From Pseudomonas fluorescens (GTDB lineage Bacteria > Pseudomonadota > Gammaproteobacteria > Pseudomonadales > Pseudomonadaceae), in assembly GCF_018614655.1 (NCBI RefSeq), contig NZ_JAGGOG010000002.1, positions 62,001 through 126,000 of the forward strand: DNA of 64,000 bases, read 5' to 3'. Both the position numbers and the translations under genes were made by a program. The notes under the pieces were generated by a model, which saw only the letters and a list, made by a program, of their open reading frames with translations, was not told where the DNA came from and did no database searches. This document shows positions 1 through 64,000 of the stretch, piece by piece (the first letter of the stretch is position 1; each line of letters begins with the position of its first letter).

Positions 1-1144
1 GCGGCAGATAGCCCTGCCCTTCCAGGGTGCCAAGCACCTTTAACAGCGGACGTTGCTGCAGGCTCAGGTCACGCCCGCCGTGGATCAACTGGAATGCCTG
101 GGCGATAAACTCCACTTCACGAATGCCGCCCGAGCCCAGTTTGATGTTCTCGGCCATGCCCTTGCGCCGCACCTCCTGCTGGATCAACTGCTTCATGGTG
201 CGCAGCGCTTCGATGGCGGAAAAGTCCAGGTAACGCCGGTAAACGAACGGCCTGAGCATGTCGAGCAACTGTGCACCGGCTACCTGATCGCCGGCCACCA
301 CCCGCGCCTTGATCATGGCGTAGCGTTCCCAGTCACGGCCCTGGTCCTGATAGTACTGCTCCAATGCATTGAAGCTGAGCACCAGCGCCCCGGCCGAACC
401 GTAGGGCCGCAGGCGCATGTCGACGCGGAACACAAAGCCGTCGACAGTCATCGGGTCCAACGCCTTGATCAGTTTTTGACCAAGACGAATGAAGAACTCC
501 TGGTTATCCAGGGAGCGCTTGACGCCCACGGTCTCGCCACCTTCGGGGTAGGCGAAGATCAGGTCAATGTCCGAAGACAGGTTCAACTCCACGGCACCGA
601 GCTTGCCCATGCCGAGGATGACCATCTGCTGCGGCTCGCCGCTGCGACGGCCGGTGGGTGTGCCGAACTGCACACAATGGCGCAGGTACAACCATTGATA
701 GGCTTGGTCGATACAGGCGTCGGCCATGTCCGACAGGTCGCGGCAGGTCTGGACCAGGTCCGCCTGGCGGGTCAGGTCGCGCCAGATGATCCGCACTTGC
801 TGGCGGGTACGCTGACGACGCAGGACGCGGCCCAGCTCATCTTCTGTTTCAGCTTGTTGCACAGCAGCGGCAATCTGCCCGCACAGCTCATCAGGTGCAA
901 AGCCGCGGTCCAACTCGCCCCAGGCTACCAACTCAAGCAACATCAAAGGGTCACGAACACTCTGTTCAATGACGAAATCACTGGCGGCGCACACCCGGGC
1001 GAAGTCGGCCCAGCGTTGCGGCGCCCACTCAGAAAGGCCATTATCGCCATCCAACCTGGCCGCCGCGTCACGAAATGACTGCTCGGCCCGCTTGGCAAAT
1101 GGCAGGAGAACGGCCGGTAGTTCGGCCAGCATTGGAAGGCTCAT
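1..1144 (-). CDS. glnE: Glutamine synthetase adenylyltransferase/deadenylase, N-terminal part (runs off the left edge)
   Basis: Bifunctional enzyme that adds AMP to, or phosphorolytically removes it from, glutamine synthetase in response to PII, tuning ammonia assimilation in the cytoplasm. About 381 codons are present from the ATG at 1142-1144 (protein begins [14 protein letters not shown]). The nucleotidyltransferase signature G[19 protein letters not shown] is readable in the first half, as expected for the N-terminal deadenylase domain, followed by R-V-D-M-R-L-R-P-x-G. The family is about 980 residues, so roughly 60 percent lies outside the window. It is divergent from aceE. Identity is confident; the gene is partial only because of the window edge. 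Confidence 0.95.
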
Positions 1145-1350
1145 GGTCTATCCTTGATCGGCGCGTAAATGGTCTGTGGCTGTGAACGCAAGAACCACGC
1201 TCGGTGAAGGACTGTCGAACAAAAGTTAGAAATAGCTGAAAATGTATATTTTTTGGCAGGCAACATTAACTCTCTACCTTTTCTTGTTCGCAAAAGATCA
1301 ACAATAACGATTATGCTCACCAGCCAGACCGAGTCATCAACTCGATCTTG

Positions 1351-1365
1351 TGTAGTTTTACTACT
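1351..1365. promoter_or_regulatory. Upstream operator of the aceEF pair (TGTAGT-N3-ACTAC)
   Basis: The sequence TGTAGTTTTACTACT is a near-perfect palindrome with the AGT-N3-ACT core expected of FadR-subfamily GntR regulators such as PdhR and LldR. It sits over the -35/spacer region of the candidate aceE promoter, as a repressor site would. The binding protein is not encoded in the window; assignment to a PdhR-like regulator is inference. Confidence 0.6.
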
Positions 1366-1402
1366 CGTATATACATTCGAAAGGCTGAAATGGCCGACGA
1401 TT

Positions 1403-1417
1403 TGTAGTAAAACTACA
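1403..1417. promoter_or_regulatory. Downstream operator of the aceEF pair (perfect TGTAGT-AAA-ACTACA)
   Basis: A perfect 6+3+6 palindrome with the same half-site as the element at 1351-1365 but with the opposite central triplet. The two centres are 52 bp apart, close to five helical turns, so dimers would lie on the same DNA face. It is about 110 bp upstream of the aceE start, downstream of the candidate promoter. Confidence 0.65.
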
Positions 1418-1526
1418 GGACGCCGGAGCAACCTCCGGTCATCCAAGAATTTATGTCGTCTGCCCACAAGGCCAGTCGCAAACTCAGGCAACCGATTCTG
1501 GTAGCCTTTCCGCCCTGGAGCAAGCC

Positions 1527-4172
1527 ATGCAAGACCTCGATCCCGTCGAAACCCAGGAATGGCTGGACGCCCTGGAATCGGTTCTCGACAAAGAAGGCGA
1601 AGACCGTGCTCACTACCTGATGACCCGTATGGGCGAACTCGCGACCCGCAGCGGCTCGCAACTGCCCTACGCCATCACCACGCCGTACCGCAACACCATC
1701 CCAGTTACCCACGAAGCACGCATGCCTGGCGACCTGTTCATGGAACGCCGCATTCGCTCGCTGGTACGCTGGAACGCGATGGCGATGGTTATGCGCACGA
1801 ACTTGAAAGATTCTGACCTGGGCGGTCACATCTCCAGCTTCGCTTCCAGCGCGACCCTGTATGACATTGGCTTCAACTACTTCTTCCAGGCCCCGACCGA
1901 AGAACACGGCGGCGACCTGATCTACTTCCAGGGCCACACCTCGCCAGGCGTTTACGCCCGTGCGTTCATGGAAGGCCGCATTTCCGAAGACCAGATGAAC
2001 AACTTCCGCCAGGAAGTCGACGGTCAGGGCCTTTCGTCTTACCCGCACCCTTGGCTGATGCCTGATTTCTGGCAGTTCCCGACTGTATCCATGGGCTTGG
2101 GCCCGATCCAGGCGATCTACCAGGCACGCTTCATGAAGTACCTGGAAGCCCGCGGCTTCATCCCTGAAGGCAAGCAGAAAGTCTGGTGCTTCCTGGGCGA
2201 CGGCGAGTGCGACGAGCCGGAATCCCTGGGCGCCATCTCCCTGGCCGGCCGCGAGAAGCTGGACAACCTGATCTTCGTCATCAACTGCAACCTGCAGCGC
2301 CTCGACGGCCCGGTTCGCGGTAACGGCAAGATCATCCAGGAACTCGAAGGCGTGTTCCGCGGTGCTCAGTGGAACGTGACCAAAGTCATCTGGGGCCGTT
2401 TCTGGGACCCACTGCTGGCCAAGGACGTCGACGGTATCCTGCAACGTCGCATGGACGAAGTCATCGACGGCGAGTACCAGAACTACAAAGCCAAAGACGG
2501 CGCATTCGTACGTGAACATTTCTTCAACACGCCTGAACTCAAGGCAATGGTTGCAGACCTGTCCGACGACGAGATCTGGAAGCTCAACCGTGGTGGTCAC
2601 GACCCGTACAAGGTCTATGCGGCCTACCACGAAGCGGTCAACCACAAAGAACAACCTACCGTCATCCTGGCCAAGACCATCAAGGGTTATGGCACCGGTG
2701 CCGGCGAAGCGAAGAACACCGCGCACAACACCAAGAAAGTCGACGTCGACAGCCTGAAGTTGTTCCGTGACCGCTTCGACATCCCGGTCAAGGACGAAGA
2801 GCTGGAGAACCTGCCGTTCTTCAAGCCGGAGCCGAACAGCGCCGAAGCCCGCTACCTCAGCGAGCGCCGCACTGCACTGGGCGGTTTCGTGCCACAGCGC
2901 CGCGCCAAGAGCTTCAACATCCCGACCCCGCCACTCGATACCCTCAAGGCTATCCTGGACGGCTCGGGCGACCGTGAAATCTCCACCACCATGGCCTTCG
3001 TGCGGATCCTCGCGCAGTTGGTCAAGGACAAGGAAATCGGCTCGCGTATCGTACCGATCATCCCGGACGAAGCCCGTACCTTCGGTATGGAAGGCATGTT
3101 CCGCCAGTTGGGCATCTACTCCTCCGTCGGCCAGCTCTATGAGCCAGTCGATAAAGACCAGGTGATGTTCTACAAAGAAGACAAGAAGGGCCAGATTCTC
3201 GAAGAAGGCATCAACGAAGCAGGCGCCATGAGCTCCTTCATCGCTGCCGGTACTTCGTACTCCAGCCACAACCAGCCGATGCTGCCGTTCTACATCTTCT
3301 ACTCGATGTTCGGTTTCCAGCGTATCGGCGACCTGGCCTGGGCGGCCGGCGACAGCCGTACCCGTGGCTTCCTGATCGGCGGTACCGCCGGGCGGACCAC
3401 GCTGAACGGCGAAGGCCTGCAACACGAAGACGGTCACAGCCACATCCTGGCTGCCACCATCCCGAACTGCCGCACCTTTGATCCAACCTACGGCTACGAG
3501 CTGGCGGTGATCATCCAGGACGGCATGAAGAAGATGACCGAACAGCAGCAGGACGTTTTCTACTACATCACCGTGATGAACGAGTCCTACCAGCAACCCG
3601 CCATGCCGGCCGGTGTTGAAGAAGGCATCATCAAGGGCATGTACCTGCTCGAAGAAGACACCAAGGAAGCGGCGCACCACGTGCAACTGATGGGCTCCGG
3701 CACCATCCTGCGTGAAGTGCGTGAAGCGGCGAAGATCCTGCGTGAAGAGTTCAACGTCGGCGCCGACGTGTGGAGCGTTACCAGCTTCAACGAACTGCGT
3801 CGCGATGGCCTGGCCGTAGAGCGCAGCAACCGTCTACACCCAGGTCAGAAGCCTGCGCTGAGCTACGTCGAAGAGTGCCTGACTGGCCGTAAGGGTCCGG
3901 TTATTGCCTCCACCGACTACATGAAACTGTTTGCTGAACAAATTCGCCAGTGGGTCCCGTCCAAGGAGTTCAAAGTCCTGGGCACCGACGGTTTCGGCCG
4001 CAGTGACAGCCGCAAGAAGCTGCGTCACTTCTTCGAAGTCGACCGTCACTTCGTGGTGTTGGCAGCCCTGGAAGCCTTGGCTGACCGTGGTGATATCGAA
4101 CCTAAGGTGGTGGCCGAGGCTATCGTCAAGTTCGGGATCAACCCGGAAAAACGCAACCCACTGGACTGCTGA
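1527..4172 (+). CDS. aceE: Pyruvate dehydrogenase E1 component, homodimeric type
   Basis: Thiamine-diphosphate-dependent E1 that decarboxylates pyruvate and reductively acetylates the lipoyl groups of AceF, feeding acetyl-CoA to the TCA cycle. 881 residues, normal for the gammaproteobacterial homodimeric E1. The ThDP/Mg motif begins with G-D-G-E at residues 224-227 and closes with the N-C-N-L-Q-R-L-D-G segment about 27 residues later. The ATG is preceded by GGAG at a normal distance. aceF follows after 11 bp with its own ribosome binding site, so the two are one transcription unit, probably controlled by the twin operators upstream. Confidence 0.98.
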   Translation: MQDLDPVETQEWLDALESVLDKEGEDRAHYLMTRMGELATRSGSQLPYAITTPYRNTIPVTHEARMPGDLFMERRIRSLVRWNAMAMVMRTNLKDSDLGGHISSFASSATLYDIGFNYFFQAPTEEHGGDLIYFQGHTSPGVYARAFMEGRISEDQMNNFRQEVDGQGLSSYPHPWLMPDFWQFPTVSMGLGPIQAIYQARFMKYLEARGFIPEGKQKVWCFLGDGECDEPESLGAISLAGREKLDNLIFVINCNLQRLDGPVRGNGKIIQELEGVFRGAQWNVTKVIWGRFWDPLLAKDVDGILQRRMDEVIDGEYQNYKAKDGAFVREHFFNTPELKAMVADLSDDEIWKLNRGGHDPYKVYAAYHEAVNHKEQPTVILAKTIKGYGTGAGEAKNTAHNTKKVDVDSLKLFRDRFDIPVKDEELENLPFFKPEPNSAEARYLSERRTALGGFVPQRRAKSFNIPTPPLDTLKAILDGSGDREISTTMAFVRILAQLVKDKEIGSRIVPIIPDEARTFGMEGMFRQLGIYSSVGQLYEPVDKDQVMFYKEDKKGQILEEGINEAGAMSSFIAAGTSYSSHNQPMLPFYIFYSMFGFQRIGDLAWAAGDSRTRGFLIGGTAGRTTLNGEGLQHEDGHSHILAATIPNCRTFDPTYGYELAVIIQDGMKKMTEQQQDVFYYITVMNESYQQPAMPAGVEEGIIKGMYLLEEDTKEAAHHVQLMGSGTILREVREAAKILREEFNVGADVWSVTSFNELRRDGLAVERSNRLHPGQKPALSYVEECLTGRKGPVIASTDYMKLFAEQIRQWVPSKEFKVLGTDGFGRSDSRKKLRHFFEVDRHFVVLAALEALADRGDIEPKVVAEAIVKFGINPEKRNPLDC

Positions 4173-4183
4173 GGAGATTTTCT

Positions 4184-5809
4184 GTGAGCGAACTCATTCG
4201 CGTACCTGACATCGGCAGCGGTGAAGGTGAAGTAATTGAACTGTTTGTGAAGGTCGGCGACCGTGTCGAAGCCGACCAGAGCATCCTGACCCTGGAGTCG
4301 GACAAGGCGAGCATGGAAATCCCTGCTCCCAAGGCCGGCGTGGTCAAAAGCCTGAAAGTGAAGCTGGGCGATCGCCTGAAAGAAGGCGACGAACTGCTGG
4401 AGCTGGAAATCGAAGGCGCCGCTGCTGCGGCACCTGCGCCAGCTGCTGCGGAGGCTGCACCGGCTCCGGCTGAAAAGCCTGCCGCTCCAGCCCCTGCGGC
4501 ACCGGCTGCTGCACCGGCTGCCGCCACTGTCCAGGACATTCATGTTCCGGATATCGGCTCGTCGGGCAAGGCCAAGATCATCGAGTTGCTGGTCAAGGTC
4601 GGCGACACCGTCGAAGCCGACCAGTCGCTGATCACCCTGGAATCCGACAAGGCCAGCATGGAAATCCCATCGCCGGCTGCCGGCGTGGTGGAAAGCATTG
4701 CCGTGAAGCTGGAAGACGAAGTCGGCACTGGCGACTTCATCCTCAAGCTGAAAGTGGCGGGTGCTGCTCCTGCTACTGCAGCTCCAGCCGCCGCTCCAGC
4801 TGCCAAGGCTGAGGCGGCTCCGGCTGCCGCGCCTGCGCCTGCTGCAAAAGCCGAGGCTGCACCGGCTCCGGTCGCTGCACCTGCGCCAAGCGGCGCCAAG
4901 GTTCATGCCGGCCCTGCCGTGCGGCAACTGGCCCGCGAATTCGGCGTCGAGTTGAACGCAGTCACTGCCAGCGGTCCTCACGGTCGCGTGCTCAAGGAAG
5001 ACGTGCAGGTCTACGTCAAATCCATGATGCAGAAAGCCAAAGAGGCTCCGGCTGCCGGCGCTACCGGCGGTGCCGGTATTCCACCGATCCCGGTCGTGGA
5101 CTTCAGCCGCTTCGGCGAAACCGAAGAAGTGCCGATGACCCGCCTGATGCAAATCGGCGCGTCGAGCCTGCACCGCAGCTGGCTGAACATCCCGCACGTG
5201 ACCCAGTTCGACCAGGCCGACATTACTGACCTGGAAGCTTTCCGCGTGGCGCAGAAAGCCGTCGCCGAGAAGGCTGGCGTGAAACTGACCGTGCTGCCAC
5301 TGCTGCTCAAAGCCTGCGCGCACCTGCTCAAGGAACTGCCGGACTTCAACAGCTCGCTGGCGCCTAGCGGCAAGGCGATCATCCGCAAGAAGTACGTGAA
5401 CATCGGCTTCGCAGTCGATACTCCGGACGGTCTGCTGGTGCCTGTGATCAAGAACGTTGATCAGAAGAGCCTGCTGCAGCTGGCTGCCGAAGCCGCCGCA
5501 CTGGCCGCCAAGGCCCGCGACAAGAAGCTCACGGCCGACGACATGCAGGGCGCCTGCTTCACCATCTCCAGCCTCGGGCACATTGGCGGCACTGGCTTCA
5601 CGCCAATCGTCAACGCGCCGGAAGTGGCGATCCTCGGTGTTTCCAAGGCCACCATCCAGCCTGTGTGGGACGGTAAAGCCTTCCAGCCGAAGCTGATGCT
5701 GCCGCTGTCGTTGTCCTACGATCACCGTGTGATCAACGGCGCCGCTGCTGCACGCTTCACCCAGCGCCTGAGCAGCCTGTTGAACGACATCCGCACCATC
5801 TTGCTGTAA
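4184..5809 (+). CDS. aceF: Dihydrolipoamide acetyltransferase, pyruvate dehydrogenase E2
   Basis: Core subunit of the pyruvate dehydrogenase complex; transfers the acetyl group from lipoyl-lysine to CoA. 541 residues from a GTG start with a strong GAGGAG upstream. Two lipoyl domains, each with D-K-A-S-M-E (lipoylated K41 and K156), are separated by Ala/Pro-rich hinges. A peripheral subunit-binding domain lies near residues 240-275 and the catalytic domain from about 310. The catalytic His is H514 in the D-H-R-V-I-N-G motif; the position is Asn518 where many E2 enzymes have Asp, which I believe is common in Pseudomonas E2p. Two lipoyl domains rather than the three of E. coli AceF. Confidence 0.97.
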   Translation: MSELIRVPDIGSGEGEVIELFVKVGDRVEADQSILTLESDKASMEIPAPKAGVVKSLKVKLGDRLKEGDELLELEIEGAAAAAPAPAAAEAAPAPAEKPAAPAPAAPAAAPAAATVQDIHVPDIGSSGKAKIIELLVKVGDTVEADQSLITLESDKASMEIPSPAAGVVESIAVKLEDEVGTGDFILKLKVAGAAPATAAPAAAPAAKAEAAPAAAPAPAAKAEAAPAPVAAPAPSGAKVHAGPAVRQLAREFGVELNAVTASGPHGRVLKEDVQVYVKSMMQKAKEAPAAGATGGAGIPPIPVVDFSRFGETEEVPMTRLMQIGASSLHRSWLNIPHVTQFDQADITDLEAFRVAQKAVAEKAGVKLTVLPLLLKACAHLLKELPDFNSSLAPSGKAIIRKKYVNIGFAVDTPDGLLVPVIKNVDQKSLLQLAAEAAALAAKARDKKLTADDMQGACFTISSLGHIGGTGFTPIVNAPEVAILGVSKATIQPVWDGKAFQPKLMLPLSLSYDHRVINGAAAARFTQRLSSLLNDIRTILL

Positions 5810-5882
5810 GGCTCCAACAGGCCTCCTTTTCACCAGGGAGGCTTGGTTGCATCGATTTCCGAGCGCCACGCTCGTACCTCAA

Positions 5883-5909
5883 CCCCGCCAATTTGGCGGG
5901 GCTTTTTTT
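5883..5909 (+). terminator. Rho-independent terminator of aceEF
   Basis: CCCCGCC (5883-5889), a 5-nt AATTT loop, GGCGGGG (5895-5901), then a run of seven T within C-TTTTTTT. Placed about 75 bp after the aceF stop. A perfect 7-bp GC stem with a U tract. Confidence 0.9.
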
Positions 5910-5935
5910 ATGTTTTTTTGAACACACGAATCTCC

Positions 5936-6035
5936 GTAGCCGCTGCCGAGGTACGAGGCTGCGATGCGGGCTGCAGGACCGCCAGAGGGGGCCGCTACGC
6001 AGCCCATCGCAGCCTCGTGCCTCGGCAGCGGCTAC
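5936..6035. repeat. 100-bp palindromic repeat, copy 1 (not a REPIN)
   Basis: Two 31-nt arms (5936-5966 and 6005-6035) are inverted copies with one mismatch; each begins or ends with GTAGCCGCTGCCGAGG or its complement. The 38-nt centre contains its own GC-rich partial pairing (GGGCTGC ... GCAGCCC). The same arm consensus returns at 9627-9728. It differs from the GTGGGAGC/GTGGCGAG REPIN arms elsewhere in the window, so it is a separate dispersed family. Together with the terminator it occupies most of the 399-bp aceF-dipA gap. Confidence 0.85.
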
Positions 6036-6208
6036 AGCCACCCATCAGACCGATTGCAGAAACCCACCGCTCGGCCGATAACACACGTATAGCACTTAGC
6101 CTTCATCCTCACTTGTCAGCCCGTGCCGCATGATGCAACCTTGCCGCAAGCAACAGTAAAGAGGGCACGAGCCCAGCACCGTGCGTATTTTTCCAAGCGA
6201 GTTTCCCC

Positions 6209-8902
6209 ATGAAAAGCCAACCCGATGTCGCCCGAACGGCGGCCGAGGTAGTGACGCAATTACCGGTGCCTTCGCGCCTCGGTATGCTGCGTTTCGAACG
6301 GCTTAATGAGGCAAGCTGGGCCCTGCTGTACCTCGATCCCAATTGCGAACGTCAGTTCGGCCTGCCAGCGGTAGAGCTGTGTGCCCTGATCGGCTCGCCC
6401 TACGCCAGCCTGATGGAACCCCAGGCCCGCTATCAGTTGCATGATGCGATCCAGCAGCAACTGAGCGTCAGCCCCCATTACCTGGTGCGCTACACCTTGC
6501 ACACCCATGACGGCCCCCTGAGCCTGCTGGAGCTGGGTGAAGCCTACAAACAACACAACCGTCACCTGCTACGCGGCTACCTGATGGTGGTTGACGGCCT
6601 GTTCAGCGCAACGGCCCCAGCAGCACCCGCAGCCGATCTGGAAAACCAGAACAGTCGCCTGCAAATCGCCCTGGAGCTCAACCAGCGTGCGCAACAGGAA
6701 CAATTGCTGCATCTGGAACGTGTACGCGGACAACAGGAACTGATCCTGCTGCTGACCCGTCAGCGCTACAGCACCAACAATTCGCTGCAAGAAGCCGCCG
6801 AGCTGATCACCCGCAGCGCCTGCGACATCTATCAGATCGACTGCGCCAGCATCTGGAACCTGGAAGATCAGCGCCTGGTACCGATTTCCGCCTACCAGCG
6901 CGCCGAGCAGCAACACTATTTGCCAGAGACTATTGATGCCAGCAACTTCCCGGATTACCTGGAAGCCCTGCACACCAGCCGTGCCATCGACGCCACCAAC
7001 GCCCTGCGCGACCCTCGCACCCGGGAAATGGCCGAAAGTTTACGGGCCAATAATGTCCATGCCATGCTCGACGCCAGCATCCGCGTCGATGGCCAGGTGG
7101 TCGGCGTGCTGTGCCTGGAGCAACGGGACAATGCCCGCGCCTGGCAGTCCGATGAAATCGCCTTTGCCGGCGAGCTGGCCGACCAGTTCGCCCAGGTCAT
7201 CAACAACCACAACCGCCGTACCGCAACCAGTGCCCTGCACTTGTTCCAACGGGCGGTGGAACAAAGCGCCAACGCCTTTCTGCTGGTCAATTGCGACGGC
7301 GTGGTGGAATACGTCAACCCCAGCTTTACCGCGATCACCCAGTACAGCACCGAAGAAGTCCACGGTCACAAACTGTCGGAACTGCCGGCCCTGGAGAATC
7401 TCAGCGAGCTGCTGTTCGACGCCCCGTCGAGCCTGGCCAAGAGCAACAGCTGGCAGGGCGAATTCAAGAGCCGCCGCAAAAACCTCGAGCCCTATTGGGG
7501 CCAGTTGTCGATCTCCAAGGTCTATGGCGACAACCGCGAGTTGACCCACTACATCGGTATCTACGAAGACATCACCCAGACCAAGCTGGCCCAGCAACGC
7601 ATCGAACGCCTGGCCTACACCGACAACCTGACCAACCTGGGCAACCGTCCCGCGTTCATCCGCAACCTCGATGAGCGTTTTGCCCGGGACAGCGATACCC
7701 CTATCAGCCTGCTGCTGGTGGACATCGACAACTTCAAGCGGATCAACGACAGCCTCGGCCACCAGACTGGCGACAAGCTGCTGATCAGCCTGGCCCGACG
7801 CTTGCGTAACAGCCTGAGCAGCAGTGGCAGCCTGGCGCGCTTTGCCAGTAACGAGTTCGCGGTATTGCTGGACGACACCGACCTGGAGACCGGCCAACAA
7901 GTCGCCAGCCAGTTGCTGATGACCCTCGACAAGCCGATGTTCGTCGATAACCAACTGATCAGTGTTACCGGCTCCGTAGGCTTGGCCTGCGCGCCACTGC
8001 ACGGCCGCGACCCGCAAACCCTGATGCGCAACGCAGGTCTGGCGCTGCACAAGGCCAAGGCCAACGGCAAACATCAGGTCCAGGTGTTCACCGAAACGCT
8101 GAACGCCGAGGCCAGCTATAAACTGTTCGTTGAAAATAACCTGCGCCGCGCCCTGACCCAGAACGAACTGGATGTGTTCTACCAGCCCAAGCTGTGCCTG
8201 CGCAGTGGCCGATTACTGGGTATGGAGGCGCTGTTGCGCTGGAATCACCCGGAAAAAGGCATGATCCGTCCGGACCAGTTCATCAGCGTGGCCGAAGAAA
8301 CCGGGCTGATCATCCCCATCGGCAAGTGGATCGCCCGGCAGGCGTGCCGCATGAGCAAACAGCTGAGCGCCGCCGGCATGGGCAACCTGCAAGTGGCGAT
8401 CAACCTGTCGCCCAAGCAGTTCTCCGACCCGGACTTGGTAGCTTCGATTGCCGCGATCCTCAAGGAAGAACAACTGCCGGCCAACCTGCTGGAGCTGGAG
8501 CTGACCGAAGGCCTGCTGCTGGAAGCGACCGAAGACACGCGCCTGCAACTGGATCAACTGAAGAGTTTCGGCCTGACCCTGGCCATGGACGACTTCGGCA
8601 CCGGTTACTCATCGCTCAGCTACTTGAAAAAATTCCCCATCGACATCATCAAGATCGATCGCAGCTTTATCCACGAGATCCCGGACAACCAGGACGACAT
8701 GGAAATCACCTCGGCGGTGATCGCCATGGCCCACAACCTCAAGCTCAAAGTGGTCGCCGAGGGCATCGAGACCGCCGAGCAACTGGCGTTTTTACGCCGG
8801 CATCGCTGTGACGTCGGCCAGGGCTACCTGTTCGACCGCCCCATTCCGGGCTCCGAACTGCTTGAGAAGCTTAAACGCTACCCGCGCGGGCCAATCGCCT
8901 GA
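6209..8902 (+). CDS. dipA: PAS-GAF-PAS-GGDEF-EAL c-di-GMP phosphodiesterase, DipA-like
   Basis: Probable cyclic-di-GMP phosphodiesterase of the DipA/Pch type, which in P. aeruginosa promotes biofilm dispersal. 897 residues. Approximate order: PAS-like N-terminus to residue 130, GAF 165-335, PAS 340-465, GGDEF 470-630, EAL 640-890. The GGDEF signature is degenerate (A-S-N-E-F at 546-550), so cyclase activity is unlikely. The EAL domain is intact: E-A-L at 673-675, L-E-L-E-L-T-E, D-D-F-G-T-G-Y-S-S, I-K-I-D, V-V-A-E-G-I-E and the terminal V-G-Q-G-Y glutamine. No transmembrane segment seen, so cytoplasmic. The aceF-dipA-msrA order and the ASNEF variant match my memory of PA5016-PA5018, which is the main reason for the symbol. 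Confidence 0.9.
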   Translation: MKSQPDVARTAAEVVTQLPVPSRLGMLRFERLNEASWALLYLDPNCERQFGLPAVELCALIGSPYASLMEPQARYQLHDAIQQQLSVSPHYLVRYTLHTHDGPLSLLELGEAYKQHNRHLLRGYLMVVDGLFSATAPAAPAADLENQNSRLQIALELNQRAQQEQLLHLERVRGQQELILLLTRQRYSTNNSLQEAAELITRSACDIYQIDCASIWNLEDQRLVPISAYQRAEQQHYLPETIDASNFPDYLEALHTSRAIDATNALRDPRTREMAESLRANNVHAMLDASIRVDGQVVGVLCLEQRDNARAWQSDEIAFAGELADQFAQVINNHNRRTATSALHLFQRAVEQSANAFLLVNCDGVVEYVNPSFTAITQYSTEEVHGHKLSELPALENLSELLFDAPSSLAKSNSWQGEFKSRRKNLEPYWGQLSISKVYGDNRELTHYIGIYEDITQTKLAQQRIERLAYTDNLTNLGNRPAFIRNLDERFARDSDTPISLLLVDIDNFKRINDSLGHQTGDKLLISLARRLRNSLSSSGSLARFASNEFAVLLDDTDLETGQQVASQLLMTLDKPMFVDNQLISVTGSVGLACAPLHGRDPQTLMRNAGLALHKAKANGKHQVQVFTETLNAEASYKLFVENNLRRALTQNELDVFYQPKLCLRSGRLLGMEALLRWNHPEKGMIRPDQFISVAEETGLIIPIGKWIARQACRMSKQLSAAGMGNLQVAINLSPKQFSDPDLVASIAAILKEEQLPANLLELELTEGLLLEATEDTRLQLDQLKSFGLTLAMDDFGTGYSSLSYLKKFPIDIIKIDRSFIHEIPDNQDDMEITSAVIAMAHNLKLKVVAEGIETAEQLAFLRRHRCDVGQGYLFDRPIPGSELLEKLKRYPRGPIA

Positions 8903-8975
8903 CATCGCTGTAACACTCGGGCACACTGGCTGTCTGAATTCTTACCGATAACTAATCTGACTGAGAGGACTGATC

Positions 8976-9623
8976 ATGGTCTTGCGCTCGGAAATTCTGG
9001 TGAACAAAAACGTGCTTCCTACTGCAGAACAAGCTTTGCCTGGCCGTGAAACTCCGATGACCTTGCCGGAAACACACTTCGTCAATGGCAACCCGCTGCT
9101 GGGCCCTTTCCTCGACGACGTAGGGTTCGCAATCTTTGGCCTGGGTTGTTTCTGGGGCGCGGAGCGCAAATTCTGGCAGCGCGATGGCGTAGTCAGCACG
9201 GTGGTGGGTTATGCCGGCGGCTACACACCGAACCCGACTTATGAAGAAGTCTGCTCGGGCCTCACCGGCCACAGCGAAGTGGTGCTGGTTGTCTACGACC
9301 AGGCCAGGATCAAGTACGAAGACCTGCTGAAAATGTTCTGGGAACTGCACAACCCGACTCAGGGCATGCGCCAGGGCAATGACATTGGCAGCCAGTATCG
9401 TTCAGTGATCTATGCCACAACGCCAGAGCAGTTGGCGGCGGCGCAAGCCAGTGCACAAGCCTATCAGGAAGAACTGACCAAGGCCGGCCTGGGCAGCATC
9501 ACCACGGAAATCGAAGAGGCCCCGACGGTTTACTTCGCCGAGGCGTATCACCAGCAATACCTGGCGAAGAATCCGCAGGGGTATTGCGGGATTGGCGGGA
9601 CAGGCGTGACCTGCCCGATCTGA
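8976..9623 (+). CDS. msrA: Peptide methionine-(S)-S-oxide reductase
   Basis: Repairs methionine-(S)-sulfoxide in proteins using thioredoxin. 215 residues, normal length. The catalytic motif G-C-F-W-G is at residues 57-61 (nucleophile C58), followed by A-E-R-K-F-W and V-G-Y-A-G-G. The C-terminal [11 protein letters not shown] segment carries the recycling cysteines. Upstream GAGAGGA ribosome site. It follows dipA by 73 bp on the same strand and may be cotranscribed or have its own promoter. Confidence 0.97.
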
Positions 9624-9626
9624 CCT

Positions 9627-9728
9627 GTAGCCGTTGCCGAGGTACGAGGCAGTGATGGGCTGCGCAGCATCCCCCGAGGGCGGTCCTGCGGACACGCATC
9701 GCAGCCTCGTACGCTCTGCAGCGGCTAC
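9627..9728. repeat. 100-bp palindromic repeat, copy 2
   Basis: Left arm from 9627 (GTAGCCGTTGCCGAGGTACG...) and right arm ending at 9728 (...GCAGCGGCTAC) match the arms of 5936-6035 but with more mismatches between them. The loop differs. It lies between the convergent ends of msrA and rlmJ and might act as a bidirectional transcript end. Confidence 0.8.
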
Positions 9729-9737
9729 AACCTCACA

Positions 9738-10574
9738 CTACTCAGCGATCAACCAATCCATCTGCCACCCACCTTGGGTCTGGCCAAGCTGCTTGGACAA
9801 CCACGGCAGCAGTTCACGCAACTCCTCCTCAAGCCCCCACGGCGGATTGGCAATCGCCAGGCCCGAGCCATTCAGGCTGTTGGGCGTATCCAACGGATGC
9901 ACCAGTAATTCCACCCGCAACAACTTCGGCGCACCGGTGCCGGCCAGGTCCTGGTAGAAGCGGCGCAGCATGCGCTGGTCCTTGACCGGGTACCAGATTG
10001 CAGCCACCGTCTGGCGCATACGACTGATGGCTTCCTTGAGGGACGCGGCGCAGCGCTGCATCTCGTCGAGTTTTTCGAACGGCGGATCAATCAGCATCAA
10101 CGCGCGCTTTTCCGGCACCGGCAGCAACGCCCTTGGCACGTGCCAACCTTCGCCCAGATGCACTTTTACCCGACGGTCGCCCTTCATGTTGTCCTTGAGC
10201 AGCACACCGTCTTCCGGGTGCTTCTCGTTCAGCAACACACGGTCCTGGGGACGGGTCAGACGTCGTGCCCACTCAGGCGAGCCCGGGTAGTAACGCAATT
10301 GGCCATCCGGATTCATCTCGTGCAGCACGCGCATGTAATCAGCCGTCAGCGGCGGCAGGTCGGTTTGCCCCCACAACCGGGCGATGCCTTCCAGGTACTC
10401 ACCGGTGCGGTTCGCCTGGTCACCCTGGAGGTCATATAGACCAATCCCGGCGTGAGTGTCGAGATAGGCAAACGGCTGCTCCTTGCGCGACATCAAGGCG
10501 ATGAGACGGGTCAAGGTCAGGTGTTTGAAGACATCGGCATGGTTGCCGGCGTGAAAGGCGTGACGATAATTCAT
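9738..10574 (-). CDS. rlmJ: 23S rRNA (adenine-2030-N6)-methyltransferase
   Basis: SAM-dependent methyltransferase modifying A2030 of 23S rRNA. 278 residues, matching E. coli RlmJ (about 280). Starts MNYRHAFHAGNHADV, the conserved N-terminus; the catalytic [D/N]-P-P-[F/Y] motif is D-P-P-F in L-M-L-I-D-P-P-F-E. It lies only 33 bp after the DUF4123 adaptor gene on the same strand, a position where a type VI effector would be expected, but this is a housekeeping gene that also follows msrA in P. aeruginosa by my recollection. Confidence 0.95.
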   Translation of the reverse strand: MNYRHAFHAGNHADVFKHLTLTRLIALMSRKEQPFAYLDTHAGIGLYDLQGDQANRTGEYLEGIARLWGQTDLPPLTADYMRVLHEMNPDGQLRYYPGSPEWARRLTRPQDRVLLNEKHPEDGVLLKDNMKGDRRVKVHLGEGWHVPRALLPVPEKRALMLIDPPFEKLDEMQRCAASLKEAISRMRQTVAAIWYPVKDQRMLRRFYQDLAGTGAPKLLRVELLVHPLDTPNSLNGSGLAIANPPWGLEEELRELLPWLSKQLGQTQGGWQMDWLIAE

Positions 10575-10607
10575 GATTGCTCCTGCGCAGGAGGCGAAGT
10601 TTACCTT

Positions 10608-11357
10608 TTACACAGGCAAAGGTGCAGGGCCGTGGTCAGAAGGCTTGCCCAGCTCTGAGGTCAGGTAGGCCGCCAGCGCCTGATGGCCTTCATTGGGCCC
10701 GCGCGCAAAGTAGGCGACCTTGTGCCTCAAGGTCGTAAGTGCAAAGGCAGCGTGCAGATCCGAGCGTTGCTCCTCCAACCATTGCAGCAGGTTGTCGACA
10801 AGCGTGACCGTCGACCGCTCCTCCAGACATTTGAGAACCGGTGCCGGCACCTTCCACCATGGGCTGTTACGCGCGACCCCGACCACGGCTCCAGCCACCT
10901 CATGAGACTGGCCATTGATCCAGTAGCGCCGAAACACAGGGATGACTTCCCCCGCCCGAGCCCCGAGCGCCTGCAGGACAGGCAGCAGATAGGCCCCATC
11001 CCAGAAACGGAAAAACACCGCTTGCCCCTCGGGCAGGAGGACTTTGGTCAGGCCGCGCAAATGCTCGACAACTGTTTGCAAAGGACAGGTCGAGACCGCC
11101 AGCCATCCCCAGTCGCAGGCCTCACATTCATCCACCCAATCGAGAAAGGCGCTATCGACGGCCACTACGGCGACATAAGGCATCACCTCTTGCCAGCCCG
11201 CATACTCGCTGCCGGCCCAGATGGGGCTGGGCGCTCCTCCACCGGCCTGGCGCCAGGCCGCTATGGCCCCGCAATCGCTGGTACTGCCCAGCACTGCGAA
11301 CAACTGCTCGTCGAGCTGCAAAGGCTCGCGTTCAAGCCACTCACGCAGGCCAGTCAT
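10608..11357 (-). CDS. DUF4123 type VI secretion adaptor (Tap/TEC family)
   Basis: DUF4123 proteins are chaperone/adaptors that load an effector onto the tip of the cognate VgrG. 249 residues from the ATG at 11355-11357, which overlaps the vgrG stop in ATGA; a longer upstream frame exists but would lie inside vgrG. Features include Q-L-D-E-Q-L-F-A-V-L-G at the N-terminus and the F-F-R-F-W-D-G-A-Y-L-L-P-V-L segment typical of the family (R-[FY]-W-D-P-R in many members). No transmembrane segments. No effector or immunity gene follows; the next gene is rlmJ. Family assignment is from motif recognition, moderately sure. Confidence 0.8.
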   Translation of the reverse strand: MTGLREWLEREPLQLDEQLFAVLGSTSDCGAIAAWRQAGGGAPSPIWAGSEYAGWQEVMPYVAVVAVDSAFLDWVDECEACDWGWLAVSTCPLQTVVEHLRGLTKVLLPEGQAVFFRFWDGAYLLPVLQALGARAGEVIPVFRRYWINGQSHEVAGAVVGVARNSPWWKVPAPVLKCLEERSTVTLVDNLLQWLEEQRSDLHAAFALTTLRHKVAYFARGPNEGHQALAAYLTSELGKPSDHGPAPLPV

Positions 11358-13300
11358 CGTGAACCTCCGGTCAACAGCGACCCACGGTGCTGCACGTTGT
11401 TGCACACGCCCTCTTTGCAACGCTCGCATTCTTCACAGAAGGGAGCGCTGCGCTTGAGGCTGAAAATTTGCGCCACGCTCAACGGCACCCGCCGTGTTTC
11501 CGGTCCCGCAGACAGTGAAGTCGAACCCGCCTTGGGCGCACCGCCAATCTGAATAGGCGTGCTGCAAAAAATCCCCGCTCCAGAGATGTTGATCCACTGC
11601 CCACCCGCCTGCAGGGTCACGCTGACGCCGGCCTCCACGACCACCTGCTGCCCGGCGCTGAAGCTGACCTGCTGGCCCGCGTGCAAAGAATGGTTGCCAT
11701 GGATGATGTATTGCTCCTCGCCTCCCACTTCCACCCGACGCAGGTTGCCCACTTGCAGGCGCTGATCGTGCAGCACGTGTTGGGTCCAGTCGCGCTGGGC
11801 CCGCAGGTAGATTTCCTCGGCGTCCTTGCGGTCCTCAATGCGCAGTTCGTTATAGCCTCCACCGCCGGGACTGCTCTGGCTGCGCAAGATGCTGCGGGTT
11901 TTGTCTGCAGGCAGGTCAAGAGGCACCGGCGTCACCGCGTTGGCCAGGCAGCCGACCACCACGGGAAGGTCGGCATCGCCGTTGACGAAACCTACCAACA
12001 CCTCCATGCCGACACGCGGGATCATGGCCGCGCCATAGTGTTCGTGGGCCCAACCACTGGTAACACGCAACCAGCAACTGGAGTGCTCGTTGTATTCCCC
12101 AAAGCGATCCCAGGCCAACTGCACCTTGACTCGCCCGAACTCGTCGCAATGGATTTCACTGTCCACGGGCCCGGTAACCACTGCGTTCTGATACCCACAA
12201 ATCAGCGGACGAGGTGCTGGTAAAGGCGCTCGAAACACTACGTCCCAGGGTGTCGCAACGAAATGGTTGCGATAACCCTGGCGAAAACCCTCATCGCCCG
12301 TTTCGGTAACAGCCTCCTCCAGCACCTGAGGTTGCTTGCCTTCGTGGATCACCTGGGTCACCAGCCACAAGTTATTCCACTCCTCGCGTGGATGCCCTGC
12401 CAGCGTGAGGAATTGGCCGCTGACCAGCGTCGGCTGATCACTGCTGCCGTGGGCCTGCCGGTAGTCGCTGCGATGGCGCTCCAAGGCGCGTTGTGCCAGG
12501 TGCTTGCCGTGAGGGCGATCCGTGAAGTGGCCGGGGTATTCATGCCCTTCCAGGGACGGCAACTGCTCGCCAAGGACTGCACTTTCCAATTGCAGGGCTG
12601 GTTTGCGGAAATCGTAATCCCGCAGGCTCACCCCGGTAGTACGAGTCTCCAGGCGCACCGTAAAACGCTTGATCACCGGCGTCTCGGCGACCATTCCGGA
12701 GCCGGGCGCATATTCGGTGGGTTGATCAGCCCGAACGAACACCGCCTGGTCATCGCCAAACACCAGCCGATGGCCGTCTGTGCTGTGTTGGAAGTGGTAG
12801 TGAATACCCAGCTCGGCACTCAACCGCTGGATAAACGCCAAGTCGGTTTCATCGAACTGTACGCAGTACTCACGCTTGGGGTACTCGCTGCCCAGTCGGA
12901 ACTCGAAGGCATCACCCTGGATCCCCTGCCCCTCCAGCACCTGGGCGATGATCTGCGGGATGCTCTTGTGCTGGAAAATACGCTGATGGCTGCTGTGTTG
13001 CAGATACGCCAACTGCGGCACCAGGCTGATCTGATAACGGGTCAAACGCCTACCGGAATCGCCCTGGGCGACCCGATAAACCTGGCCATGAACCCCATGA
13101 CCTTGAGCATCAAACCCTAGGAATGCCTGGCGGTGAAGCAAGCTTTCCAGATCCAGGTCAGGTTGCTCGCTGACCAGTTCCAGGTCAAAACGGTAAGGCT
13201 GGCTGATGGCCTCGTTGCCACTGAACTCAAGAACCTTGAGCTCACTGGGCACACCCTCGAGGGTCAGGGTGAAAGCGCTTTGATTGGCAGGAGCGAACAT
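11354..13300 (-). CDS. vgrG: VgrG spike protein of a type VI secretion system (orphan)
   Basis: Trimeric puncturing tip of a type VI secretion system. 648 residues: gp27-like part from residue 1 to about 370, OB/gp5-like part (G-P-x-D-S-E-I-H-C-D-E-F-G-R-V-K-V) about 390-480, then beta-helix repeats ending near I-S-G-A-G-I-F. A further 50-residue tail contains a cysteine cluster, C-x2-C-x2-C-x4-C (CEECERCKEGVC). There are no structural tss genes nearby, so this is an orphan vgrG that would use a system encoded elsewhere. No toxin domain is evident in the C-terminus. It is transcribed with the adaptor gene downstream. Confidence 0.95.
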   Translation of the reverse strand: MFAPANQSAFTLTLEGVPSELKVLEFSGNEAISQPYRFDLELVSEQPDLDLESLLHRQAFLGFDAQGHGVHGQVYRVAQGDSGRRLTRYQISLVPQLAYLQHSSHQRIFQHKSIPQIIAQVLEGQGIQGDAFEFRLGSEYPKREYCVQFDETDLAFIQRLSAELGIHYHFQHSTDGHRLVFGDDQAVFVRADQPTEYAPGSGMVAETPVIKRFTVRLETRTTGVSLRDYDFRKPALQLESAVLGEQLPSLEGHEYPGHFTDRPHGKHLAQRALERHRSDYRQAHGSSDQPTLVSGQFLTLAGHPREEWNNLWLVTQVIHEGKQPQVLEEAVTETGDEGFRQGYRNHFVATPWDVVFRAPLPAPRPLICGYQNAVVTGPVDSEIHCDEFGRVKVQLAWDRFGEYNEHSSCWLRVTSGWAHEHYGAAMIPRVGMEVLVGFVNGDADLPVVVGCLANAVTPVPLDLPADKTRSILRSQSSPGGGGYNELRIEDRKDAEEIYLRAQRDWTQHVLHDQRLQVGNLRRVEVGGEEQYIIHGNHSLHAGQQVSFSAGQQVVVEAGVSVTLQAGGQWINISGAGIFCSTPIQIGGAPKAGSTSLSAGPETRRVPLSVAQIFSLKRSAPFCEECERCKEGVCNNVQHRGSLLTGGSR

Positions 13301-13523
13301 CCGGTGTTTCTCTGCAAGTGGTGGGCGACCGATTCTGCACCAGCGCGTTATCGAGCTGAACGCGATGCAGGCAAATCAGTAAATCCCTACGCGATAGAGC
13401 CGTTAATCCTCCAACACCCAGCGTCGAACCCATGCCAGCGCCGCGTTAGCGTAACCATCATCAATCCCGCCACGACAATTTTTCTCAATCAATCGGACGT
13501 TGATCGCAACTGAATCGTCGCGC
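13301..13523. other. Spacer upstream of vgrG
   Basis: About 220 bp between the vgrG start and the putP terminator. Short open frames here have no recognisable product. The vgrG promoter should lie here; I see no strong sigma-70 match. Confidence 0.4.
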
Positions 13524-13563
13524 AAAAAAAATGGCCCGCCATCCAAAGGATGCGGGCCATTTT
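13524..13563. terminator. Terminator at the putP 3' end, symmetrical
   Basis: An AAAATGGCCCGC arm with ATCC, a short AAA loop, and GGATGCGGGCCATTTT, with one unpaired base in the stem. A-rich on the left and T-rich on the right, so it could stop transcription from both directions. It lies just beyond the putP stop (13594) on the minus strand. Confidence 0.8.
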
Positions 13564-13593
13564 CAGTTCAACGGGCCATCAAGGCCCCGCTGA

Positions 13594-15078
13594 TTACTTG
13601 TTGAGGTTGTAGTCTTTCTCGGCCGCATCAAAGCGCTCGACCATACCAGCAGTCGGGGCGCCCAGCTTGCTCACGAAGTAGATCGCCAGGCTGGCAAAGA
13701 TAAAGCCCGGGATGATTTCGTACAGACCCAACAGGCTGAAGTGTTTCCAGACGATCACAGTGATCGCGCCGACCAGGATGCCGGCCAGCGCACCGTTACG
13801 GGTCATGCCTTTCCACATGACCGAGATCAGTACCACAGGACCGAAGGCGGCACCGAAACCGGCCCAGGCGTAACTCACCAGACCCAGTACGCGGTTTTCC
13901 GGGTTGGCAGCCATGGCGATGGCGATCAGGGCCACTACCAGCACCATGGCACGACCGACCCACACCAGCTCAAGCTGGGAGGCGCCTTTGCGCAGGAACG
14001 CTTTGTAGAAGTCTTCGGTCAGGGCACTGGAGCACACCAGCAACTGGCAGCTCAGGGTACTCATCACGGCAGCCAGAATGGCCGACAACAACACGCCGGC
14101 AATCCACGGGTTGAAAAGGATCTTCGCCAGTTCGATGAACACCCGCTCAGGGTTCTCAGTCACCGGCCCCGCCACTTCCGGATGCGCCGAGAAGTAAGCA
14201 ATACCGAAGAAGCCCACCGCCACGGTGCCCGCCAGGCACAGGATCATCCAGGTCATGGAAATGCGACGAGCCTTGGCAATCGACTTAACCGAATCCGCCG
14301 CCATGAAACGCGCGAGGATGTGCGGCTGGCCAAAGTAGCCCAGGCCCCAGCCCATCAGCGAAATGACGCCAATAAAGGTGGTGTTTTTCAGCATGTCGAA
14401 GTTGGTTGGATCTTTCGCCTCGATGGCCAGGAAAGTGGTATCGACACCACCGGTGGCCAGCAACACGATGATCGGCGTGAGAATCAACGCGAAAATCATC
14501 AGCGTGGCCTGCACCGTGTCAGTCCAGCTGACTGCCAGGAAGCCACCAATGAAGGTATAAGCGATGGTCGCCGCCGCACCGGCCCACAGCGCCGTCTCGT
14601 AGGGCATGCCAAAAGTGCTTTCGAACAGTCGGGCACCGGCCACGATGCCGGAGGCACAGTAAATGGTGAAGAACACCAGGATCACCACTGCCGAGATAAT
14701 CCGCAGCAGGCCGCTTTTGTCTTCAAAACGGCTGGAGAAGTAATCCGGTAGGGTCAGGGCGTCGCCGTTGTGCTCGGTCTGCACCCGCAGGCGGCCGGCC
14801 ACGAACAGCCAATTAAGGTAAGCACCGACGATCAGGCCGATGGCGATCCAGCTTTCCGAAAGGCCAGACATGTAGATCGCGCCGGGCAGGCCCATCAACA
14901 ACCAACCGCTCATGTCCGAGGCGCCGGCCGAGAGCGCGGTCACCACGCTGCCGAGGCTGCGACCGCCGAGAATGTAATCAGAGAGGTTATTGGTGGAGCG
15001 ATAGGCCATAAGGCCGATCAGCACCATTGCCGCGATGTAGATCACAAACGTGATCAGGGTGGGATTGCTTACGCTCAT
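13594..15078 (-). CDS. putP: Sodium/proline symporter
   Basis: Sodium-coupled proline importer of the SSS family in the inner membrane. 494 residues from the ATG at 15076-15078 (MSVSNPTLITFVIYI), close to E. coli PutP at 502; a longer frame reaching 15234 runs into the regulatory region and is not favoured. About 13 hydrophobic segments; the N-terminal S-A-G-A-S-D-M-S-G-W-L-L-M-G-L-P-G-A motif and the G-W-G-L-G-Y-F-G-Q-P-H-I-L-x-R-F-M-A motif are diagnostic. Divergent from putA; imports the substrate that PutA degrades. Confidence 0.97.
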   Translation of the reverse strand: MSVSNPTLITFVIYIAAMVLIGLMAYRSTNNLSDYILGGRSLGSVVTALSAGASDMSGWLLMGLPGAIYMSGLSESWIAIGLIVGAYLNWLFVAGRLRVQTEHNGDALTLPDYFSSRFEDKSGLLRIISAVVILVFFTIYCASGIVAGARLFESTFGMPYETALWAGAAATIAYTFIGGFLAVSWTDTVQATLMIFALILTPIIVLLATGGVDTTFLAIEAKDPTNFDMLKNTTFIGVISLMGWGLGYFGQPHILARFMAADSVKSIAKARRISMTWMILCLAGTVAVGFFGIAYFSAHPEVAGPVTENPERVFIELAKILFNPWIAGVLLSAILAAVMSTLSCQLLVCSSALTEDFYKAFLRKGASQLELVWVGRAMVLVVALIAIAMAANPENRVLGLVSYAWAGFGAAFGPVVLISVMWKGMTRNGALAGILVGAITVIVWKHFSLLGLYEIIPGFIFASLAIYFVSKLGAPTAGMVERFDAAEKDYNLNK

Positions 15079-15538
15079 TGAGTTACGCCCTGGCTTTGTT
15101 TTTATGTAGCACCGGTCTGTCAGTCCGCCCACAAAAGAGTAGCTTGTAGACGAAGCTGAGTGCCGCGCATTTATGACTGACGTTTCCCCAGGAAAGCCAT
15201 CAGCCGATGAACCGAATCTTGGAGGCGGTTGCACCTTGGTCCGCGAATGCTATTCAACAAAGCAAATAAGGTGCAACCAGTTTCTCGAGTTTAAGTTGCA
15301 CCCAGGTATGTTTTTCGCAAAACAACCCGTTTTTGCTCCTTTTCGGAGCAAAAACAGCAAAACTAAGAAGTAAATGCGTCAACACGAAGCCGAATCGGTC
15401 GAGATGAAAAATTTTCCTGATGAGCTGTGTTCTTTTCCGGCAAAAAAAGGGTTGCACCCGGTTGCACCTCTTTAGCCGCGAAGCTAATCTTGCCGCCAGC
15501 TGATGCCACGCAGTCGTGGCACCCATGAGGATAAAAAT
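15079..15538. promoter_or_regulatory. Divergent putP/putA control region with five PutA boxes
   Basis: The 460-bp intergenic region holds GTTGCA at 15228-15233, 15295-15300, 15451-15456 and 15461-15466, and its complement TGCAAC at 15272-15277. Most are extended as GTTGCACC. GTTGCA is the known operator core of E. coli PutA. The last two are exactly 10 bp apart, one helical turn. PutA here has the N-terminal ribbon-helix-helix domain needed to bind these sites, so autorepression of both promoters without proline is the likely regulation. No gene is seen in this region. Confidence 0.8.
15329..15355. repeat. 11-bp inverted repeat inside the put control region
   Basis: GTTTTTGCTCC (15329-15339), a 5-nt TTTTC loop, and GGAGCAAAAAC (15345-15355) form a perfect hairpin between the two groups of PutA boxes. 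It could be a protein binding site or an RNA hairpin in a leader transcript; nothing in the sequence decides which. Confidence 0.6.
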
Positions 15539-18500
15539 ATGGCTACGACCACCCTTGGGGTCAAACTCGATGACCCGACCCGCGAACGCCTCAAGGCCGC
15601 CGCGACCTCCATTGATCGCACGCCGCACTGGCTGATCAAGCAGGCAATTTTCAATTACCTGGAGAAACTCGAGGGTGGTGCAACCCTGAACGAGCTCAAC
15701 GGTTCGGGCAGCAAGGACGCGGAAGATGCCGGCGAGGTACAGAGCGACCACGCCCACCAGTGCTTCCTGGAGTTCGCCGAGAGCATCCTCCCGCAATCAG
15801 TCCTGCGCGCCTCAATCACCGCGGCTTACCGTCGCCCTGAGCCGGAAGTGGTGCCGATGCTGATCGAGCTGGCGCGCCTGCCGGCACCGATGTGCGACGC
15901 CACCAACAAGCTGGCCGCCTCGATCGCCGAAAAACTGCGCAACCAGAAGAGCGCCGGCGGCCGTGCCGGTATCGTTCAGGGCCTGCTGCAAGAGTTTTCC
16001 CTGTCGTCCCAGGAAGGCGTGGCACTGATGTGCCTGGCCGAAGCGCTGCTGCGTATCCCGGATAAAGGCACCCGTGATGCACTGATCCGCGACAAGATCA
16101 GCACCGGAAACTGGCAGCCGCATTTGGGCAACAGCCCGTCGCTGTTCGTCAACGCCGCCACCTGGGGCTTGCTGCTGACCGGCAAACTGGTCGCGACCCA
16201 CAACGAAGCCGGCCTGACTTCGTCCCTGAGCCGCATCATCGGCAAAAGCGGCGAGCCGATGATCCGCAAGGGCGTCGACATGGCCATGCGCCTGATGGGC
16301 GAGCAATTCGTCACCGGCGAAACCATCGCCGAGGCCCTGGCCAATGCGAGCAAGTTCGAAGCCAAGGGATTCCGCTACTCCTACGACATGCTCGGTGAAG
16401 CAGCCCTCACCGAACACGATGCCCAGAAGTACCTGGCCTCGTACGAGCAAGCTATCCACTCGATCGGCAAGGCCTCTCACGGTCGCGGCATTTACGAAGG
16501 CCCGGGCATTTCCATCAAGCTCTCGGCCCTGCATCCGCGCTACAGCCGCGCCCAGTACGAGCGCGTAATGGATGAGCTGTACCCGCGCCTGCTGTCCCTG
16601 ACGCTGCTGGCCAAGCAATACGACATCGGCCTGAACATCGACGCCGAAGAAGCCGACCGCCTGGAACTGTCGCTGGATCTGCTGGAGCGCCTGTGCTTCG
16701 AGCCGCAACTGACCGGCTGGAACGGCATCGGGTTTGTGATCCAGGCCTACCAGAAGCGCTGCCCGTATGTGATCGACTACGTGATCGACCTGGCTCGTCG
16801 CAGCCGTCATCGCCTGATGATCCGCCTGGTGAAAGGCGCGTACTGGGACAGCGAAATCAAACGCGCTCAAGTCGAAGGCCTGGAAGGCTATCCGGTCTAT
16901 ACCCGCAAGGTGTACACCGACGTTTCCTACATTGCCTGCGCACGCAAACTGCTGGCAGTGCCGGAAGTTATCTACCCGCAGTTCGCCACGCATAACGCCC
17001 ATACCCTGTCGGCGATCTACCACATTGCCGGTCAGAACTATTACCCCGGCCAGTACGAGTTCCAATGCCTGCACGGCATGGGTGAACCGCTGTACGAACA
17101 AGTCGTCGGCAAGGTTTCCGAAGGCAAGCTGAACCGTCCGTGCCGCGTGTATGCACCGGTGGGCACCCACGAAACACTGCTGGCTTATCTGGTTCGTCGC
17201 CTGCTGGAAAACGGCGCCAACACCTCGTTCGTCAACCGCATCGCCGACCAATCCATCTCGATCCAGGAGCTGGTGGCCGATCCAGTGGCCAGCATCGAGC
17301 AGATGGCGACGCTGGAAGGCGGCTTCGGCCTGCCACACCCGCGTATCCCGCTGCCTCGCGATTTGTACGGCAGCGAGCGCGCCAACTCTGCCGGTATCGA
17401 CCTGGCCAACGAACACCGTCTGGCGTCGCTGTCCTGCGCCCTGCTGGCCACCGCTCACAACAACTGGAAAGCCGCGCCGATGCTCGGCTGCCCGTCGAGC
17501 AATGAAGCCGCTGCGCCGGTGTTGAACCCGTCCGATAATCGTGACGTGGTCGGCCATGTCCAGGAAGCCACCCTTGAAGACGTCGATAACGCCATCCAGT
17601 GCGCCCTGAGCGCCGCACCGATCTGGCAGGCCACCCCGCCTGCCGAGCGCGCCGCGATCCTGGAACGTGCCGCCGACTTGATGGAGGGCGAGATCCAGCC
17701 ACTGATGGGCCTGCTGGCCCGTGAAGCCGGCAAGACCTTCGCCAACGCCATTGCTGAAGTACGTGAGGCCGTGGACTTCCTGCGCTACTACGCGGTGCAA
17801 GCTCGCAACGATTTCACCAACGACGCCCACCGCCCACTGGGTCCGGTGGTGTGCATCAGCCCGTGGAACTTCCCGCTGGCGATTTTCAGTGGTCAAGTCG
17901 CCGCTGCGCTGGCGGCCGGTAACCCGGTACTGGCCAAGCCGGCCGAGCAGACTCCACTGGTCGCCGCCCAGGCCGTGCGCCTGCTGCTGGAAGCTGGCAT
18001 TCCGGCAGGCGTGCTGCAACTGCTACCGGGCCAGGGCGAAAGCGTCGGCGCCCGCCTGGTGGGTGATGATCGCGTCAAAGGTGTGATGTTCACCGGTTCC
18101 ACCGAAGTTGCCCGCTTGCTGCAACGCAATGTCGCGGGGCGTCTAGATGCCCAAGGTCGCCCAATTCCGCTGATCGCCGAAACCGGTGGCCAGAACGCGA
18201 TGATCGTCGACTCCTCGGCGCTGACCGAACAGGTTGTGATCGACGTCGTTTCTTCAGCTTTCGACAGTGCTGGCCAGCGTTGCTCGGCCCTGCGCGTATT
18301 GTGCTTGCAGGAAGATTCGGCAGATCGCGTGATCGAAATGCTCAAAGGCGCCATGGCGCAATGCCGTCTCGGCAACCCTGAGCGCCTGTCGGTGGACATC
18401 GGCCCGGTGATCGACGCCGAAGCCAAGGCTGGCATCGAGAAACACATCCAGGCCATGCGCGATAAAGGCCGCGACGTGTACCAGGTCGCCATTGCTGATG

Positions 18501-19492
18501 GCGAAGAGGTCAAGCGCGGCACTTTCGTGATGCCAACCCTGATCGAACTGGAAAGCTTCGACGAACTGCAACGCGAGATCTTCGGCCCGGTTCTGCACGT
18601 AGTGCGCTACAAGCGCAAAGAGATCGACCAGCTCATCGGCCAGATCAATGCTTCCGGCTACGGCCTGACCCTGGGCGTACACACCCGTATCGACGAGACC
18701 ATCGCCAAGGTGATCGACAACGTCCATGCCGGTAACGTCTACGTCAACCGTAACATCGTGGGGGCCGTGGTCGGCGTACAGCCATTCGGCGGCGAAGGCT
18801 TGTCGGGGACCGGCCCGAAAGCCGGTGGCCCGCTGTACCTGTACCGCTTGCTGTCGACTCGTCCTACCGATGCGATCGAGCAATCCTTCGTTCGTGGTGA
18901 CGCATTGACCGCACCGGATGTACGCCTGCGAGATGCCATGAGCAAGCCACTGACCGCCCTTCAAGCCTGGGCCGACAGCAGCAAACTCAGCGACTTGAGC
19001 GCACTGTGCGTGCAGTTCGCCGCGCAGTCCCAAAGCGGTATCACCCGTCAGCTGGCTGGCCCGACCGGCGAGCGTAACAGCTACGCCATCCTGCCCCGCG
19101 AGCACGTGCTGTGCCTGGCGGACGTAGAAGGCGACCTGCTGGCCCAACTGGCAGCGGTACTGGCCGTGGGCAGTTCAGCGGTATGGCCGGAATCTGAATT
19201 GACTAAGGCACTGTTCACACGCCTGCCGAAGGATGCTCAGGCGAAGATCAAGCGCGTTGCCGACTGGACCAAGGACGAGGTGATCTTCGACGCGGTCCTG
19301 CATCACGGTGATTCCGATCAACTGCGCGCTGTCTGCCAGCAAGTGGCCCAGCGTGGCGGGGCGATTGTCGGGGTGCATGGCTTGTCCCAAGGCGAAACCG
19401 GGATTGCCCTGGAACGCCTGGTGATCGAGCGGGCATTGAGCGTCAACACCGCTGCTGCGGGCGGTAACGCCAGCTTGATGACCATCGGCTAA
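15539..19492 (+). CDS. putA: Trifunctional PutA: repressor, proline dehydrogenase and delta-1-pyrroline-5-carboxylate dehydrogenase
   Basis: Oxidises proline to glutamate in two steps (FAD-dependent PRODH, then NAD-dependent P5C dehydrogenase) and represses the put genes. 1317 residues from the ATG at 15539 with GAGG upstream; an earlier in-frame start at 15503 would add a non-conserved leader. Residues 1-47 form the ribbon-helix-helix DNA-binding domain (T-L-G-V-K-L-D ... P-H-W-L-I-K-Q-A-I). PRODH spans about 260-560 with the R-L-V-K-G-A-Y-W-D-S-E motif; P5CDH spans about 650-1110 with E-T-G-G-Q-N-A and catalytic Cys915 in G-Q-R-C-S-A. Length and domains match trifunctional PutA. Confidence 0.97.
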   Translation: MATTTLGVKLDDPTRERLKAAATSIDRTPHWLIKQAIFNYLEKLEGGATLNELNGSGSKDAEDAGEVQSDHAHQCFLEFAESILPQSVLRASITAAYRRPEPEVVPMLIELARLPAPMCDATNKLAASIAEKLRNQKSAGGRAGIVQGLLQEFSLSSQEGVALMCLAEALLRIPDKGTRDALIRDKISTGNWQPHLGNSPSLFVNAATWGLLLTGKLVATHNEAGLTSSLSRIIGKSGEPMIRKGVDMAMRLMGEQFVTGETIAEALANASKFEAKGFRYSYDMLGEAALTEHDAQKYLASYEQAIHSIGKASHGRGIYEGPGISIKLSALHPRYSRAQYERVMDELYPRLLSLTLLAKQYDIGLNIDAEEADRLELSLDLLERLCFEPQLTGWNGIGFVIQAYQKRCPYVIDYVIDLARRSRHRLMIRLVKGAYWDSEIKRAQVEGLEGYPVYTRKVYTDVSYIACARKLLAVPEVIYPQFATHNAHTLSAIYHIAGQNYYPGQYEFQCLHGMGEPLYEQVVGKVSEGKLNRPCRVYAPVGTHETLLAYLVRRLLENGANTSFVNRIADQSISIQELVADPVASIEQMATLEGGFGLPHPRIPLPRDLYGSERANSAGIDLANEHRLASLSCALLATAHNNWKAAPMLGCPSSNEAAAPVLNPSDNRDVVGHVQEATLEDVDNAIQCALSAAPIWQATPPAERAAILERAADLMEGEIQPLMGLLAREAGKTFANAIAEVREAVDFLRYYAVQARNDFTNDAHRPLGPVVCISPWNFPLAIFSGQVAAALAAGNPVLAKPAEQTPLVAAQAVRLLLEAGIPAGVLQLLPGQGESVGARLVGDDRVKGVMFTGSTEVARLLQRNVAGRLDAQGRPIPLIAETGGQNAMIVDSSALTEQVVIDVVSSAFDSAGQRCSALRVLCLQEDSADRVIEMLKGAMAQCRLGNPERLSVDIGPVIDAEAKAGIEKHIQAMRDKGRDVYQVAIADGEEVKRGTFVMPTLIELESFDELQREIFGPVLHVVRYKRKEIDQLIGQINASGYGLTLGVHTRIDETIAKVIDNVHAGNVYVNRNIVGAVVGVQPFGGEGLSGTGPKAGGPLYLYRLLSTRPTDAIEQSFVRGDALTAPDVRLRDAMSKPLTALQAWADSSKLSDLSALCVQFAAQSQSGITRQLAGPTGERNSYAILPREHVLCLADVEGDLLAQLAAVLAVGSSAVWPESELTKALFTRLPKDAQAKIKRVADWTKDEVIFDAVLHHGDSDQLRAVCQQVAQRGGAIVGVHGLSQGETGIALERLVIERALSVNTAAAGGNASLMTIG

Positions 19493-19522
19493 ACCCACTA
19501 CACCGGTGTCATGAGGCATCTG

Positions 19523-19656
19523 TTGTGGCGAGCGGGCTTGCCCGCGTTGGAGTGCGAAGCACTCCCAAAACCAGTCACCGAGACTTATCTGAAAGAACTC
19601 GGTGACTTTACTGGGGCTGCTACGCAGCCCAACGCGGGCAAGCCCGCTCGCCACAA
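19523..19656. repeat. REPIN, GTGGCGAG class
   Basis: Inverted REP arms: TTGTGGCGAGCGGGCTTGCC on the left and its complement ending CTCGCCACAA on the right. The interior holds nested palindromes (GAGTGC-GAA-GCACTC and the paired TCACCGAG/CTCGGTGA). It sits 30 bp after putA and about 115 bp before the acyl-CoA dehydrogenase start. Confidence 0.9.
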
Positions 19657-19770
19657 TAACTTGCGCTCAACACTACCTCGTTTTGCCCTTCCATCACCCA
19701 GATCAATCTTGCTATCCAGCCTCTATTCCCGCACTTAGACTCAGGCGTATTCCCACACAGGTAAGCCGCC

Positions 19771-21573
19771 ATGTCCGAGACGCTGCTCAGTTCCCGCAAT
19801 CTGGCTTTCGAGCTGTATGAAGTCCTCGATGCCGAGGGCCTGACCCAGCGTGAGCGGTTTGCCGAACACAACCGCGAAACCTTCGACGCCGCCATCAGCA
19901 CCGCCCGCAGCATCGCCGAAAAGTTCTTCGCCCCGCACAACCGCAAGGGTGACGAGAACGAGCCGCGCTACGAGAACGGTCAGGCGATTCTGATTCCGGA
20001 AGTGAAACCGGCCGTCGATGCCTTCCTCGAAGCCGGCTTTCTCAACGCCGCCCGCAGCTTCGAAGCCGGTGGCATGCAGTTGCCGACCCTGCTGTCCCAA
20101 GCCTGCTTCGCCCACTTCCAGTCGGCCAACGCCGCCTCCACGTCCTACCCGTTTCTGACCATGGGCGCCGCCAACCTGATCGAAAGCTTCGGCACTGAGG
20201 CACAAAAACAGCGCTTCCTGCAGCCAATGATCGAAGGCCGCTTCTTCGGCACCATGGCCTTGACCGAACCCCATGCCGGTTCTTCCCTGTCGGATATTCG
20301 TACCCGCGCAGAGCCGGCGGCTGACGGCACCTATCGCCTCAAGGGCAACAAGATCTTCATCTCAGGCGGCGATCACCCGCTGTCGGAAAATATCGTGCAC
20401 ATGGTGCTGGCCAAGCTGCCGGATGCGCCTGCCGGGGTGAAGGGCATTTCGCTGTTTATCGTGCCCAAGTTCCTGGTCAATGACGACGGCAGCCTGGGCA
20501 AGCGCAACGACGTGTTGCTGGCCGGGTTGTTCCACAAGATGGGCTGGCGCGGTACGACCTCCACGGCGTTGAATTTCGGCGATAACGATGACTGTGTCGG
20601 CTATCTGGTAGGCAAACCTCACCAGGGCCTGAGCTGCATGTTCCAGATGATGAACGAGGCGCGGATCGGTGTCGGCATGGGCGCGGTGATGCTTGGTTAC
20701 GCCGGCTACCTCTACTCGCTGGAGTACGCCCGGGAACGCCCCCAAGGGCGGCTGCCCGACAGCAAGGACCCGAACACCGCGCCGGTATCAATCATCCAGC
20801 ATGCCGATATCAAGCGCATGCTGCTGACCCAGAAAGCTTATGTGGAGGGCTCGTTCGACCTGGGCCTGTACGCGGCCCGCCTGTTCGACGACACCACAAC
20901 GCTTGAGACCGAGGCCGAACGCAAACAGGCTCATGAACTGCTTGACCTGTTGACCCCCATCGTCAAGTCCTGGCCATCGGAGTTCTGCCTGAAGGCCAAC
21001 GAACTGGCCATCCAGATTCTCGGTGGCCACGGCTACACCCGGGAATACCCGGTAGAGCAGTATTACCGCGACAACCGCCTGAACCCGATCCACGAAGGTA
21101 CCCACGGCATCCAGTCGCTGGATTTGCTGGGCCGCAAACTGGCGCAGAACGGCGGCGCGGGCTTGAAGCAATTGATTCGGCTGATCGCCCAGACCGGTGC
21201 GCGAGCGCAGGAATATCCATCACTCACGGCACTGCGTGAACCGCTGGAAGCATTGGTCGCACGCCTGCAAAGCGTCACCCTGGGCCTGTTGACCGATCTC
21301 GCCCAAGGCAAGGTCAACAGCAGCCTGGCGAACTCAGCGCTGTACCTCAAAGTGTTTGGGCACACGGTGATTGGCTGGCGCTGGTTGGAACAGGCGATTC
21401 GCGCCGAGGAAGGGCTGGCCAAGGGCAATGCTGGCGATGTCGCCTTCTATAAAGGCAAGCTGCAAGCCGCCCGGTATTTCCTCACGTGGGAAATACCAGG
21501 CTGCCATCATGAACTGGCGATTCTTGAGGCACGGGACGATACGTGCCTGGGCATGCAGGATGCGTGGTTCTAG
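19771..21573 (+). CDS. Acyl-CoA dehydrogenase, long (about 600-residue) FadE/DmdC-like type
   Basis: FAD-dependent oxidation of an acyl-CoA to the trans-2-enoyl-CoA. 600 residues: N-terminal helical domain, then T-E-P-H-A-G-S-S-L-S-D-I-R-T (flavin-binding region), and K-I-F-I-S-G-G-D. The C-terminal half has the catalytic-base region P-I-H-E-G-T-H-G-I-Q-S-L-D-L-L-G-R-K and an extra C-terminal domain of about 130 residues found in this long subfamily. Start ATG with AGGTAAG upstream. Substrate cannot be read from sequence; long-chain acyl-CoA or methylthiopropionyl-CoA-like substrates are possible. It appears to be the PA5020 counterpart by gene order, from memory. Confidence 0.88.
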   Translation: MSETLLSSRNLAFELYEVLDAEGLTQRERFAEHNRETFDAAISTARSIAEKFFAPHNRKGDENEPRYENGQAILIPEVKPAVDAFLEAGFLNAARSFEAGGMQLPTLLSQACFAHFQSANAASTSYPFLTMGAANLIESFGTEAQKQRFLQPMIEGRFFGTMALTEPHAGSSLSDIRTRAEPAADGTYRLKGNKIFISGGDHPLSENIVHMVLAKLPDAPAGVKGISLFIVPKFLVNDDGSLGKRNDVLLAGLFHKMGWRGTTSTALNFGDNDDCVGYLVGKPHQGLSCMFQMMNEARIGVGMGAVMLGYAGYLYSLEYARERPQGRLPDSKDPNTAPVSIIQHADIKRMLLTQKAYVEGSFDLGLYAARLFDDTTTLETEAERKQAHELLDLLTPIVKSWPSEFCLKANELAIQILGGHGYTREYPVEQYYRDNRLNPIHEGTHGIQSLDLLGRKLAQNGGAGLKQLIRLIAQTGARAQEYPSLTALREPLEALVARLQSVTLGLLTDLAQGKVNSSLANSALYLKVFGHTVIGWRWLEQAIRAEEGLAKGNAGDVAFYKGKLQAARYFLTWEIPGCHHELAILEARDDTCLGMQDAWF

Positions 21574-21876
21574 TCAGGGCTGACCGATTGCCTTGGAAAT
21601 CACCTCGACCGTGGCGCTGACTTGCTCTTGGTAACGGTCGAGTTCCTGCTGGTGGCGCTGCTGCATTTCGATCTGTTCGGCACACAGGTTCAGCGCCGCC
21701 AGTACCAGCAGCTTGTCACCGATCAACGTCGGATACTTTTTCTTGGTGATGGCCAGGGACGCCTTCAACATGGTCACGGCGCTCATCAGGGTAGTGTCTT
21801 CCCCCACCGGTGCCTTGATCGAGTAATCCTCACCGAGAATCGAAACGACCTTTACCCCCTCGGTGCCTTGACTCAT
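21574..21876 (-). CDS. ZapA-like cell-division protein, divergent form
   Basis: ZapA proteins bundle FtsZ filaments at midcell. 100 residues with an N-terminal V-K-V-V-S-I-L-G-E-D-Y-S-I-K fold start, the L-L-V-L-A-A-L-N-L-C-A-E core helix and a C-terminal coiled coil. The sequence differs clearly from what I recall of the standard Pseudomonas ZapA (PA5227). It overlaps the coiled-coil gene upstream by 4 bp (ATGA) and its stop abuts the acyl-CoA dehydrogenase stop with no gap. The canonical zapA-ssrS-ygfA arrangement is not seen, suggesting a paralogue. Symbol withheld for that reason. Confidence 0.75.
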   Translation of the reverse strand: MSQGTEGVKVVSILGEDYSIKAPVGEDTTLMSAVTMLKASLAITKKKYPTLIGDKLLVLAALNLCAEQIEMQQRHQQELDRYQEQVSATVEVISKAIGQP

Positions 21877-22103
21877 GCGCTGACAGGACCGGCGCTCACA
21901 CGCTCAACCAACGCCTGAATACGCGCTGCGGTAGCGCCCTGCTTTTCTTCCTGCTCCATCAGGTTCAGTTGCAGGCTGTCGTTTTCATCCTTGGCGCGGG
22001 CCAGTTCTGCCTTGAGGGATTCGTTGGTGCCCAGCAGGTCTTGGTTCTGCTGTACCAGGTCGCTGACCAGTTGTTCCAATTGGCTGAGGGATGCTTCTAA
22101 CAT
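21873..22103 (-). CDS. Short coiled-coil protein paired with the ZapA-like gene
   Basis: 76 residues, almost entirely a predicted coiled coil with leucine heptads (LSQLEQLVSDLVQQNQDLL and onwards) and no transmembrane segment. It resembles the small coiled-coil proteins (TIGR02449 type) that precede zapA in pseudomonads and functionally recalls ZapB. The stop overlaps the start of the ZapA-like gene, so translation is probably coupled. Function is inferred from size, coiled coil and partner only. Confidence 0.7.
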   Translation of the reverse strand: MLEASLSQLEQLVSDLVQQNQDLLGTNESLKAELARAKDENDSLQLNLMEQEEKQGATAARIQALVERVSAGPVSA

Positions 22104-22379
22104 TTTGATTTCTCGGGCATTTTCAAAGGGCGGTGACGATAAAGAAAATTCACCTCGGATGCCAGGGTTATCCTGGCGCGCGGCCTTGATTTTACAGGGC
22201 AGGCTGCACTTTAGAGCCTTAGTGACTGCTTTTATGCCATCTGGTTCCTGACGCTGTCCTGATTCACGCCAACTGCGACAAAAGAGCGCACCCCCTCAAG
22301 ACTTTAGTCGCATGACCGATAGGTCATGGGACAACCCGTCTCAAAGCCGCACGGATCGCGCTTCTCCCAGGATGACAGC
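22104..22379. other. Divergent spacer between the coiled-coil gene and the chemoreceptor
   Basis: No gene seen. A perfect inverted repeat GCCAGG-GTTAT-CCTGGC lies at 22161-22177. The promoters of both flanking genes should be here but no convincing boxes were found. Confidence 0.4.
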
Positions 22380-24005
22380 ATGTCTCTTCGTAATATGAAT
22401 ATCGCGCCACGGGCATTCCTCGGCTTCGCGCTGATTGGCGCCCTGATGTTGTTTCTCGGTGTGTTCGCCCTGAACCAGATGAGCAAGATCCGCGCAGCCA
22501 CTGAAGACATCACCCTGAGCAGCGTGCCCAGCATCCGCGCCCTGGACGAGTTCACTCAATTGACCTTGCGCCTGCGTGTTCTGTCCTACCGCTTGCTGAC
22601 CAATCGCGAGCCAGACGTACAGCAAAAAACCCTGGAAGCCTTCGACGTGCGCAATCAGCAGATCCGCACCGCCCAGGGCGTCTACGAAAAACTGATCGAA
22701 ACCAGCGAAGAGCGTGCGGCCTACGACGAGTATGTGCGCCTGTTGGGTCAATACCATCAGATCGAAGAGCGCATGAAGAGCCTGTCCCGGACCAATCAGG
22801 TGGAAGAGTTGCGCGCATTGCTCAACACCGAGCTGCTGAACAACTCCGAGCAGGTCAATGCGGTGCTGAATCGCTTGCTGGACATCAATAATAAGATGGC
22901 CACACAAACCAACCAGCAAGCGGCCGACCAATACGATTCGGCCTTTAGCCTGGTGGTCATCCTGCTGCTGATCGCCACCGCGCTGACGGTACTGTTCGCC
23001 TGGTTGCTGACCCGCAGCATCACCCAACCGATTGCCCAGGCCCTGAGCGCCGCTGAAGACATTGCCGAAGGCAACCTGACTCGCCCGATCAAGGTCGAGG
23101 GTGAAGACGAAGCCGGTCGCCTGCTGCTGGCGATGGCAAAGATGCAGGAAAAGCTGCGGGACACCTTGCAGCGTATTTCCGGCTCCGCCACCCAGTTGGC
23201 CTCGGCCGCTGAAGAACTGAACGCCGTCACCGACGAAAGTGCCCGTGGCCTGACCCGGCAAAACAACGAAATCGAACAAGCCGCCACCGCCGTCAACGAG
23301 ATGACCAGCGCCGTCGAAGAAGTCGCGCGCAATGCGGTGAGCACCTCCGAAGCCTCGAAAAACGCCACCGCCTCTGCCGGTGATGGCCGTGACTTGGTAC
23401 AGGAAACCGTCGGCGCGATCGAACGCATGAGCAGCGACGTGCAGGCCACCGCCACCTTGATCGGCAACCTGGCGGAAGAGTCCCGGGACATCGGCAAGGT
23501 GCTGGACGTGATTCGCGGCCTGGCTGACCAGACCAACTTGCTGGCACTCAACGCAGCGATTGAAGCTGCACGGGCTGGCGAAGCCGGGCGTGGTTTTGCG
23601 GTGGTGGCCGATGAAGTGCGAGCCCTGGCCCATCGTACGCAGCAGTCCACCAGCGAGATCGAGCGGATGATCGGCAGTATCCAGGCCGGCACCGAGCATG
23701 CGGTGGATTCGATGCGTAACAGCACCGAGCGTGCGGAGTCGACGCTGAATATCGCCAAGGGCGCGGGGATGTCGCTGGACACCATCAACACTGCGATTGT
23801 CGAGATCAACGAGCGCAACCTGGTGATCGCCAGTGCGGCCGAAGAACAGGCGCAAGTGGCCCGGGAAGTGGATCGCAACTTGGTGAACATTCGCGACCTG
23901 TCGGTACAGTCAGCGACCGGGGCGAGCCAGACCAGCGTGGCCAGTAATGAGCTGTCGCGATTGGCCGTGGATTTGAATGGGATGGTGGGGCGGTTCCGGC
24001 TCTGA
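22380..24005 (+). CDS. Methyl-accepting chemotaxis protein with four-helix-bundle sensor
   Basis: Transmembrane chemoreceptor controlling CheA. 541 residues from the ATG at 22380, preceded by AGGA seven bases upstream; the in-frame start at 22326 lacks a good ribosome site. TM1 about 10-32, periplasmic helical domain (4HB_MCP-like) to about 190, TM2 about 195-215, HAMP to 270, then the signalling coiled coil. The kinase-contact hairpin is intact ([19 protein letters not shown]). No C-terminal CheR-tethering pentapeptide: it ends V-G-R-F-R-L. Ligand unknown. It stands alone between divergent and REPIN-separated neighbours. Confidence 0.92.
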
Positions 24006-24039
24006 AATGAGATCCATGTAACACCGCAGGTCTAAAAAT

Positions 24040-24127
24040 GTGGGAGCTGGCTTGCTCGCGAATGCGGTGGATCTGCCAACCCATAAGGTGACTGACACAC
24101 CGCATTCGCGAGCAAGCCCGCTCCCAC
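24040..24127. repeat. REPIN, GTGGGAGC class
   Basis: Arms GTGGGAGCTGGCTTGCTCGC (left) and the complement ending GCCCGCTCCCAC (right) enclose a loop with the paired GCGGTG/CACCGC. A flank GAAATGAGATC lies upstream at 24004-24014, directly on the chemoreceptor stop codon; the same flank is next to two other REPINs of this class (42219-42229 and 55576-55586). Confidence 0.92.
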
Positions 24128-24191
24128 CTTGGCTCTGCGCCCGCCTGCAAAAGCTTTTTGACAGCGCAGCATTTCAACAGGTTAGAATCGC

Positions 24192-24207
24192 TGGCACGCA
24201 GACTGCA
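24192..24207 (+). promoter_or_regulatory. Candidate sigma-54 promoter for nhaP2
   Basis: TGGCACGCAGACTGCA fits the -24/-12 consensus (TGGCACG-N4-TTGCA) with exactly 10 bp between GG (24193-24194) and GC (24205-24206). The predicted start point near 24218 gives a leader of about 33 nt to the TTG start codon. No enhancer-binding protein site was identified, so this stands on the core match alone. Confidence 0.4.
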
Positions 24208-24250
24208 TGGTCAGTTTGCGCCCGTCTTTCCTGCTCATGGAGTACTGCCT

Positions 24251-25993
24251 TTGAATGCGACGACCATCAACAGCCTGTTCTTGATCGGCGCGTTGCTGGT
24301 AGGTGCGAGCATTCTGGTGAGTTCTCTTTCGTCCCGCCTGGGCATCCCGATTCTGGTGATCATCCTGGCCGTGGGCATGGCCGCCGGTGTCGATGGCGGC
24401 GGCATCATCTTCGATAACTACCCGACCGCCTACCTCGTAGGCAACCTGGCACTGGCCGTTATCCTGCTCGATGGCGGTTTGCGAACACGGGTGGCGAGTT
24501 TCCGCGTGGCACTGTGGCCAGCCTTGTCGCTGGCAACCGTGGGGGTGTTGATTACCACCGGTCTCACGGGCATGGCGGCGGCCTGGCTGTTCGACCTCAA
24601 CATTATCCAGGGCCTGTTGATCGGCGCCATCGTTGGCTCCACGGACGCCGCGGCGGTGTTCTCACTCTTGGGCGGCAAGGGCCTGAACGAACGGGTCAGC
24701 GCCAGCCTGGAAATCGAATCCGGCAGCAACGACCCAATGGCGGTATTCCTCACCGTCACCCTGATCGACATGCTCGCCAGCGGCCAGACCGGCCTGCACT
24801 GGAGCCTGTTGGGCCACTTGATCCGCGAGTTCGGCATCGGCGGCTTCATCGGCCTAGGCGGCGGCTGGTTGATGCTGCAAATGGTCAACCGTATCAATCT
24901 GGCCAACGGCCTGTACCCCATCCTGGTGATTGCCGGCGGCCTGGTGGTTTTTGCCCTGACCAACGCCTTGCACGGCAGCGGCTTCCTCGCCGTGTACCTG
25001 TGCGGCCTGGTGATCGGCAACCGGCCCGTGCGCAGCCGCCACGGCATCCTGCACATGCTCGACGGCATGGCCTGGCTGGCACAGATCGGCATGTTCCTGG
25101 TGCTGGGCCTGCTGGTCACACCCCACGATTTGCTGCCTATCGCGCTACCGGCCCTGGGCCTGGCGTTGTGGATGATTCTGTTCGCACGGCCACTGTCGGT
25201 GGCGGTCGGCCTGCTGCCATTCAAGGCCTTCCACGGCCGGGAAAAAGCCTTTATCGCCTGGGTCGGTCTGCGCGGCGCGGTACCGATCATTCTTGCGGTG
25301 TTCCCGTTGATGGCCGGCCTGCCTCATGCCCAGCTGTACTTCAACCTGGCGTTCTTTATCGTGCTGGTGTCGTTGCTGGTGCAGGGCACCAGCCTGCCGT
25401 GGGTCGCCAAATTGCTGAAAGTTACGGTACCGCCGGAGCCTGCACCGATTTCCCGGGCGGCCCTGGAAGTCCATGTCACCAGTGAGTGGGAGCTGTTCGT
25501 CTACCGCCTCGGCGCAGAGAAATGGTGCATCGGCGCCGCCCTTCGCGAGCTGAAAATGCCCGAAGGCACGCGCATCGCCGCGCTGTTTCGCGGCCAACAA
25601 CTGCTCCATCCGTCGGGTAGTACGGTGCTGGAAGTCGACGATTTGCTCTGTGTAATCGGCCACGAACACAACCTGCCAGCCCTCGGCAAGCTGTTCAGCC
25701 AGGCACCTCAGCGGGGCCTCGACCTGCGCTTCTTCGGTGACTTCGTTCTGGAGGGCGACGCCCAGTTGGGCGCGGTCTCGGCGCTGTACGGGCTCAAGCT
25801 CGAGGGTATCGATCCAGACATGCCATTGAGCCGCTTCATCACCCAGAAAGTCGGGGGGGCTCCCGTGGTGGGCGATCAGGTGGAGTGGAACAACACCATC
25901 TGGACCGTCGCGGTCATGGACGGGAACAAGATTGGCAAAGTCGGCGTCAGATTCCCCGAAGGAAGTCGCCCGGGTCCCGGACTCTTCCTCTAA
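24251..25993 (+). CDS. nhaP2: Potassium/proton antiporter, CPA1 family with cytoplasmic regulatory domains
   Basis: Exchanges cytoplasmic potassium (or another cation) for protons in the inner membrane. From a TTG at 24251 with GGAG eight bases upstream the protein is 580 residues, the length I recall for P. aeruginosa NhaP2 (PA5021); the longer frame from 24158 runs through REPIN-adjacent sequence. About 12-13 membrane segments to residue 390, with the family core G-S-T-D-A-A-A-V-F and [11 protein letters not shown], then [12 protein letters not shown]. The C-terminus carries RCK-C-like and CorC/HlyC-like domains. The gene is followed by the MscK-like channel and selO, as in P. aeruginosa. 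Confidence 0.9.
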
Positions 25994-26062
25994 ACTGCGG
26001 GGCGATGGCGCGCCATTCGACGTCAGAACGCCCCCTTACTCCACCTTGCTCGACCGGTCTCT

Positions 26063-30927
<4,865 letters not shown>

Positions 30928-30934
30928 CGCCTGT

Positions 30935-31336
30935 TCAGATAAACATCTCCACCGGCACTTTAAAGTACTCCGCCAGCCAACGAATCTGCCGCACGTTAAG
31001 CTGGCGCTTACCACTGAGGACTTCCGAGACTACCGATTGCGGGCCAACACCTGGCAAGTCACTTTGGGTCAACCCATGCTCCTGCATCATCGACCGCAAC
31101 ACATCGACACCGCTCGCTTCGGGCATCGGCCAATGCTCCAGATCGTAGGCCTCTACCAAGTCGCCGATGATATCTACCAGTCCCATAAGGGGATGGGCTT
31201 CATCCTCTCCCACGATATCCAGTAATTCGTCGAGGGCCTCGACCAGCACATCGTAGTCGGCCTCGCTTTTAGGTTTACGCAGTAAAGGAGATACGAACTG
31301 CCAATGCTCAACAGCCTGTTCGATCAATACACTCAT
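30935..31336 (-). CDS. higA: HigA-type antitoxin
   Basis: DNA-binding antitoxin that neutralises HigB and represses the operon. 133 residues from the ATG at 31334-31336, with AGGAGTAA overlapping the end of higB upstream. An N-terminal acidic helical half (to about residue 70) is followed by an XRE helix-turn-helix (L-R-S-M-M-Q-E-H-G-L-T-Q-S-D-L ... V-S-E-V-L-S-G-K-R-Q-L). Intact open frame. Its partner toxin upstream is broken by a stop codon, so this antitoxin appears to be an orphan. Confidence 0.85.
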   Translation of the reverse strand: MSVLIEQAVEHWQFVSPLLRKPKSEADYDVLVEALDELLDIVGEDEAHPLMGLVDIIGDLVEAYDLEHWPMPEASGVDVLRSMMQEHGLTQSDLPGVGPQSVVSEVLSGKRQLNVRQIRWLAEYFKVPVEMFI

Positions 31337-31343
31337 TTTCCAG

Positions 31344-31631
31344 TTACTCCTTCCATTTACCCTTGTCATATTCACGATGGTCCAGCACATGCCGGATGTA
31401 GAGACGTTGCATTCGGTAGCGCACAGCCGCGATGAGTCGCAGTTTGTTGCCTCCGATGTTGAAGACATGCAACGACCCAACCTTATCCACGGCGGGGAAA
31501 ACCGACCTCAGTGCCGCAAAGTCTTCAGGGCTGATGACCTTGACCTTGCGATACCACTCATCCAGAGCAGTGGCCGAGTGCGGCTACTTTTCCTTGGCAT
31601 TTCGGATTTGTTTCGCACTAATTACTCGCAT
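31344..31631 (-). pseudogene. higB: HigB-type mRNA interferase interrupted by an in-frame amber codon
   Basis: Reading from the ATG at 31629-31631 gives MRVISAKQIRNAKEK, then TAG at codon 16 (31584-31586), then an uninterrupted frame P-H-S-A-T-A-L-D-E-W-Y-R-K-V-K ... H-V-F-N-I-G-G-N-K-L-R-L-I-A-A-V-R-Y ending K-G-K-W-K-E-stop at 31344. The whole frame fits a 95-residue RelE/HigB toxin and is otherwise undisturbed; a Tyr codon (TAT/TAC) one substitution away is the probable ancestral state. No good start codon exists shortly after the stop, so the toxin is probably not made. Seven bases separate it from higA. Confidence 0.85.
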
Positions 31632-31642
31632 GCAACATCCTT

Positions 31643-31696
31643 ATCGCATCTTGCTATGAAGGTTAAACCTGAACTGCGAATATCGCAATTTGCTAT
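31643..31696. promoter_or_regulatory. Paired operator-like repeats upstream of higBA
   Basis: ATCGCATCTTGCTAT (31643-31657) and ATCGCAATTTGCTAT (31682-31696) are direct repeats, 13 of 15 identical, each an imperfect palindrome of the half-site ATCGCA/TGCTAT. Centres are 39 bp apart. They lie just upstream of the higB start and are natural candidates for HigA autorepression. The surrounding 200 bp are noticeably AT-rich. Confidence 0.6.
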
Positions 31697-31868
31697 ATTT
31701 GCTAGCAGACCAATGGTGCAATATCGAACAGGCCTTTGCAGCCTAGATAGGCAACTCAAAATCAACACGGATGAAACTGTGAGCACATGCGTCGCCGACT
31801 CCTAACCTTGATAAACCCTGTACCTGACTCCAAATAGAACCCATTAGGCCACTTCAACGGAGCCCACC

Positions 31869-32303
31869 ATGTCCGATCCTCTGGTAATCCCCTGCCCGCA
31901 TTGCAACGGCCTCAACCGTATCCCCAACGAACGCCTTGGCGATGCGCCGAAGTGCGGGCGCTGTAAGCAGCCGGTGTTGCTGAGCAAACCCTTCGACCTG
32001 AAACAGGGCGACTACGCCAGCCAGATCAAAGGTGATCTGCCGCTGTTGGTGGATGTGTGGGCCGAGTGGTGTGGGCCATGCAAGTCGTTTGCGCCAGTGT
32101 TTGAACAGGCGGCCGGGCAACTGGTGGGGAAATGCCGATTGGCCAAGCTCGATAGCGAGGCCAACCAGCAACTTTCCGCTCAACTGGGTATTCGGTCGAT
32201 TCCCAGCTTGATTCTGTTCAAGAATGGCCGGGAAGTGGCGCGCCAGAGCGGTGCGTTTCCGTTGCCGCAGTTGATGAGCTGGTTGCGTAGTCAGGGTATC
32301 TGA
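31869..32303 (+). CDS. trxC: Thioredoxin 2 with N-terminal zinc finger
   Basis: Disulfide reductase of the cytoplasm, often linked to oxidative stress. 144 residues, as expected for TrxC. The N-terminal zinc site has C-P-H-C (residues 9-12) and a second C-G-R-C pair; the thioredoxin active site W-C-G-P-C is at 67-71. The I-P-S-L cis-proline segment is present. GGAG precedes the ATG. Its 3' end overlaps the convergent DUF6124 gene by 13 bp. Confidence 0.96.
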   Translation: MSDPLVIPCPHCNGLNRIPNERLGDAPKCGRCKQPVLLSKPFDLKQGDYASQIKGDLPLLVDVWAEWCGPCKSFAPVFEQAAGQLVGKCRLAKLDSEANQQLSAQLGIRSIPSLILFKNGREVARQSGAFPLPQLMSWLRSQGI

Positions 32304-32626
32304 GCCGAGGAGAACTCTTGGTCCATGACCCGGCCCATCAGCAAGACACCCAACTCGCTCAACTGATGAATCGCGAGCACGACGTCGCGCTGCTTGCCGG
32401 TAAGGTCGTCGGAAAGATCGAGCAAGAGGGTGGTGACCGAGGAGAAGGTTTCGTAGCTGTTGAGGATCAGGGTTTCTTTGTCGATGCCGGGGGCAACAGT
32501 GAACAGCGCAGATGAGGCTGGAGTTGCTGAGGGCGTTAGATAGTGGTCGATGGCGCGGCGGGCAGCTTGGTTCAGCTTTTCGTCTTGAAGCGAGCTGCCT
32601 GGCGGATTGGGCGTAACTTTGAACAT
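32291..32626 (-). CDS. DUF6124-type small Pseudomonas protein
   Basis: 111 residues starting MFKVTPNPP, the characteristic opening of a multicopy family of small proteins in pseudomonads that I know as DUF6124. Central L-N-Q-A-A-R-R-A-I-D-H-Y-L and a C-terminal L-A-I-H-Q-L-S-E-L-G-V-L-L helix. No signal peptide or membrane segment. Function unknown. The ATG at 32624-32626 is preceded by GGAGACG. The reading frame stays open upstream to 32824, but the upstream part looks like a structured leader and not protein. The last 13 bp overlap trxC. Confidence 0.75.
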   Translation of the reverse strand: MFKVTPNPPGSSLQDEKLNQAARRAIDHYLTPSATPASSALFTVAPGIDKETLILNSYETFSSVTTLLLDLSDDLTGKQRDVVLAIHQLSELGVLLMGRVMDQEFSSAQIP

Positions 32627-32820
32627 GATTCGTCTCCGTAGTAGTGAAGCCGCAACCAACTCGCTACTAAACGAAGGGGTGGCAGCTGTACGCAGGTTAG
32701 TAGACCGGGGAGACGCAACCGGCGCGCTCGAAAGCGCCCTACGCACAGCCACCATCAAGTGCAGGAAGTTCCTGACTGGAGAAGCACCGTACGTCGTCAC
32801 CACTGGGCTACTAAACCCGA
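32627..32820 (-). promoter_or_regulatory. Structured leader of the DUF6124 gene with alternating complementary boxes
   Basis: Read in the gene's direction the leader has box A1 GTTTAGTAG (32816-32808), B1 CTACTAACC (32703-32695), A2 GTTTAGTAG (32672-32664) and B2 CACTACTAC (32646-32638). B2 touches the GGAG of the ribosome site. A and B boxes are complementary over TAGTAG/CTACTA, so A1:B1 plus A2:B2, or B1:A2, are alternative pairings. Both B boxes are preceded by GGTTGCG (32720-32714 and 32657-32651), indicating a duplicated unit. A cis-acting RNA is inference. Confidence 0.45.
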
Positions 32821-32946
32821 TCACTGAGTATTCAGTGACCGAAGAACCTTAGAGACGCCCATCCAGACGCACAAGCCGGCGGATTCTGGCGTAACTGTAG
32901 GCAACGACGCAAGACAGCGATTTCCCTGTAGGAACAAAGATCCAAT

Positions 32947-33033
32947 GTGGGAGCGGGCTTGCTCGCGAAAGCGGTGGGTCAGTCAAATATGTACCAACTG
33001 ACACACCGCTTTCGCGAGCAAGCCCGCTCCCAC
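32947..33033. repeat. REPIN, GTGGGAGC class
   Basis: Left arm GTGGGAGCGGGCTTGCTCGC and right arm ending GCAAGCCCGCTCCCAC are perfect complements; the loop contains AAAGCGGTG / CACCGCTTT, which extends the stem. Lies just past the 3' end of the ParA gene. Confidence 0.93.
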
Positions 33034-33058
33034 ATGGGTTATGTGTTGCCCGTAGCGA

Positions 33059-33829
33059 TCACGCGTTTTCCAGCAGGTTATGCAACTCCACAAACTGCTG
33101 CGTCAGCTTATGCCGTGGGTCCAGGTGGATCAGCGGCATGTTCGCCTGGTGCGACTCACGCATGCGCACCGAACTGCCCAGGTACACCGGCAACACCGGC
33201 AAGCCTTCCGCGATCAGTTCATCCAGCATCTGTTGCGGCAGGCTCGCCCGGGCCTGGAACTGGTTGACCACGATGCCTTCCACCTCAAGGCCTTCGTTAT
33301 GGTCCTCCTTCAACTCTTCGATTTCCGCCAGCAGGCCGTACAGCGCCTGACGGGAAAAACTGTCGCAATCGAAGGGAATCAATACTCGATCAGCAGCGAT
33401 CAACGCCGAAACCGCATAAAAATTCAACGCCGGCGGGGTATCGAGGTAAATCCGGTCGTAATCCTCGCTCAACTCTTCCAGCAGCTTTCGCAGCTTGTTG
33501 ATCTTGTGCTTGGCCTCAAGCTTGGGCTGCAAATCCGCCAGCTCCGCCGTGGCCGTGATCACATGCAGGTTGTCGAACGGGGTTTCGTAGATATCCACCT
33601 GGTTTTTCTTCGAAAACGGCCCCGAGGACAGGGTTTGCTTGAAGAAGTCGGCAATGCCCATCGGGATGTCATTACCCGTCAGCCCAGTGAGGTACTGGGT
33701 CGAGTTAGCTTGGGCATCGAGGTCCACCAATAGGGTTCGATAGCCTTCACTGGCGCTGACCGCCGCCAGGTTGCAGGCAATGCTGGACTTACCCACACCG
33801 CCTTTCTGATTGAACACCACGCGCCGCAT
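33059..33829 (-). CDS. Orphan ParA/MinD-type ATPase
   Basis: Deviant Walker ATPase likely involved in positioning some cargo. 256 residues from the ATG at 33827-33829 ([11 protein letters not shown]). Deviant Walker A K-G-G-V-G-K-S at residues 9-15, Walker A-prime D-L-D-A-Q-A-N, and the L-D-T-P-P-A-L Walker B. No parB follows, so it is not the chromosome partition pair. In P. aeruginosa a similar orphan gene (PA5028) precedes the LysR/MFS pair; here the aryl polyene cluster separates them. A longer start at 33874 lacks conservation. Confidence 0.88.
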
Positions 33830-34178
33830 GGAAAAACCTCCGTGTATCAATGAATGACCGAGTGTAGAGGGCAAAAGCGCCGGTTAGCTACCTTGTTCGT
33901 CCATGTACTACACAAGCTCCCGTTTGATCCCGCGCAACGGGATGCGCAAGCGCTGCGTGAAAAGGAAAAGACCGACAAGCCAGGCAATCGCTCTTCACTG
34001 ACAATCCATCCATAATCATTTCCAGCAATTTTGTAATGACTTGTGAACAATTTTTACCAAAATTTGCTAGAAGCCCGTCGCACCGGGATAATGCGCGCCA
34101 CTCGGCTATTGCTCCCTGTCCCGTTAATCCGGGCCAACCGCCGCACAAGGAAGCCCGCAGGGGCGGGAAATCTTCTCA
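33830..34178. promoter_or_regulatory. Divergent spacer upstream of the aryl polyene operon
   Basis: No gene seen in about 350 bp. The stretch 34000-34075 is AT-rich against GC-rich surroundings. A weak promoter candidate for the operon is TTGTGA (34041-34046) and TTGCTA (34064-34069) with 17 bp between. The leader from there to the first start (34179) would be about 105 nt and contains the GC-rich palindrome-like GCCCGCAGGGGCGGG near 34153. Confidence 0.35.
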
Positions 34179-34901
34179 GTGATCAATTTCAACATCGCCC
34201 AATGGCGCGCCTGGGCCCCTGGGCTCGAAAGCGCGGACGACTGGCGCGCCTGGTGCCAGGCCCCGGCGGCGCTGGTCAGCAGCGACGTTGCCCCTGATGT
34301 GTCGTTCCTGCCCGCCATGCAGCGCAGGCGCCTGAGTCGCCTGGCCCGGATGGCGTTCAGCGTCGGCTGGCCGCTGGCCGAAGGCCTGCAACACTTGCCA
34401 CTGGTGTTTATTTCCCGTCACGGCGAAACCCCGCGCACCCTGGATATTCTCAGTGACCTGGCCAATGAGCAGCCACTGTCGCCTACGCAGTTCAGCCTTT
34501 CGGTGCATAACGCGGTGATTGGCCTGTGGTCGATCCTGCGCAATGAAACCAGCGAAATGACCGCCCTCGCCGCCGCAGGCGATGGCCTGGAGCACGGCAT
34601 GCTGGAAGCCGCCGCCCTGCTCAACGAAGGCGCGCCCGCCGTATTGCTGGTGATCAGCGAAGAACAGCCCCCCGAGGCCTACGCCAGCTGGATCGACGAT
34701 GTGCCATTCCCCTACGCCCTTGGGCTGCTGCTGACGCCGGGCGACGAATGGCAGCTGGAACTCACCGCCGCCACTGTCCAATCCTCCACCACAACCCAGT
34801 GGCCTCACGCCCTGAACCTGCTGCGCATCCTGCTCAATGAACAGGGTGCCTGCCAACATGCCTGGAAGAACCGAGTATGGAACTGGCAACGCAAGCCTTG
34901 A
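34179..34901 (+). CDS. apeC: Beta-ketoacyl synthase chain-length-factor-like protein (ApeC type)
   Basis: First gene of the aryl polyene operon. 240 residues matching the short ketoacyl-synthase-like family (PF13723 type) that pairs with a catalytic ketosynthase to set chain length. The region where a ketosynthase would carry its active-site Cys reads S-L-S-V-H-N-A-V-I-G-L-W, so no nucleophile. In the described APE systems this protein partners the ketosynthase ApeO, encoded here at 47728. Overlaps the next gene by 25 bp. Assigned on cluster context plus length; moderately sure. Confidence 0.82.
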   Translation: MINFNIAQWRAWAPGLESADDWRAWCQAPAALVSSDVAPDVSFLPAMQRRRLSRLARMAFSVGWPLAEGLQHLPLVFISRHGETPRTLDILSDLANEQPLSPTQFSLSVHNAVIGLWSILRNETSEMTALAAAGDGLEHGMLEAAALLNEGAPAVLLVISEEQPPEAYASWIDDVPFPYALGLLLTPGDEWQLELTAATVQSSTTTQWPHALNLLRILLNEQGACQHAWKNRVWNWQRKP

Positions 34902-35689
34902 CTGACAAGCCACGGCACGCCTACTACTGGCGCCTGTTCGCCACCGCCACCAGCTTTATCCTGTTTGGTGTAGGCGGTTTGTGCCTGCGTTTGCTGGTGT
35001 TTCCACTGCTCAGTTGCCTGCCGGGTGACGCCAGCCAGCATCAACGGCGCGCCCGCCACACCATCAGTTGGCTGTTCTGGTGCTTTGTTCGCATGATGCA
35101 GCGTTTGGGCATTCTCACCTACAGCGTCGAAGGTGCCGAAAAACTCGGCCGCCCTGGCCAGATGATCGTCGCCAACCACCCGTCGCTGATCGACGTGGTG
35201 TTTTTGATCGGCCTGATGCGCCAGACCAACTGCGTGGTCAAGCAGAGCCTGTGGCAAAACCCGTTCACCCGCGGCCCCGTGAGCGACGCCGGCTACATCA
35301 GCAATGATGGCAGCGCCGACATGCTCGATGCCGCAGCCGGCGCCCTGCGGGAAGGCCAGACCCTGATCATCTTCCCCGAGGGCACCCGCACCTCACCGGG
35401 CCAGATGCCGGCCTTTCATCGCGGGGGCGCCGCCATTGCCCTGCGGGGTGCGACAATCATCACCCCCGTGGTGATCACGGTCAGCCCCACTACCCTGACC
35501 AAGGCCGAACCCTGGTATCGCATCCCGAAATGCCGCTTTCACTTCAGTTTGCGGGTGGGTGCCGATATAGAACCACAGGCGTTTGCAGCACTGGGGCCCG
35601 CACCCCAGGCTTCACGCAAGCTTAACGATTACCTGCACCAGTATTTTATTAAGGAGCTCGCCAAAGATGAGCAACCAACACAGCCTTGA
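34877..35689 (+). CDS. 1-acyl-glycerol-3-phosphate acyltransferase-like protein of the aryl polyene cluster
   Basis: PlsC-type acyltransferase, 270 residues, with an N-terminal membrane segment (about 18-45), catalytic N-H-P-S-L-I-D (H-x4-D with N-H-x-S replacing N-H-Q-S) and F-P-E-G-T-R-T-S. It probably acylates the lipid anchor to which the polyene is attached, corresponding to ApeD by position. The start lies inside the end of the preceding gene and its end overlaps the first carrier protein by 23 bp. Confidence 0.85.
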   Translation: MELATQALTDKPRHAYYWRLFATATSFILFGVGGLCLRLLVFPLLSCLPGDASQHQRRARHTISWLFWCFVRMMQRLGILTYSVEGAEKLGRPGQMIVANHPSLIDVVFLIGLMRQTNCVVKQSLWQNPFTRGPVSDAGYISNDGSADMLDAAAGALREGQTLIIFPEGTRTSPGQMPAFHRGGAAIALRGATIITPVVITVSPTTLTKAEPWYRIPKCRFHFSLRVGADIEPQAFAALGPAPQASRKLNDYLHQYFIKELAKDEQPTQP

Positions 35690-35936
35690 GCGCGACATAA
35701 AAACGCTGATCATCGAGGCCCTGGGCCTTGAGGACATTAGCGTGGACGACATCGGCAACGAGCAAACCCTGTTCGGCGAAGGCCTGGGGCTGGATTCAGT
35801 CGACGCCCTGGAATTGGGCCTGGCCATCCAGAAAAAGTACGGTATCAAGATCGATGCCGACGCCAAGGACACTCGCAATCACTTCACCAACGTGACCAGC
35901 CTCGCGGCGTTCGTCACGGCCCGACAGGCAGCTTGA
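35667..35936 (+). CDS. apeE: Acyl carrier protein of the aryl polyene cluster (first)
   Basis: 89-residue carrier protein starting at the ATG 35667; an earlier in-frame start at 35583 would lie deep in the acyltransferase gene. Phosphopantetheine attachment Ser44 in G-L-G-L-D-S-V-D-A-L-E-L. Typical four-helix acidic ACP. Carries starter or growing chain for the KS/KR/DH enzymes of the cluster. Nine bases separate it from the second carrier protein. Confidence 0.9.
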   Translation: MSNQHSLERDIKTLIIEALGLEDISVDDIGNEQTLFGEGLGLDSVDALELGLAIQKKYGIKIDADAKDTRNHFTNVTSLAAFVTARQAA

Positions 35937-35945
35937 GACCGTACC

Positions 35946-36200
35946 ATGCAAACTCGTGACGATATTTTCAACACCTTGCGCGACGCCTTGGTGGAACTGT
36001 TTGAACTGGAACCTGAGCGCGTCACCCTCGACGCCAACCTGTACCAGGACCTGGAAATCGACAGCATCGACGCGGTCGACCTGATCGACCACATCAAGCG
36101 CCAGACCGGCAAGAAAATCGCCGCCGAAGAGTTCAAGACGGTGCGCACCGTGAACGACGTGGTCGAGGCGGTCTACCGTCTGGTCCAGCCGGCCGCATGA
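35946..36200 (+). CDS. apeF: Acyl carrier protein of the aryl polyene cluster (second)
   Basis: 84 residues with attachment Ser40 in D-L-E-I-D-S-I-D-A-V-D-L. Sequence differs strongly from the preceding carrier, so the two are likely specialised, as in characterised APE systems where one carries the aromatic starter or lipid step and the other the growing polyene. Overlaps the following membrane protein gene by 4 bp (ATGA). Confidence 0.9.
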   Translation: MQTRDDIFNTLRDALVELFELEPERVTLDANLYQDLEIDSIDAVDLIDHIKRQTGKKIAAEEFKTVRTVNDVVEAVYRLVQPAA

Positions 36201-36742
36201 GCCGACTGATCGGCCTTGGCCTGTTGCTGGCGGGGCTGCTGTACCCTTTTGCGGTGTATTTCGGCACGGAGCATTTTGCACCGTGGCAATTTGGCCTGCT
36301 GCTGGCCTGCCTATGGCTGCTGCGGGCGCTGACCGGAGCCCACAACCCGAGCGCACGCTGGATGGCGGCCGTGGCGGTGGTGTTTTGCCTGCTGCTGGCC
36401 TGGTTCGATAACCCGCAACTGTTGCGCTGGTACCCAAGCCTGGTCAGTGGCTTCATGCTGGCGCTGTTTGGCCTGAGCCTGAAATACGGCCCGCCGATGG
36501 TCGAGCGCCTGGCACGCATGACCGAGCCACAATTGCCCGACGTGGCGATTCGATATACCCGCCACGTCACCGTGGTCTGGAGTGTATTTTTTCTGTGTAA
36601 CGGCCTGCTCGCTGCCGCCCTCACTTTATGGGCGCCGCTGAGCTGGTGGATGTTGTACAACGGTCTGATCGCCTACGGGTTGATGGGGCTGTTGTTTGCC
36701 GTGGAATGGCTGGTACGACAAAGGATTCGAGGCCGCGTATGA
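36197..36742 (+). CDS. COG4648-type inner membrane protein of the aryl polyene cluster
   Basis: 181 residues with five or six hydrophobic segments (leading one L-I-G-L-G-L-L-L-A-G-L-L-Y-P-F-A-V-Y-F). This DUF occurs in aryl polyene clusters at the same place (ApeG) but its biochemical role is not known to me. Translationally coupled on both sides: ATGA with the carrier protein and ATGA with the ligase. Confidence 0.82.
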   Translation: MSRLIGLGLLLAGLLYPFAVYFGTEHFAPWQFGLLLACLWLLRALTGAHNPSARWMAAVAVVFCLLLAWFDNPQLLRWYPSLVSGFMLALFGLSLKYGPPMVERLARMTEPQLPDVAIRYTRHVTVVWSVFFLCNGLLAAALTLWAPLSWWMLYNGLIAYGLMGLLFAVEWLVRQRIRGRV

Positions 36743-38409
36743 ATTGGTTGAATCTTGAGCACTTGCTGCTTGAGCCTGTGGCGCAGCGCCCGGTTACCCG
36801 TGAGCCTGCGTTGAATCATGCCCAGCTGTGGGAGCAGTCCCTGAGTCTGGCGGCCGGGCTGCAAGCCCGGGGCATCCAGCGGCTGGCCGTGCATCTGGAA
36901 GATGCCGGCGTGTTGGCGATTGCGCTCCTGGGCGCCTGGCGCGCCGGGGTCAGCGTGCTGTTGCCGGCCGACCTGCAACCCCAAACCCGCCAGCGCTGGG
37001 CGGATGACGTGGACGGCTGGCTGACGGAAGCCGCCGATCTCGACGCGTTCTTCCAGGCACCACTGGGCGCCGCCGCCCTCGATCTGGATCACTGCCACCT
37101 GAGTCTGTGCACCTCCGGCTCCAGTGGCGAGCCCAAGCGCATCGACAAAACCCTGCGGCAACTGGCCAATGAAGTCCAGGCCCTGGAAACCCTGTGGGGC
37201 GCCGATCTCGGTGAAGCCTGCATCATCGGCAGCGTCGCCACCCAGCACATCTATGGCTTGCTGTTCCGCGTGCTGTGGCCGCTATGCGCTGGTCGAACTT
37301 TCGTGCGCCGCCAATTGGCCTTTCCCGAAGACATGCAGCGGGCCAGTCGCGAACAACCACACTTCGCCTGGATCGCCAGCCCGGCATTGCTCAAACGCAT
37401 GGGTGATAACCTCGACTGGCCGGCGTTGAGCGCGGTCAAGCGCGTGTTCTCCTCCGGCGGCGCTTTGCCGAGTGAAGCCGCCAGCAGCCTGCTGCAACGC
37501 TTGCAGCAATGGCCGACCGAAATCCTCGGCAGCTCGGAAACCGGCGGCATCGCCTGGCGTCAGGGCGAACAACCCTGGCAACCGTTTGCCGACGTGCAGT
37601 TGAGCCAGGACGCCGACGGTGCCTTGCGCATCGCCTCGCCGTACTTACCCAGCGGGCACATCGAACAGACCGCCGATGCGGCGAAGATCCACGCCGATGG
37701 GCGCTTCGAACTGCTGGGGCGCCTGGACCGGATCGTCAAACTGGAAGAAAAACGCATCTCACTGCCGATGCTGGAACAGGCGCTGATGGATCACCCTTGG
37801 GTCGCGGAACCCCGCCTCGGGGTGGTGCAAGAAAACCGCGCCTCCCTCGGCGCCCTGGTGGTGCTCAGCGCACCCGGCCTGCACGCCTTGCGCAATCAAG
37901 GCCGACGCAGCGTCACCCAGGCCCTGCGCCAGCATCTGAGCCAACACTGCGAAGCCCTGGCCCTGCCCCGTCGCTGGCGCCTGCTGCGACAGTTGCCGCT
38001 CAATACCCAAGGCAAACTGCCCCAGGCCGACGTCGAAGCGCTGCTGCTCGCACCTCGCCCCAAGGCACCCGAAGTGCTCGAAACAGCTGAAGCCAACGGT
38101 GAGTGGACCCTGCAACTGGCGATCCCGCCGGACCTTGCCTACTTCAGCGGCCACTTCCCGCAAACCCCGGTACTGCCGGGCGTCGTGCAGGTGGACTGGG
38201 CGCTGAACCTGGGCCAGCAATTGTTCGACCTACCGGGAAAATTCGCCGGAATGGAAGTACTCAAATTCCAGCAACTGGTACGCCCCGACGACCGGATTGA
38301 ACTGCACCTGCGCTTCGACCGCGAGCGTAGCAAGTTGTACTTCGCCTACCGCAACGACACCGCAGCCTGCTCCAGTGGCCGGATCGTGCTGGAGGTGGCA
38401 AGTGACTGA
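36739..38409 (+). CDS. AMP-dependent acyl/aryl ligase fused to a hot-dog dehydratase (ApeH-ApeI type)
   Basis: 556 residues. Residues 1-450 form an adenylate-forming ligase (T-S-G-S-S-G-E-P-K at 125-133; [18 protein letters not shown]) that would activate an aromatic acid and load it on a carrier protein. Residues about 455-556 form a FabA/FabZ-like hot-dog domain with catalytic His472 in [12 protein letters not shown]. In other APE systems the dehydratase subunit ApeI partners ApeP, encoded here at 48903. The start at 36739 overlaps the previous stop; the earlier start at 36628 is inside the upstream gene. Confidence 0.87.
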
Positions 38410-38451
38410 GCTTTTGTGGACAGAACACTTACTGTGGTCAGAGAGCCTATT

Positions 38452-38581
38452 GTGGCGAGCGGGCTTGCCCGCGCTGGGCTGCGAAGCAGCCCTAAAACAG
38501 ACGACTGAGAGCTGCCTGAAAAACCGCAGAGCCAGGTTTGGGAGCACTTCGCACTCCAACGGGAGCAAGCTCCCTCGCCAC
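38452..38581. repeat. REPIN with mixed arms inside the aryl polyene operon
   Basis: Left arm GTGGCGAGCGGGCTTGCCCGC; right arm complement reads GTGGCGAGGGAGCTTGCTCCCG, so the two arms belong to different REP subtypes. Interior has CTGCGAAGCAG and GAGTGCGAAGTGC-type small palindromes. It fills most of the 206-bp gap between the ligase and the glycosyltransferase, the only large gap in the operon. Confidence 0.88.
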
Positions 38582-38615
38582 AGGGTTTGTCGGCAGCCTC
38601 AGGAGGCAATCGAGC

Positions 38616-39350
38616 ATGCATAACCCCTGCGCCCTGATTCCGGTGTACAACCACGAAGCCGCCGTACCTGCCGTGGTCCGCAGCCTGCTGGACAGCGGCT
38701 TGCCGTGCCTGTTGGTGGACGACGGCAGCAGCCCGGCCTGCGCGAAGGTCCTGGCCCAACTGGCAACCCTCGACAATGTGTCGCTGCTGACCCTGCCCAC
38801 CAATCAGGGCAAAGGTGGCGCCGTGATGACCGGTTTTCGCGAAGCGGCACGCCTGGGCTTCACCCATGCACTGCAAGTGGACGCGGACGGCCAGCACGAC
38901 CTGCGGGAAGTCAGCACCTTCCTTGACGCCTCGCGCAACCATCCCGAGGCGCTGATCTGCGGCTACCCGGAGTACGACCATAGCGTGCCCAAGGGCCGCC
39001 TGTATGCCCGCTACCTTACCCACGTGTGGGTGTGGATCAACAGCCTGTCGTTGCAGATTCGTGATTCGATGTGCGGCTTTCGCATCTACCCGCTCCCCCC
39101 CGTGCTGGCGTTGATGGACTCGGCCAACATCGGCAAACGTATGGACTTCGACTCGGACATTATCGTGCGCCTGTCGTGGCGCAACCAGCCTATGCGCTGG
39201 CTGCCCACCAAAGTGCATTACCCCGCCAATGGCCTGTCGCACTTTCGGATGGTCCACGACAACGTGCTGATCTCTTCCATGCACACCCGGTTGTTCTTCG
39301 GCATGCTGCTGCGCGCACCGATGATCCTCTGGCGGCGGTGGCAGGCATGA
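38616..39350 (+). CDS. Family 2 glycosyltransferase of the aryl polyene cluster
   Basis: 244 residues from the ATG at 38616 with AGGAGG nine bases upstream; an open frame from 38538 is REPIN-derived. GT-A fold motifs: L-I-P-V-Y-N-H-E, V-D-D-G-S-S and the metal-binding V-D-A-D-G-Q-H-D, then S-M-C-G-F-R-I-Y. Resembles polyprenol-phosphate or polyene glycosyltransferases; probably adds the sugar that links the polyene to its lipid anchor. Overlaps the next acyltransferase by ATGA. In E. coli these two activities are, I believe, one fused protein (ApeJ). Confidence 0.88.
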   Translation: MHNPCALIPVYNHEAAVPAVVRSLLDSGLPCLLVDDGSSPACAKVLAQLATLDNVSLLTLPTNQGKGGAVMTGFREAARLGFTHALQVDADGQHDLREVSTFLDASRNHPEALICGYPEYDHSVPKGRLYARYLTHVWVWINSLSLQIRDSMCGFRIYPLPPVLALMDSANIGKRMDFDSDIIVRLSWRNQPMRWLPTKVHYPANGLSHFRMVHDNVLISSMHTRLFFGMLLRAPMILWRRWQA

Positions 39351-40282
39351 ACGAAAGCACCCGGCATTGGGCCGACCGCCAGGAGCGCGGCAGTTTCTGG
39401 CTGATGAAGCTCACCGCATTGGGCGCCAAGTTCCTCGGCCGCCGAGTGTTGAGCCCGCTCCTGTATGGCATCGTTTGCTACTTCTTCCTGTTCGGCCGCA
39501 CCGCTCGCCAAAGCGCCTGGCAGTACCAGCAACGCCTGGCCGACTGGAGCGGTCGCGATGACTTGCGCCCCAGCCAGCGGCGGGTCTTCGGCCAGTTCAT
39601 GGCCTTCGCCGAGGCCCTGCTGGACAAACTTGACGTGTGGAACGGCAAACTGCGCCTGGAGCAGATCGAAATAGTCGACCCGGCGAAACTGCGCGATCAG
39701 TTGCGCGGCGAGCGTGGGCAAATGCTGGTGGGCGCACACCTGGGCAACCTGGAAGTGTGCCGGGCACTGGCAGAGCTGGGTGAGAAAGTCACCATGAACG
39801 TACTGGTGCACACCAAGCACGCCGAGCGTTTCAATCGCCTGCTGGGCGAAGCCGGGGCCAGTAATTTGCGGTTGATCCAGGTCAGCGAACTGGACCCGGC
39901 AACCATGCTGCTGCTCAGCCAGCGTCTGGACGAAGGCGAGTGGCTGGCGATTGCCGGTGACCGCGTACCGCTGCACGGCGGGCGCACGGTCCGGGTGGAT
40001 TTTCTCGGCCACGATGCGGCGTTTCCACAAGGCCCGTGGCTACTGGCCGGCCTGCTGAAATGCCCGGTCAACCTGTTGATGTGCCTGAAGAACGAAGGCC
40101 GATATCGCTTGATCATCGAGCCGTTCACCCAACTGATCGAATGGAAGCGCAGCAACCGCCAGCAAGTAATCGCCCTGTGGACCGCCCGCTACGCCGAGCG
40201 CCTGGGCCAGTTTTGCCTGCAAGCCCCCCAACAATGGTTCAACTTTTACCCTTTCTGGAAGACCGATGACGACGCATCTTGA
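39347..40282 (+). CDS. LpxL/HtrB-type lysophospholipid acyltransferase of the aryl polyene cluster
   Basis: 311 residues, one N-terminal membrane segment (about 32-50). Motifs of the lipid A-type acyltransferases: G-A-H-L-G-N-L-E-V (H-x4-E, catalytic) and A-G-D-R-V-P. Probably adds an acyl chain to the glycolipid part of the pigment. Starts at 39347, overlapping the glycosyltransferase stop; a start at 39071 lies inside that gene. Overlaps the ammonia lyase by 17 bp. Confidence 0.87.
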   Translation: MNESTRHWADRQERGSFWLMKLTALGAKFLGRRVLSPLLYGIVCYFFLFGRTARQSAWQYQQRLADWSGRDDLRPSQRRVFGQFMAFAEALLDKLDVWNGKLRLEQIEIVDPAKLRDQLRGERGQMLVGAHLGNLEVCRALAELGEKVTMNVLVHTKHAERFNRLLGEAGASNLRLIQVSELDPATMLLLSQRLDEGEWLAIAGDRVPLHGGRTVRVDFLGHDAAFPQGPWLLAGLLKCPVNLLMCLKNEGRYRLIIEPFTQLIEWKRSNRQQVIALWTARYAERLGQFCLQAPQQWFNFYPFWKTDDDAS

Positions 40283-41807
40283 GCCGGTAACCTTCGGCGA
40301 ACTCCCTCTGCGCATCGAAGACGTGCTGGCCTTGGCCAACCGCCAAGTGCCGACTCAGTTGCAAGGCGATGCCGAGTATCGCCAACGCATCGCCAAGGGC
40401 GCGCAGTTCCTTGACTCGCTGCTGGACAAGGAAGGTGTGATCTACGGCGTCACCACCGGTTATGGCGACTCCTGCGTGGTGGCCGTGCCATTGCAGCACG
40501 TCGAAGCGCTGCCGCGTCATCTCTACACTTTTCACGGTTGCGGCCTGGGCAAGCTGCTGGATGCACAAGCGACCCGCGCGGTGCTTGCGGCGCGTTTGCA
40601 GTCGCTGTGCCACGGCGTGTCGGGTGTGCGCGTGGAACTGCTGGAGCGCCTGCATGCCTTCCTCGAATTCGACGTGCTGCCACTGATCCCGGAAGAAGGC
40701 TCGGTGGGCGCCAGCGGTGATCTGACGCCGCTGTCCTATGTGGCAGCAACCTTGTCCGGCGAGCGCGAAGTAATGTTCCGCGGCGAGCGTCGCCAGGCCG
40801 CCGACGTACACCGCGAACTGGGTTGGGCCCCACTGGTACTGCGCCCCAAAGAGGCCCTTGCCTTGATGAATGGCACAGCGGTCATGACTGGCCTGGCGTG
40901 CCTGGCCTTCGCCCGCGCCGATTACCTGCTGCAACTGGCCACGCGCATCACGGCAATGAACGTGGTAGCGCTGCAAGGTAATCCGGAGCACTTCGACGAA
41001 CGCCTGTTCGCCGCCAAGCCGCACCCGGGGCAGATGCAAGTCGCCGCCTGGCTGCGCAAGGACCTGGCCATCGACGCGCCAACCGCGCCGCTGCATCGCC
41101 TGCAAGATCGCTATTCCCTGCGCTGCGCGCCCCACGTCCTTGGCGTGCTGGCCGACAGCCTGAACTGGCTGCGCTCGTTCATCGAGATCGAACTCAACAG
41201 CGCCAATGACAACCCGATCATCGACGCCGAAGCCGAACGCGTCCTGCACGGTGGGCATTTCTACGGCGGGCATATCGCCTTTGCCATGGACAGCCTCAAG
41301 ACCCTGGTGGCCAACGTCGCCGACCTGCTGGACCGGCAACTGGCGCTGCTGGTGGACGTGCGTTACAACCACGGGTTGCCGAGCAACCTGTCGGGTGCCC
41401 CGGCTGACCGGGCGATGATCAACCATGGCTTTAAAGCCGTGCAGATCGGCACCAGCGCCTGGACCGCCGAAGCCCTGAAAAACACCATGCCCGCCAGCGT
41501 GTTCTCGCGCTCAACCGAGTGTCATAACCAGGACAAGGTGAGCATGGGCACCATCGCCGCCCGCGACGCCATTCGTGTGCTGGAGCTGACCGAACAGGTC
41601 GCAGCCGCCACCTTGCTCGCCGCCAATCAAGGCGTGTGGCTGCGGGGCCAGGCCGAAGACGCTCGTCCCCTGCCTCCGGCCTTGGCCGCCATGCACGAAG
41701 AGCTCGCCAAGGACTTCCCGCCGGTCATCGAAGACCGCGCCCTGGAAGGCGAACTGCGCCTGTGCCTGCAACGCATCGCCGAGCAACACTGGAGGCTGCA
41801 TGCGTAG
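40266..41807 (+). CDS. MIO-type aromatic amino acid ammonia lyase (HAL/TAL family)
   Basis: Deaminates an aromatic amino acid to its trans-acrylic acid using the self-made MIO cofactor. 513 residues, typical of bacterial HAL/TAL. MIO triad A149-S150-G151 in G-S-V-G-A-S-G-D-L-T-P-L-S-Y. The substrate-selectivity loop reads L-Y-T-F-H-G-C-G-L-G, whose F-H pair is neither the S-H of histidine lyases nor the H-L of known tyrosine lyases. In a pigment cluster, tyrosine to 4-coumarate (aryl starter supply) is more plausible than histidine degradation. No hut genes are nearby. Confidence 0.87.
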   Translation: MTTHLEPVTFGELPLRIEDVLALANRQVPTQLQGDAEYRQRIAKGAQFLDSLLDKEGVIYGVTTGYGDSCVVAVPLQHVEALPRHLYTFHGCGLGKLLDAQATRAVLAARLQSLCHGVSGVRVELLERLHAFLEFDVLPLIPEEGSVGASGDLTPLSYVAATLSGEREVMFRGERRQAADVHRELGWAPLVLRPKEALALMNGTAVMTGLACLAFARADYLLQLATRITAMNVVALQGNPEHFDERLFAAKPHPGQMQVAAWLRKDLAIDAPTAPLHRLQDRYSLRCAPHVLGVLADSLNWLRSFIEIELNSANDNPIIDAEAERVLHGGHFYGGHIAFAMDSLKTLVANVADLLDRQLALLVDVRYNHGLPSNLSGAPADRAMINHGFKAVQIGTSAWTAEALKNTMPASVFSRSTECHNQDKVSMGTIAARDAIRVLELTEQVAAATLLAANQGVWLRGQAEDARPLPPALAAMHEELAKDFPPVIEDRALEGELRLCLQRIAEQHWRLHA

Positions 41808-42225
41808 CAAGGGCGTGCTGCACAGCGACACCGAAATCCTGGTGCCGTTTTTCGACGTCGACACCATGAATGTGGTGTGGCACGGCCATTACGTGAAGTA
41901 CCTGGAAGTGGCCCGCTGCGCCTTGCTGGACAAGATCGGCCACAACTACACGACGATGCTCGAATCGGGCTACGCCTGGCCGGTGATCGATATGCAGCTG
42001 CGTTATGTGCGCGGTGCGACCTTCGGCCAGACCATCAACGTGCGTGCCAGCCTGGTGGAGTGGGAGAACCGCTTGAAGGTCAATTACCTGATAACCGACC
42101 TGGCCAGCGGCGAGCGTCTGACCCGCGCCAGTACCGTGCAGGTGGCAGTAGAGATTGCCAATCGCGAAATGCAGCTGGCGTCGCCCAACGTATTCACAGA
42201 CGCTGTCGAAAGGGCTTTGAAATGA
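41800..42225 (+). CDS. 4-hydroxybenzoyl-CoA thioesterase-like hot-dog protein of the aryl polyene cluster
   Basis: 141 residues with the F-F-D-V-D-T-M-N-V-V-W-H-G-H-Y-V-K-Y-L-E motif of the YbgC/4HBT thioesterases, catalytic Asp in D-x-D-x2-N. Likely hydrolyses or transfers acyl-thioester intermediates. Overlaps the ammonia lyase by 8 bp and the LolA-like gene by ATGA (42222-42225). The sequence around its stop, GAAATGAGATC, is also the conserved flank of GTGGGAGC-class REPINs. Confidence 0.87.
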   Translation: MRSKGVLHSDTEILVPFFDVDTMNVVWHGHYVKYLEVARCALLDKIGHNYTTMLESGYAWPVIDMQLRYVRGATFGQTINVRASLVEWENRLKVNYLITDLASGERLTRASTVQVAVEIANREMQLASPNVFTDAVERALK

Positions 42226-42923
42226 GATCCAATGTGGGAGCGGCGGTGCGACGATTCGACTTGCTCGCGAAGGTCGTCAACAATAACGCGGGTCGCCTGA
42301 CACTTCGCGGCGCCCTCAGGTTTTTCGCGAGCAAGCTCGCTCCTGCAGTGTTCACGCTGCTTGGTTTTTCAGGTGTGGCCCAGGCGTTTGACCTGCAACA
42401 ACTCAGCGATCAGCTCGCCAAGCCTTCGGTGATTCACGGCAACTTCATCCAGGAAAAACACCTGCGTGCCTTGCCGCAACCACTGACCAGCAAGGGCACC
42501 TTTGTCCTGGCCAGGGATCATGGCCTGCTGTGGTTGCTCAAAACCCCGCTGCAACAGGACTACCGCATCAGTGCCCAAGGCATTGCCCGCCGGGACGCCA
42601 ACGGCTGGCAATTGCTCCCGAACAAGAGCGCCGGCGCCGAGCAGAATCGCTTGTTCCTCGCCGTATTACAGGGTGACAGCAGCGGCTTGCAGCGCGACTT
42701 CGAGCTGCAACTGCAAGGCGAGGCCAAACAATGGAAGTTGACCTTGATCCCGCGCTCGCTGCTGCTCAAGCAAGTGTTCACCCAGATCAATATCGACGGT
42801 GGTGAGCTGGTGCAAAAAATCGAACTACTGGAAACACAAGGCGACAGCACCGTACTGCGCATGCAAGACAGTACCAGCAGCCAACCGTTGAGCGACACGG
42901 AGCAGCACGATTTTGCCCAGTGA
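42222..42923 (+). CDS. LolA-like periplasmic carrier of the aryl polyene cluster with a REPIN-derived signal peptide
   Basis: Outer-membrane lipoprotein-carrier-like protein expected to ferry the lipid-linked polyene across the periplasm. 233 residues. The mature part starts about F56 (FDLQQLSDQL) after V-A-Q-A; conserved I-H-G-N-F-I-Q-E-K and the L-T-S-K-G-T-F-V-L motif support a LolA fold. Residues 5-42 are encoded by a REPIN (42234-42347), giving a 55-residue signal peptide with an unusually long, Arg/Asn-rich n-region. Possible alternative start GTG at 42348 would leave a 13-residue leader, too short. Whether the protein is exported efficiently is open. Confidence 0.8.
   Translation: MRSNVGAAVRRFDLLAKVVNNNAGRLTLRGALRFFASKLAPAVFTLLGFSGVAQAFDLQQLSDQLAKPSVIHGNFIQEKHLRALPQPLTSKGTFVLARDHGLLWLLKTPLQQDYRISAQGIARRDANGWQLLPNKSAGAEQNRLFLAVLQGDSSGLQRDFELQLQGEAKQWKLTLIPRSLLLKQVFTQINIDGGELVQKIELLETQGDSTVLRMQDSTSSQPLSDTEQHDFAQ
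42234..42347. repeat. REPIN located inside the LolA-like coding sequence
   Basis: Left arm GTGGGAGCGG, interrupted by 16 bp, then CTTGCTCGCGAA; right arm TTCGCGAGCAAGCTCGCTCC. The interior GGTCGTCAACAATAACGCGG resembles the usual spacer of this REPIN variant. Flank GAAATGAGATC at 42219-42229 provides the start codon. The frame is open across the whole element. Confidence 0.88.
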
Positions 42924-45225
42924 ACGCTGGTTGCCGCGCCTGTTCTTGATCCTGCTGGTGGCCGTATTGGCCCTGGCCGGCTGGCAATGGCGCCATGGCG
43001 CGCCGCTGTCGGCCAACCTGATGGAGCTGGTGCCGGGCACCGCGCCGGACGCCCTGGAACTGCGCGCCGAACAACGCATGCAGGAGCCGCTGAACCGCGA
43101 GATGTTGGTGCTGGTGGGGCACGCCGATCGCCAACAGGCGGTGGCCATGGCTCAGCAGTTGGGCGAACGCTGGCAAACCAGCGGCCTGTTTGAAAAGGTC
43201 CAATGGAACCTGCAAGCCGACCTGCCGGCCCTGCGTCAGCAGTTGCTGCAAGGACGGCTGGCGATGCTGTCCACCAAGGACCGCGAGCAACTGATCGAAC
43301 AACCTCAGGCGTTCATTCAACAACGTGCACAGGCGCTGTTCGACCCCTTTACCGGGTTCAGCCTGGTGCCGAGCCAGGATGATTGGCTAGGCCTGACCGG
43401 ACGCATCCAGAACAGCCAGCCGCAGCACGGTTCGGTGCAACTGGACATCGGCAGCGGCGCCTTGATTGCCGATGCCGACGGCAAGAGCTGGGTGCTGCTG
43501 CGCGCGCGCACCACCGGCAATGCCTTCGATATGAAACTGCCGCTGCAAGTGGCCGAATTACTCAACACCAGCCGGGAACAGGCCAGCCAGCAAGGCGTGC
43601 AATTGCTCGCGGCCAGCGGCTTGTTGTACGCGGCCAATGGTCAGCAGCAGGCCACCCGGGAAATCACCTGGGTCGGCGGCGGCGCGACCGCCGGGATTCT
43701 GTTGCTGCTGTTACTGGCATTCCGTCGTTGGCGGGTGTTGCTGGCGTTTGTGCCGGTGCTGGTGGGCATGCTGTTTGGTGCCGTGGCCTGCGTAGCGCTG
43801 TTCGGGCACATGCATGTGATGACCCTGGTGCTGGGCTCCAGCCTGATCGGTGTGGCCGTTGATTACCCGCTGCACTACCTGTCCAAGAGCTGGAGCATGA
43901 GCCCTTGGCGCAGTTGGCCGGCCTTGCGCCTGACCTTGCCGGGTTTAAGCCTGAGCCTGGCCACCAGTTGCATCGGCTATCTGGCATTGGCCTGGACACC
44001 GTTCCCGGCCCTGACCCAGATTGCGGTGTTCTCCGCCGCAGGACTGGTGGGGGCGTATCTGTCGGCGGTGTGCCTGCTGCCGGCCTTGCTCAAAGGCGTC
44101 GAACTGCGTCCGGCCCAGTGGCCGCTGCGTATCGCCGAGTTTTTGCTGAGCGTGCGTGAGTCCCTGCTCAAGCGCTTGCCGAGCCCGGTGTTGCTGGTGC
44201 TGGTATTGCTGTTTTGCGCCGGTGGCTTGTGGCACCTGAACAGCAAAAACGATATCCGCCAGTGGATCGGCGCGCCGCCGCAGTTGCTGCAGGAAGCCCA
44301 GGCCATTGCGCGCATTACCGGCTACCAGCCCACCAGTCAGTTCTTCCTCGTGCGGGCGGACAATCAGCAACAACTGCTGGAGCGTCAGGCCGCCTTGGGT
44401 CAGCGCCTGGACCAACTGGTGAACATGGACAAGCTCCAGGGTTATCTGGCGCTGAATCAATTGGTCAATCAACCCAGCGAACAGCAGCAAGTACGCGAAG
44501 CCCTGAGCAAACTGCCGCAGTTCTGGCAACCGCTGCTGGACCTCGGCGTACCGGCCAGTGCCCTGCAAGCCGAACTGACGCAACTGCAAGCCCTGCCCAC
44601 CGAAGACATCAATGCCGCCTTGAGCGGCCCGCTGGCCGAGCCTTGGCGCCTGCTGTGGCTGGGCCCGACCGACACCGGCGTGGCGGCGATGGTTAGCCTT
44701 CAAGGGTTGAATAACCCGGCGCTGCTGCGAATCCAGGCCCTGGATTTACCCGGTGTGCAATTGGTAGATCGCCTGGGTGACTTGAACCGGGTGTTCGCCG
44801 CCACCCAGATCAGCGCAGCCGAGTTGAAGCTGATGTCCTGTGCGCTGATCGTGCTGCTGTTGATTCTGCCTTTCGGCTTCGGTGGCGCCCTGCGTATCGT
44901 TGCCCTGCCGCTGCTCGCCGCCCTGTGCAGCCTGGCCAGCCTCGGTTGGCTAGGACAGCCGCTGACGTTGTTCAGCCTGTTCGGCCTGCTGCTGGTGACC
45001 GCTATCAGCGTCGACTACGCGATCCTGATGCGTGAGCAAATCGGCGGCGCCGCCGTCAGTCTGCTGGGCACCTTGCTGGCGGCCGTGACAACATGGTTGT
45101 CGTTCGGCCTGCTGGCGATTTCCAGCACTCCGGCGGTCAGTAATTTCGGCCTGTCGGTGAGCCTCGGGCTGGCCTTCAGCTTTATCCTGGCGCCATGGGC
45201 TGGCCGTCAGGGACATCCCTCATGA
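42913..45225 (+). CDS. MMPL/RND-type exporter of the aryl polyene cluster
   Basis: 770 residues, about 12 membrane segments in the RND arrangement: TM1 near the N-terminus, a periplasmic loop of about 210 residues, TM2-6, a second loop, TM8-12. MMPL-like sequence; G-S-S-L-I-G-V-A-V-D-Y and V-T-A-I-S-V-D-Y carry the paired intramembrane Asp of proton-driven MMPL exporters. Probably pulls the pigment-lipid from the inner membrane, working with the LolA-like protein. The TTG start at 42913 overlaps the preceding gene by 11 bp; exact start uncertain. Confidence 0.87.
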   Translation: MPSERWLPRLFLILLVAVLALAGWQWRHGAPLSANLMELVPGTAPDALELRAEQRMQEPLNREMLVLVGHADRQQAVAMAQQLGERWQTSGLFEKVQWNLQADLPALRQQLLQGRLAMLSTKDREQLIEQPQAFIQQRAQALFDPFTGFSLVPSQDDWLGLTGRIQNSQPQHGSVQLDIGSGALIADADGKSWVLLRARTTGNAFDMKLPLQVAELLNTSREQASQQGVQLLAASGLLYAANGQQQATREITWVGGGATAGILLLLLLAFRRWRVLLAFVPVLVGMLFGAVACVALFGHMHVMTLVLGSSLIGVAVDYPLHYLSKSWSMSPWRSWPALRLTLPGLSLSLATSCIGYLALAWTPFPALTQIAVFSAAGLVGAYLSAVCLLPALLKGVELRPAQWPLRIAEFLLSVRESLLKRLPSPVLLVLVLLFCAGGLWHLNSKNDIRQWIGAPPQLLQEAQAIARITGYQPTSQFFLVRADNQQQLLERQAALGQRLDQLVNMDKLQGYLALNQLVNQPSEQQQVREALSKLPQFWQPLLDLGVPASALQAELTQLQALPTEDINAALSGPLAEPWRLLWLGPTDTGVAAMVSLQGLNNPALLRIQALDLPGVQLVDRLGDLNRVFAATQISAAELKLMSCALIVLLLILPFGFGGALRIVALPLLAALCSLASLGWLGQPLTLFSLFGLLLVTAISVDYAILMREQIGGAAVSLLGTLLAAVTTWLSFGLLAISSTPAVSNFGLSVSLGLAFSFILAPWAGRQGHPS

Positions 45226-45258
45226 ATTCGATTATCGCCAAAGCGGCAAGGAGCCCTC

Positions 45259-46506
45259 GTGCCCACAGTTGAAATGGAACGTCGCCAGGTCGTGGTGATT
45301 GGGGCCGGCCCGTCCGGCGCCATTGCTGCCGCCCTGCTCAAACGTAACGGGCATGATGTCTTGATCATCGAACGCCAGTACTTCCCGCGCTTCTCCATCG
45401 GCGAAAGCCTGCTGTCCCACTGCATCGACTTCATCGAAGAGGCCGGGATGCTGGAGGCAGTCAACGCGGCGGGTTTCCAGGTAAAAACCGGCGCCGCGTT
45501 TACCTGGGGCGAGCGCCACAGTGCCTTCGATTTCGGCGATACTTTCAGCAACGGCAAACCCACCACGTTCCAGGTACAGCGTGCTGACTTCGACAAGTTG
45601 CTGGCCGACCAGGCTGAGTTGCAAGGGGTGGAAATCCGCTACGGCGAGACCATCATCGGCATCGACTTTGCTGCGGGCAGTCGCTACCTGCATGTCCGTC
45701 GGGAGAACGGCAGCGAGTATCACCTCAAGGCCGGTTTCGTGCTCGACGCCAGCGGCTATGGCCGCGTGTTGCCGCGCCTGCTGGACCTGGAAGCAGCCTC
45801 GAATTTCCCGTTGCGCCAAGCGGTGTTTACCCACATCGAAGACCACATCGAACACCCGGGATTTGATCGCACCAAGATCCTCATCACCACTCACCCGACA
45901 AAGCGCGATATCTGGTTCTGGACCATCCCGTTCAGCAACGGGCGCTGTTCAGTGGGCGTGGTCGCCGCCAGGGAGCATTTCGACAGTCGCGATACCGACC
46001 TCGATGCCTGCTTGCGCAGCTTTATCGATGAAACGCCGAGCCTGTCTACAGTGCTGGAAAATGCTGTCTGGGATACCCCAGCGCGCACCATCGGCGGCTA
46101 CTCGGCCAACGTCAAAACCTTGCACGGCCCGGGCTTCGCGCTGCTGGGCAATGCCGCGGAATTTCTCGACCCGGTGTTCTCTTCAGGCGTGACCATTGCC
46201 ATGCGCTCGGCGAGCATGGCGGCAGGCCTGTTGCATCGTCAGTTGCAGGGTGAACCTATCGACTGGCAAACCCAGTTCGCCGAGCCGTTGAAGCGCGGTG
46301 TCGACACCTTCCGCTGCTACGTCGAAGGCTGGTACGCCGGGACTTTCCAGGATGTGATTTTCCATCCCGACAGCTCCCCGGCGATTCGACGGATGATCAG
46401 TTCGATCCTCGCCGGTTACGCCTGGGATGAGCGTAATCCGTTTGTCAGCGAACCAAAGCGGCGGTTACGGATGTTGTCGGAAATCTGTGCAGGGGATGCG
46501 GTGTGA
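45259..46506 (+). CDS. FAD-dependent halogenase-like oxidoreductase of the aryl polyene cluster
   Basis: 415 residues from a GTG with AAGGAG five bases upstream. FAD-binding G-A-G-P-S-G near residue 16; F-P-R-F-S-I-G-E-S-L-L from residue 42; Lys76 in Q-V-K-T-G-A-A-F-T-W-G, near the position of the catalytic Lys79 of PrnA/RebH; and W-F-W-T-I-P at 219-224, the W-x-W-x-I-P signature of flavin-dependent halogenases. These together suggest halogenation of the aryl ring or polyene, but a hydroxylase/oxidoreductase role cannot be excluded. GTGA overlap with the methyltransferase downstream. A 33-bp gap precedes it. Confidence 0.8.
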   Translation: MPTVEMERRQVVVIGAGPSGAIAAALLKRNGHDVLIIERQYFPRFSIGESLLSHCIDFIEEAGMLEAVNAAGFQVKTGAAFTWGERHSAFDFGDTFSNGKPTTFQVQRADFDKLLADQAELQGVEIRYGETIIGIDFAAGSRYLHVRRENGSEYHLKAGFVLDASGYGRVLPRLLDLEAASNFPLRQAVFTHIEDHIEHPGFDRTKILITTHPTKRDIWFWTIPFSNGRCSVGVVAAREHFDSRDTDLDACLRSFIDETPSLSTVLENAVWDTPARTIGGYSANVKTLHGPGFALLGNAAEFLDPVFSSGVTIAMRSASMAAGLLHRQLQGEPIDWQTQFAEPLKRGVDTFRCYVEGWYAGTFQDVIFHPDSSPAIRRMISSILAGYAWDERNPFVSEPKRRLRMLSEICAGDAV

Positions 46507-47252
46507 GCAGTTCTTCTTATCAAAAAGAGTACTTGAGCAAAAACTACGTCGAGGAGACCAAGTTCGGCTTCTGGTTCCTGCGCAGCCACACCTGGCAGCA
46601 TCACGTGTTGCGGGTGGCCATCAATGACCTGCGCAGCCTGTTCAGCGATCCCTTGCCGGCCGCTCCGGTGCTGCTGGATGCCGGCTGTGGCCAGGGCAAG
46701 TCGTTCCAGTATTTGCAGCAGGTGTTTGCACCCCAGCGTTTGATCGGCCTGGACGCCGACCCCCACAGCCTGGAGTTGAGCCGCGTCGAAGCCGAGCGCC
46801 AAGGCCTGGCCATCGAGTTAATCGGCAGCGACTGCGCCACCCTCAACGTCGCCGACGCGAGTGTTGATATCCTGTTCTGCCACCAGACCTTCCATCATCT
46901 GGTGGAACAGCAGCGAGCGCTGACGGAGTTCTATCGGGTGCTCAAGCCCGGTGGTTATCTGCTGTTCGCCGAGTCCACCGAGGCCTATATCGATACCTGG
47001 GTGATTCGCTGGCTGTTCCGGCATCCCATGCACGTGCAAAAAAGCGCTGAAGAATACCTGGAGATGATTCGTGAACAGGGCTTCGAATTCGGCCCGCAGA
47101 ATGTTTCGTACCCGTACTTGTGGTGGAGCCGCTCCGCGGATTTCGGCTTGCTGGAGCGTTGGGGCCTGCGTCGCCCGAAACCCTTTGGCGAACGGGAAGA
47201 AACCCTGGTCAATGTGGTCGCCCGCAAACCCCTGGCAGGTGCCGGGCAATGA
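46503..47252 (+). CDS. SAM-dependent methyltransferase of the aryl polyene cluster
   Basis: 249 residues, class I methyltransferase: motif I L-L-D-A-G-C-G-Q-G-K-S, acidic L-D-A-D-P, and F-Y-R-V-L-K-P-G-G-Y-L-L. GTG start overlapping the preceding stop. Probably O-methylates the aromatic head, a common decoration in aryl polyenes; target is inferred. Overlaps the lipoprotein gene by ATGA. Confidence 0.86.
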   Translation: MSSSSYQKEYLSKNYVEETKFGFWFLRSHTWQHHVLRVAINDLRSLFSDPLPAAPVLLDAGCGQGKSFQYLQQVFAPQRLIGLDADPHSLELSRVEAERQGLAIELIGSDCATLNVADASVDILFCHQTFHHLVEQQRALTEFYRVLKPGGYLLFAESTEAYIDTWVIRWLFRHPMHVQKSAEEYLEMIREQGFEFGPQNVSYPYLWWSRSADFGLLERWGLRRPKPFGEREETLVNVVARKPLAGAGQ

Positions 47253-47731
47253 TCCGCATGCTACTGATGGGTTGTATGTTGGTGCTGAGCGCCTGCGCCA
47301 GCCAGCCACCGTTGCCAACCCATAACCCGACCTTGAGCTTGCCGCTGCAATTGCATGTGGTGCGTGAGCAGGACGGCCAGCGCCAGGACTGGCTGCTGGT
47401 GATCCAGCATGAAGACGGCGGGATCCGCTGGTCAATGATGGACCCGCTGGGCATTCCCCTGGCCCGGCAGAAGTTGATCAACGGTGCCTGGCAGGCTGAT
47501 GGCCTGCTGCCGCCCAACTCTCAGGCTCGGGAGCTGTTTGCTGCCTTGCTGTTTGCCCTGACGTCGGCGGATGAAGTCTCCACGCTGTATCCTGGCACTC
47601 AGGAAATAGACCTGACACGCACCCTCCCGTCCCGCTGGCAGATCACTTATCACTCCTCCCTGGTGTTTCGCGTGAACCTGCCTGGGCAACACCTGATCTA
47701 CCACATCAGCCCGCTTGAGACCGCCCGATGA
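47249..47731 (+). CDS. DUF3261-type lipoprotein of the aryl polyene cluster
   Basis: 160 residues with a short signal sequence and lipobox L-S-A-C (lipidated Cys16). The rest resembles a DUF3261 beta-rich, LolB-like domain, which fits an outer membrane acceptor for a lipid-linked polyene delivered by the LolA-like carrier. Start 47249 overlaps the methyltransferase stop; end overlaps the ketosynthase by 4 bp. Confidence 0.83.
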   Translation: MIRMLLMGCMLVLSACASQPPLPTHNPTLSLPLQLHVVREQDGQRQDWLLVIQHEDGGIRWSMMDPLGIPLARQKLINGAWQADGLLPPNSQARELFAALLFALTSADEVSTLYPGTQEIDLTRTLPSRWQITYHSSLVFRVNLPGQHLIYHISPLETAR

Positions 47732-48906
47732 CTGTCTACCTCAACGCCCTCGGGGTCATCTGTGCCCTGGGTCGCGACAAGCGTGAAGTCAGCCGCAACC
47801 TGTTTGCCGGTGACTGCTCAGGCATGCGCGATGAAGGCGGCTGGGTGCCGGAACGCGTGTTGCCGGTGGCGGGCGTACACGGTGAGCTGGCGGCAGTCCC
47901 GTCTGGGCTGGAACAACAAAGCAGCCGCAATAACCAGCTGTTGCTGGAAGCAGCATTGCAGATCCATGACCAGATCCAGCACGCGATCCAGACCTTTGGC
48001 GCGTCCCGGATCGGCATCATCCTCGGCACCAGCACCTCGGGGATCGATGAAGCCAGCCGCGGCATCGCCCATTTCCTGGGCAACCAACAGTTCCCCAGCG
48101 ACTATAACTACCAGCAACAGGAACTCAGCGCCCCGGCCACCTTTCTCGCCGACTGGCTGCAAACCAGCGGCCCGGCCTATGTGATTTCCACCGCTTGCAC
48201 CTCCGGCGCACGTGCGTTGATGAGCGCCCAGCGCCTGCTGGACCTTGGCATGTGCGACGCAGTGCTATGCGGCGGTGTCGACAGCCTGTGCAAGCTGACC
48301 CTCAATGGATTCACGTCCCTGGAGGCGGTCAGCCAGCAACGCTGCAATCCGTTTTCGGTCAATCGCAATGGCATCAACATCGGTGAAGCCGCTGCGCTGT
48401 TTCTCATGAGCAAAGTACCGGGCCCCATCGCCCTGCTAGGCAGCGGCGCCAGTTGCGACGCCCACCATATTTCCGCCCCGGACCCGACCGGCAAAGGCGC
48501 GCTGCTGGCGATGGGCAAGGCCTTGGCCAGCGCCCACCTGGCGCCTGAACAGATCGGCTACCTGAACCTGCACGGCACTGCGACCCAGCACAACGACGCC
48601 ATGGAAAGCTTGGCGGTGGCCAGCCTGTTTCCAAACGGCGTGGCCTGTTCATCGACCAAACCCATGACCGGTCACACGCTGGGGGCGGCCGGTGCGCTGG
48701 AAGCCGCGTTCTGCTGGCTGAGCCTGTCCGCTGACAACACCGCCCATGCCTTGCCGCCTCATGTCTGGGATGGCCAGGCCGACCCAGCGCTGCCGGCCTT
48801 GCAGTGGGTCACACCCGCACACACCCTGGAAAAACGCTGCCTGATGAGCAATTCCTTCGCCTTTGGCGGCAACAACGTCAGCCTGATTATCGGAGACGCC
48901 CCATGA
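47728..48906 (+). CDS. apeO: Beta-ketoacyl-ACP synthase (ApeO type)
   Basis: 392 residues. Catalytic Cys157 in T-A-C-T-S-G-A-R-A-L, His in L-H-G-T-A-T-Q-H-N-D and His in K-P-M-T-G-H-T-L-G-A-A-G complete the KAS I/II Cys-His-His triad. Condenses malonyl-ACP with the growing polyene; expected partner is the ApeC-like factor at 34179. Starts inside the lipoprotein stop and overlaps the dehydratase by 4 bp. Confidence 0.9.
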   Translation: MTVYLNALGVICALGRDKREVSRNLFAGDCSGMRDEGGWVPERVLPVAGVHGELAAVPSGLEQQSSRNNQLLLEAALQIHDQIQHAIQTFGASRIGIILGTSTSGIDEASRGIAHFLGNQQFPSDYNYQQQELSAPATFLADWLQTSGPAYVISTACTSGARALMSAQRLLDLGMCDAVLCGGVDSLCKLTLNGFTSLEAVSQQRCNPFSVNRNGINIGEAAALFLMSKVPGPIALLGSGASCDAHHISAPDPTGKGALLAMGKALASAHLAPEQIGYLNLHGTATQHNDAMESLAVASLFPNGVACSSTKPMTGHTLGAAGALEAAFCWLSLSADNTAHALPPHVWDGQADPALPALQWVTPAHTLEKRCLMSNSFAFGGNNVSLIIGDAP

Positions 48907-49364
48907 TCGCTTGGCCGCTCGCCGAACTGCTGCCCCATGCCGGTGACATGATTCTGATCGATCAGGTCCTGGCGTTCGATGAAGAGCAGATTCATACCCG
49001 CCTCACCGTCAAACCCGACGGCCTGTTCAACCGTCCCGACGGTAGCTTGCCGGCCTGGGTCGGCATTGAGTTGATGGCGCAAAGTGTCGCCGCCTACGCC
49101 GGTTGCCATGCGCGTCAGAAGGGTGAGGCGGTGGCGCTGGGATTCCTGTTGGGCACCCGCAAATATGAATGCAATGTCGAGCACTTTCCCGCCGGCACCG
49201 AATTGACCATTCACGGCCTGCGCTCCCTGGAAGACGACAATGGCATGGGTGTGTTCGAATGCCACCTCACCGGGGACGGCATCCAGGCCAATGCACGCTT
49301 GAACGTATTTCGACCGCCCCATGCGGCCAATTATTTAGATGAATCGAAGGACACAACGCCATGA
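48903..49364 (+). CDS. apeP: 3-hydroxyacyl-ACP dehydratase-like hot-dog protein (ApeP type)
   Basis: 153 residues, hot-dog fold: L-L-P-H-A-G-D-M-I-L-I-D (His of the P-H-x-x-x-M/I region) and a G-I-E-L-M-A-Q-S-V-A central helix. Expected to act with the dehydratase domain fused to the ligase (residue 455 onward of 36739-38409) to form the double bonds of the polyene. Overlaps neighbours by 4 bp each. Confidence 0.88.
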   Translation: MIAWPLAELLPHAGDMILIDQVLAFDEEQIHTRLTVKPDGLFNRPDGSLPAWVGIELMAQSVAAYAGCHARQKGEAVALGFLLGTRKYECNVEHFPAGTELTIHGLRSLEDDNGMGVFECHLTGDGIQANARLNVFRPPHAANYLDESKDTTP

Positions 49365-50089
49365 CTGAATCCGTTCTGGTTACCGGCTCCAGCCGTGGTA
49401 TCGGTCGCGCCATTGCCCTGCGCCTGGCCCAGGCCGGCCATGACATCGTGCTGCATTGCCGCAGCGGTCGTGCCGAAGCGGATGCCGTGCAAGCTGAAGT
49501 TGAAGCACTGGGCCGCAAGGCTCGGGTGTTGCAATTCGACGTTTCGGATCGCGCCGCCTGCAAGCAAATCCTCGAAGCCGACGTAGAAACACATGGCGCC
49601 TACTACGGTGTGGTGCTCAATGCCGGGTTGACCCGCGACGGCGCGTTTCCAGCACTGTCGGAAGAGGACTGGGACGTGGTGATGCGCACCAACCTCGACG
49701 GTTTCTACAACGTGCTGCACCCGGTGATGATGCCGATGATTCGTCGTCGTGCTGCCGGACGGATAGTCTGCATTACCTCGGTTTCCGGGTTGATCGGCAA
49801 TCGCGGCCAGGTCAACTACAGTGCTTCCAAGGCCGGTTTGATCGGCGCAGCCAAGGCCCTGGCTATCGAGCTGGGCAAGCGCAAGATCACCGTCAACTGC
49901 GTGGCTCCCGGGCTGATCGACACGGCGATGCTGGATGAAAACGTACCGGTGGAAGAACTGATGAAGATGATCCCGGCCCAACGCATGGGCACCCCGGAAG
50001 AAGTCGCCGGCGCAGTGAATTTCCTGATGTCGGCAGAAGCCGGCTACATCACTCGCCAGGTGCTGGCCGTCAATGGAGGCCTGTGTTGA
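49361..50089 (+). CDS. apeQ: 3-oxoacyl-ACP reductase, FabG-like (ApeQ type)
   Basis: 242 residues, short-chain dehydrogenase: NADPH motif V-T-G-S-S-R-G-I-G, N-A-G, catalytic Ser in I-T-S-V-S-G-L-I-G-N-R-G-Q and Y-S-A-S-K. Reduces each beta-keto group during polyene extension. It is not the primary fatty acid FabG, judged from its position inside the pigment operon. Stop overlaps the next start by one base (TGATG). Confidence 0.92.
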   Translation: MTESVLVTGSSRGIGRAIALRLAQAGHDIVLHCRSGRAEADAVQAEVEALGRKARVLQFDVSDRAACKQILEADVETHGAYYGVVLNAGLTRDGAFPALSEEDWDVVMRTNLDGFYNVLHPVMMPMIRRRAAGRIVCITSVSGLIGNRGQVNYSASKAGLIGAAKALAIELGKRKITVNCVAPGLIDTAMLDENVPVEELMKMIPAQRMGTPEEVAGAVNFLMSAEAGYITRQVLAVNGGLC

Positions 50090-51315
50090 TGAAGCGCGTG
50101 GTTGTCACCGGCATGGCCGGCATCACCTCACTGGGTAGCGATTGGGCCAGCATCGCCGCTAACTTTCGCGCTAACCGCAGCGGCATCCGGCGCATGGATG
50201 AGTGGGATCGTTTCAGCGAATTGAATACACGGTTGGCCGGGCCTATCGACGATTTCGTCGTGCCGGCCCACTGGACCCGCAAGCAACTGCGCAGCATGGG
50301 CCGGGTGTCGCGCCTGGCGGTGTGGGCCGCTGAACAGGCGTTGCAGGATGCCGGTTTGCTCGGTGACGAATCGATCAAGGATGGGCGCATGGGCGTCGCC
50401 TGCGGTTCGTCCACCGGCAGCACTGACGAGATCAAGGCCTTCGGCAATATGCTGCTGAACTCGGTGGCCGAGGGGCTGAATGCCAACTCCTACGTGCGGA
50501 TGATGCCTCACACCACCGCCGCCAATATCAGCATCTTCTTCGGCCTTACCGGGCGGCTGATCCCAACGTCCAGCGCCTGCACCAGCGGCAGCCAGGGCAT
50601 CGGCTATGCCTATGAAGCCATCAAGTTCGGCCGCCTGCCGCTGATGCTCGCCGGCGGCGCCGAAGAACTGTGCCCCACCGAGGCCATGGTGTTCGATGCG
50701 CTGTACGCCACCAGCCTGAAAAACGACGCCCCGCAAACCAGCCCGCGCCCCTACGACAGTGGCCGTGATGGCCTGGTGATCGGCGAAGGCGGCGGCATGC
50801 TGGTGCTCGAAGAGCTGGAACACGCGTTGGCCCGTGGTGCACATATCCACGCAGAGATCGTCGGTTTCGGCAGCAATGCCGACGGCCAACACACCACCCG
50901 CCCCGAACAGACCACCATGCGCCGGGCCATGGAACTGGCCCTGGAAGACGCAGGCCTTACGCCGGCGGCCATCGGCTACGTCAACGGCCACGGCACCGCT
51001 ACTGAACAGGGCGATATCGCCGAAACCCAGGCCACCAGCAGCCTGTTCGGCAGCCGCATGCCCATCAGCTCGCAGAAGAGCTTCCTCGGCCATACCTTGG
51101 GTGCCTGCGGCGCGTTGGAATCCTGGTTCAGTATTGAGATGATGAACAGCAACCAGTACGTGCACACCTTCAACCTCGACGAGGTCGACCCGCGTTGCGG
51201 CGAACTGGATTACCTGCGCAGCGAGTTCCGCGAGCTGCACAACGACTACGTGATGAACAACAACTTTGCCTTTGGCGGCGTCAACACCTCGCTGATCTTT
51301 CGCCGCTGGCCGTAA
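50089..51315 (+). CDS. apeR: Second beta-ketoacyl-ACP synthase of the aryl polyene cluster (ApeR type)
   Basis: 408 residues from the ATG at 50089 (MKRVVVTGMAGI). Cys164 in S-S-A-C-T-S-G-S-Q-G, His in V-N-G-H-G-T-A-T-E-Q-G-D and His in K-S-F-L-G-H-T-L-G-A-C-G give a complete KAS triad. As a separate homodimeric KS it probably performs the first condensation on the aryl starter, as described for ApeR. Ends with N-N-N-F-A-F-G-G-V-N-T-S, typical of the family. Confidence 0.9.
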   Translation: MKRVVVTGMAGITSLGSDWASIAANFRANRSGIRRMDEWDRFSELNTRLAGPIDDFVVPAHWTRKQLRSMGRVSRLAVWAAEQALQDAGLLGDESIKDGRMGVACGSSTGSTDEIKAFGNMLLNSVAEGLNANSYVRMMPHTTAANISIFFGLTGRLIPTSSACTSGSQGIGYAYEAIKFGRLPLMLAGGAEELCPTEAMVFDALYATSLKNDAPQTSPRPYDSGRDGLVIGEGGGMLVLEELEHALARGAHIHAEIVGFGSNADGQHTTRPEQTTMRRAMELALEDAGLTPAAIGYVNGHGTATEQGDIAETQATSSLFGSRMPISSQKSFLGHTLGACGALESWFSIEMMNSNQYVHTFNLDEVDPRCGELDYLRSEFRELHNDYVMNNNFAFGGVNTSLIFRRWP

Positions 51316-51342
51316 GCTTTTTTATTGATTGGAGAAAACGGA

Positions 51343-51771
51343 ATGTCTTCCTTGCTACGCGCAACACTGATCACCCTGGCCCTGCTGACCACGGCTGGCT
51401 GCACCAACAAACCGGTGCTCAACACCCAACACGACCTGCCGACGCAGGTCAGTGACGAAAAAATGAAACAGGCCATCGTCGCAGCCCTGGAAAAGCGCGA
51501 ATGGACGGTACAACGCCTCAGCCCGCAACTGATCCAGGCCGAGATCACCGTGCGCAATCAATTCCATGCTGAAATCGACATCCGCTACACCCGCAACAGC
51601 TACGCCATCACCTACCGCGACAGCCGCGACCTGGGCTACAAGGACGGCAAGATTCATCGCAACTACAACCGTTGGATCAGCATGCTGGATCGGGACATCC
51701 TGGCGGGATTGCGCTCCACTGGTGTGAGTTCAGCGCCGCAAGTGTTGCCGCAGACCGGGGCCGCTAAGTAA
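51343..51771 (+). CDS. Small lipoprotein at the end of the aryl polyene operon
   Basis: 142 residues; signal peptide with lipobox ending T-A-G-C (lipidated Cys20). Contains a repeated beta-type domain (R-E-W-T-V-Q-R-L-S-P-Q-L-I-Q-A-E-I-T-V-R) seen in small periplasmic lipoproteins. Starts 27 bp after the last ketosynthase with a GGAG site. Last gene of the co-directional run; its link to the pigment pathway is positional. Confidence 0.75.
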   Translation: MSSLLRATLITLALLTTAGCTNKPVLNTQHDLPTQVSDEKMKQAIVAALEKREWTVQRLSPQLIQAEITVRNQFHAEIDIRYTRNSYAITYRDSRDLGYKDGKIHRNYNRWISMLDRDILAGLRSTGVSSAPQVLPQTGAAK

Positions 51772-51804
51772 AACTGAAGCATCAGAAACGACAAAGGGCG
51801 CCCT

Positions 51805-51964
51805 GTGGCGAGGGGGCTTGCCGGACCGCCGTATCGCCCCCGTTGGGCTGCGCAGCAGCCCCAATAGGCTCGTTGAGTTTTCAGATAGATCGAGATGGCA
51901 GGTTTTAGGGCTGCTTCGCAGCCCAACGAGGGCGATACGGCGGTCCGGCAAGCCCCCTCGCCAC
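51805..51964. repeat. Long REPIN at the aryl polyene/lysR junction
   Basis: Arms GTGGCGAGGGGGCTTGCCGG (left) and its complement ending CCCCCTCGCCAC (right), extended by a long stem that includes GGACCGCCGTATCGCCC and its complement and GTTGGGCTGC/GCAGCCCAAC. The right half lies inside the 3' end of the LysR coding sequence. Confidence 0.92.
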
Positions 51965-52837
51965 AAGCAACTCGACAAACGCCTTGGCCATCGGCGATTG
52001 CTGGTCCTTGCGCTGCACCAGCCACACCGCCGTCATCGCTTGCGGATCAAGCAATGTGCGGTAGACCACGCCGTCGATGCGCATTCGCTGATACGACGCC
52101 GGCAATACCGAAACCCCCAGTCCCGCCGCCACCAAACCAATAATCGTCATCGCTTCCCCCGCTTCCTGGGCGAAATGCGGGCTGAAGCCAGCGTCACGGG
52201 CCAGGTTGAGCAACTGTGCGTACAAACCACTGCCATAAGTCCGTGGAAAAAACACAAACGGCTCTTCGGCCAATTGCGCCAGGTGCAAGCCGCGCTCGCT
52301 CCCTTCTACCAACGGATGACCTGCGCTCAGCACGGCCACCAACGGCTCGCGCATCAACTCCACCACGCTCAACGAATCAGGCAACGGCAACGGCCGCATC
52401 AGCCCCACTTGAATTGATTCATCCACCAACGACTCGGCCACTTGGGTGCTGCTCATCTCCTGCAGATTCAGTTGCACCGCCGGGAATGCCTGGCGAAAGG
52501 CGAAGATCGCCTGTGGGATGCTGGAGTTGAACGGTGCAGAAGAGGTGAAGCCGATCTTCAATTCCCCCAGTTCACCTAACTGTGCCCGGCGCGCCACATC
52601 CGCCGCTTTATTAACCTGAGCCAGCACCAGCCGCGCCTCTTGCAGGAACAGCCGTCCCGCTTCGCTCAGCTCAACCCGACGATTGGTACGCTCAAATAAC
52701 CGTGCGCCAACCTCCTGCTCCAGTGCCTGAATCTGCTGGCTCAGCGGCGGCTGGGAAATACCCAGCACCTGCGCGGCGCGGCCAAAATGCAGCTCTTCAG
52801 CCACGGCGATGAAGTAACGCAGATGGCGCAATTCCAT
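51905..52837 (-). CDS. LysR-family transcriptional regulator with a REPIN-derived C-terminus
   Basis: 310 residues. N-terminal helix-turn-helix (residues about 1-60: F-H-F-like E-L-H-F-G-R-A-A-Q-V-L-G-I-S-Q-P-P-L-S), then a periplasmic-binding-like effector domain. The last 19 residues (V292 onward, VARGLAGPPYRPRWAAKQP) and the stop are encoded by the REPIN at 51805-51964. The body ends about where LysR proteins normally end, so the tail is probably an addition. Divergent from an MFS transporter, whose expression it likely controls. Similar to the PA5029 regulator by position. Confidence 0.88.
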   Translation of the reverse strand: MELRHLRYFIAVAEELHFGRAAQVLGISQPPLSQQIQALEQEVGARLFERTNRRVELSEAGRLFLQEARLVLAQVNKAADVARRAQLGELGELKIGFTSSAPFNSSIPQAIFAFRQAFPAVQLNLQEMSSTQVAESLVDESIQVGLMRPLPLPDSLSVVELMREPLVAVLSAGHPLVEGSERGLHLAQLAEEPFVFFPRTYGSGLYAQLLNLARDAGFSPHFAQEAGEAMTIIGLVAAGLGVSVLPASYQRMRIDGVVYRTLLDPQAMTAVWLVQRKDQQSPMAKAFVELLVARGLAGPPYRPRWAAKQP

Positions 52838-52960
52838 GAAAACCCCATTAGGTCGTAAAAGCTATCAAACAGGTCGAACAATATATTGGAAAGAATCATT
52901 AGGGAGCTATATTCTTTTTATATTGCCAGCCCTGGCAGTCTTTCCTCCCCGAGGTCCCGC
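52838..52960. promoter_or_regulatory. Divergent lysR/MFS promoter region
   Basis: 123 bp containing an inverted repeat AAAGAAT (52890-52896) and ATTCTTT (52911-52917) with a 14-bp spacer, in an AT-rich stretch with ATATATT and TTTTTATAT. This is a plausible LysR operator overlapping the MFS promoter; no gene is present. Confidence 0.5.
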
Positions 52961-54235
52961 GTGAAATCTGCTGTCGCTCCACTTGCTCAAGAACGCCCAC
53001 CCACTGCCCTGGATGAGGTGGTGGCACAGCTCAATGAGCAGTACATCGAAAAAGGCACGCCGATGTTCATGCGCACGGTGCTGGCGCTGTTTTCCGGCGG
53101 TTTCGCCACGTTCGCCCTGCTCTATTGCGTACAGCCGATGATGCCCGCGCTGTCCCACGAGTTTTCCATCAATGCGGCGCAGAGCAGCCTGATTCTCTCA
53201 GTCGCGACCGCCATGCTCGCCTTTGGTCTGCTGATCACCGGACCGATTTCCGACCGTCTCGGGCGCAAGCCAGTGATGGTCGCCGCACTGTTCTGTGCCG
53301 CACTGTGCACCATCGCCAGCGGCCTGATGCCGACCTGGGAAGGCATCCTGCTGATGCGGGCGCTGCTGGGCCTGTCCCTCAGTGGCCTGGCAGCGGTGGC
53401 GATGACCTACCTGAGCGAAGAGATCCACCCACAACACATCGGCTTGGCGATGGGCCTGTATATCGGCGGCAACGCTATCGGCGGCATGAGCGGGCGCTTG
53501 ATCATCGGCGTGCTGATCGACTTTGTCAGTTGGCACACGGCGATGTTGATCATCGGCGCCTTGGCACTGATCGCCGCCACGGTGTTCTGGAAAATCCTCC
53601 CCGAATCGCGCAACTTCCGCGCCACCAGCCTCAAGCCCCGCAACCTGCTGGACGGCTTTGTCATGCACTTCAAGGACGCCGGCCTGCCGTGGCTGTTCCT
53701 GGAAGCCTTCCTGCTGATGGGCAGCTTCGTCACCCTGTTCAACTACATCGGCTATCGTTTGCTGGCCGACCCGTATGACCTGAGCCAAGCCGTCGTCGGA
53801 TTGCTGTCGCTGGTGTACCTTTCGGGCATCTACAGCTCGGCAAAGATTGGCTCCCTGGCTGACCGCCTGGGCCGCCGCCGTGTGCTGTGGGCCACCATCG
53901 TACTGATGCTCGCCGGTATCGCCCTGACGTTGTTCACGCCGCTGGTGCTGGTGGTCATCGGCATGCTGATGTTCACGTTCGGCTTCTTCGGCGCCCACTC
54001 GGTGGCCAGCAGCTGGATCGGCCGCCGAGCGCTAAAGGCCAAGGGGCAGGCATCGTCCTTGTACCTGTTCAGCTACTACGTCGGGTCCAGTATTGCCGGT
54101 ACCGCCGGTGGGTTCTTCTGGCACTACGCCGGATGGAACGGAATTGGTGCGTTTATCGTGGCATTGTTGATCGTCGCGTTGCTGGTGGCGTTGAAGCTGG
54201 CGAAGTTGCCGCCATTGGGTGAAGTGAAAGCCTGA
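52961..54235 (+). CDS. MFS transporter, YnfM-like drug/sugar efflux type
   Basis: Inner membrane permease with 12 predicted membrane segments. 424 residues from the GTG at 52961 preceded by GAGG; a start at 52886 would cross the operator. MFS motif A is present as G-P-I-S-D-R-L-G-R-K-P between segments 2 and 3 and again as S-L-A-D-R-L-G-R-R-R in the second half. Opens with an N-terminal cytoplasmic stretch of about 45 residues (Y-I-E-K-G-T-P-M-F-M). Substrate unknown; controlled by the divergent LysR gene. Confidence 0.88.
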   Translation: MKSAVAPLAQERPPTALDEVVAQLNEQYIEKGTPMFMRTVLALFSGGFATFALLYCVQPMMPALSHEFSINAAQSSLILSVATAMLAFGLLITGPISDRLGRKPVMVAALFCAALCTIASGLMPTWEGILLMRALLGLSLSGLAAVAMTYLSEEIHPQHIGLAMGLYIGGNAIGGMSGRLIIGVLIDFVSWHTAMLIIGALALIAATVFWKILPESRNFRATSLKPRNLLDGFVMHFKDAGLPWLFLEAFLLMGSFVTLFNYIGYRLLADPYDLSQAVVGLLSLVYLSGIYSSAKIGSLADRLGRRRVLWATIVLMLAGIALTLFTPLVLVVIGMLMFTFGFFGAHSVASSWIGRRALKAKGQASSLYLFSYYVGSSIAGTAGGFFWHYAGWNGIGAFIVALLIVALLVALKLAKLPPLGEVKA

Positions 54236-54245
54236 CACGCGGTCA

Positions 54246-54278
54246 TAAAAAAGCCCGGCATAAGCCGGGCTTTTTTTA
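54246..54278. terminator. Bidirectional terminator between the MFS gene and hemE
   Basis: AAAAAGCCCGGC, an ATAA loop, and GCCGGGCTTTTTTT. A perfect stem with A and T tails serving both convergent genes; hemE stop is at 54290 on the other strand. Confidence 0.92.
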
Positions 54279-54289
54279 TTGGGCGACGA

Positions 54290-55357
54290 TCACTCGTGAT
54301 ACTGCGCCGACAACTCATGCACCGCCCGCAGGAACGCGCCTGCGTGCTCCGGATCCACTTCCGGGGTGATCCCGTGACCGAGGTTGAAGACATGGCCGCT
54401 GCCCTTGCCATAGCTGGCGAGGATACGGCCGACTTCAGTGCGGATGGCTTCCGGCTTGGCGTAGAGCACGGTCGGGTCCATGTTGCCCTGCAGCGCAACC
54501 TTGTTACCCACGCGACGGCGGGCTTCGCCGAGGTCGCAGGTCCAGTCCAGGCCCAACGCATCAGCACCCGCATCGGCGATGCTTTCCAACCACAGGCCAC
54601 CGCCCTTGGTGAACATGATGACCGGCACTTTTCGGCCCTCATGTTCGCGGATCAGGCCGCTGACGATTTTGCGCATGTAGGCCAGGGAAAATTCCTGATA
54701 CGCCGCCGCCGACAGGTTGCCGCCCCAGGTGTCGAAGATCTGCACGGCCTGGGCGCCGGCCATGATCTGGCCGTTGAGGTAGGACGTGACCGACTGTGCC
54801 AGCTTGTCCAGCAGCAGGTGCATGGCTTGCGGGTTGTCGTAGAGCATGGCTTTGGTCTTGCGGAAGTCTTTCGACGAGCCGCCTTCGACCATATAGGTGG
54901 CCAGGGTCCATGGGCTGCCGGAGAAGCCGATCAGCGGCACGCGGCCATTGAGCTCGCGGCGGATGGTGCTGACGGCGTCCATGACGTAGCCCAGGTCCTT
55001 GTGAGGGTCAGGAATCGGCAGGGCTTCGATGTCGGCCAGAGTGCTGACGACCTTCTTGAAACGCGGACCTTCGCCGGTTTCGAAGTACAGGCCCTGGCCC
55101 ATGGCGTCAGGGATGGTCAGGATATCGGAGAAAAGGATGGCCGCATCCAGTTGTGGATAACGGTCCAGCGGTTGCATCGTGACTTCGCAGGCGAACTCCG
55201 GGTTCATGCACAGGCTCATGAAGTCGCCGGCGTGGGCGCGACTGGCGCGGTATTCCGGCAGGTAGCGACCGGCCTGACGCATCATCCACACAGGGGTGAC
55301 GTCCACGGGTTGCTTGAGCAGGGCACGAAGGAAACGGTCGTTCTTGAGGGCAGTCAT
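54290..55357 (-). CDS. hemE: Uroporphyrinogen III decarboxylase
   Basis: Removes four carboxyl groups from uroporphyrinogen III in haem synthesis. 355 residues, standard length. Motifs: [14 protein letters not shown] near residue 25 and [12 protein letters not shown]. Complete and conserved; convergent with the MFS gene. A REPIN separates it from gltD, so it probably has its own promoter in 55358-55480. Confidence 0.97.
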
Positions 55358-55482
55358 GTCGGCATCCGCAAAAAAAGTGCGGGCATTTTCTCAGAGCGCG
55401 ACGCAAAAGGCACGGCAAGAGCTGTGCCTTTTGTCTATCGGGTCAATTTGTCGCGGTAGCTTGAACACACCGCAAAACAAAT

Positions 55483-55570
55483 GTGGGAGCGGGCTTGCTC
55501 GCGAAAGCGGTGGGGCAGCCAATACATATGGTGGCTGATAAACCGCATTCGCGAGCAAGCCTGCTCCGAC
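55483..55570. repeat. REPIN, GTGGGAGC class, between gltD and hemE
   Basis: Left arm GTGGGAGCGGGCTTGCTCGC and right arm GCGAGCAAGCCTGCTCC with a loop containing AAGCGGTGG / AACCGCATT. Right arm has decayed by a few bases. The flank GAAATGGGATC (complement at 55576-55586) matches the flank of two other REPINs. Lies in the 243-bp gap that must also hold the hemE promoter. Confidence 0.9.
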
Positions 55571-55600
55571 ATTTTGATCCCATTTCAACTCGGGATCAGG

Positions 55601-57028
<1,428 letters not shown>

Positions 57029-57051
57029 TCATCAAACTCTTCAGGCGCATA

Positions 57052-60000
57052 TCACTGCGGATTGGCACGGATGCTGGAAAGCAACGATTTCAGGTTGGCA
57101 GCCTTGGGCTTGACCAGCCAGAAACGACGCAGGTAGTCATCGAGGTTTTCAGCGAGGTTACGACCCCATTCGCTGTTGGTTTCCTCGACATATTCGTCCA
57201 GCACATGCTGCAAGTGGTTGCGATAGGATTCCATCGCTTCGCCGCTGATCCGCTGGATCTCCACCAACTCGTGGTTGACCTTGTCGACGAAGGTGTTGTC
57301 CTGGTCCAGCACGTAGGCGAAACCGCCAGTCATGCCCGAACCGAAGTTGTAGCCGGTCTTGCCCAGCACCGCGACGAAGCCACCGGTCATGTACTCGCAG
57401 CAGTGATCGCCTGTGCCTTCCACAACTGTGTGAGCACCGGAGTTACGCACCGCGAAACGCTCACCGGCAGTACCGGCCGCAAACAGCTTGCCGCCGGTTG
57501 CGCCATACAGGCAGGTGTTGCCGATGATGGCACTGTCTTGAGTCTTGTAGACACTGCCGACAGGCGGGACGATCACCAGCTTGCCGCCAGTCATACCCTT
57601 ACCCACGTAGTCGTTGGCGTCGCCTTCCAGGTACATGCTCAGGCCACCGGCGTTCCACACACCGAAACTCTGGCCCGCAGTGCCTTTGAAGCGGAAGGTG
57701 ATTGGCGCCTTGGCCATGCCTTGGTTGCCGTGCTTGCGTGCGATTTCGCCGGAGATCCGCGCGCCGATGGAACGGTCGCAGTTGCAGATATCCAGGGCGA
57801 ACTCACCACCGCTGGCGTCGTTGATCGAAGAGCTGGCCATCTCAACCATCTTCTCGGCCAGCAAGCCTTTGTCGAACGGCGGGTTGCGCTCCACCTGGCA
57901 GAATTGTGGCTTGTCTGCCGGGATGTGATCGCTGCCCAACAGCGGCGTCAGGTCCAGGTGCTGTTGCTTGGCGGTCTGACCCTCGAGGATGTCCAGCAGA
58001 TCGGTACGGCCGATCAGCTCTTCCAGCGAACGCACGCCCAACTTGGCCAGCCACTCACGGGTTTCTTCGGCGACATAGGTGAAGAAATTCACCACCATGT
58101 CGACGGTACCGATGTAGTGATCCTTGCGCAGCTTCTCGTTCTGAGTCGCGACGCCGGTGGCGCAGTTGTTCAGGTGGCAGATGCGCAGGTATTTGCAACC
58201 CAGGGCGATCATTGGCGCGGTGCCGAAGCCGAAGCTTTCGGCGCCGAGGATCGCGGCCTTGATCACGTCGAGGCCGGTTTTCAGGCCGCCGTCGGTCTGT
58301 ACCCGGACCTTGCCGCGCAGGTCGTTGCCGCGCAGGGTCTGGTGGGTTTCAGCCAGGCCCAGTTCCCATGGCGCGCCGGCGTATTTGATGGAGGTCAGCG
58401 GCGATGCGCCGGTGCCGCCGTCGTAGCCGGAGATGGTGATCAGGTCGGCATAGGCCTTGGCCACACCGGCGGCGATGGTGCCGACGCCGGCTTCTGCTAC
58501 CAGTTTCACCGAGACCAGAGCCTTGGGGTTGACTTGTTTCAAGTCGAAAATCAGCTGCGACAAATCCTCGATGGAGTAGATGTCGTGGTGCGGCGGAGGC
58601 GAAATCAGGGTCACACCCGGCACTGCGTAACGCAGCTTGGCGATCAAACCGTTGACCTTGCCGCCGGGCAGTTGACCACCCTCACCCGGCTTGGCGCCCT
58701 GAGCAACCTTGATCTGCAGCACTTCGGCGTTGACCAGGTATTCGGGGGTCACACCAAAGCGGCCAGTGGCGACCTGCTTGATTTTCGAACTCTTGATGGT
58801 GCCGTAACGCGCCGGGTCTTCACCGCCTTCGCCGGAGTTGGAACGCGCACCCAGGCGGTTCATGGCTTCGGCCAGGGCTTCGTGAGCCTCAGGCGACAGA
58901 GCGCCCAGGGAAATGCCGGCGGAGTCGAAACGCTTGAGGATCGACTCCAGGGGTTCGATCTCACTGATGGCCAACGGCGTGTCCAGGGTTTTCACCTTGA
59001 ACAGGTCGCGGATCATCGACACCGGGCGGTTATCCACCAGCGCGGTGTATTCCTTGAACTTGGCGTAGTCGCCTTGCTGCACGGCAGCTTGCAGAGTGCT
59101 GACCACGTCCGGGTTGTAGGCGTGGTATTCGCCACCGTGGACGAACTTCAGCAGGCCGCCTTGCTGGATCGGCTTGCGCGCACTCCAGGCTTCGGCCGCC
59201 AGGGCTTTCTGTTCGGCTTCGATGTCGACGAAACGCGCGCCCTTGATACGGCTCGGCACACCGCGGAAGCTCATGTCGCAGACTTCTTCCGACAGGCCGA
59301 TGGCTTCGAACAACTGCGCACCGCGGTAGGACGTAACGGTGGAGATGCCCATCTTCGACAGGATCTTCAGCAGGCCCTTGGTGATGCCTTTACGGTAGTT
59401 CTTGAACACCTCGTAGAGGTCGCCCAGGACTTCGCCGGTACGGATCAGGTCGCCGAGCACTTCGTACGCCAGGAACGGGTACACCGCCGAGGCGCCGAAA
59501 CCGATCAACACCGCGAAGTGGTGCGGGTCGCGGGCGGTGGCGGTTTCGACGAGGATGTTGGAGTCGCAGCGCAGGCCTTTTTCGGTCAGGCGGTGGTGCA
59601 CCGCGCCGGTGGCCAGCGAGGCGTGGATCGGCAACTTGCCTGGCGCAATGTGACGGTCGGTCAGCACGATCTGGGTACGACCGGCACGCACGGCTTCTTC
59701 AGCCTGATCGGCAACATTACGCACAGCGGCTTCCAGGCCGAGGCTCTCGTCGTAGTTCAGGTCGATGATCTGCCGGTCGAAGCCCGGGCGGTCCAGGGTC
59801 ATCAACGAACGCCACTTGGCCGGGGAAATGACCGGCGAGCTGAGGATCACGCGGGAAGCGTGCTCTGGCGATTCCTGGAAGATGTTGCGCTCGGCACCGA
59901 GGCACACTTCCAGGGACATGACGATGGCTTCGCGCAGCGGGTCGATCGGCGGGTTGGTTACCTGCGCGAACTGCTGGCGGAAATAGTCGTATGGCGTGCG

Positions 60001-61497
60001 CACGCGCTGGGACAGCACGGCCATTGGCGTGTCATCGCCCATGGAGCCGACGGCCTCGTAACCTTGCTCGCCCAATGGACGCAGCACCTGATCACGCTCC
60101 TCGAAAGTGACCTGGTACATCTTCATGTACTGCTTGAGCTGGTCGACATCGTAGAAAGCCGAACCGTGGTCGTTGTCTTCCATGGTCGCCTGGATGCGCA
60201 GAGCGTTCTTGCGCAGCCATTGCTTATACGGGTGACGGGACTTCAAGCGGTTGTCGATGGCGTCGGTGTCGAGGATCTGACCGGTTTCGGTGTCCACGGC
60301 CAGGATCTGGCCAGGACCTACGCGACCTTTGGCGATGACGTCTTCGGGTTGGTAGTTCCACACGCCGATTTCCGACGCCAGGGTGATGAAACCATTGGTG
60401 GTGGTGACCCAACGCGCCGGGCGCAGACCGTTACGGTCGAGCAGGCAGACGGCGTAACGACCGTCGGTCATGACCACACCGGCCGGGCCGTCCCACGGCT
60501 CCATGTGCATCGAGTTGTACTCATAGAACGCCCGCAGATCGGGGTCCATGGTTTCGACGTTCTGCCACGCAGGCGGAATGATCATGCGCACGCCACGGAA
60601 CAGGTCAATCCCGCCGGTAACCATCAGTTCGAGCATGTTGTCCATGCTGGAGGAGTCGGAACCGACGCGGTTGACCAGCGGGCCGAGCTCTTCCAGGTCC
60701 ATCAAATCGTTGGCGAACTTGGTGCGACGGGCCACAGCCCAGTTGCGGTTGCCGGTAATGGTGTTGATCTCGCCGTTGTGGGCGAGGAAGCGGAATGGCT
60801 GGGCCAACGGCCATTTCGGCAGGGTATTGGTGGAGAAGCGCTGGTGGAACACGCAGATCGCGGTTTGCAGGCGCTCGTCGCTCAGGTCTGGATAGAAGGC
60901 GGTCAAATCCGCCGGCATCATCAGGCCTTTATAAATGATGGTCTTGTGGGAAAAGCTGCAGATGTAGTGGTCAGTGTCCAAGGCGTTGGCCACGGACGAG
61001 CGACGACGGGAGGTGAACAGCTTGATCGCCATGTCCTGATCGCTCAGGCCATCGCCTGCGATGAACACTTGTTCGATCTGCGGCAGGCGCTCAAGGGCCA
61101 GGCGGCCAAGGACGCTGGTGTCGATCGGCACTTTGCGCCAGCCGACGAGCGTTAGGCCTGCGGCCAGAATCTCGCGGTTCATGTTCTCGCGAGCGGCTTC
61201 GGCTTTGACCGGGTCCTGGTTGAAAAACACCATCCCCACGGCGTACTGCTTGGGCAAATCGGCGCCGAAATGCTCTTTGGCAACGGCGCGCAGGAACTGG
61301 TCGGGCTTTTGAATCAGCAAGCCACAACCGTCACCGGTCTTGCCGTCGGCGTTGATCCCACCGCGGTGGGTCATGCAGGTCAGGGCCTCGATGGCCGTTT
61401 GCAAAAGGGTATGACTGGGCTCGCCCTGCATATGGGCTATCAGGCCGAAACCACAGTTATCCTTGAATTCATCGGGTTGGTACAGACCTGCTTTCAT
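57052..61497 (-). CDS. gltB: Glutamate synthase (NADPH) large subunit
   Basis: Transfers the amide nitrogen of glutamine to 2-oxoglutarate. 1481 residues from the ATG at 61495-61497. N-terminal class II amidotransferase with Cys15 (D-N-C-G-F-G-L) as the nucleophile after removal of a 14-residue leader. Then FMN-binding synthase domain, with the [3Fe-4S] cysteine set [12 protein letters not shown], and a C-terminal GXGXG beta-helix. A start at 61548 is possible but gives no conserved sequence. Cotranscribed with gltD. Confidence 0.97.
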
Positions 61498-61845
61498 AGA
61501 CACTTTCTCACCAGGCTGCCTCTTTTCATGAGGCAAATTTCTTTTCAATTCAACCGGTTACCTTCCACGCCGAACGTACGCCGGCTTAGCGGGGGCAAAA
61601 GGGAGGTCATTGTACACACCGACACAGACGCTCACAAATTTAGCGACGAAATGTCGCAAATCTATGTCGCATTTATGAAAGGTTTAAATCGATATGCTGT
61701 GCTAGTCAAAACTTTTTTAATTCTGACTGCTACGACTCAAAAGCGACGTGCGCAGACACCACAAAGCGCGCGGCCTTGAGGGCAGCACGCCTTGCGTTTT
61801 TTTTGAGGTGCCGGGAGAGGCGGCCTGGGTAAGGCCACCGAATCT
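61498..61845 (-). promoter_or_regulatory. gltBD promoter region
   Basis: On the minus strand a good sigma-70 promoter is visible: TTGTGA (61637-61632), 17-bp spacer, TACAAT (61614-61609), giving a leader of about 105 nt to gltB. Upstream of the -35 box are direct repeats of TGCGACAT at 61671-61664 and 61658-61651, centres 13 bp apart, a possible activator site. The remaining DNA to the damX-like gene carries no gene; no clear terminator for that gene was seen. Confidence 0.6.
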
Positions 61846-63402
61846 TCAGCGAGTTGCTGCCAGTTCCTGTTGGACGCTGGCGACAGTGCGAGGCCAAGGT
61901 TTACCAGCCTGAACCTTCGCTGGCAAGGCCTTGATAGCGGTATCGGCTGCTGCACGGCTAGGGAAGTTGCCGTAAGTGATCACGTAAAGCGGCTTGCCGT
62001 TGAGGACTTTCTTGAAATAACGGTACTCGCCGCCCTGCTCTTTCACGAAGCTCTGAGCGTTGGCTTCGGAGCTGGTGCCGAGGATCTGCACCACGTAGTG
62101 ACCCGCGGGTTGGCTGGTGTACCAACTGCCGCCGGTAGCGGCTGCTTTTGCGACGGTGACCGGTTTTTCAACCGGCTTGGCCGCTGGAGCCGGTTTGGCC
62201 ACAGGTGCCGGAGCCGGCTTGGCGACAGGCGCTGGCTTGGCAGTGGCGACCTGGACAGGTGCCGGGGTCGGTTTGGCCGCTGGTGTCGGCGCAGGGCCTG
62301 CTGGAATGCCGGCAGGTGGCGCGGTGGTGGTAACGGTCGGCGGTGTAGCACTGGAGCCTTCCACCGGCACGCCGTCGTCACCTTCGGAGATACCCCCAGC
62401 GGCTTCGGCCAATGGGCCGCGCATCACTGGCTGGCCGACCATCGGCAAGTTGGTGGGTTGGCCGGAGTTGGCAAACTCGACGTTCGGGGTAGGCTTGCCC
62501 AATGGCAACTGCGCTTGTTCGGTTGGCTCGCCGGTGGCCGGTGCCTTGCTGCGACCCGGGATCAACCAGGCGGCGGCAACGGCAACTACGACAACTGCGG
62601 AAATCGCCAATACGTGTTTCTTCGGCATGGTGAACCCCATCTTTGGACGCTTCACCGCTGAGCGGCTGGCAATCATGGCTTCGATCATGGCATCCCGGGC
62701 GACCTGGTTGATGGTGCCAGGCCAGCCGTCGGAGCTTTCGTGAATATCAGAGATCTGCGCAGCGGAGAAAAGTTCGATGCCCTGACCGGCGCCTTCAAGA
62801 CGTTGAGCCAGGTACTCGCGAGTTTCTTCCTCTTCGTAAGGTTGCAATTCGATGACGTGGAAGCGCTCTTCCTCGCCACTGAGATGCTCAAGCTCGGCAA
62901 TCAGCGACGATTCGCCGAACAGGAATACGTGCGGGCGACCTTCGGGCGTGCCCGCTGCCAGCGCCAGCAACGCTTCGAGCGCGGACTCGTCGAGTTGCTC
63001 GGCGTCGTCCACCAGCAAGTAGACTTCCTGGCCCGTCAGACCCAGTTGCACCACCTGCTTGAGGATCGCGTTCGGCTCGGCATTGGCCACGTCCAGGGCC
63101 TGGGCGACCTGACGCAACACGCCCGCCGCATCACCGGCGCCACGGGCCGAAACCACTACGCTTTGTACCGACTGCTTGTTGGTACTGGCGACAAGCGCCT
63201 GGCGCAGCAATGTCTTGCCGCTGCCCAGCGGGCCCGTGACCACCAGCAGCAACTGGCTGTAGCGTGCCAGGTGATGCAACTGGCCCAACACCGGCTTGCG
63301 TTGCGCAGGGAAGAATTTGAAACCAGGCACCCGTGGAGCAAAAGGGTCATGGCTTAACTGGAAATGGCCGAGGAAGGCCTCGTCGGCATGCAAACTAGTC
63401 AT
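61846..63402 (-). CDS. DamX-like protein: AAA ATPase domain, one membrane segment and SPOR domain
   Basis: Septal-ring associated protein, 518 residues. Cytoplasmic AAA-type ATPase at residues 1-240 (Walker A G-P-L-G-S-G-K-T; Walker B V-Y-L-L-V-D-D-A-E), a single membrane segment (about 262-282), a long Ala/Pro/Lys-rich periplasmic linker with repeated A-K-P-A-P, and a C-terminal SPOR domain that binds denuded peptidoglycan. The order aroB-this gene-gltB-gltD is the usual one in pseudomonads (PA5037 counterpart) by recollection. In E. coli the aroB-damX order is also conserved, which supports the DamX link. Confidence 0.85.
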   Translation of the reverse strand: MTSLHADEAFLGHFQLSHDPFAPRVPGFKFFPAQRKPVLGQLHHLARYSQLLLVVTGPLGSGKTLLRQALVASTNKQSVQSVVVSARGAGDAAGVLRQVAQALDVANAEPNAILKQVVQLGLTGQEVYLLVDDAEQLDESALEALLALAAGTPEGRPHVFLFGESSLIAELEHLSGEEERFHVIELQPYEEEETREYLAQRLEGAGQGIELFSAAQISDIHESSDGWPGTINQVARDAMIEAMIASRSAVKRPKMGFTMPKKHVLAISAVVVVAVAAAWLIPGRSKAPATGEPTEQAQLPLGKPTPNVEFANSGQPTNLPMVGQPVMRGPLAEAAGGISEGDDGVPVEGSSATPPTVTTTAPPAGIPAGPAPTPAAKPTPAPVQVATAKPAPVAKPAPAPVAKPAPAAKPVEKPVTVAKAAATGGSWYTSQPAGHYVVQILGTSSEANAQSFVKEQGGEYRYFKKVLNGKPLYVITYGNFPSRAAADTAIKALPAKVQAGKPWPRTVASVQQELAATR

Positions 63403-63412
63403 CGGGATCTTA

Positions 63413-64000
63413 TTAACCTTTGAGCTGGGCCAGGGCGCGGTAGTCCGCTCCCAGCGTGGCCTGTAAAATCTCTTTTGGATAATCGTCGGTCACTACCGCT
63501 TCGCCCATTCGGCGCAACAGCACCAGTCGCAGTCGACCGTCGATCACTTTCTTGTCTATCGCCATGTGTTCGAGAAAATCAGCCTCAGTCATCTCCTCGG
63601 GAGGAATGACCGGCAAACCGGCGCGCTGGAACAGGCGGATACCACGATCCCGCTCCTGGGCGCTGATCCAGCCCAGGCGTTGCGACATCTCCAACGCCAT
63701 CACTGTGCCAGCCGCTACAGCTTCCCCATGCAACCACACACCATAGCCCATGTGCGTTTCGATCGCATGGCCGAAGGTATGGCCCAGGTTCAACGTGGCG
63801 CGCACACCGGACTCCCGCTCGTCGGCATTGACCACCAGCGCCTTGGCGGCACAGGAGCGGGAAATGGCTTCGGTCAACGCCACCTGGTCCAGGGCACGCA
63901 GGGCATCGACGTGCTCTTCCAGCCAGGTAAGGAACGGTTCGTCGCAGATCAGCCCGTACTTGATGACTTCCGCCAAACCCGCCGACAGCTCGCGGGGCGG
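63413..64000 (-). CDS. aroB: 3-dehydroquinate synthase, C-terminal part (runs off the right edge)
   Basis: Second shikimate pathway enzyme, making 3-dehydroquinate from DAHP. The last 195 residues are present; the frame is open to the window edge ([14 protein letters not shown]), so the true start is outside. Zinc ligand segments [12 protein letters not shown] and H-G-E-A-V-A-A-G are visible. Ten bases separate its stop from the DamX-like start; the two are probably cotranscribed. Confidence 0.96.

Follow-up and report, generated by a model that had tools for sequence, protein, structure and literature searches.

A clade I flavin-dependent halogenase-like gene in an aryl polyene operon of Pseudomonas

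The aryl polyene (APE) cluster of E. coli (apeA-R) includes a ligase, dehydratases, ketosynthases, a LolA-like protein and an exporter, and neither a halogenase-like flavoprotein nor an ammonia-lyase appears among the 18 genes given for it (PMC8253772). This gene list agrees with the contrast drawn in the initial annotation, which described E. coli-type APE products as free of halogen. Since the E. coli cluster makes its APE without the flavoprotein, the polyene chain itself does not need such an enzyme. Xanthomonadins carry zero to two bromines, and Lysobacter, with a cluster described as having no halogenase gene, is reported to produce a pigment that shows no bromine isotope ions (PMC3691225). 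One published Xanthomonas cluster is described with a 'reductase/halogenase' XanB1 beside XanB2 and with a second halogenase-labelled gene elsewhere in the cluster (PMC3838355). In the gene list of Azoarcus, the 'halogenase' arcA adjoins arcB, which encodes a XanB2-type enzyme, and the arcuflavin obtained from this organism in LB (C41H52O4) is described as a nonbrominated aryl heptaene (PMC3949708). Flexirubins, among which ring methylation and/or chlorination is stated to vary, are represented by the pigment of Chitinophaga pinensis, an ester with a dialkylresorcinol of the formula C43H54O4 from cells grown in LB medium with 5 g/l NaCl (PMC3992019). Moreover, 'a probable halogenase' has been mentioned near the aryl polyene genes of Acetobacteraceae (PMC8776678), and for one Pseudoalteromonas a 'tryptophan halogenase (prnA)' is given as an entry distinct from its aryl polyene cluster (PMC11573776).

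The window, i.e. the whole stretch of 64,000 nucleotides analysed here, derives from a Pseudomonas genome of 6.11 Mb and contains a halogenase-like gene whose location in a pigment operon, as initially proposed, was confirmed. The gene is located between the exporter and methyltransferase genes of an APE operon comprising ketosynthases, ApeI- and ApeP-type dehydratases, a ketoreductase, a ligase, a carrier protein, a LolA protein and an exporter, the last with a family match below the cut-off. The features of the operon are as follows.

34179..34901, + strand: ketosynthase-like, position of the ApeC chain length factor (PF13723)
34877..35689, + strand: acyltransferase, ApeD-like (PF01553)
35583..35936, + strand: acyl carrier protein 1 (PF00550; true start probably further in)
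35946..36200, + strand: acyl carrier protein 2 (NF003757 over cut-off; PF00550)
36197..36742, + strand: membrane protein, ApeG position (by position; weak IspA-like matches below cut-off)
36628..38409, + strand: AMP ligase fused to ApeI-like dehydratase (PF00501 and PF22818)
38538..39350, + strand: glycosyltransferase family 2 (PF00535)
39071..40282, + strand: LpxL-type acyltransferase (PF03279; true start probably further in)
40266..41807, + strand: aromatic amino acid ammonia-lyase (PF00221, 532 bits)
41800..42225, + strand: thioesterase (PF13279)
41877..42923, + strand: LolA-like carrier (PF03548; domain confined to the second half of the reading frame)
42913..45225, + strand: MMPL/RND-type exporter (PF03176, 18.5 bits, under the cut-off of 20.5)
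45259..46506, + strand: clade I flavin-dependent halogenase-like gene (415 aa, GTG start, host Pseudomonas)
46503..47252, + strand: SAM-dependent methyltransferase (PF08241; start overlaps the halogenase-like stop)
47120..47731, + strand: ApeN/DUF3261 outer-membrane protein position (by position only, no Pfam match; frame begins 5' of the likely true start)
47728..48906, + strand: ketosynthase
48804..49364, + strand: ApeP-like dehydratase (PF22817)
49361..50089, + strand: ketoreductase
50083..51315, + strand: ketosynthase (ApeR position)

The sequence AAGGAG lies immediately 5' of the GTG start of the halogenase-like gene, and the stop of the former and the GTG of the methyltransferase gene share four bases. 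The best NCBIfam matches of the ammonia-lyase are tyrosine and histidine lyases, all below cut-off, and we take it to be a tyrosine ammonia-lyase that would provide a 4-coumarate starter. No flavin reductase was noticed among the annotated cluster genes. Within the genus, the halogenase-like gene was detected with a best E below 1e-100 in 20 of 25 Pseudomonas genomes (the own genome and 24 others), the exporter gene is present in the same 20, and both are missing from the same five. Pseudomonas spelaei was the closest named relative returned, with 95% identity at the halogenase-like protein.

The reading frame is open from end to end, and its product is a flavoprotein of 415 residues. Inspection of the translation confirmed the residue positions given for WFWTIP, Lys76 and FPRFSIGESLL in the initial annotation and added a further halogenase motif to its list, FLDPVFSSG at residues 302-310.

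45301..45318, + strand: GxGxxG FAD-binding motif, GAGPSG, residues 15-20
45382..45414, + strand: FPRFSIGESLL, residues 42-52
45484..45486, + strand: Lys76 codon, aligned with the lysine of CndH, CmlS, Mpy16 and FasV (8zop)
45913..45930, + strand: WFWTIP, the WxWxIP motif, residues 219-224
46162..46188, + strand: FLDPVFSSG, the Fx.Px.Sx.G tunnel motif, residues 302-310 (role as described in PMC12871659)

According to the published descriptions of these motifs, WxWxI(P) and Fx.Px.Sx.G are used jointly to recognise flavin-dependent halogenases (PMC12871659, PMC12645471), and the former is said to prevent monooxygenation (PMC12871659). The loop PVFSSGV of the window protein is that of CndH and is nearly the same in Mpy16 and PltA (PIFSSGV). 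The Pfam profile Trp_halogenase matched the window protein with 88.5 bits (cut-off 21), and the dN/dS ratio of the gene relative to nine named Pseudomonas orthologues was 0.05-0.13, although dS rose to about 1.3 for the more distant orthologues; on the basis of these two results, the halogenase-like gene is not a chance finding.

A PDB search with a 26-row profile yielded 15 sequences at E 1e-20 or better, ranked as 3nix, then 13 halogenase sequences and then a geranylgeranyl-type reductase at 80 bits. The first hit, a Cytophaga hutchinsonii flavoprotein from structural genomics that was deposited as 'flavoprotein/dehydrogenase' without an assigned function, is 43% identical to the window protein over the whole length and belongs to the same clade; the genes of two closely related Cytophaga proteins (L070, L072) had no match to the sought polyene genes within 10 kb. 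The predicted model of the window protein (mean pLDDT 91) matched the fold of 3nix with a Z score of 58.6 and an rmsd of 1.4 over 405 residues, and gave modelled matches at Z 45.7-46.7 to ChlB4, PltA, Mpy16, Bmp2 and FasV and at Z 41 to RadH and CndH. In a Foldseek search, halogenases were mostly ranked before the reductase and the hydroxylases. The predicted overall fold therefore appears nearer to halogenases than to hydroxylases, with the exception of CmlS, for which a Z score of 37.4 compares with 37.3 or less for p-hydroxybenzoate hydroxylase. Because of this tie the fold by itself is not decisive, nor does similarity in fold demonstrate the reaction catalysed.

PltA, Mpy16, ChlB4 and Bmp2 are stand-alone halogenases of carrier-protein-bound pyrrole substrates. 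Their matches to the model span nearly the full length (385-402 residues) and include the C-terminal helices, which are aligned to residue 415 in PltA, Mpy16 and ChlB4 and to residue 409 in Bmp2; from this full-length match of the model, a carrier-bound substrate of the window protein is plausible. The former three share the lysine and the motifs with the window protein, whereas the identity to the four enzymes is 24-28% and a different substrate is expected. Of the characterised halogenases included in the comparison, CndH, CmlS and FasV (8zop) gave the highest pairwise identities (30-33% over the shared part). They represent a separate branch, and their sequence alignment with the window protein ends at residue 329-340.

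In a class search of 369 genomes, 57 matched at E 1e-25 or better, 17 of them (the own genome included) with an identity of at least 43% and the other 40 with about 27-36%. Two halogenase-like clades of polyene clusters were resolved in a tree of 70 rows: clade I with 37 rows, including the window protein and 3nix (support 100/100), and clade II with 21 rows (99/99), which are 26-31% identical to the window protein over the aligned columns. The window protein is also placed outside the clade of PltA, Mpy16 and ChlB4, these three and not Bmp2 being part of the tree. The order in which clade I, clade II, CndH/CmlS/8zop and PltA/Mpy16/ChlB4 join is not fixed by this tree, long branches were flagged for L197, CmlS, 8zop and QhpG, the last meeting L194/L195, and the tree was calculated without RadH, CtcP, PltM, Bmp2, PrnA, ArcA or any named Xanthomonas enzyme. 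Members of the clade are annotated as NAD(P)/FAD-dependent oxidoreductase or tryptophan 7-halogenase. Full-text searches of open-licence papers yielded no assigned function for the clade in APE or flexirubin clusters and no biochemistry of clade I enzymes.

Flavoproteins of halogenase-like fold can also be hydroxylases, as described for the tryptophan dihydroxylase QhpG (PMC7876137), and the initial annotation had regarded a placement among non-halogenating FAD hydroxylases as evidence against a halogenase. The tree placed the window protein on the halogenase side of QhpG, and the PDB profile, after 3nix, ranked 13 halogenases before the first non-halogenase. QhpG is 19% identical to the window protein and lacks the catalytic lysine; in all six QhpG rows the lysine is replaced by P or Q and the WxWxIP motif by WxWxAR. 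Membership in the QhpG-type hydroxylases was therefore rejected, with an NCBIfam QhpG match of 122.8 bits below the cut-off of 240, the position in the tree and the presence of lysine and WxWxIP. Altogether, motifs, profile, tree and model bear out the initial assignment to the flavin halogenase type.

The nine key residues Lys76, W219, W221, I223, P224, F302, P305, S308 and G310 were identical in 19/19 same-genus rows (the window and 18 relatives), in 16/16 further clade I rows from the class search, one of which (L148) begins only near residue 73, in 14/14 aligned Chitinophaga rows and in 22/22 clade II rows from the class search, two of which (L189, L196) were assigned by score and not by tree. 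The searches behind the same-genus, class and Chitinophaga rows do not require Lys76, and the counts leave out the Pseudomonas genome G022, with the gene in two frames, and the Chitinophaga genes outside the 14 fetched of 77. For rows from a pattern-based search, the figure of 97/97 is partly circular since one of the two search patterns contains Lys76.

The genetic neighbourhoods of the two clades were compared in loci of more than 8 kb that could be classed, yielding 94 loci of clade I (76 from the pattern-based search and 18 others) and 16 of clade II, with L110, L194, L195 and L197 left unclassed. The loci include near-duplicates and extend no further than about 10 kb on each side or to the end of the contig. 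Moreover, a ketosynthase match alone may represent a fatty-acid gene, so that the counts indicate a tendency and not independent events. A ketosynthase or exporter match was present in 85 of the 94 clade I loci, and nine of the 94 had none of the pathway genes sought. Ammonia-lyase genes were detected in 62/94 clade I loci and in 1/16 clade II loci, whereas chorismatase matches occurred in 10/16 clade II loci (one being the query itself) and in 0/94 clade I loci, among them L033, the near neighbour of the window, whose own cluster has the ammonia-lyase. One gene next to a clade II enzyme encodes an FkbO/Hyg5-type chorismatase (224 bits, below the cut-off of 325). The methyltransferase adjacent to the clade I gene was of the window type in 20/94 loci and of the FlxJ type in 17/94. 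An obligatory pair of flavoprotein and methyltransferase was considered and rejected: the Pseudomonas loci L049 and L050 keep the flavoprotein without a methyltransferase match, and an annotated Pseudoalteromonas cluster lists no methyltransferase. Because the methyltransferase family varies and none was found in L049 and L050, the two proteins are companions and not an obligatory pair.

These data weaken the link to xanthomonadin that was proposed in the initial annotation. The window protein itself belongs to clade I, outside the clade of enzymes encoded beside a XanB2-type chorismatase. The enzyme next to XanB2 is assigned to clade II by gene neighbourhood only, the named Xanthomonas proteins being outside the tree, and Azoarcus ArcA, likewise outside the tree, is placed in clade II only according to the position of its gene. 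An orthologue of the xanthomonadin brominase, in a cluster that makes a xanthomonadin-like brominated pigment, would overlap with the explanation preferred below and could draw on the shared superfamily and motifs, on the nine key residues retained in 22/22 clade II rows and on the second halogenase-labelled gene described for Xanthomonas at a distance from XanB2 (PMC3838355). With each clade well supported, an identity of 26-31% and a chorismatase in place of the ammonia-lyase in clade II, this orthology is very unlikely. Likewise, the best named hosts of plasmid records matching the clade II query were Azospirillum, Caballeronia, Variovorax and Roseomonas, and no Xanthomonas occurred among the best 40 of 102 matches.

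Clade I is common to ammonia-lyase-type APE clusters and to the flexirubin clusters of Bacteroidota. In the genus of Chitinophaga japonensis, 77 of 79 genomes contain a clade I gene (E 3e-74 or better); of the other two, G124 holds clade I in fragments and G149 has only a remote match. One of these genomes (G112), which we take to be that of C. pinensis DSM 2588, contains a flexirubin cluster in which FlxA scores 861 bits (cut-off 700) and a methyltransferase of the FlxJ family 550 bits, slightly short of the cut-off of 560. A clade I gene with intact lysine and motifs is located directly 3' of the methyltransferase gene. The deduced protein is 38% identical to the window protein, and the matches listed for this genome (2 of 3) are the flexirubin-cluster gene and a distant match at 1.0 Mb (25%, E 5e-12). 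The flexirubin cluster (flxA-flxY) thus resembles the window cluster in the ammonia-lyase start and in the methyltransferase beside a clade I flavoprotein, and differs from it in the methyltransferase family and in the dialkylresorcinol ester of the pigment described (PMC3992019).

The formula C43H54O4 implies that the main pigment of C. pinensis, formed in the presence of chloride, has no halogen and no extra oxygen; according to our own count (ester, phenol and one free resorcinol hydroxyl) it leaves no room for an added oxygen. Ring-d4 tyrosine is reported to raise the mass of this flexirubin by 3, and one ring hydrogen is therefore replaced, which is explained there by methylation (PMC3992019). 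A halogen-free product of a halide-supplied producer, named as a refuting observation in the initial annotation, is hence on record for a cousin with a 38% identical protein and not for the window strain. This flexirubin is the single pigment whose chemistry could be linked to a clade I gene. The presence of clade I in 77/79 Chitinophaga genomes, along with a pigment lacking halogen in C. pinensis, as well as the precedent of QhpG, would fit an enzyme of halogenase fold that performs another oxidation in the formation of polyenes or flexirubins, such as hydroxylation of a minor congener, dehydrogenation, or a transient halogenation with subsequent loss of the halogen, and with a final pigment free of halogen. 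This main alternative is a possible but rather doubtful one: lysine and WxWxIP are strictly conserved, in contrast to QhpG, in which both the lysine and the IP are missing. Furthermore, E. coli makes its APE without such an enzyme (PMC8253772), and the C. pinensis pigment has no space for an added oxygen.

A decaying or unused gene that is retained through linkage could be envisaged from the split reading frame in G022, which is one of the 20 Pseudomonas genomes with the gene, and from a copy in Neisseria gonorrhoeae that is in two pieces, with no polyene genes found nearby. The dN/dS values and intact motifs in Pseudomonas, as well as the flavoprotein kept in L049 and L050, where the methyltransferase was not found, make this explanation highly improbable.

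We therefore consider it somewhat probable that the gene encodes a stand-alone flavin-dependent halogenase of clade I tailoring the aromatic head of the pigment or of a carrier-bound precursor, perhaps in dependence on bromide, another condition or another substrate pool. This view is supported by the gene with its motifs and catalytic lysine, by the modelled fold, by the operon and the joint occurrence with the polyene pathway, and by purifying selection; the varying ring chlorination described for flexirubins (PMC3992019), whose clusters contain this clade, also speaks for it. The halogen-free pigment of C. pinensis, the nonbrominated arcuflavin, the nine of 94 loci without pathway genes and the CmlS fold tie count against it. 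In the proposed reaction, FAD would be reduced by a reductase encoded elsewhere in the cell, and reduced FAD, O2 and halide would yield hypohalous acid, which may pass through the tunnel marked by WxWxIP and Fx.Px.Sx.G to Lys76. The 4-hydroxyphenyl head would then be halogenated ortho to the hydroxyl, on the carrier-bound or the finished polyene, and the adjoining methyltransferase may act on the same ring. The clade I enzyme may have a preference for bromide; an intact enzyme and pigments that lack halogen when formed in chloride media would then be compatible. The broader idea that aryl polyenes and flexirubins in nature carry bromine introduced by a conserved clade I halogenase with a preference for bromide is rather unlikely; if it holds, natural bromination would have been missed because the laboratory media from which the pigments were purified were rich in chloride and not supplemented with bromide.

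Aryl polyenes and flexirubins are among the most widespread bacterial pigments, and clade I is an intact, strongly conserved halogenase-type enzyme that accompanies ammonia-lyase-started polyene pigments in Pseudomonadota and Bacteroidota. Since the clade already has a crystal structure (3nix) and annotated members, the novelty would be its chemistry. If non-halogenating, the clade would provide a counterexample to halogenase calls from WxWxIP, lysine and tunnel motif, and rules of this kind are described as now in use by mining pipelines (PMC12871659). If it is a true halogenase, common outer-membrane pigments would be halogenated and the ring chlorination of flexirubins would gain a gene.

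Between the exporter and the halogenase-like flavoprotein, many Pseudomonas loci offer space for an additional gene that is missing from the window, including the following two:

L041:8854-10011, Pseudomonas, extra gene between exporter and flavoprotein
L049:8854-10011, Pseudomonas, extra gene between exporter and flavoprotein

The L041 gene encodes a hydrophobic, membrane-type protein of 386 residues that yielded no Pfam matches and no convincing match in a PDB search. The gap is of similar size in loci L038-L051. In one Pseudomonas genome the exporter is intact and the flavoprotein gene is divided, representing either a recent loss or an assembly error:

G022:C11:94041-95284 (L022, L031), flavoprotein gene split over two frames

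Downstream of the aryl polyene (APE) cluster of the window, the open-frame listing contained two very long frames on opposite strands of the same stretch:

57052-61548, minus strand, 1498 codons
57205-61155, plus strand, 1316 codons

Genes of clade I, to which the window enzyme belongs, were also detected in Cytophaga (L070 and L072, close to the Cytophaga hutchinsonii structure 3nix) and in a 2.17-Mb record labelled as plasmid:

L114:10001-11123, Neisseria gonorrhoeae NZ_CP119140.1, two-piece gene for a clade I flavoprotein

Within 10 kb of the clade I gene, a search for a set of polyene genes found none in these three loci. The L070 neighbours include GcvT-like and 2-phosphosulfolactate phosphatase-like genes, and those of L114 are a DEAD-box helicase gene, a Dus-like gene and ybeY. 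The two-piece Neisseria gene looks like the relic of a lost pigment cluster.

Locus L182 combines a halogenase of clade II, the group found beside XanB2-type chorismatases, with ammonia-lyase and APE-type genes, and a search of this locus for a chorismatase gave no match; a natural swap of the halogenase clade between pathway types is possible. Two halogenase-like enzymes, one clade I-like (54.5%) and one clade II-like (48.7%), are encoded on a single replicon of Caballeronia insecticola:

NC_021289.1, 645119-646270 and 766026-767366, clade I-like and clade II-like enzymes

Accordingly, both polyene pathways may coexist.
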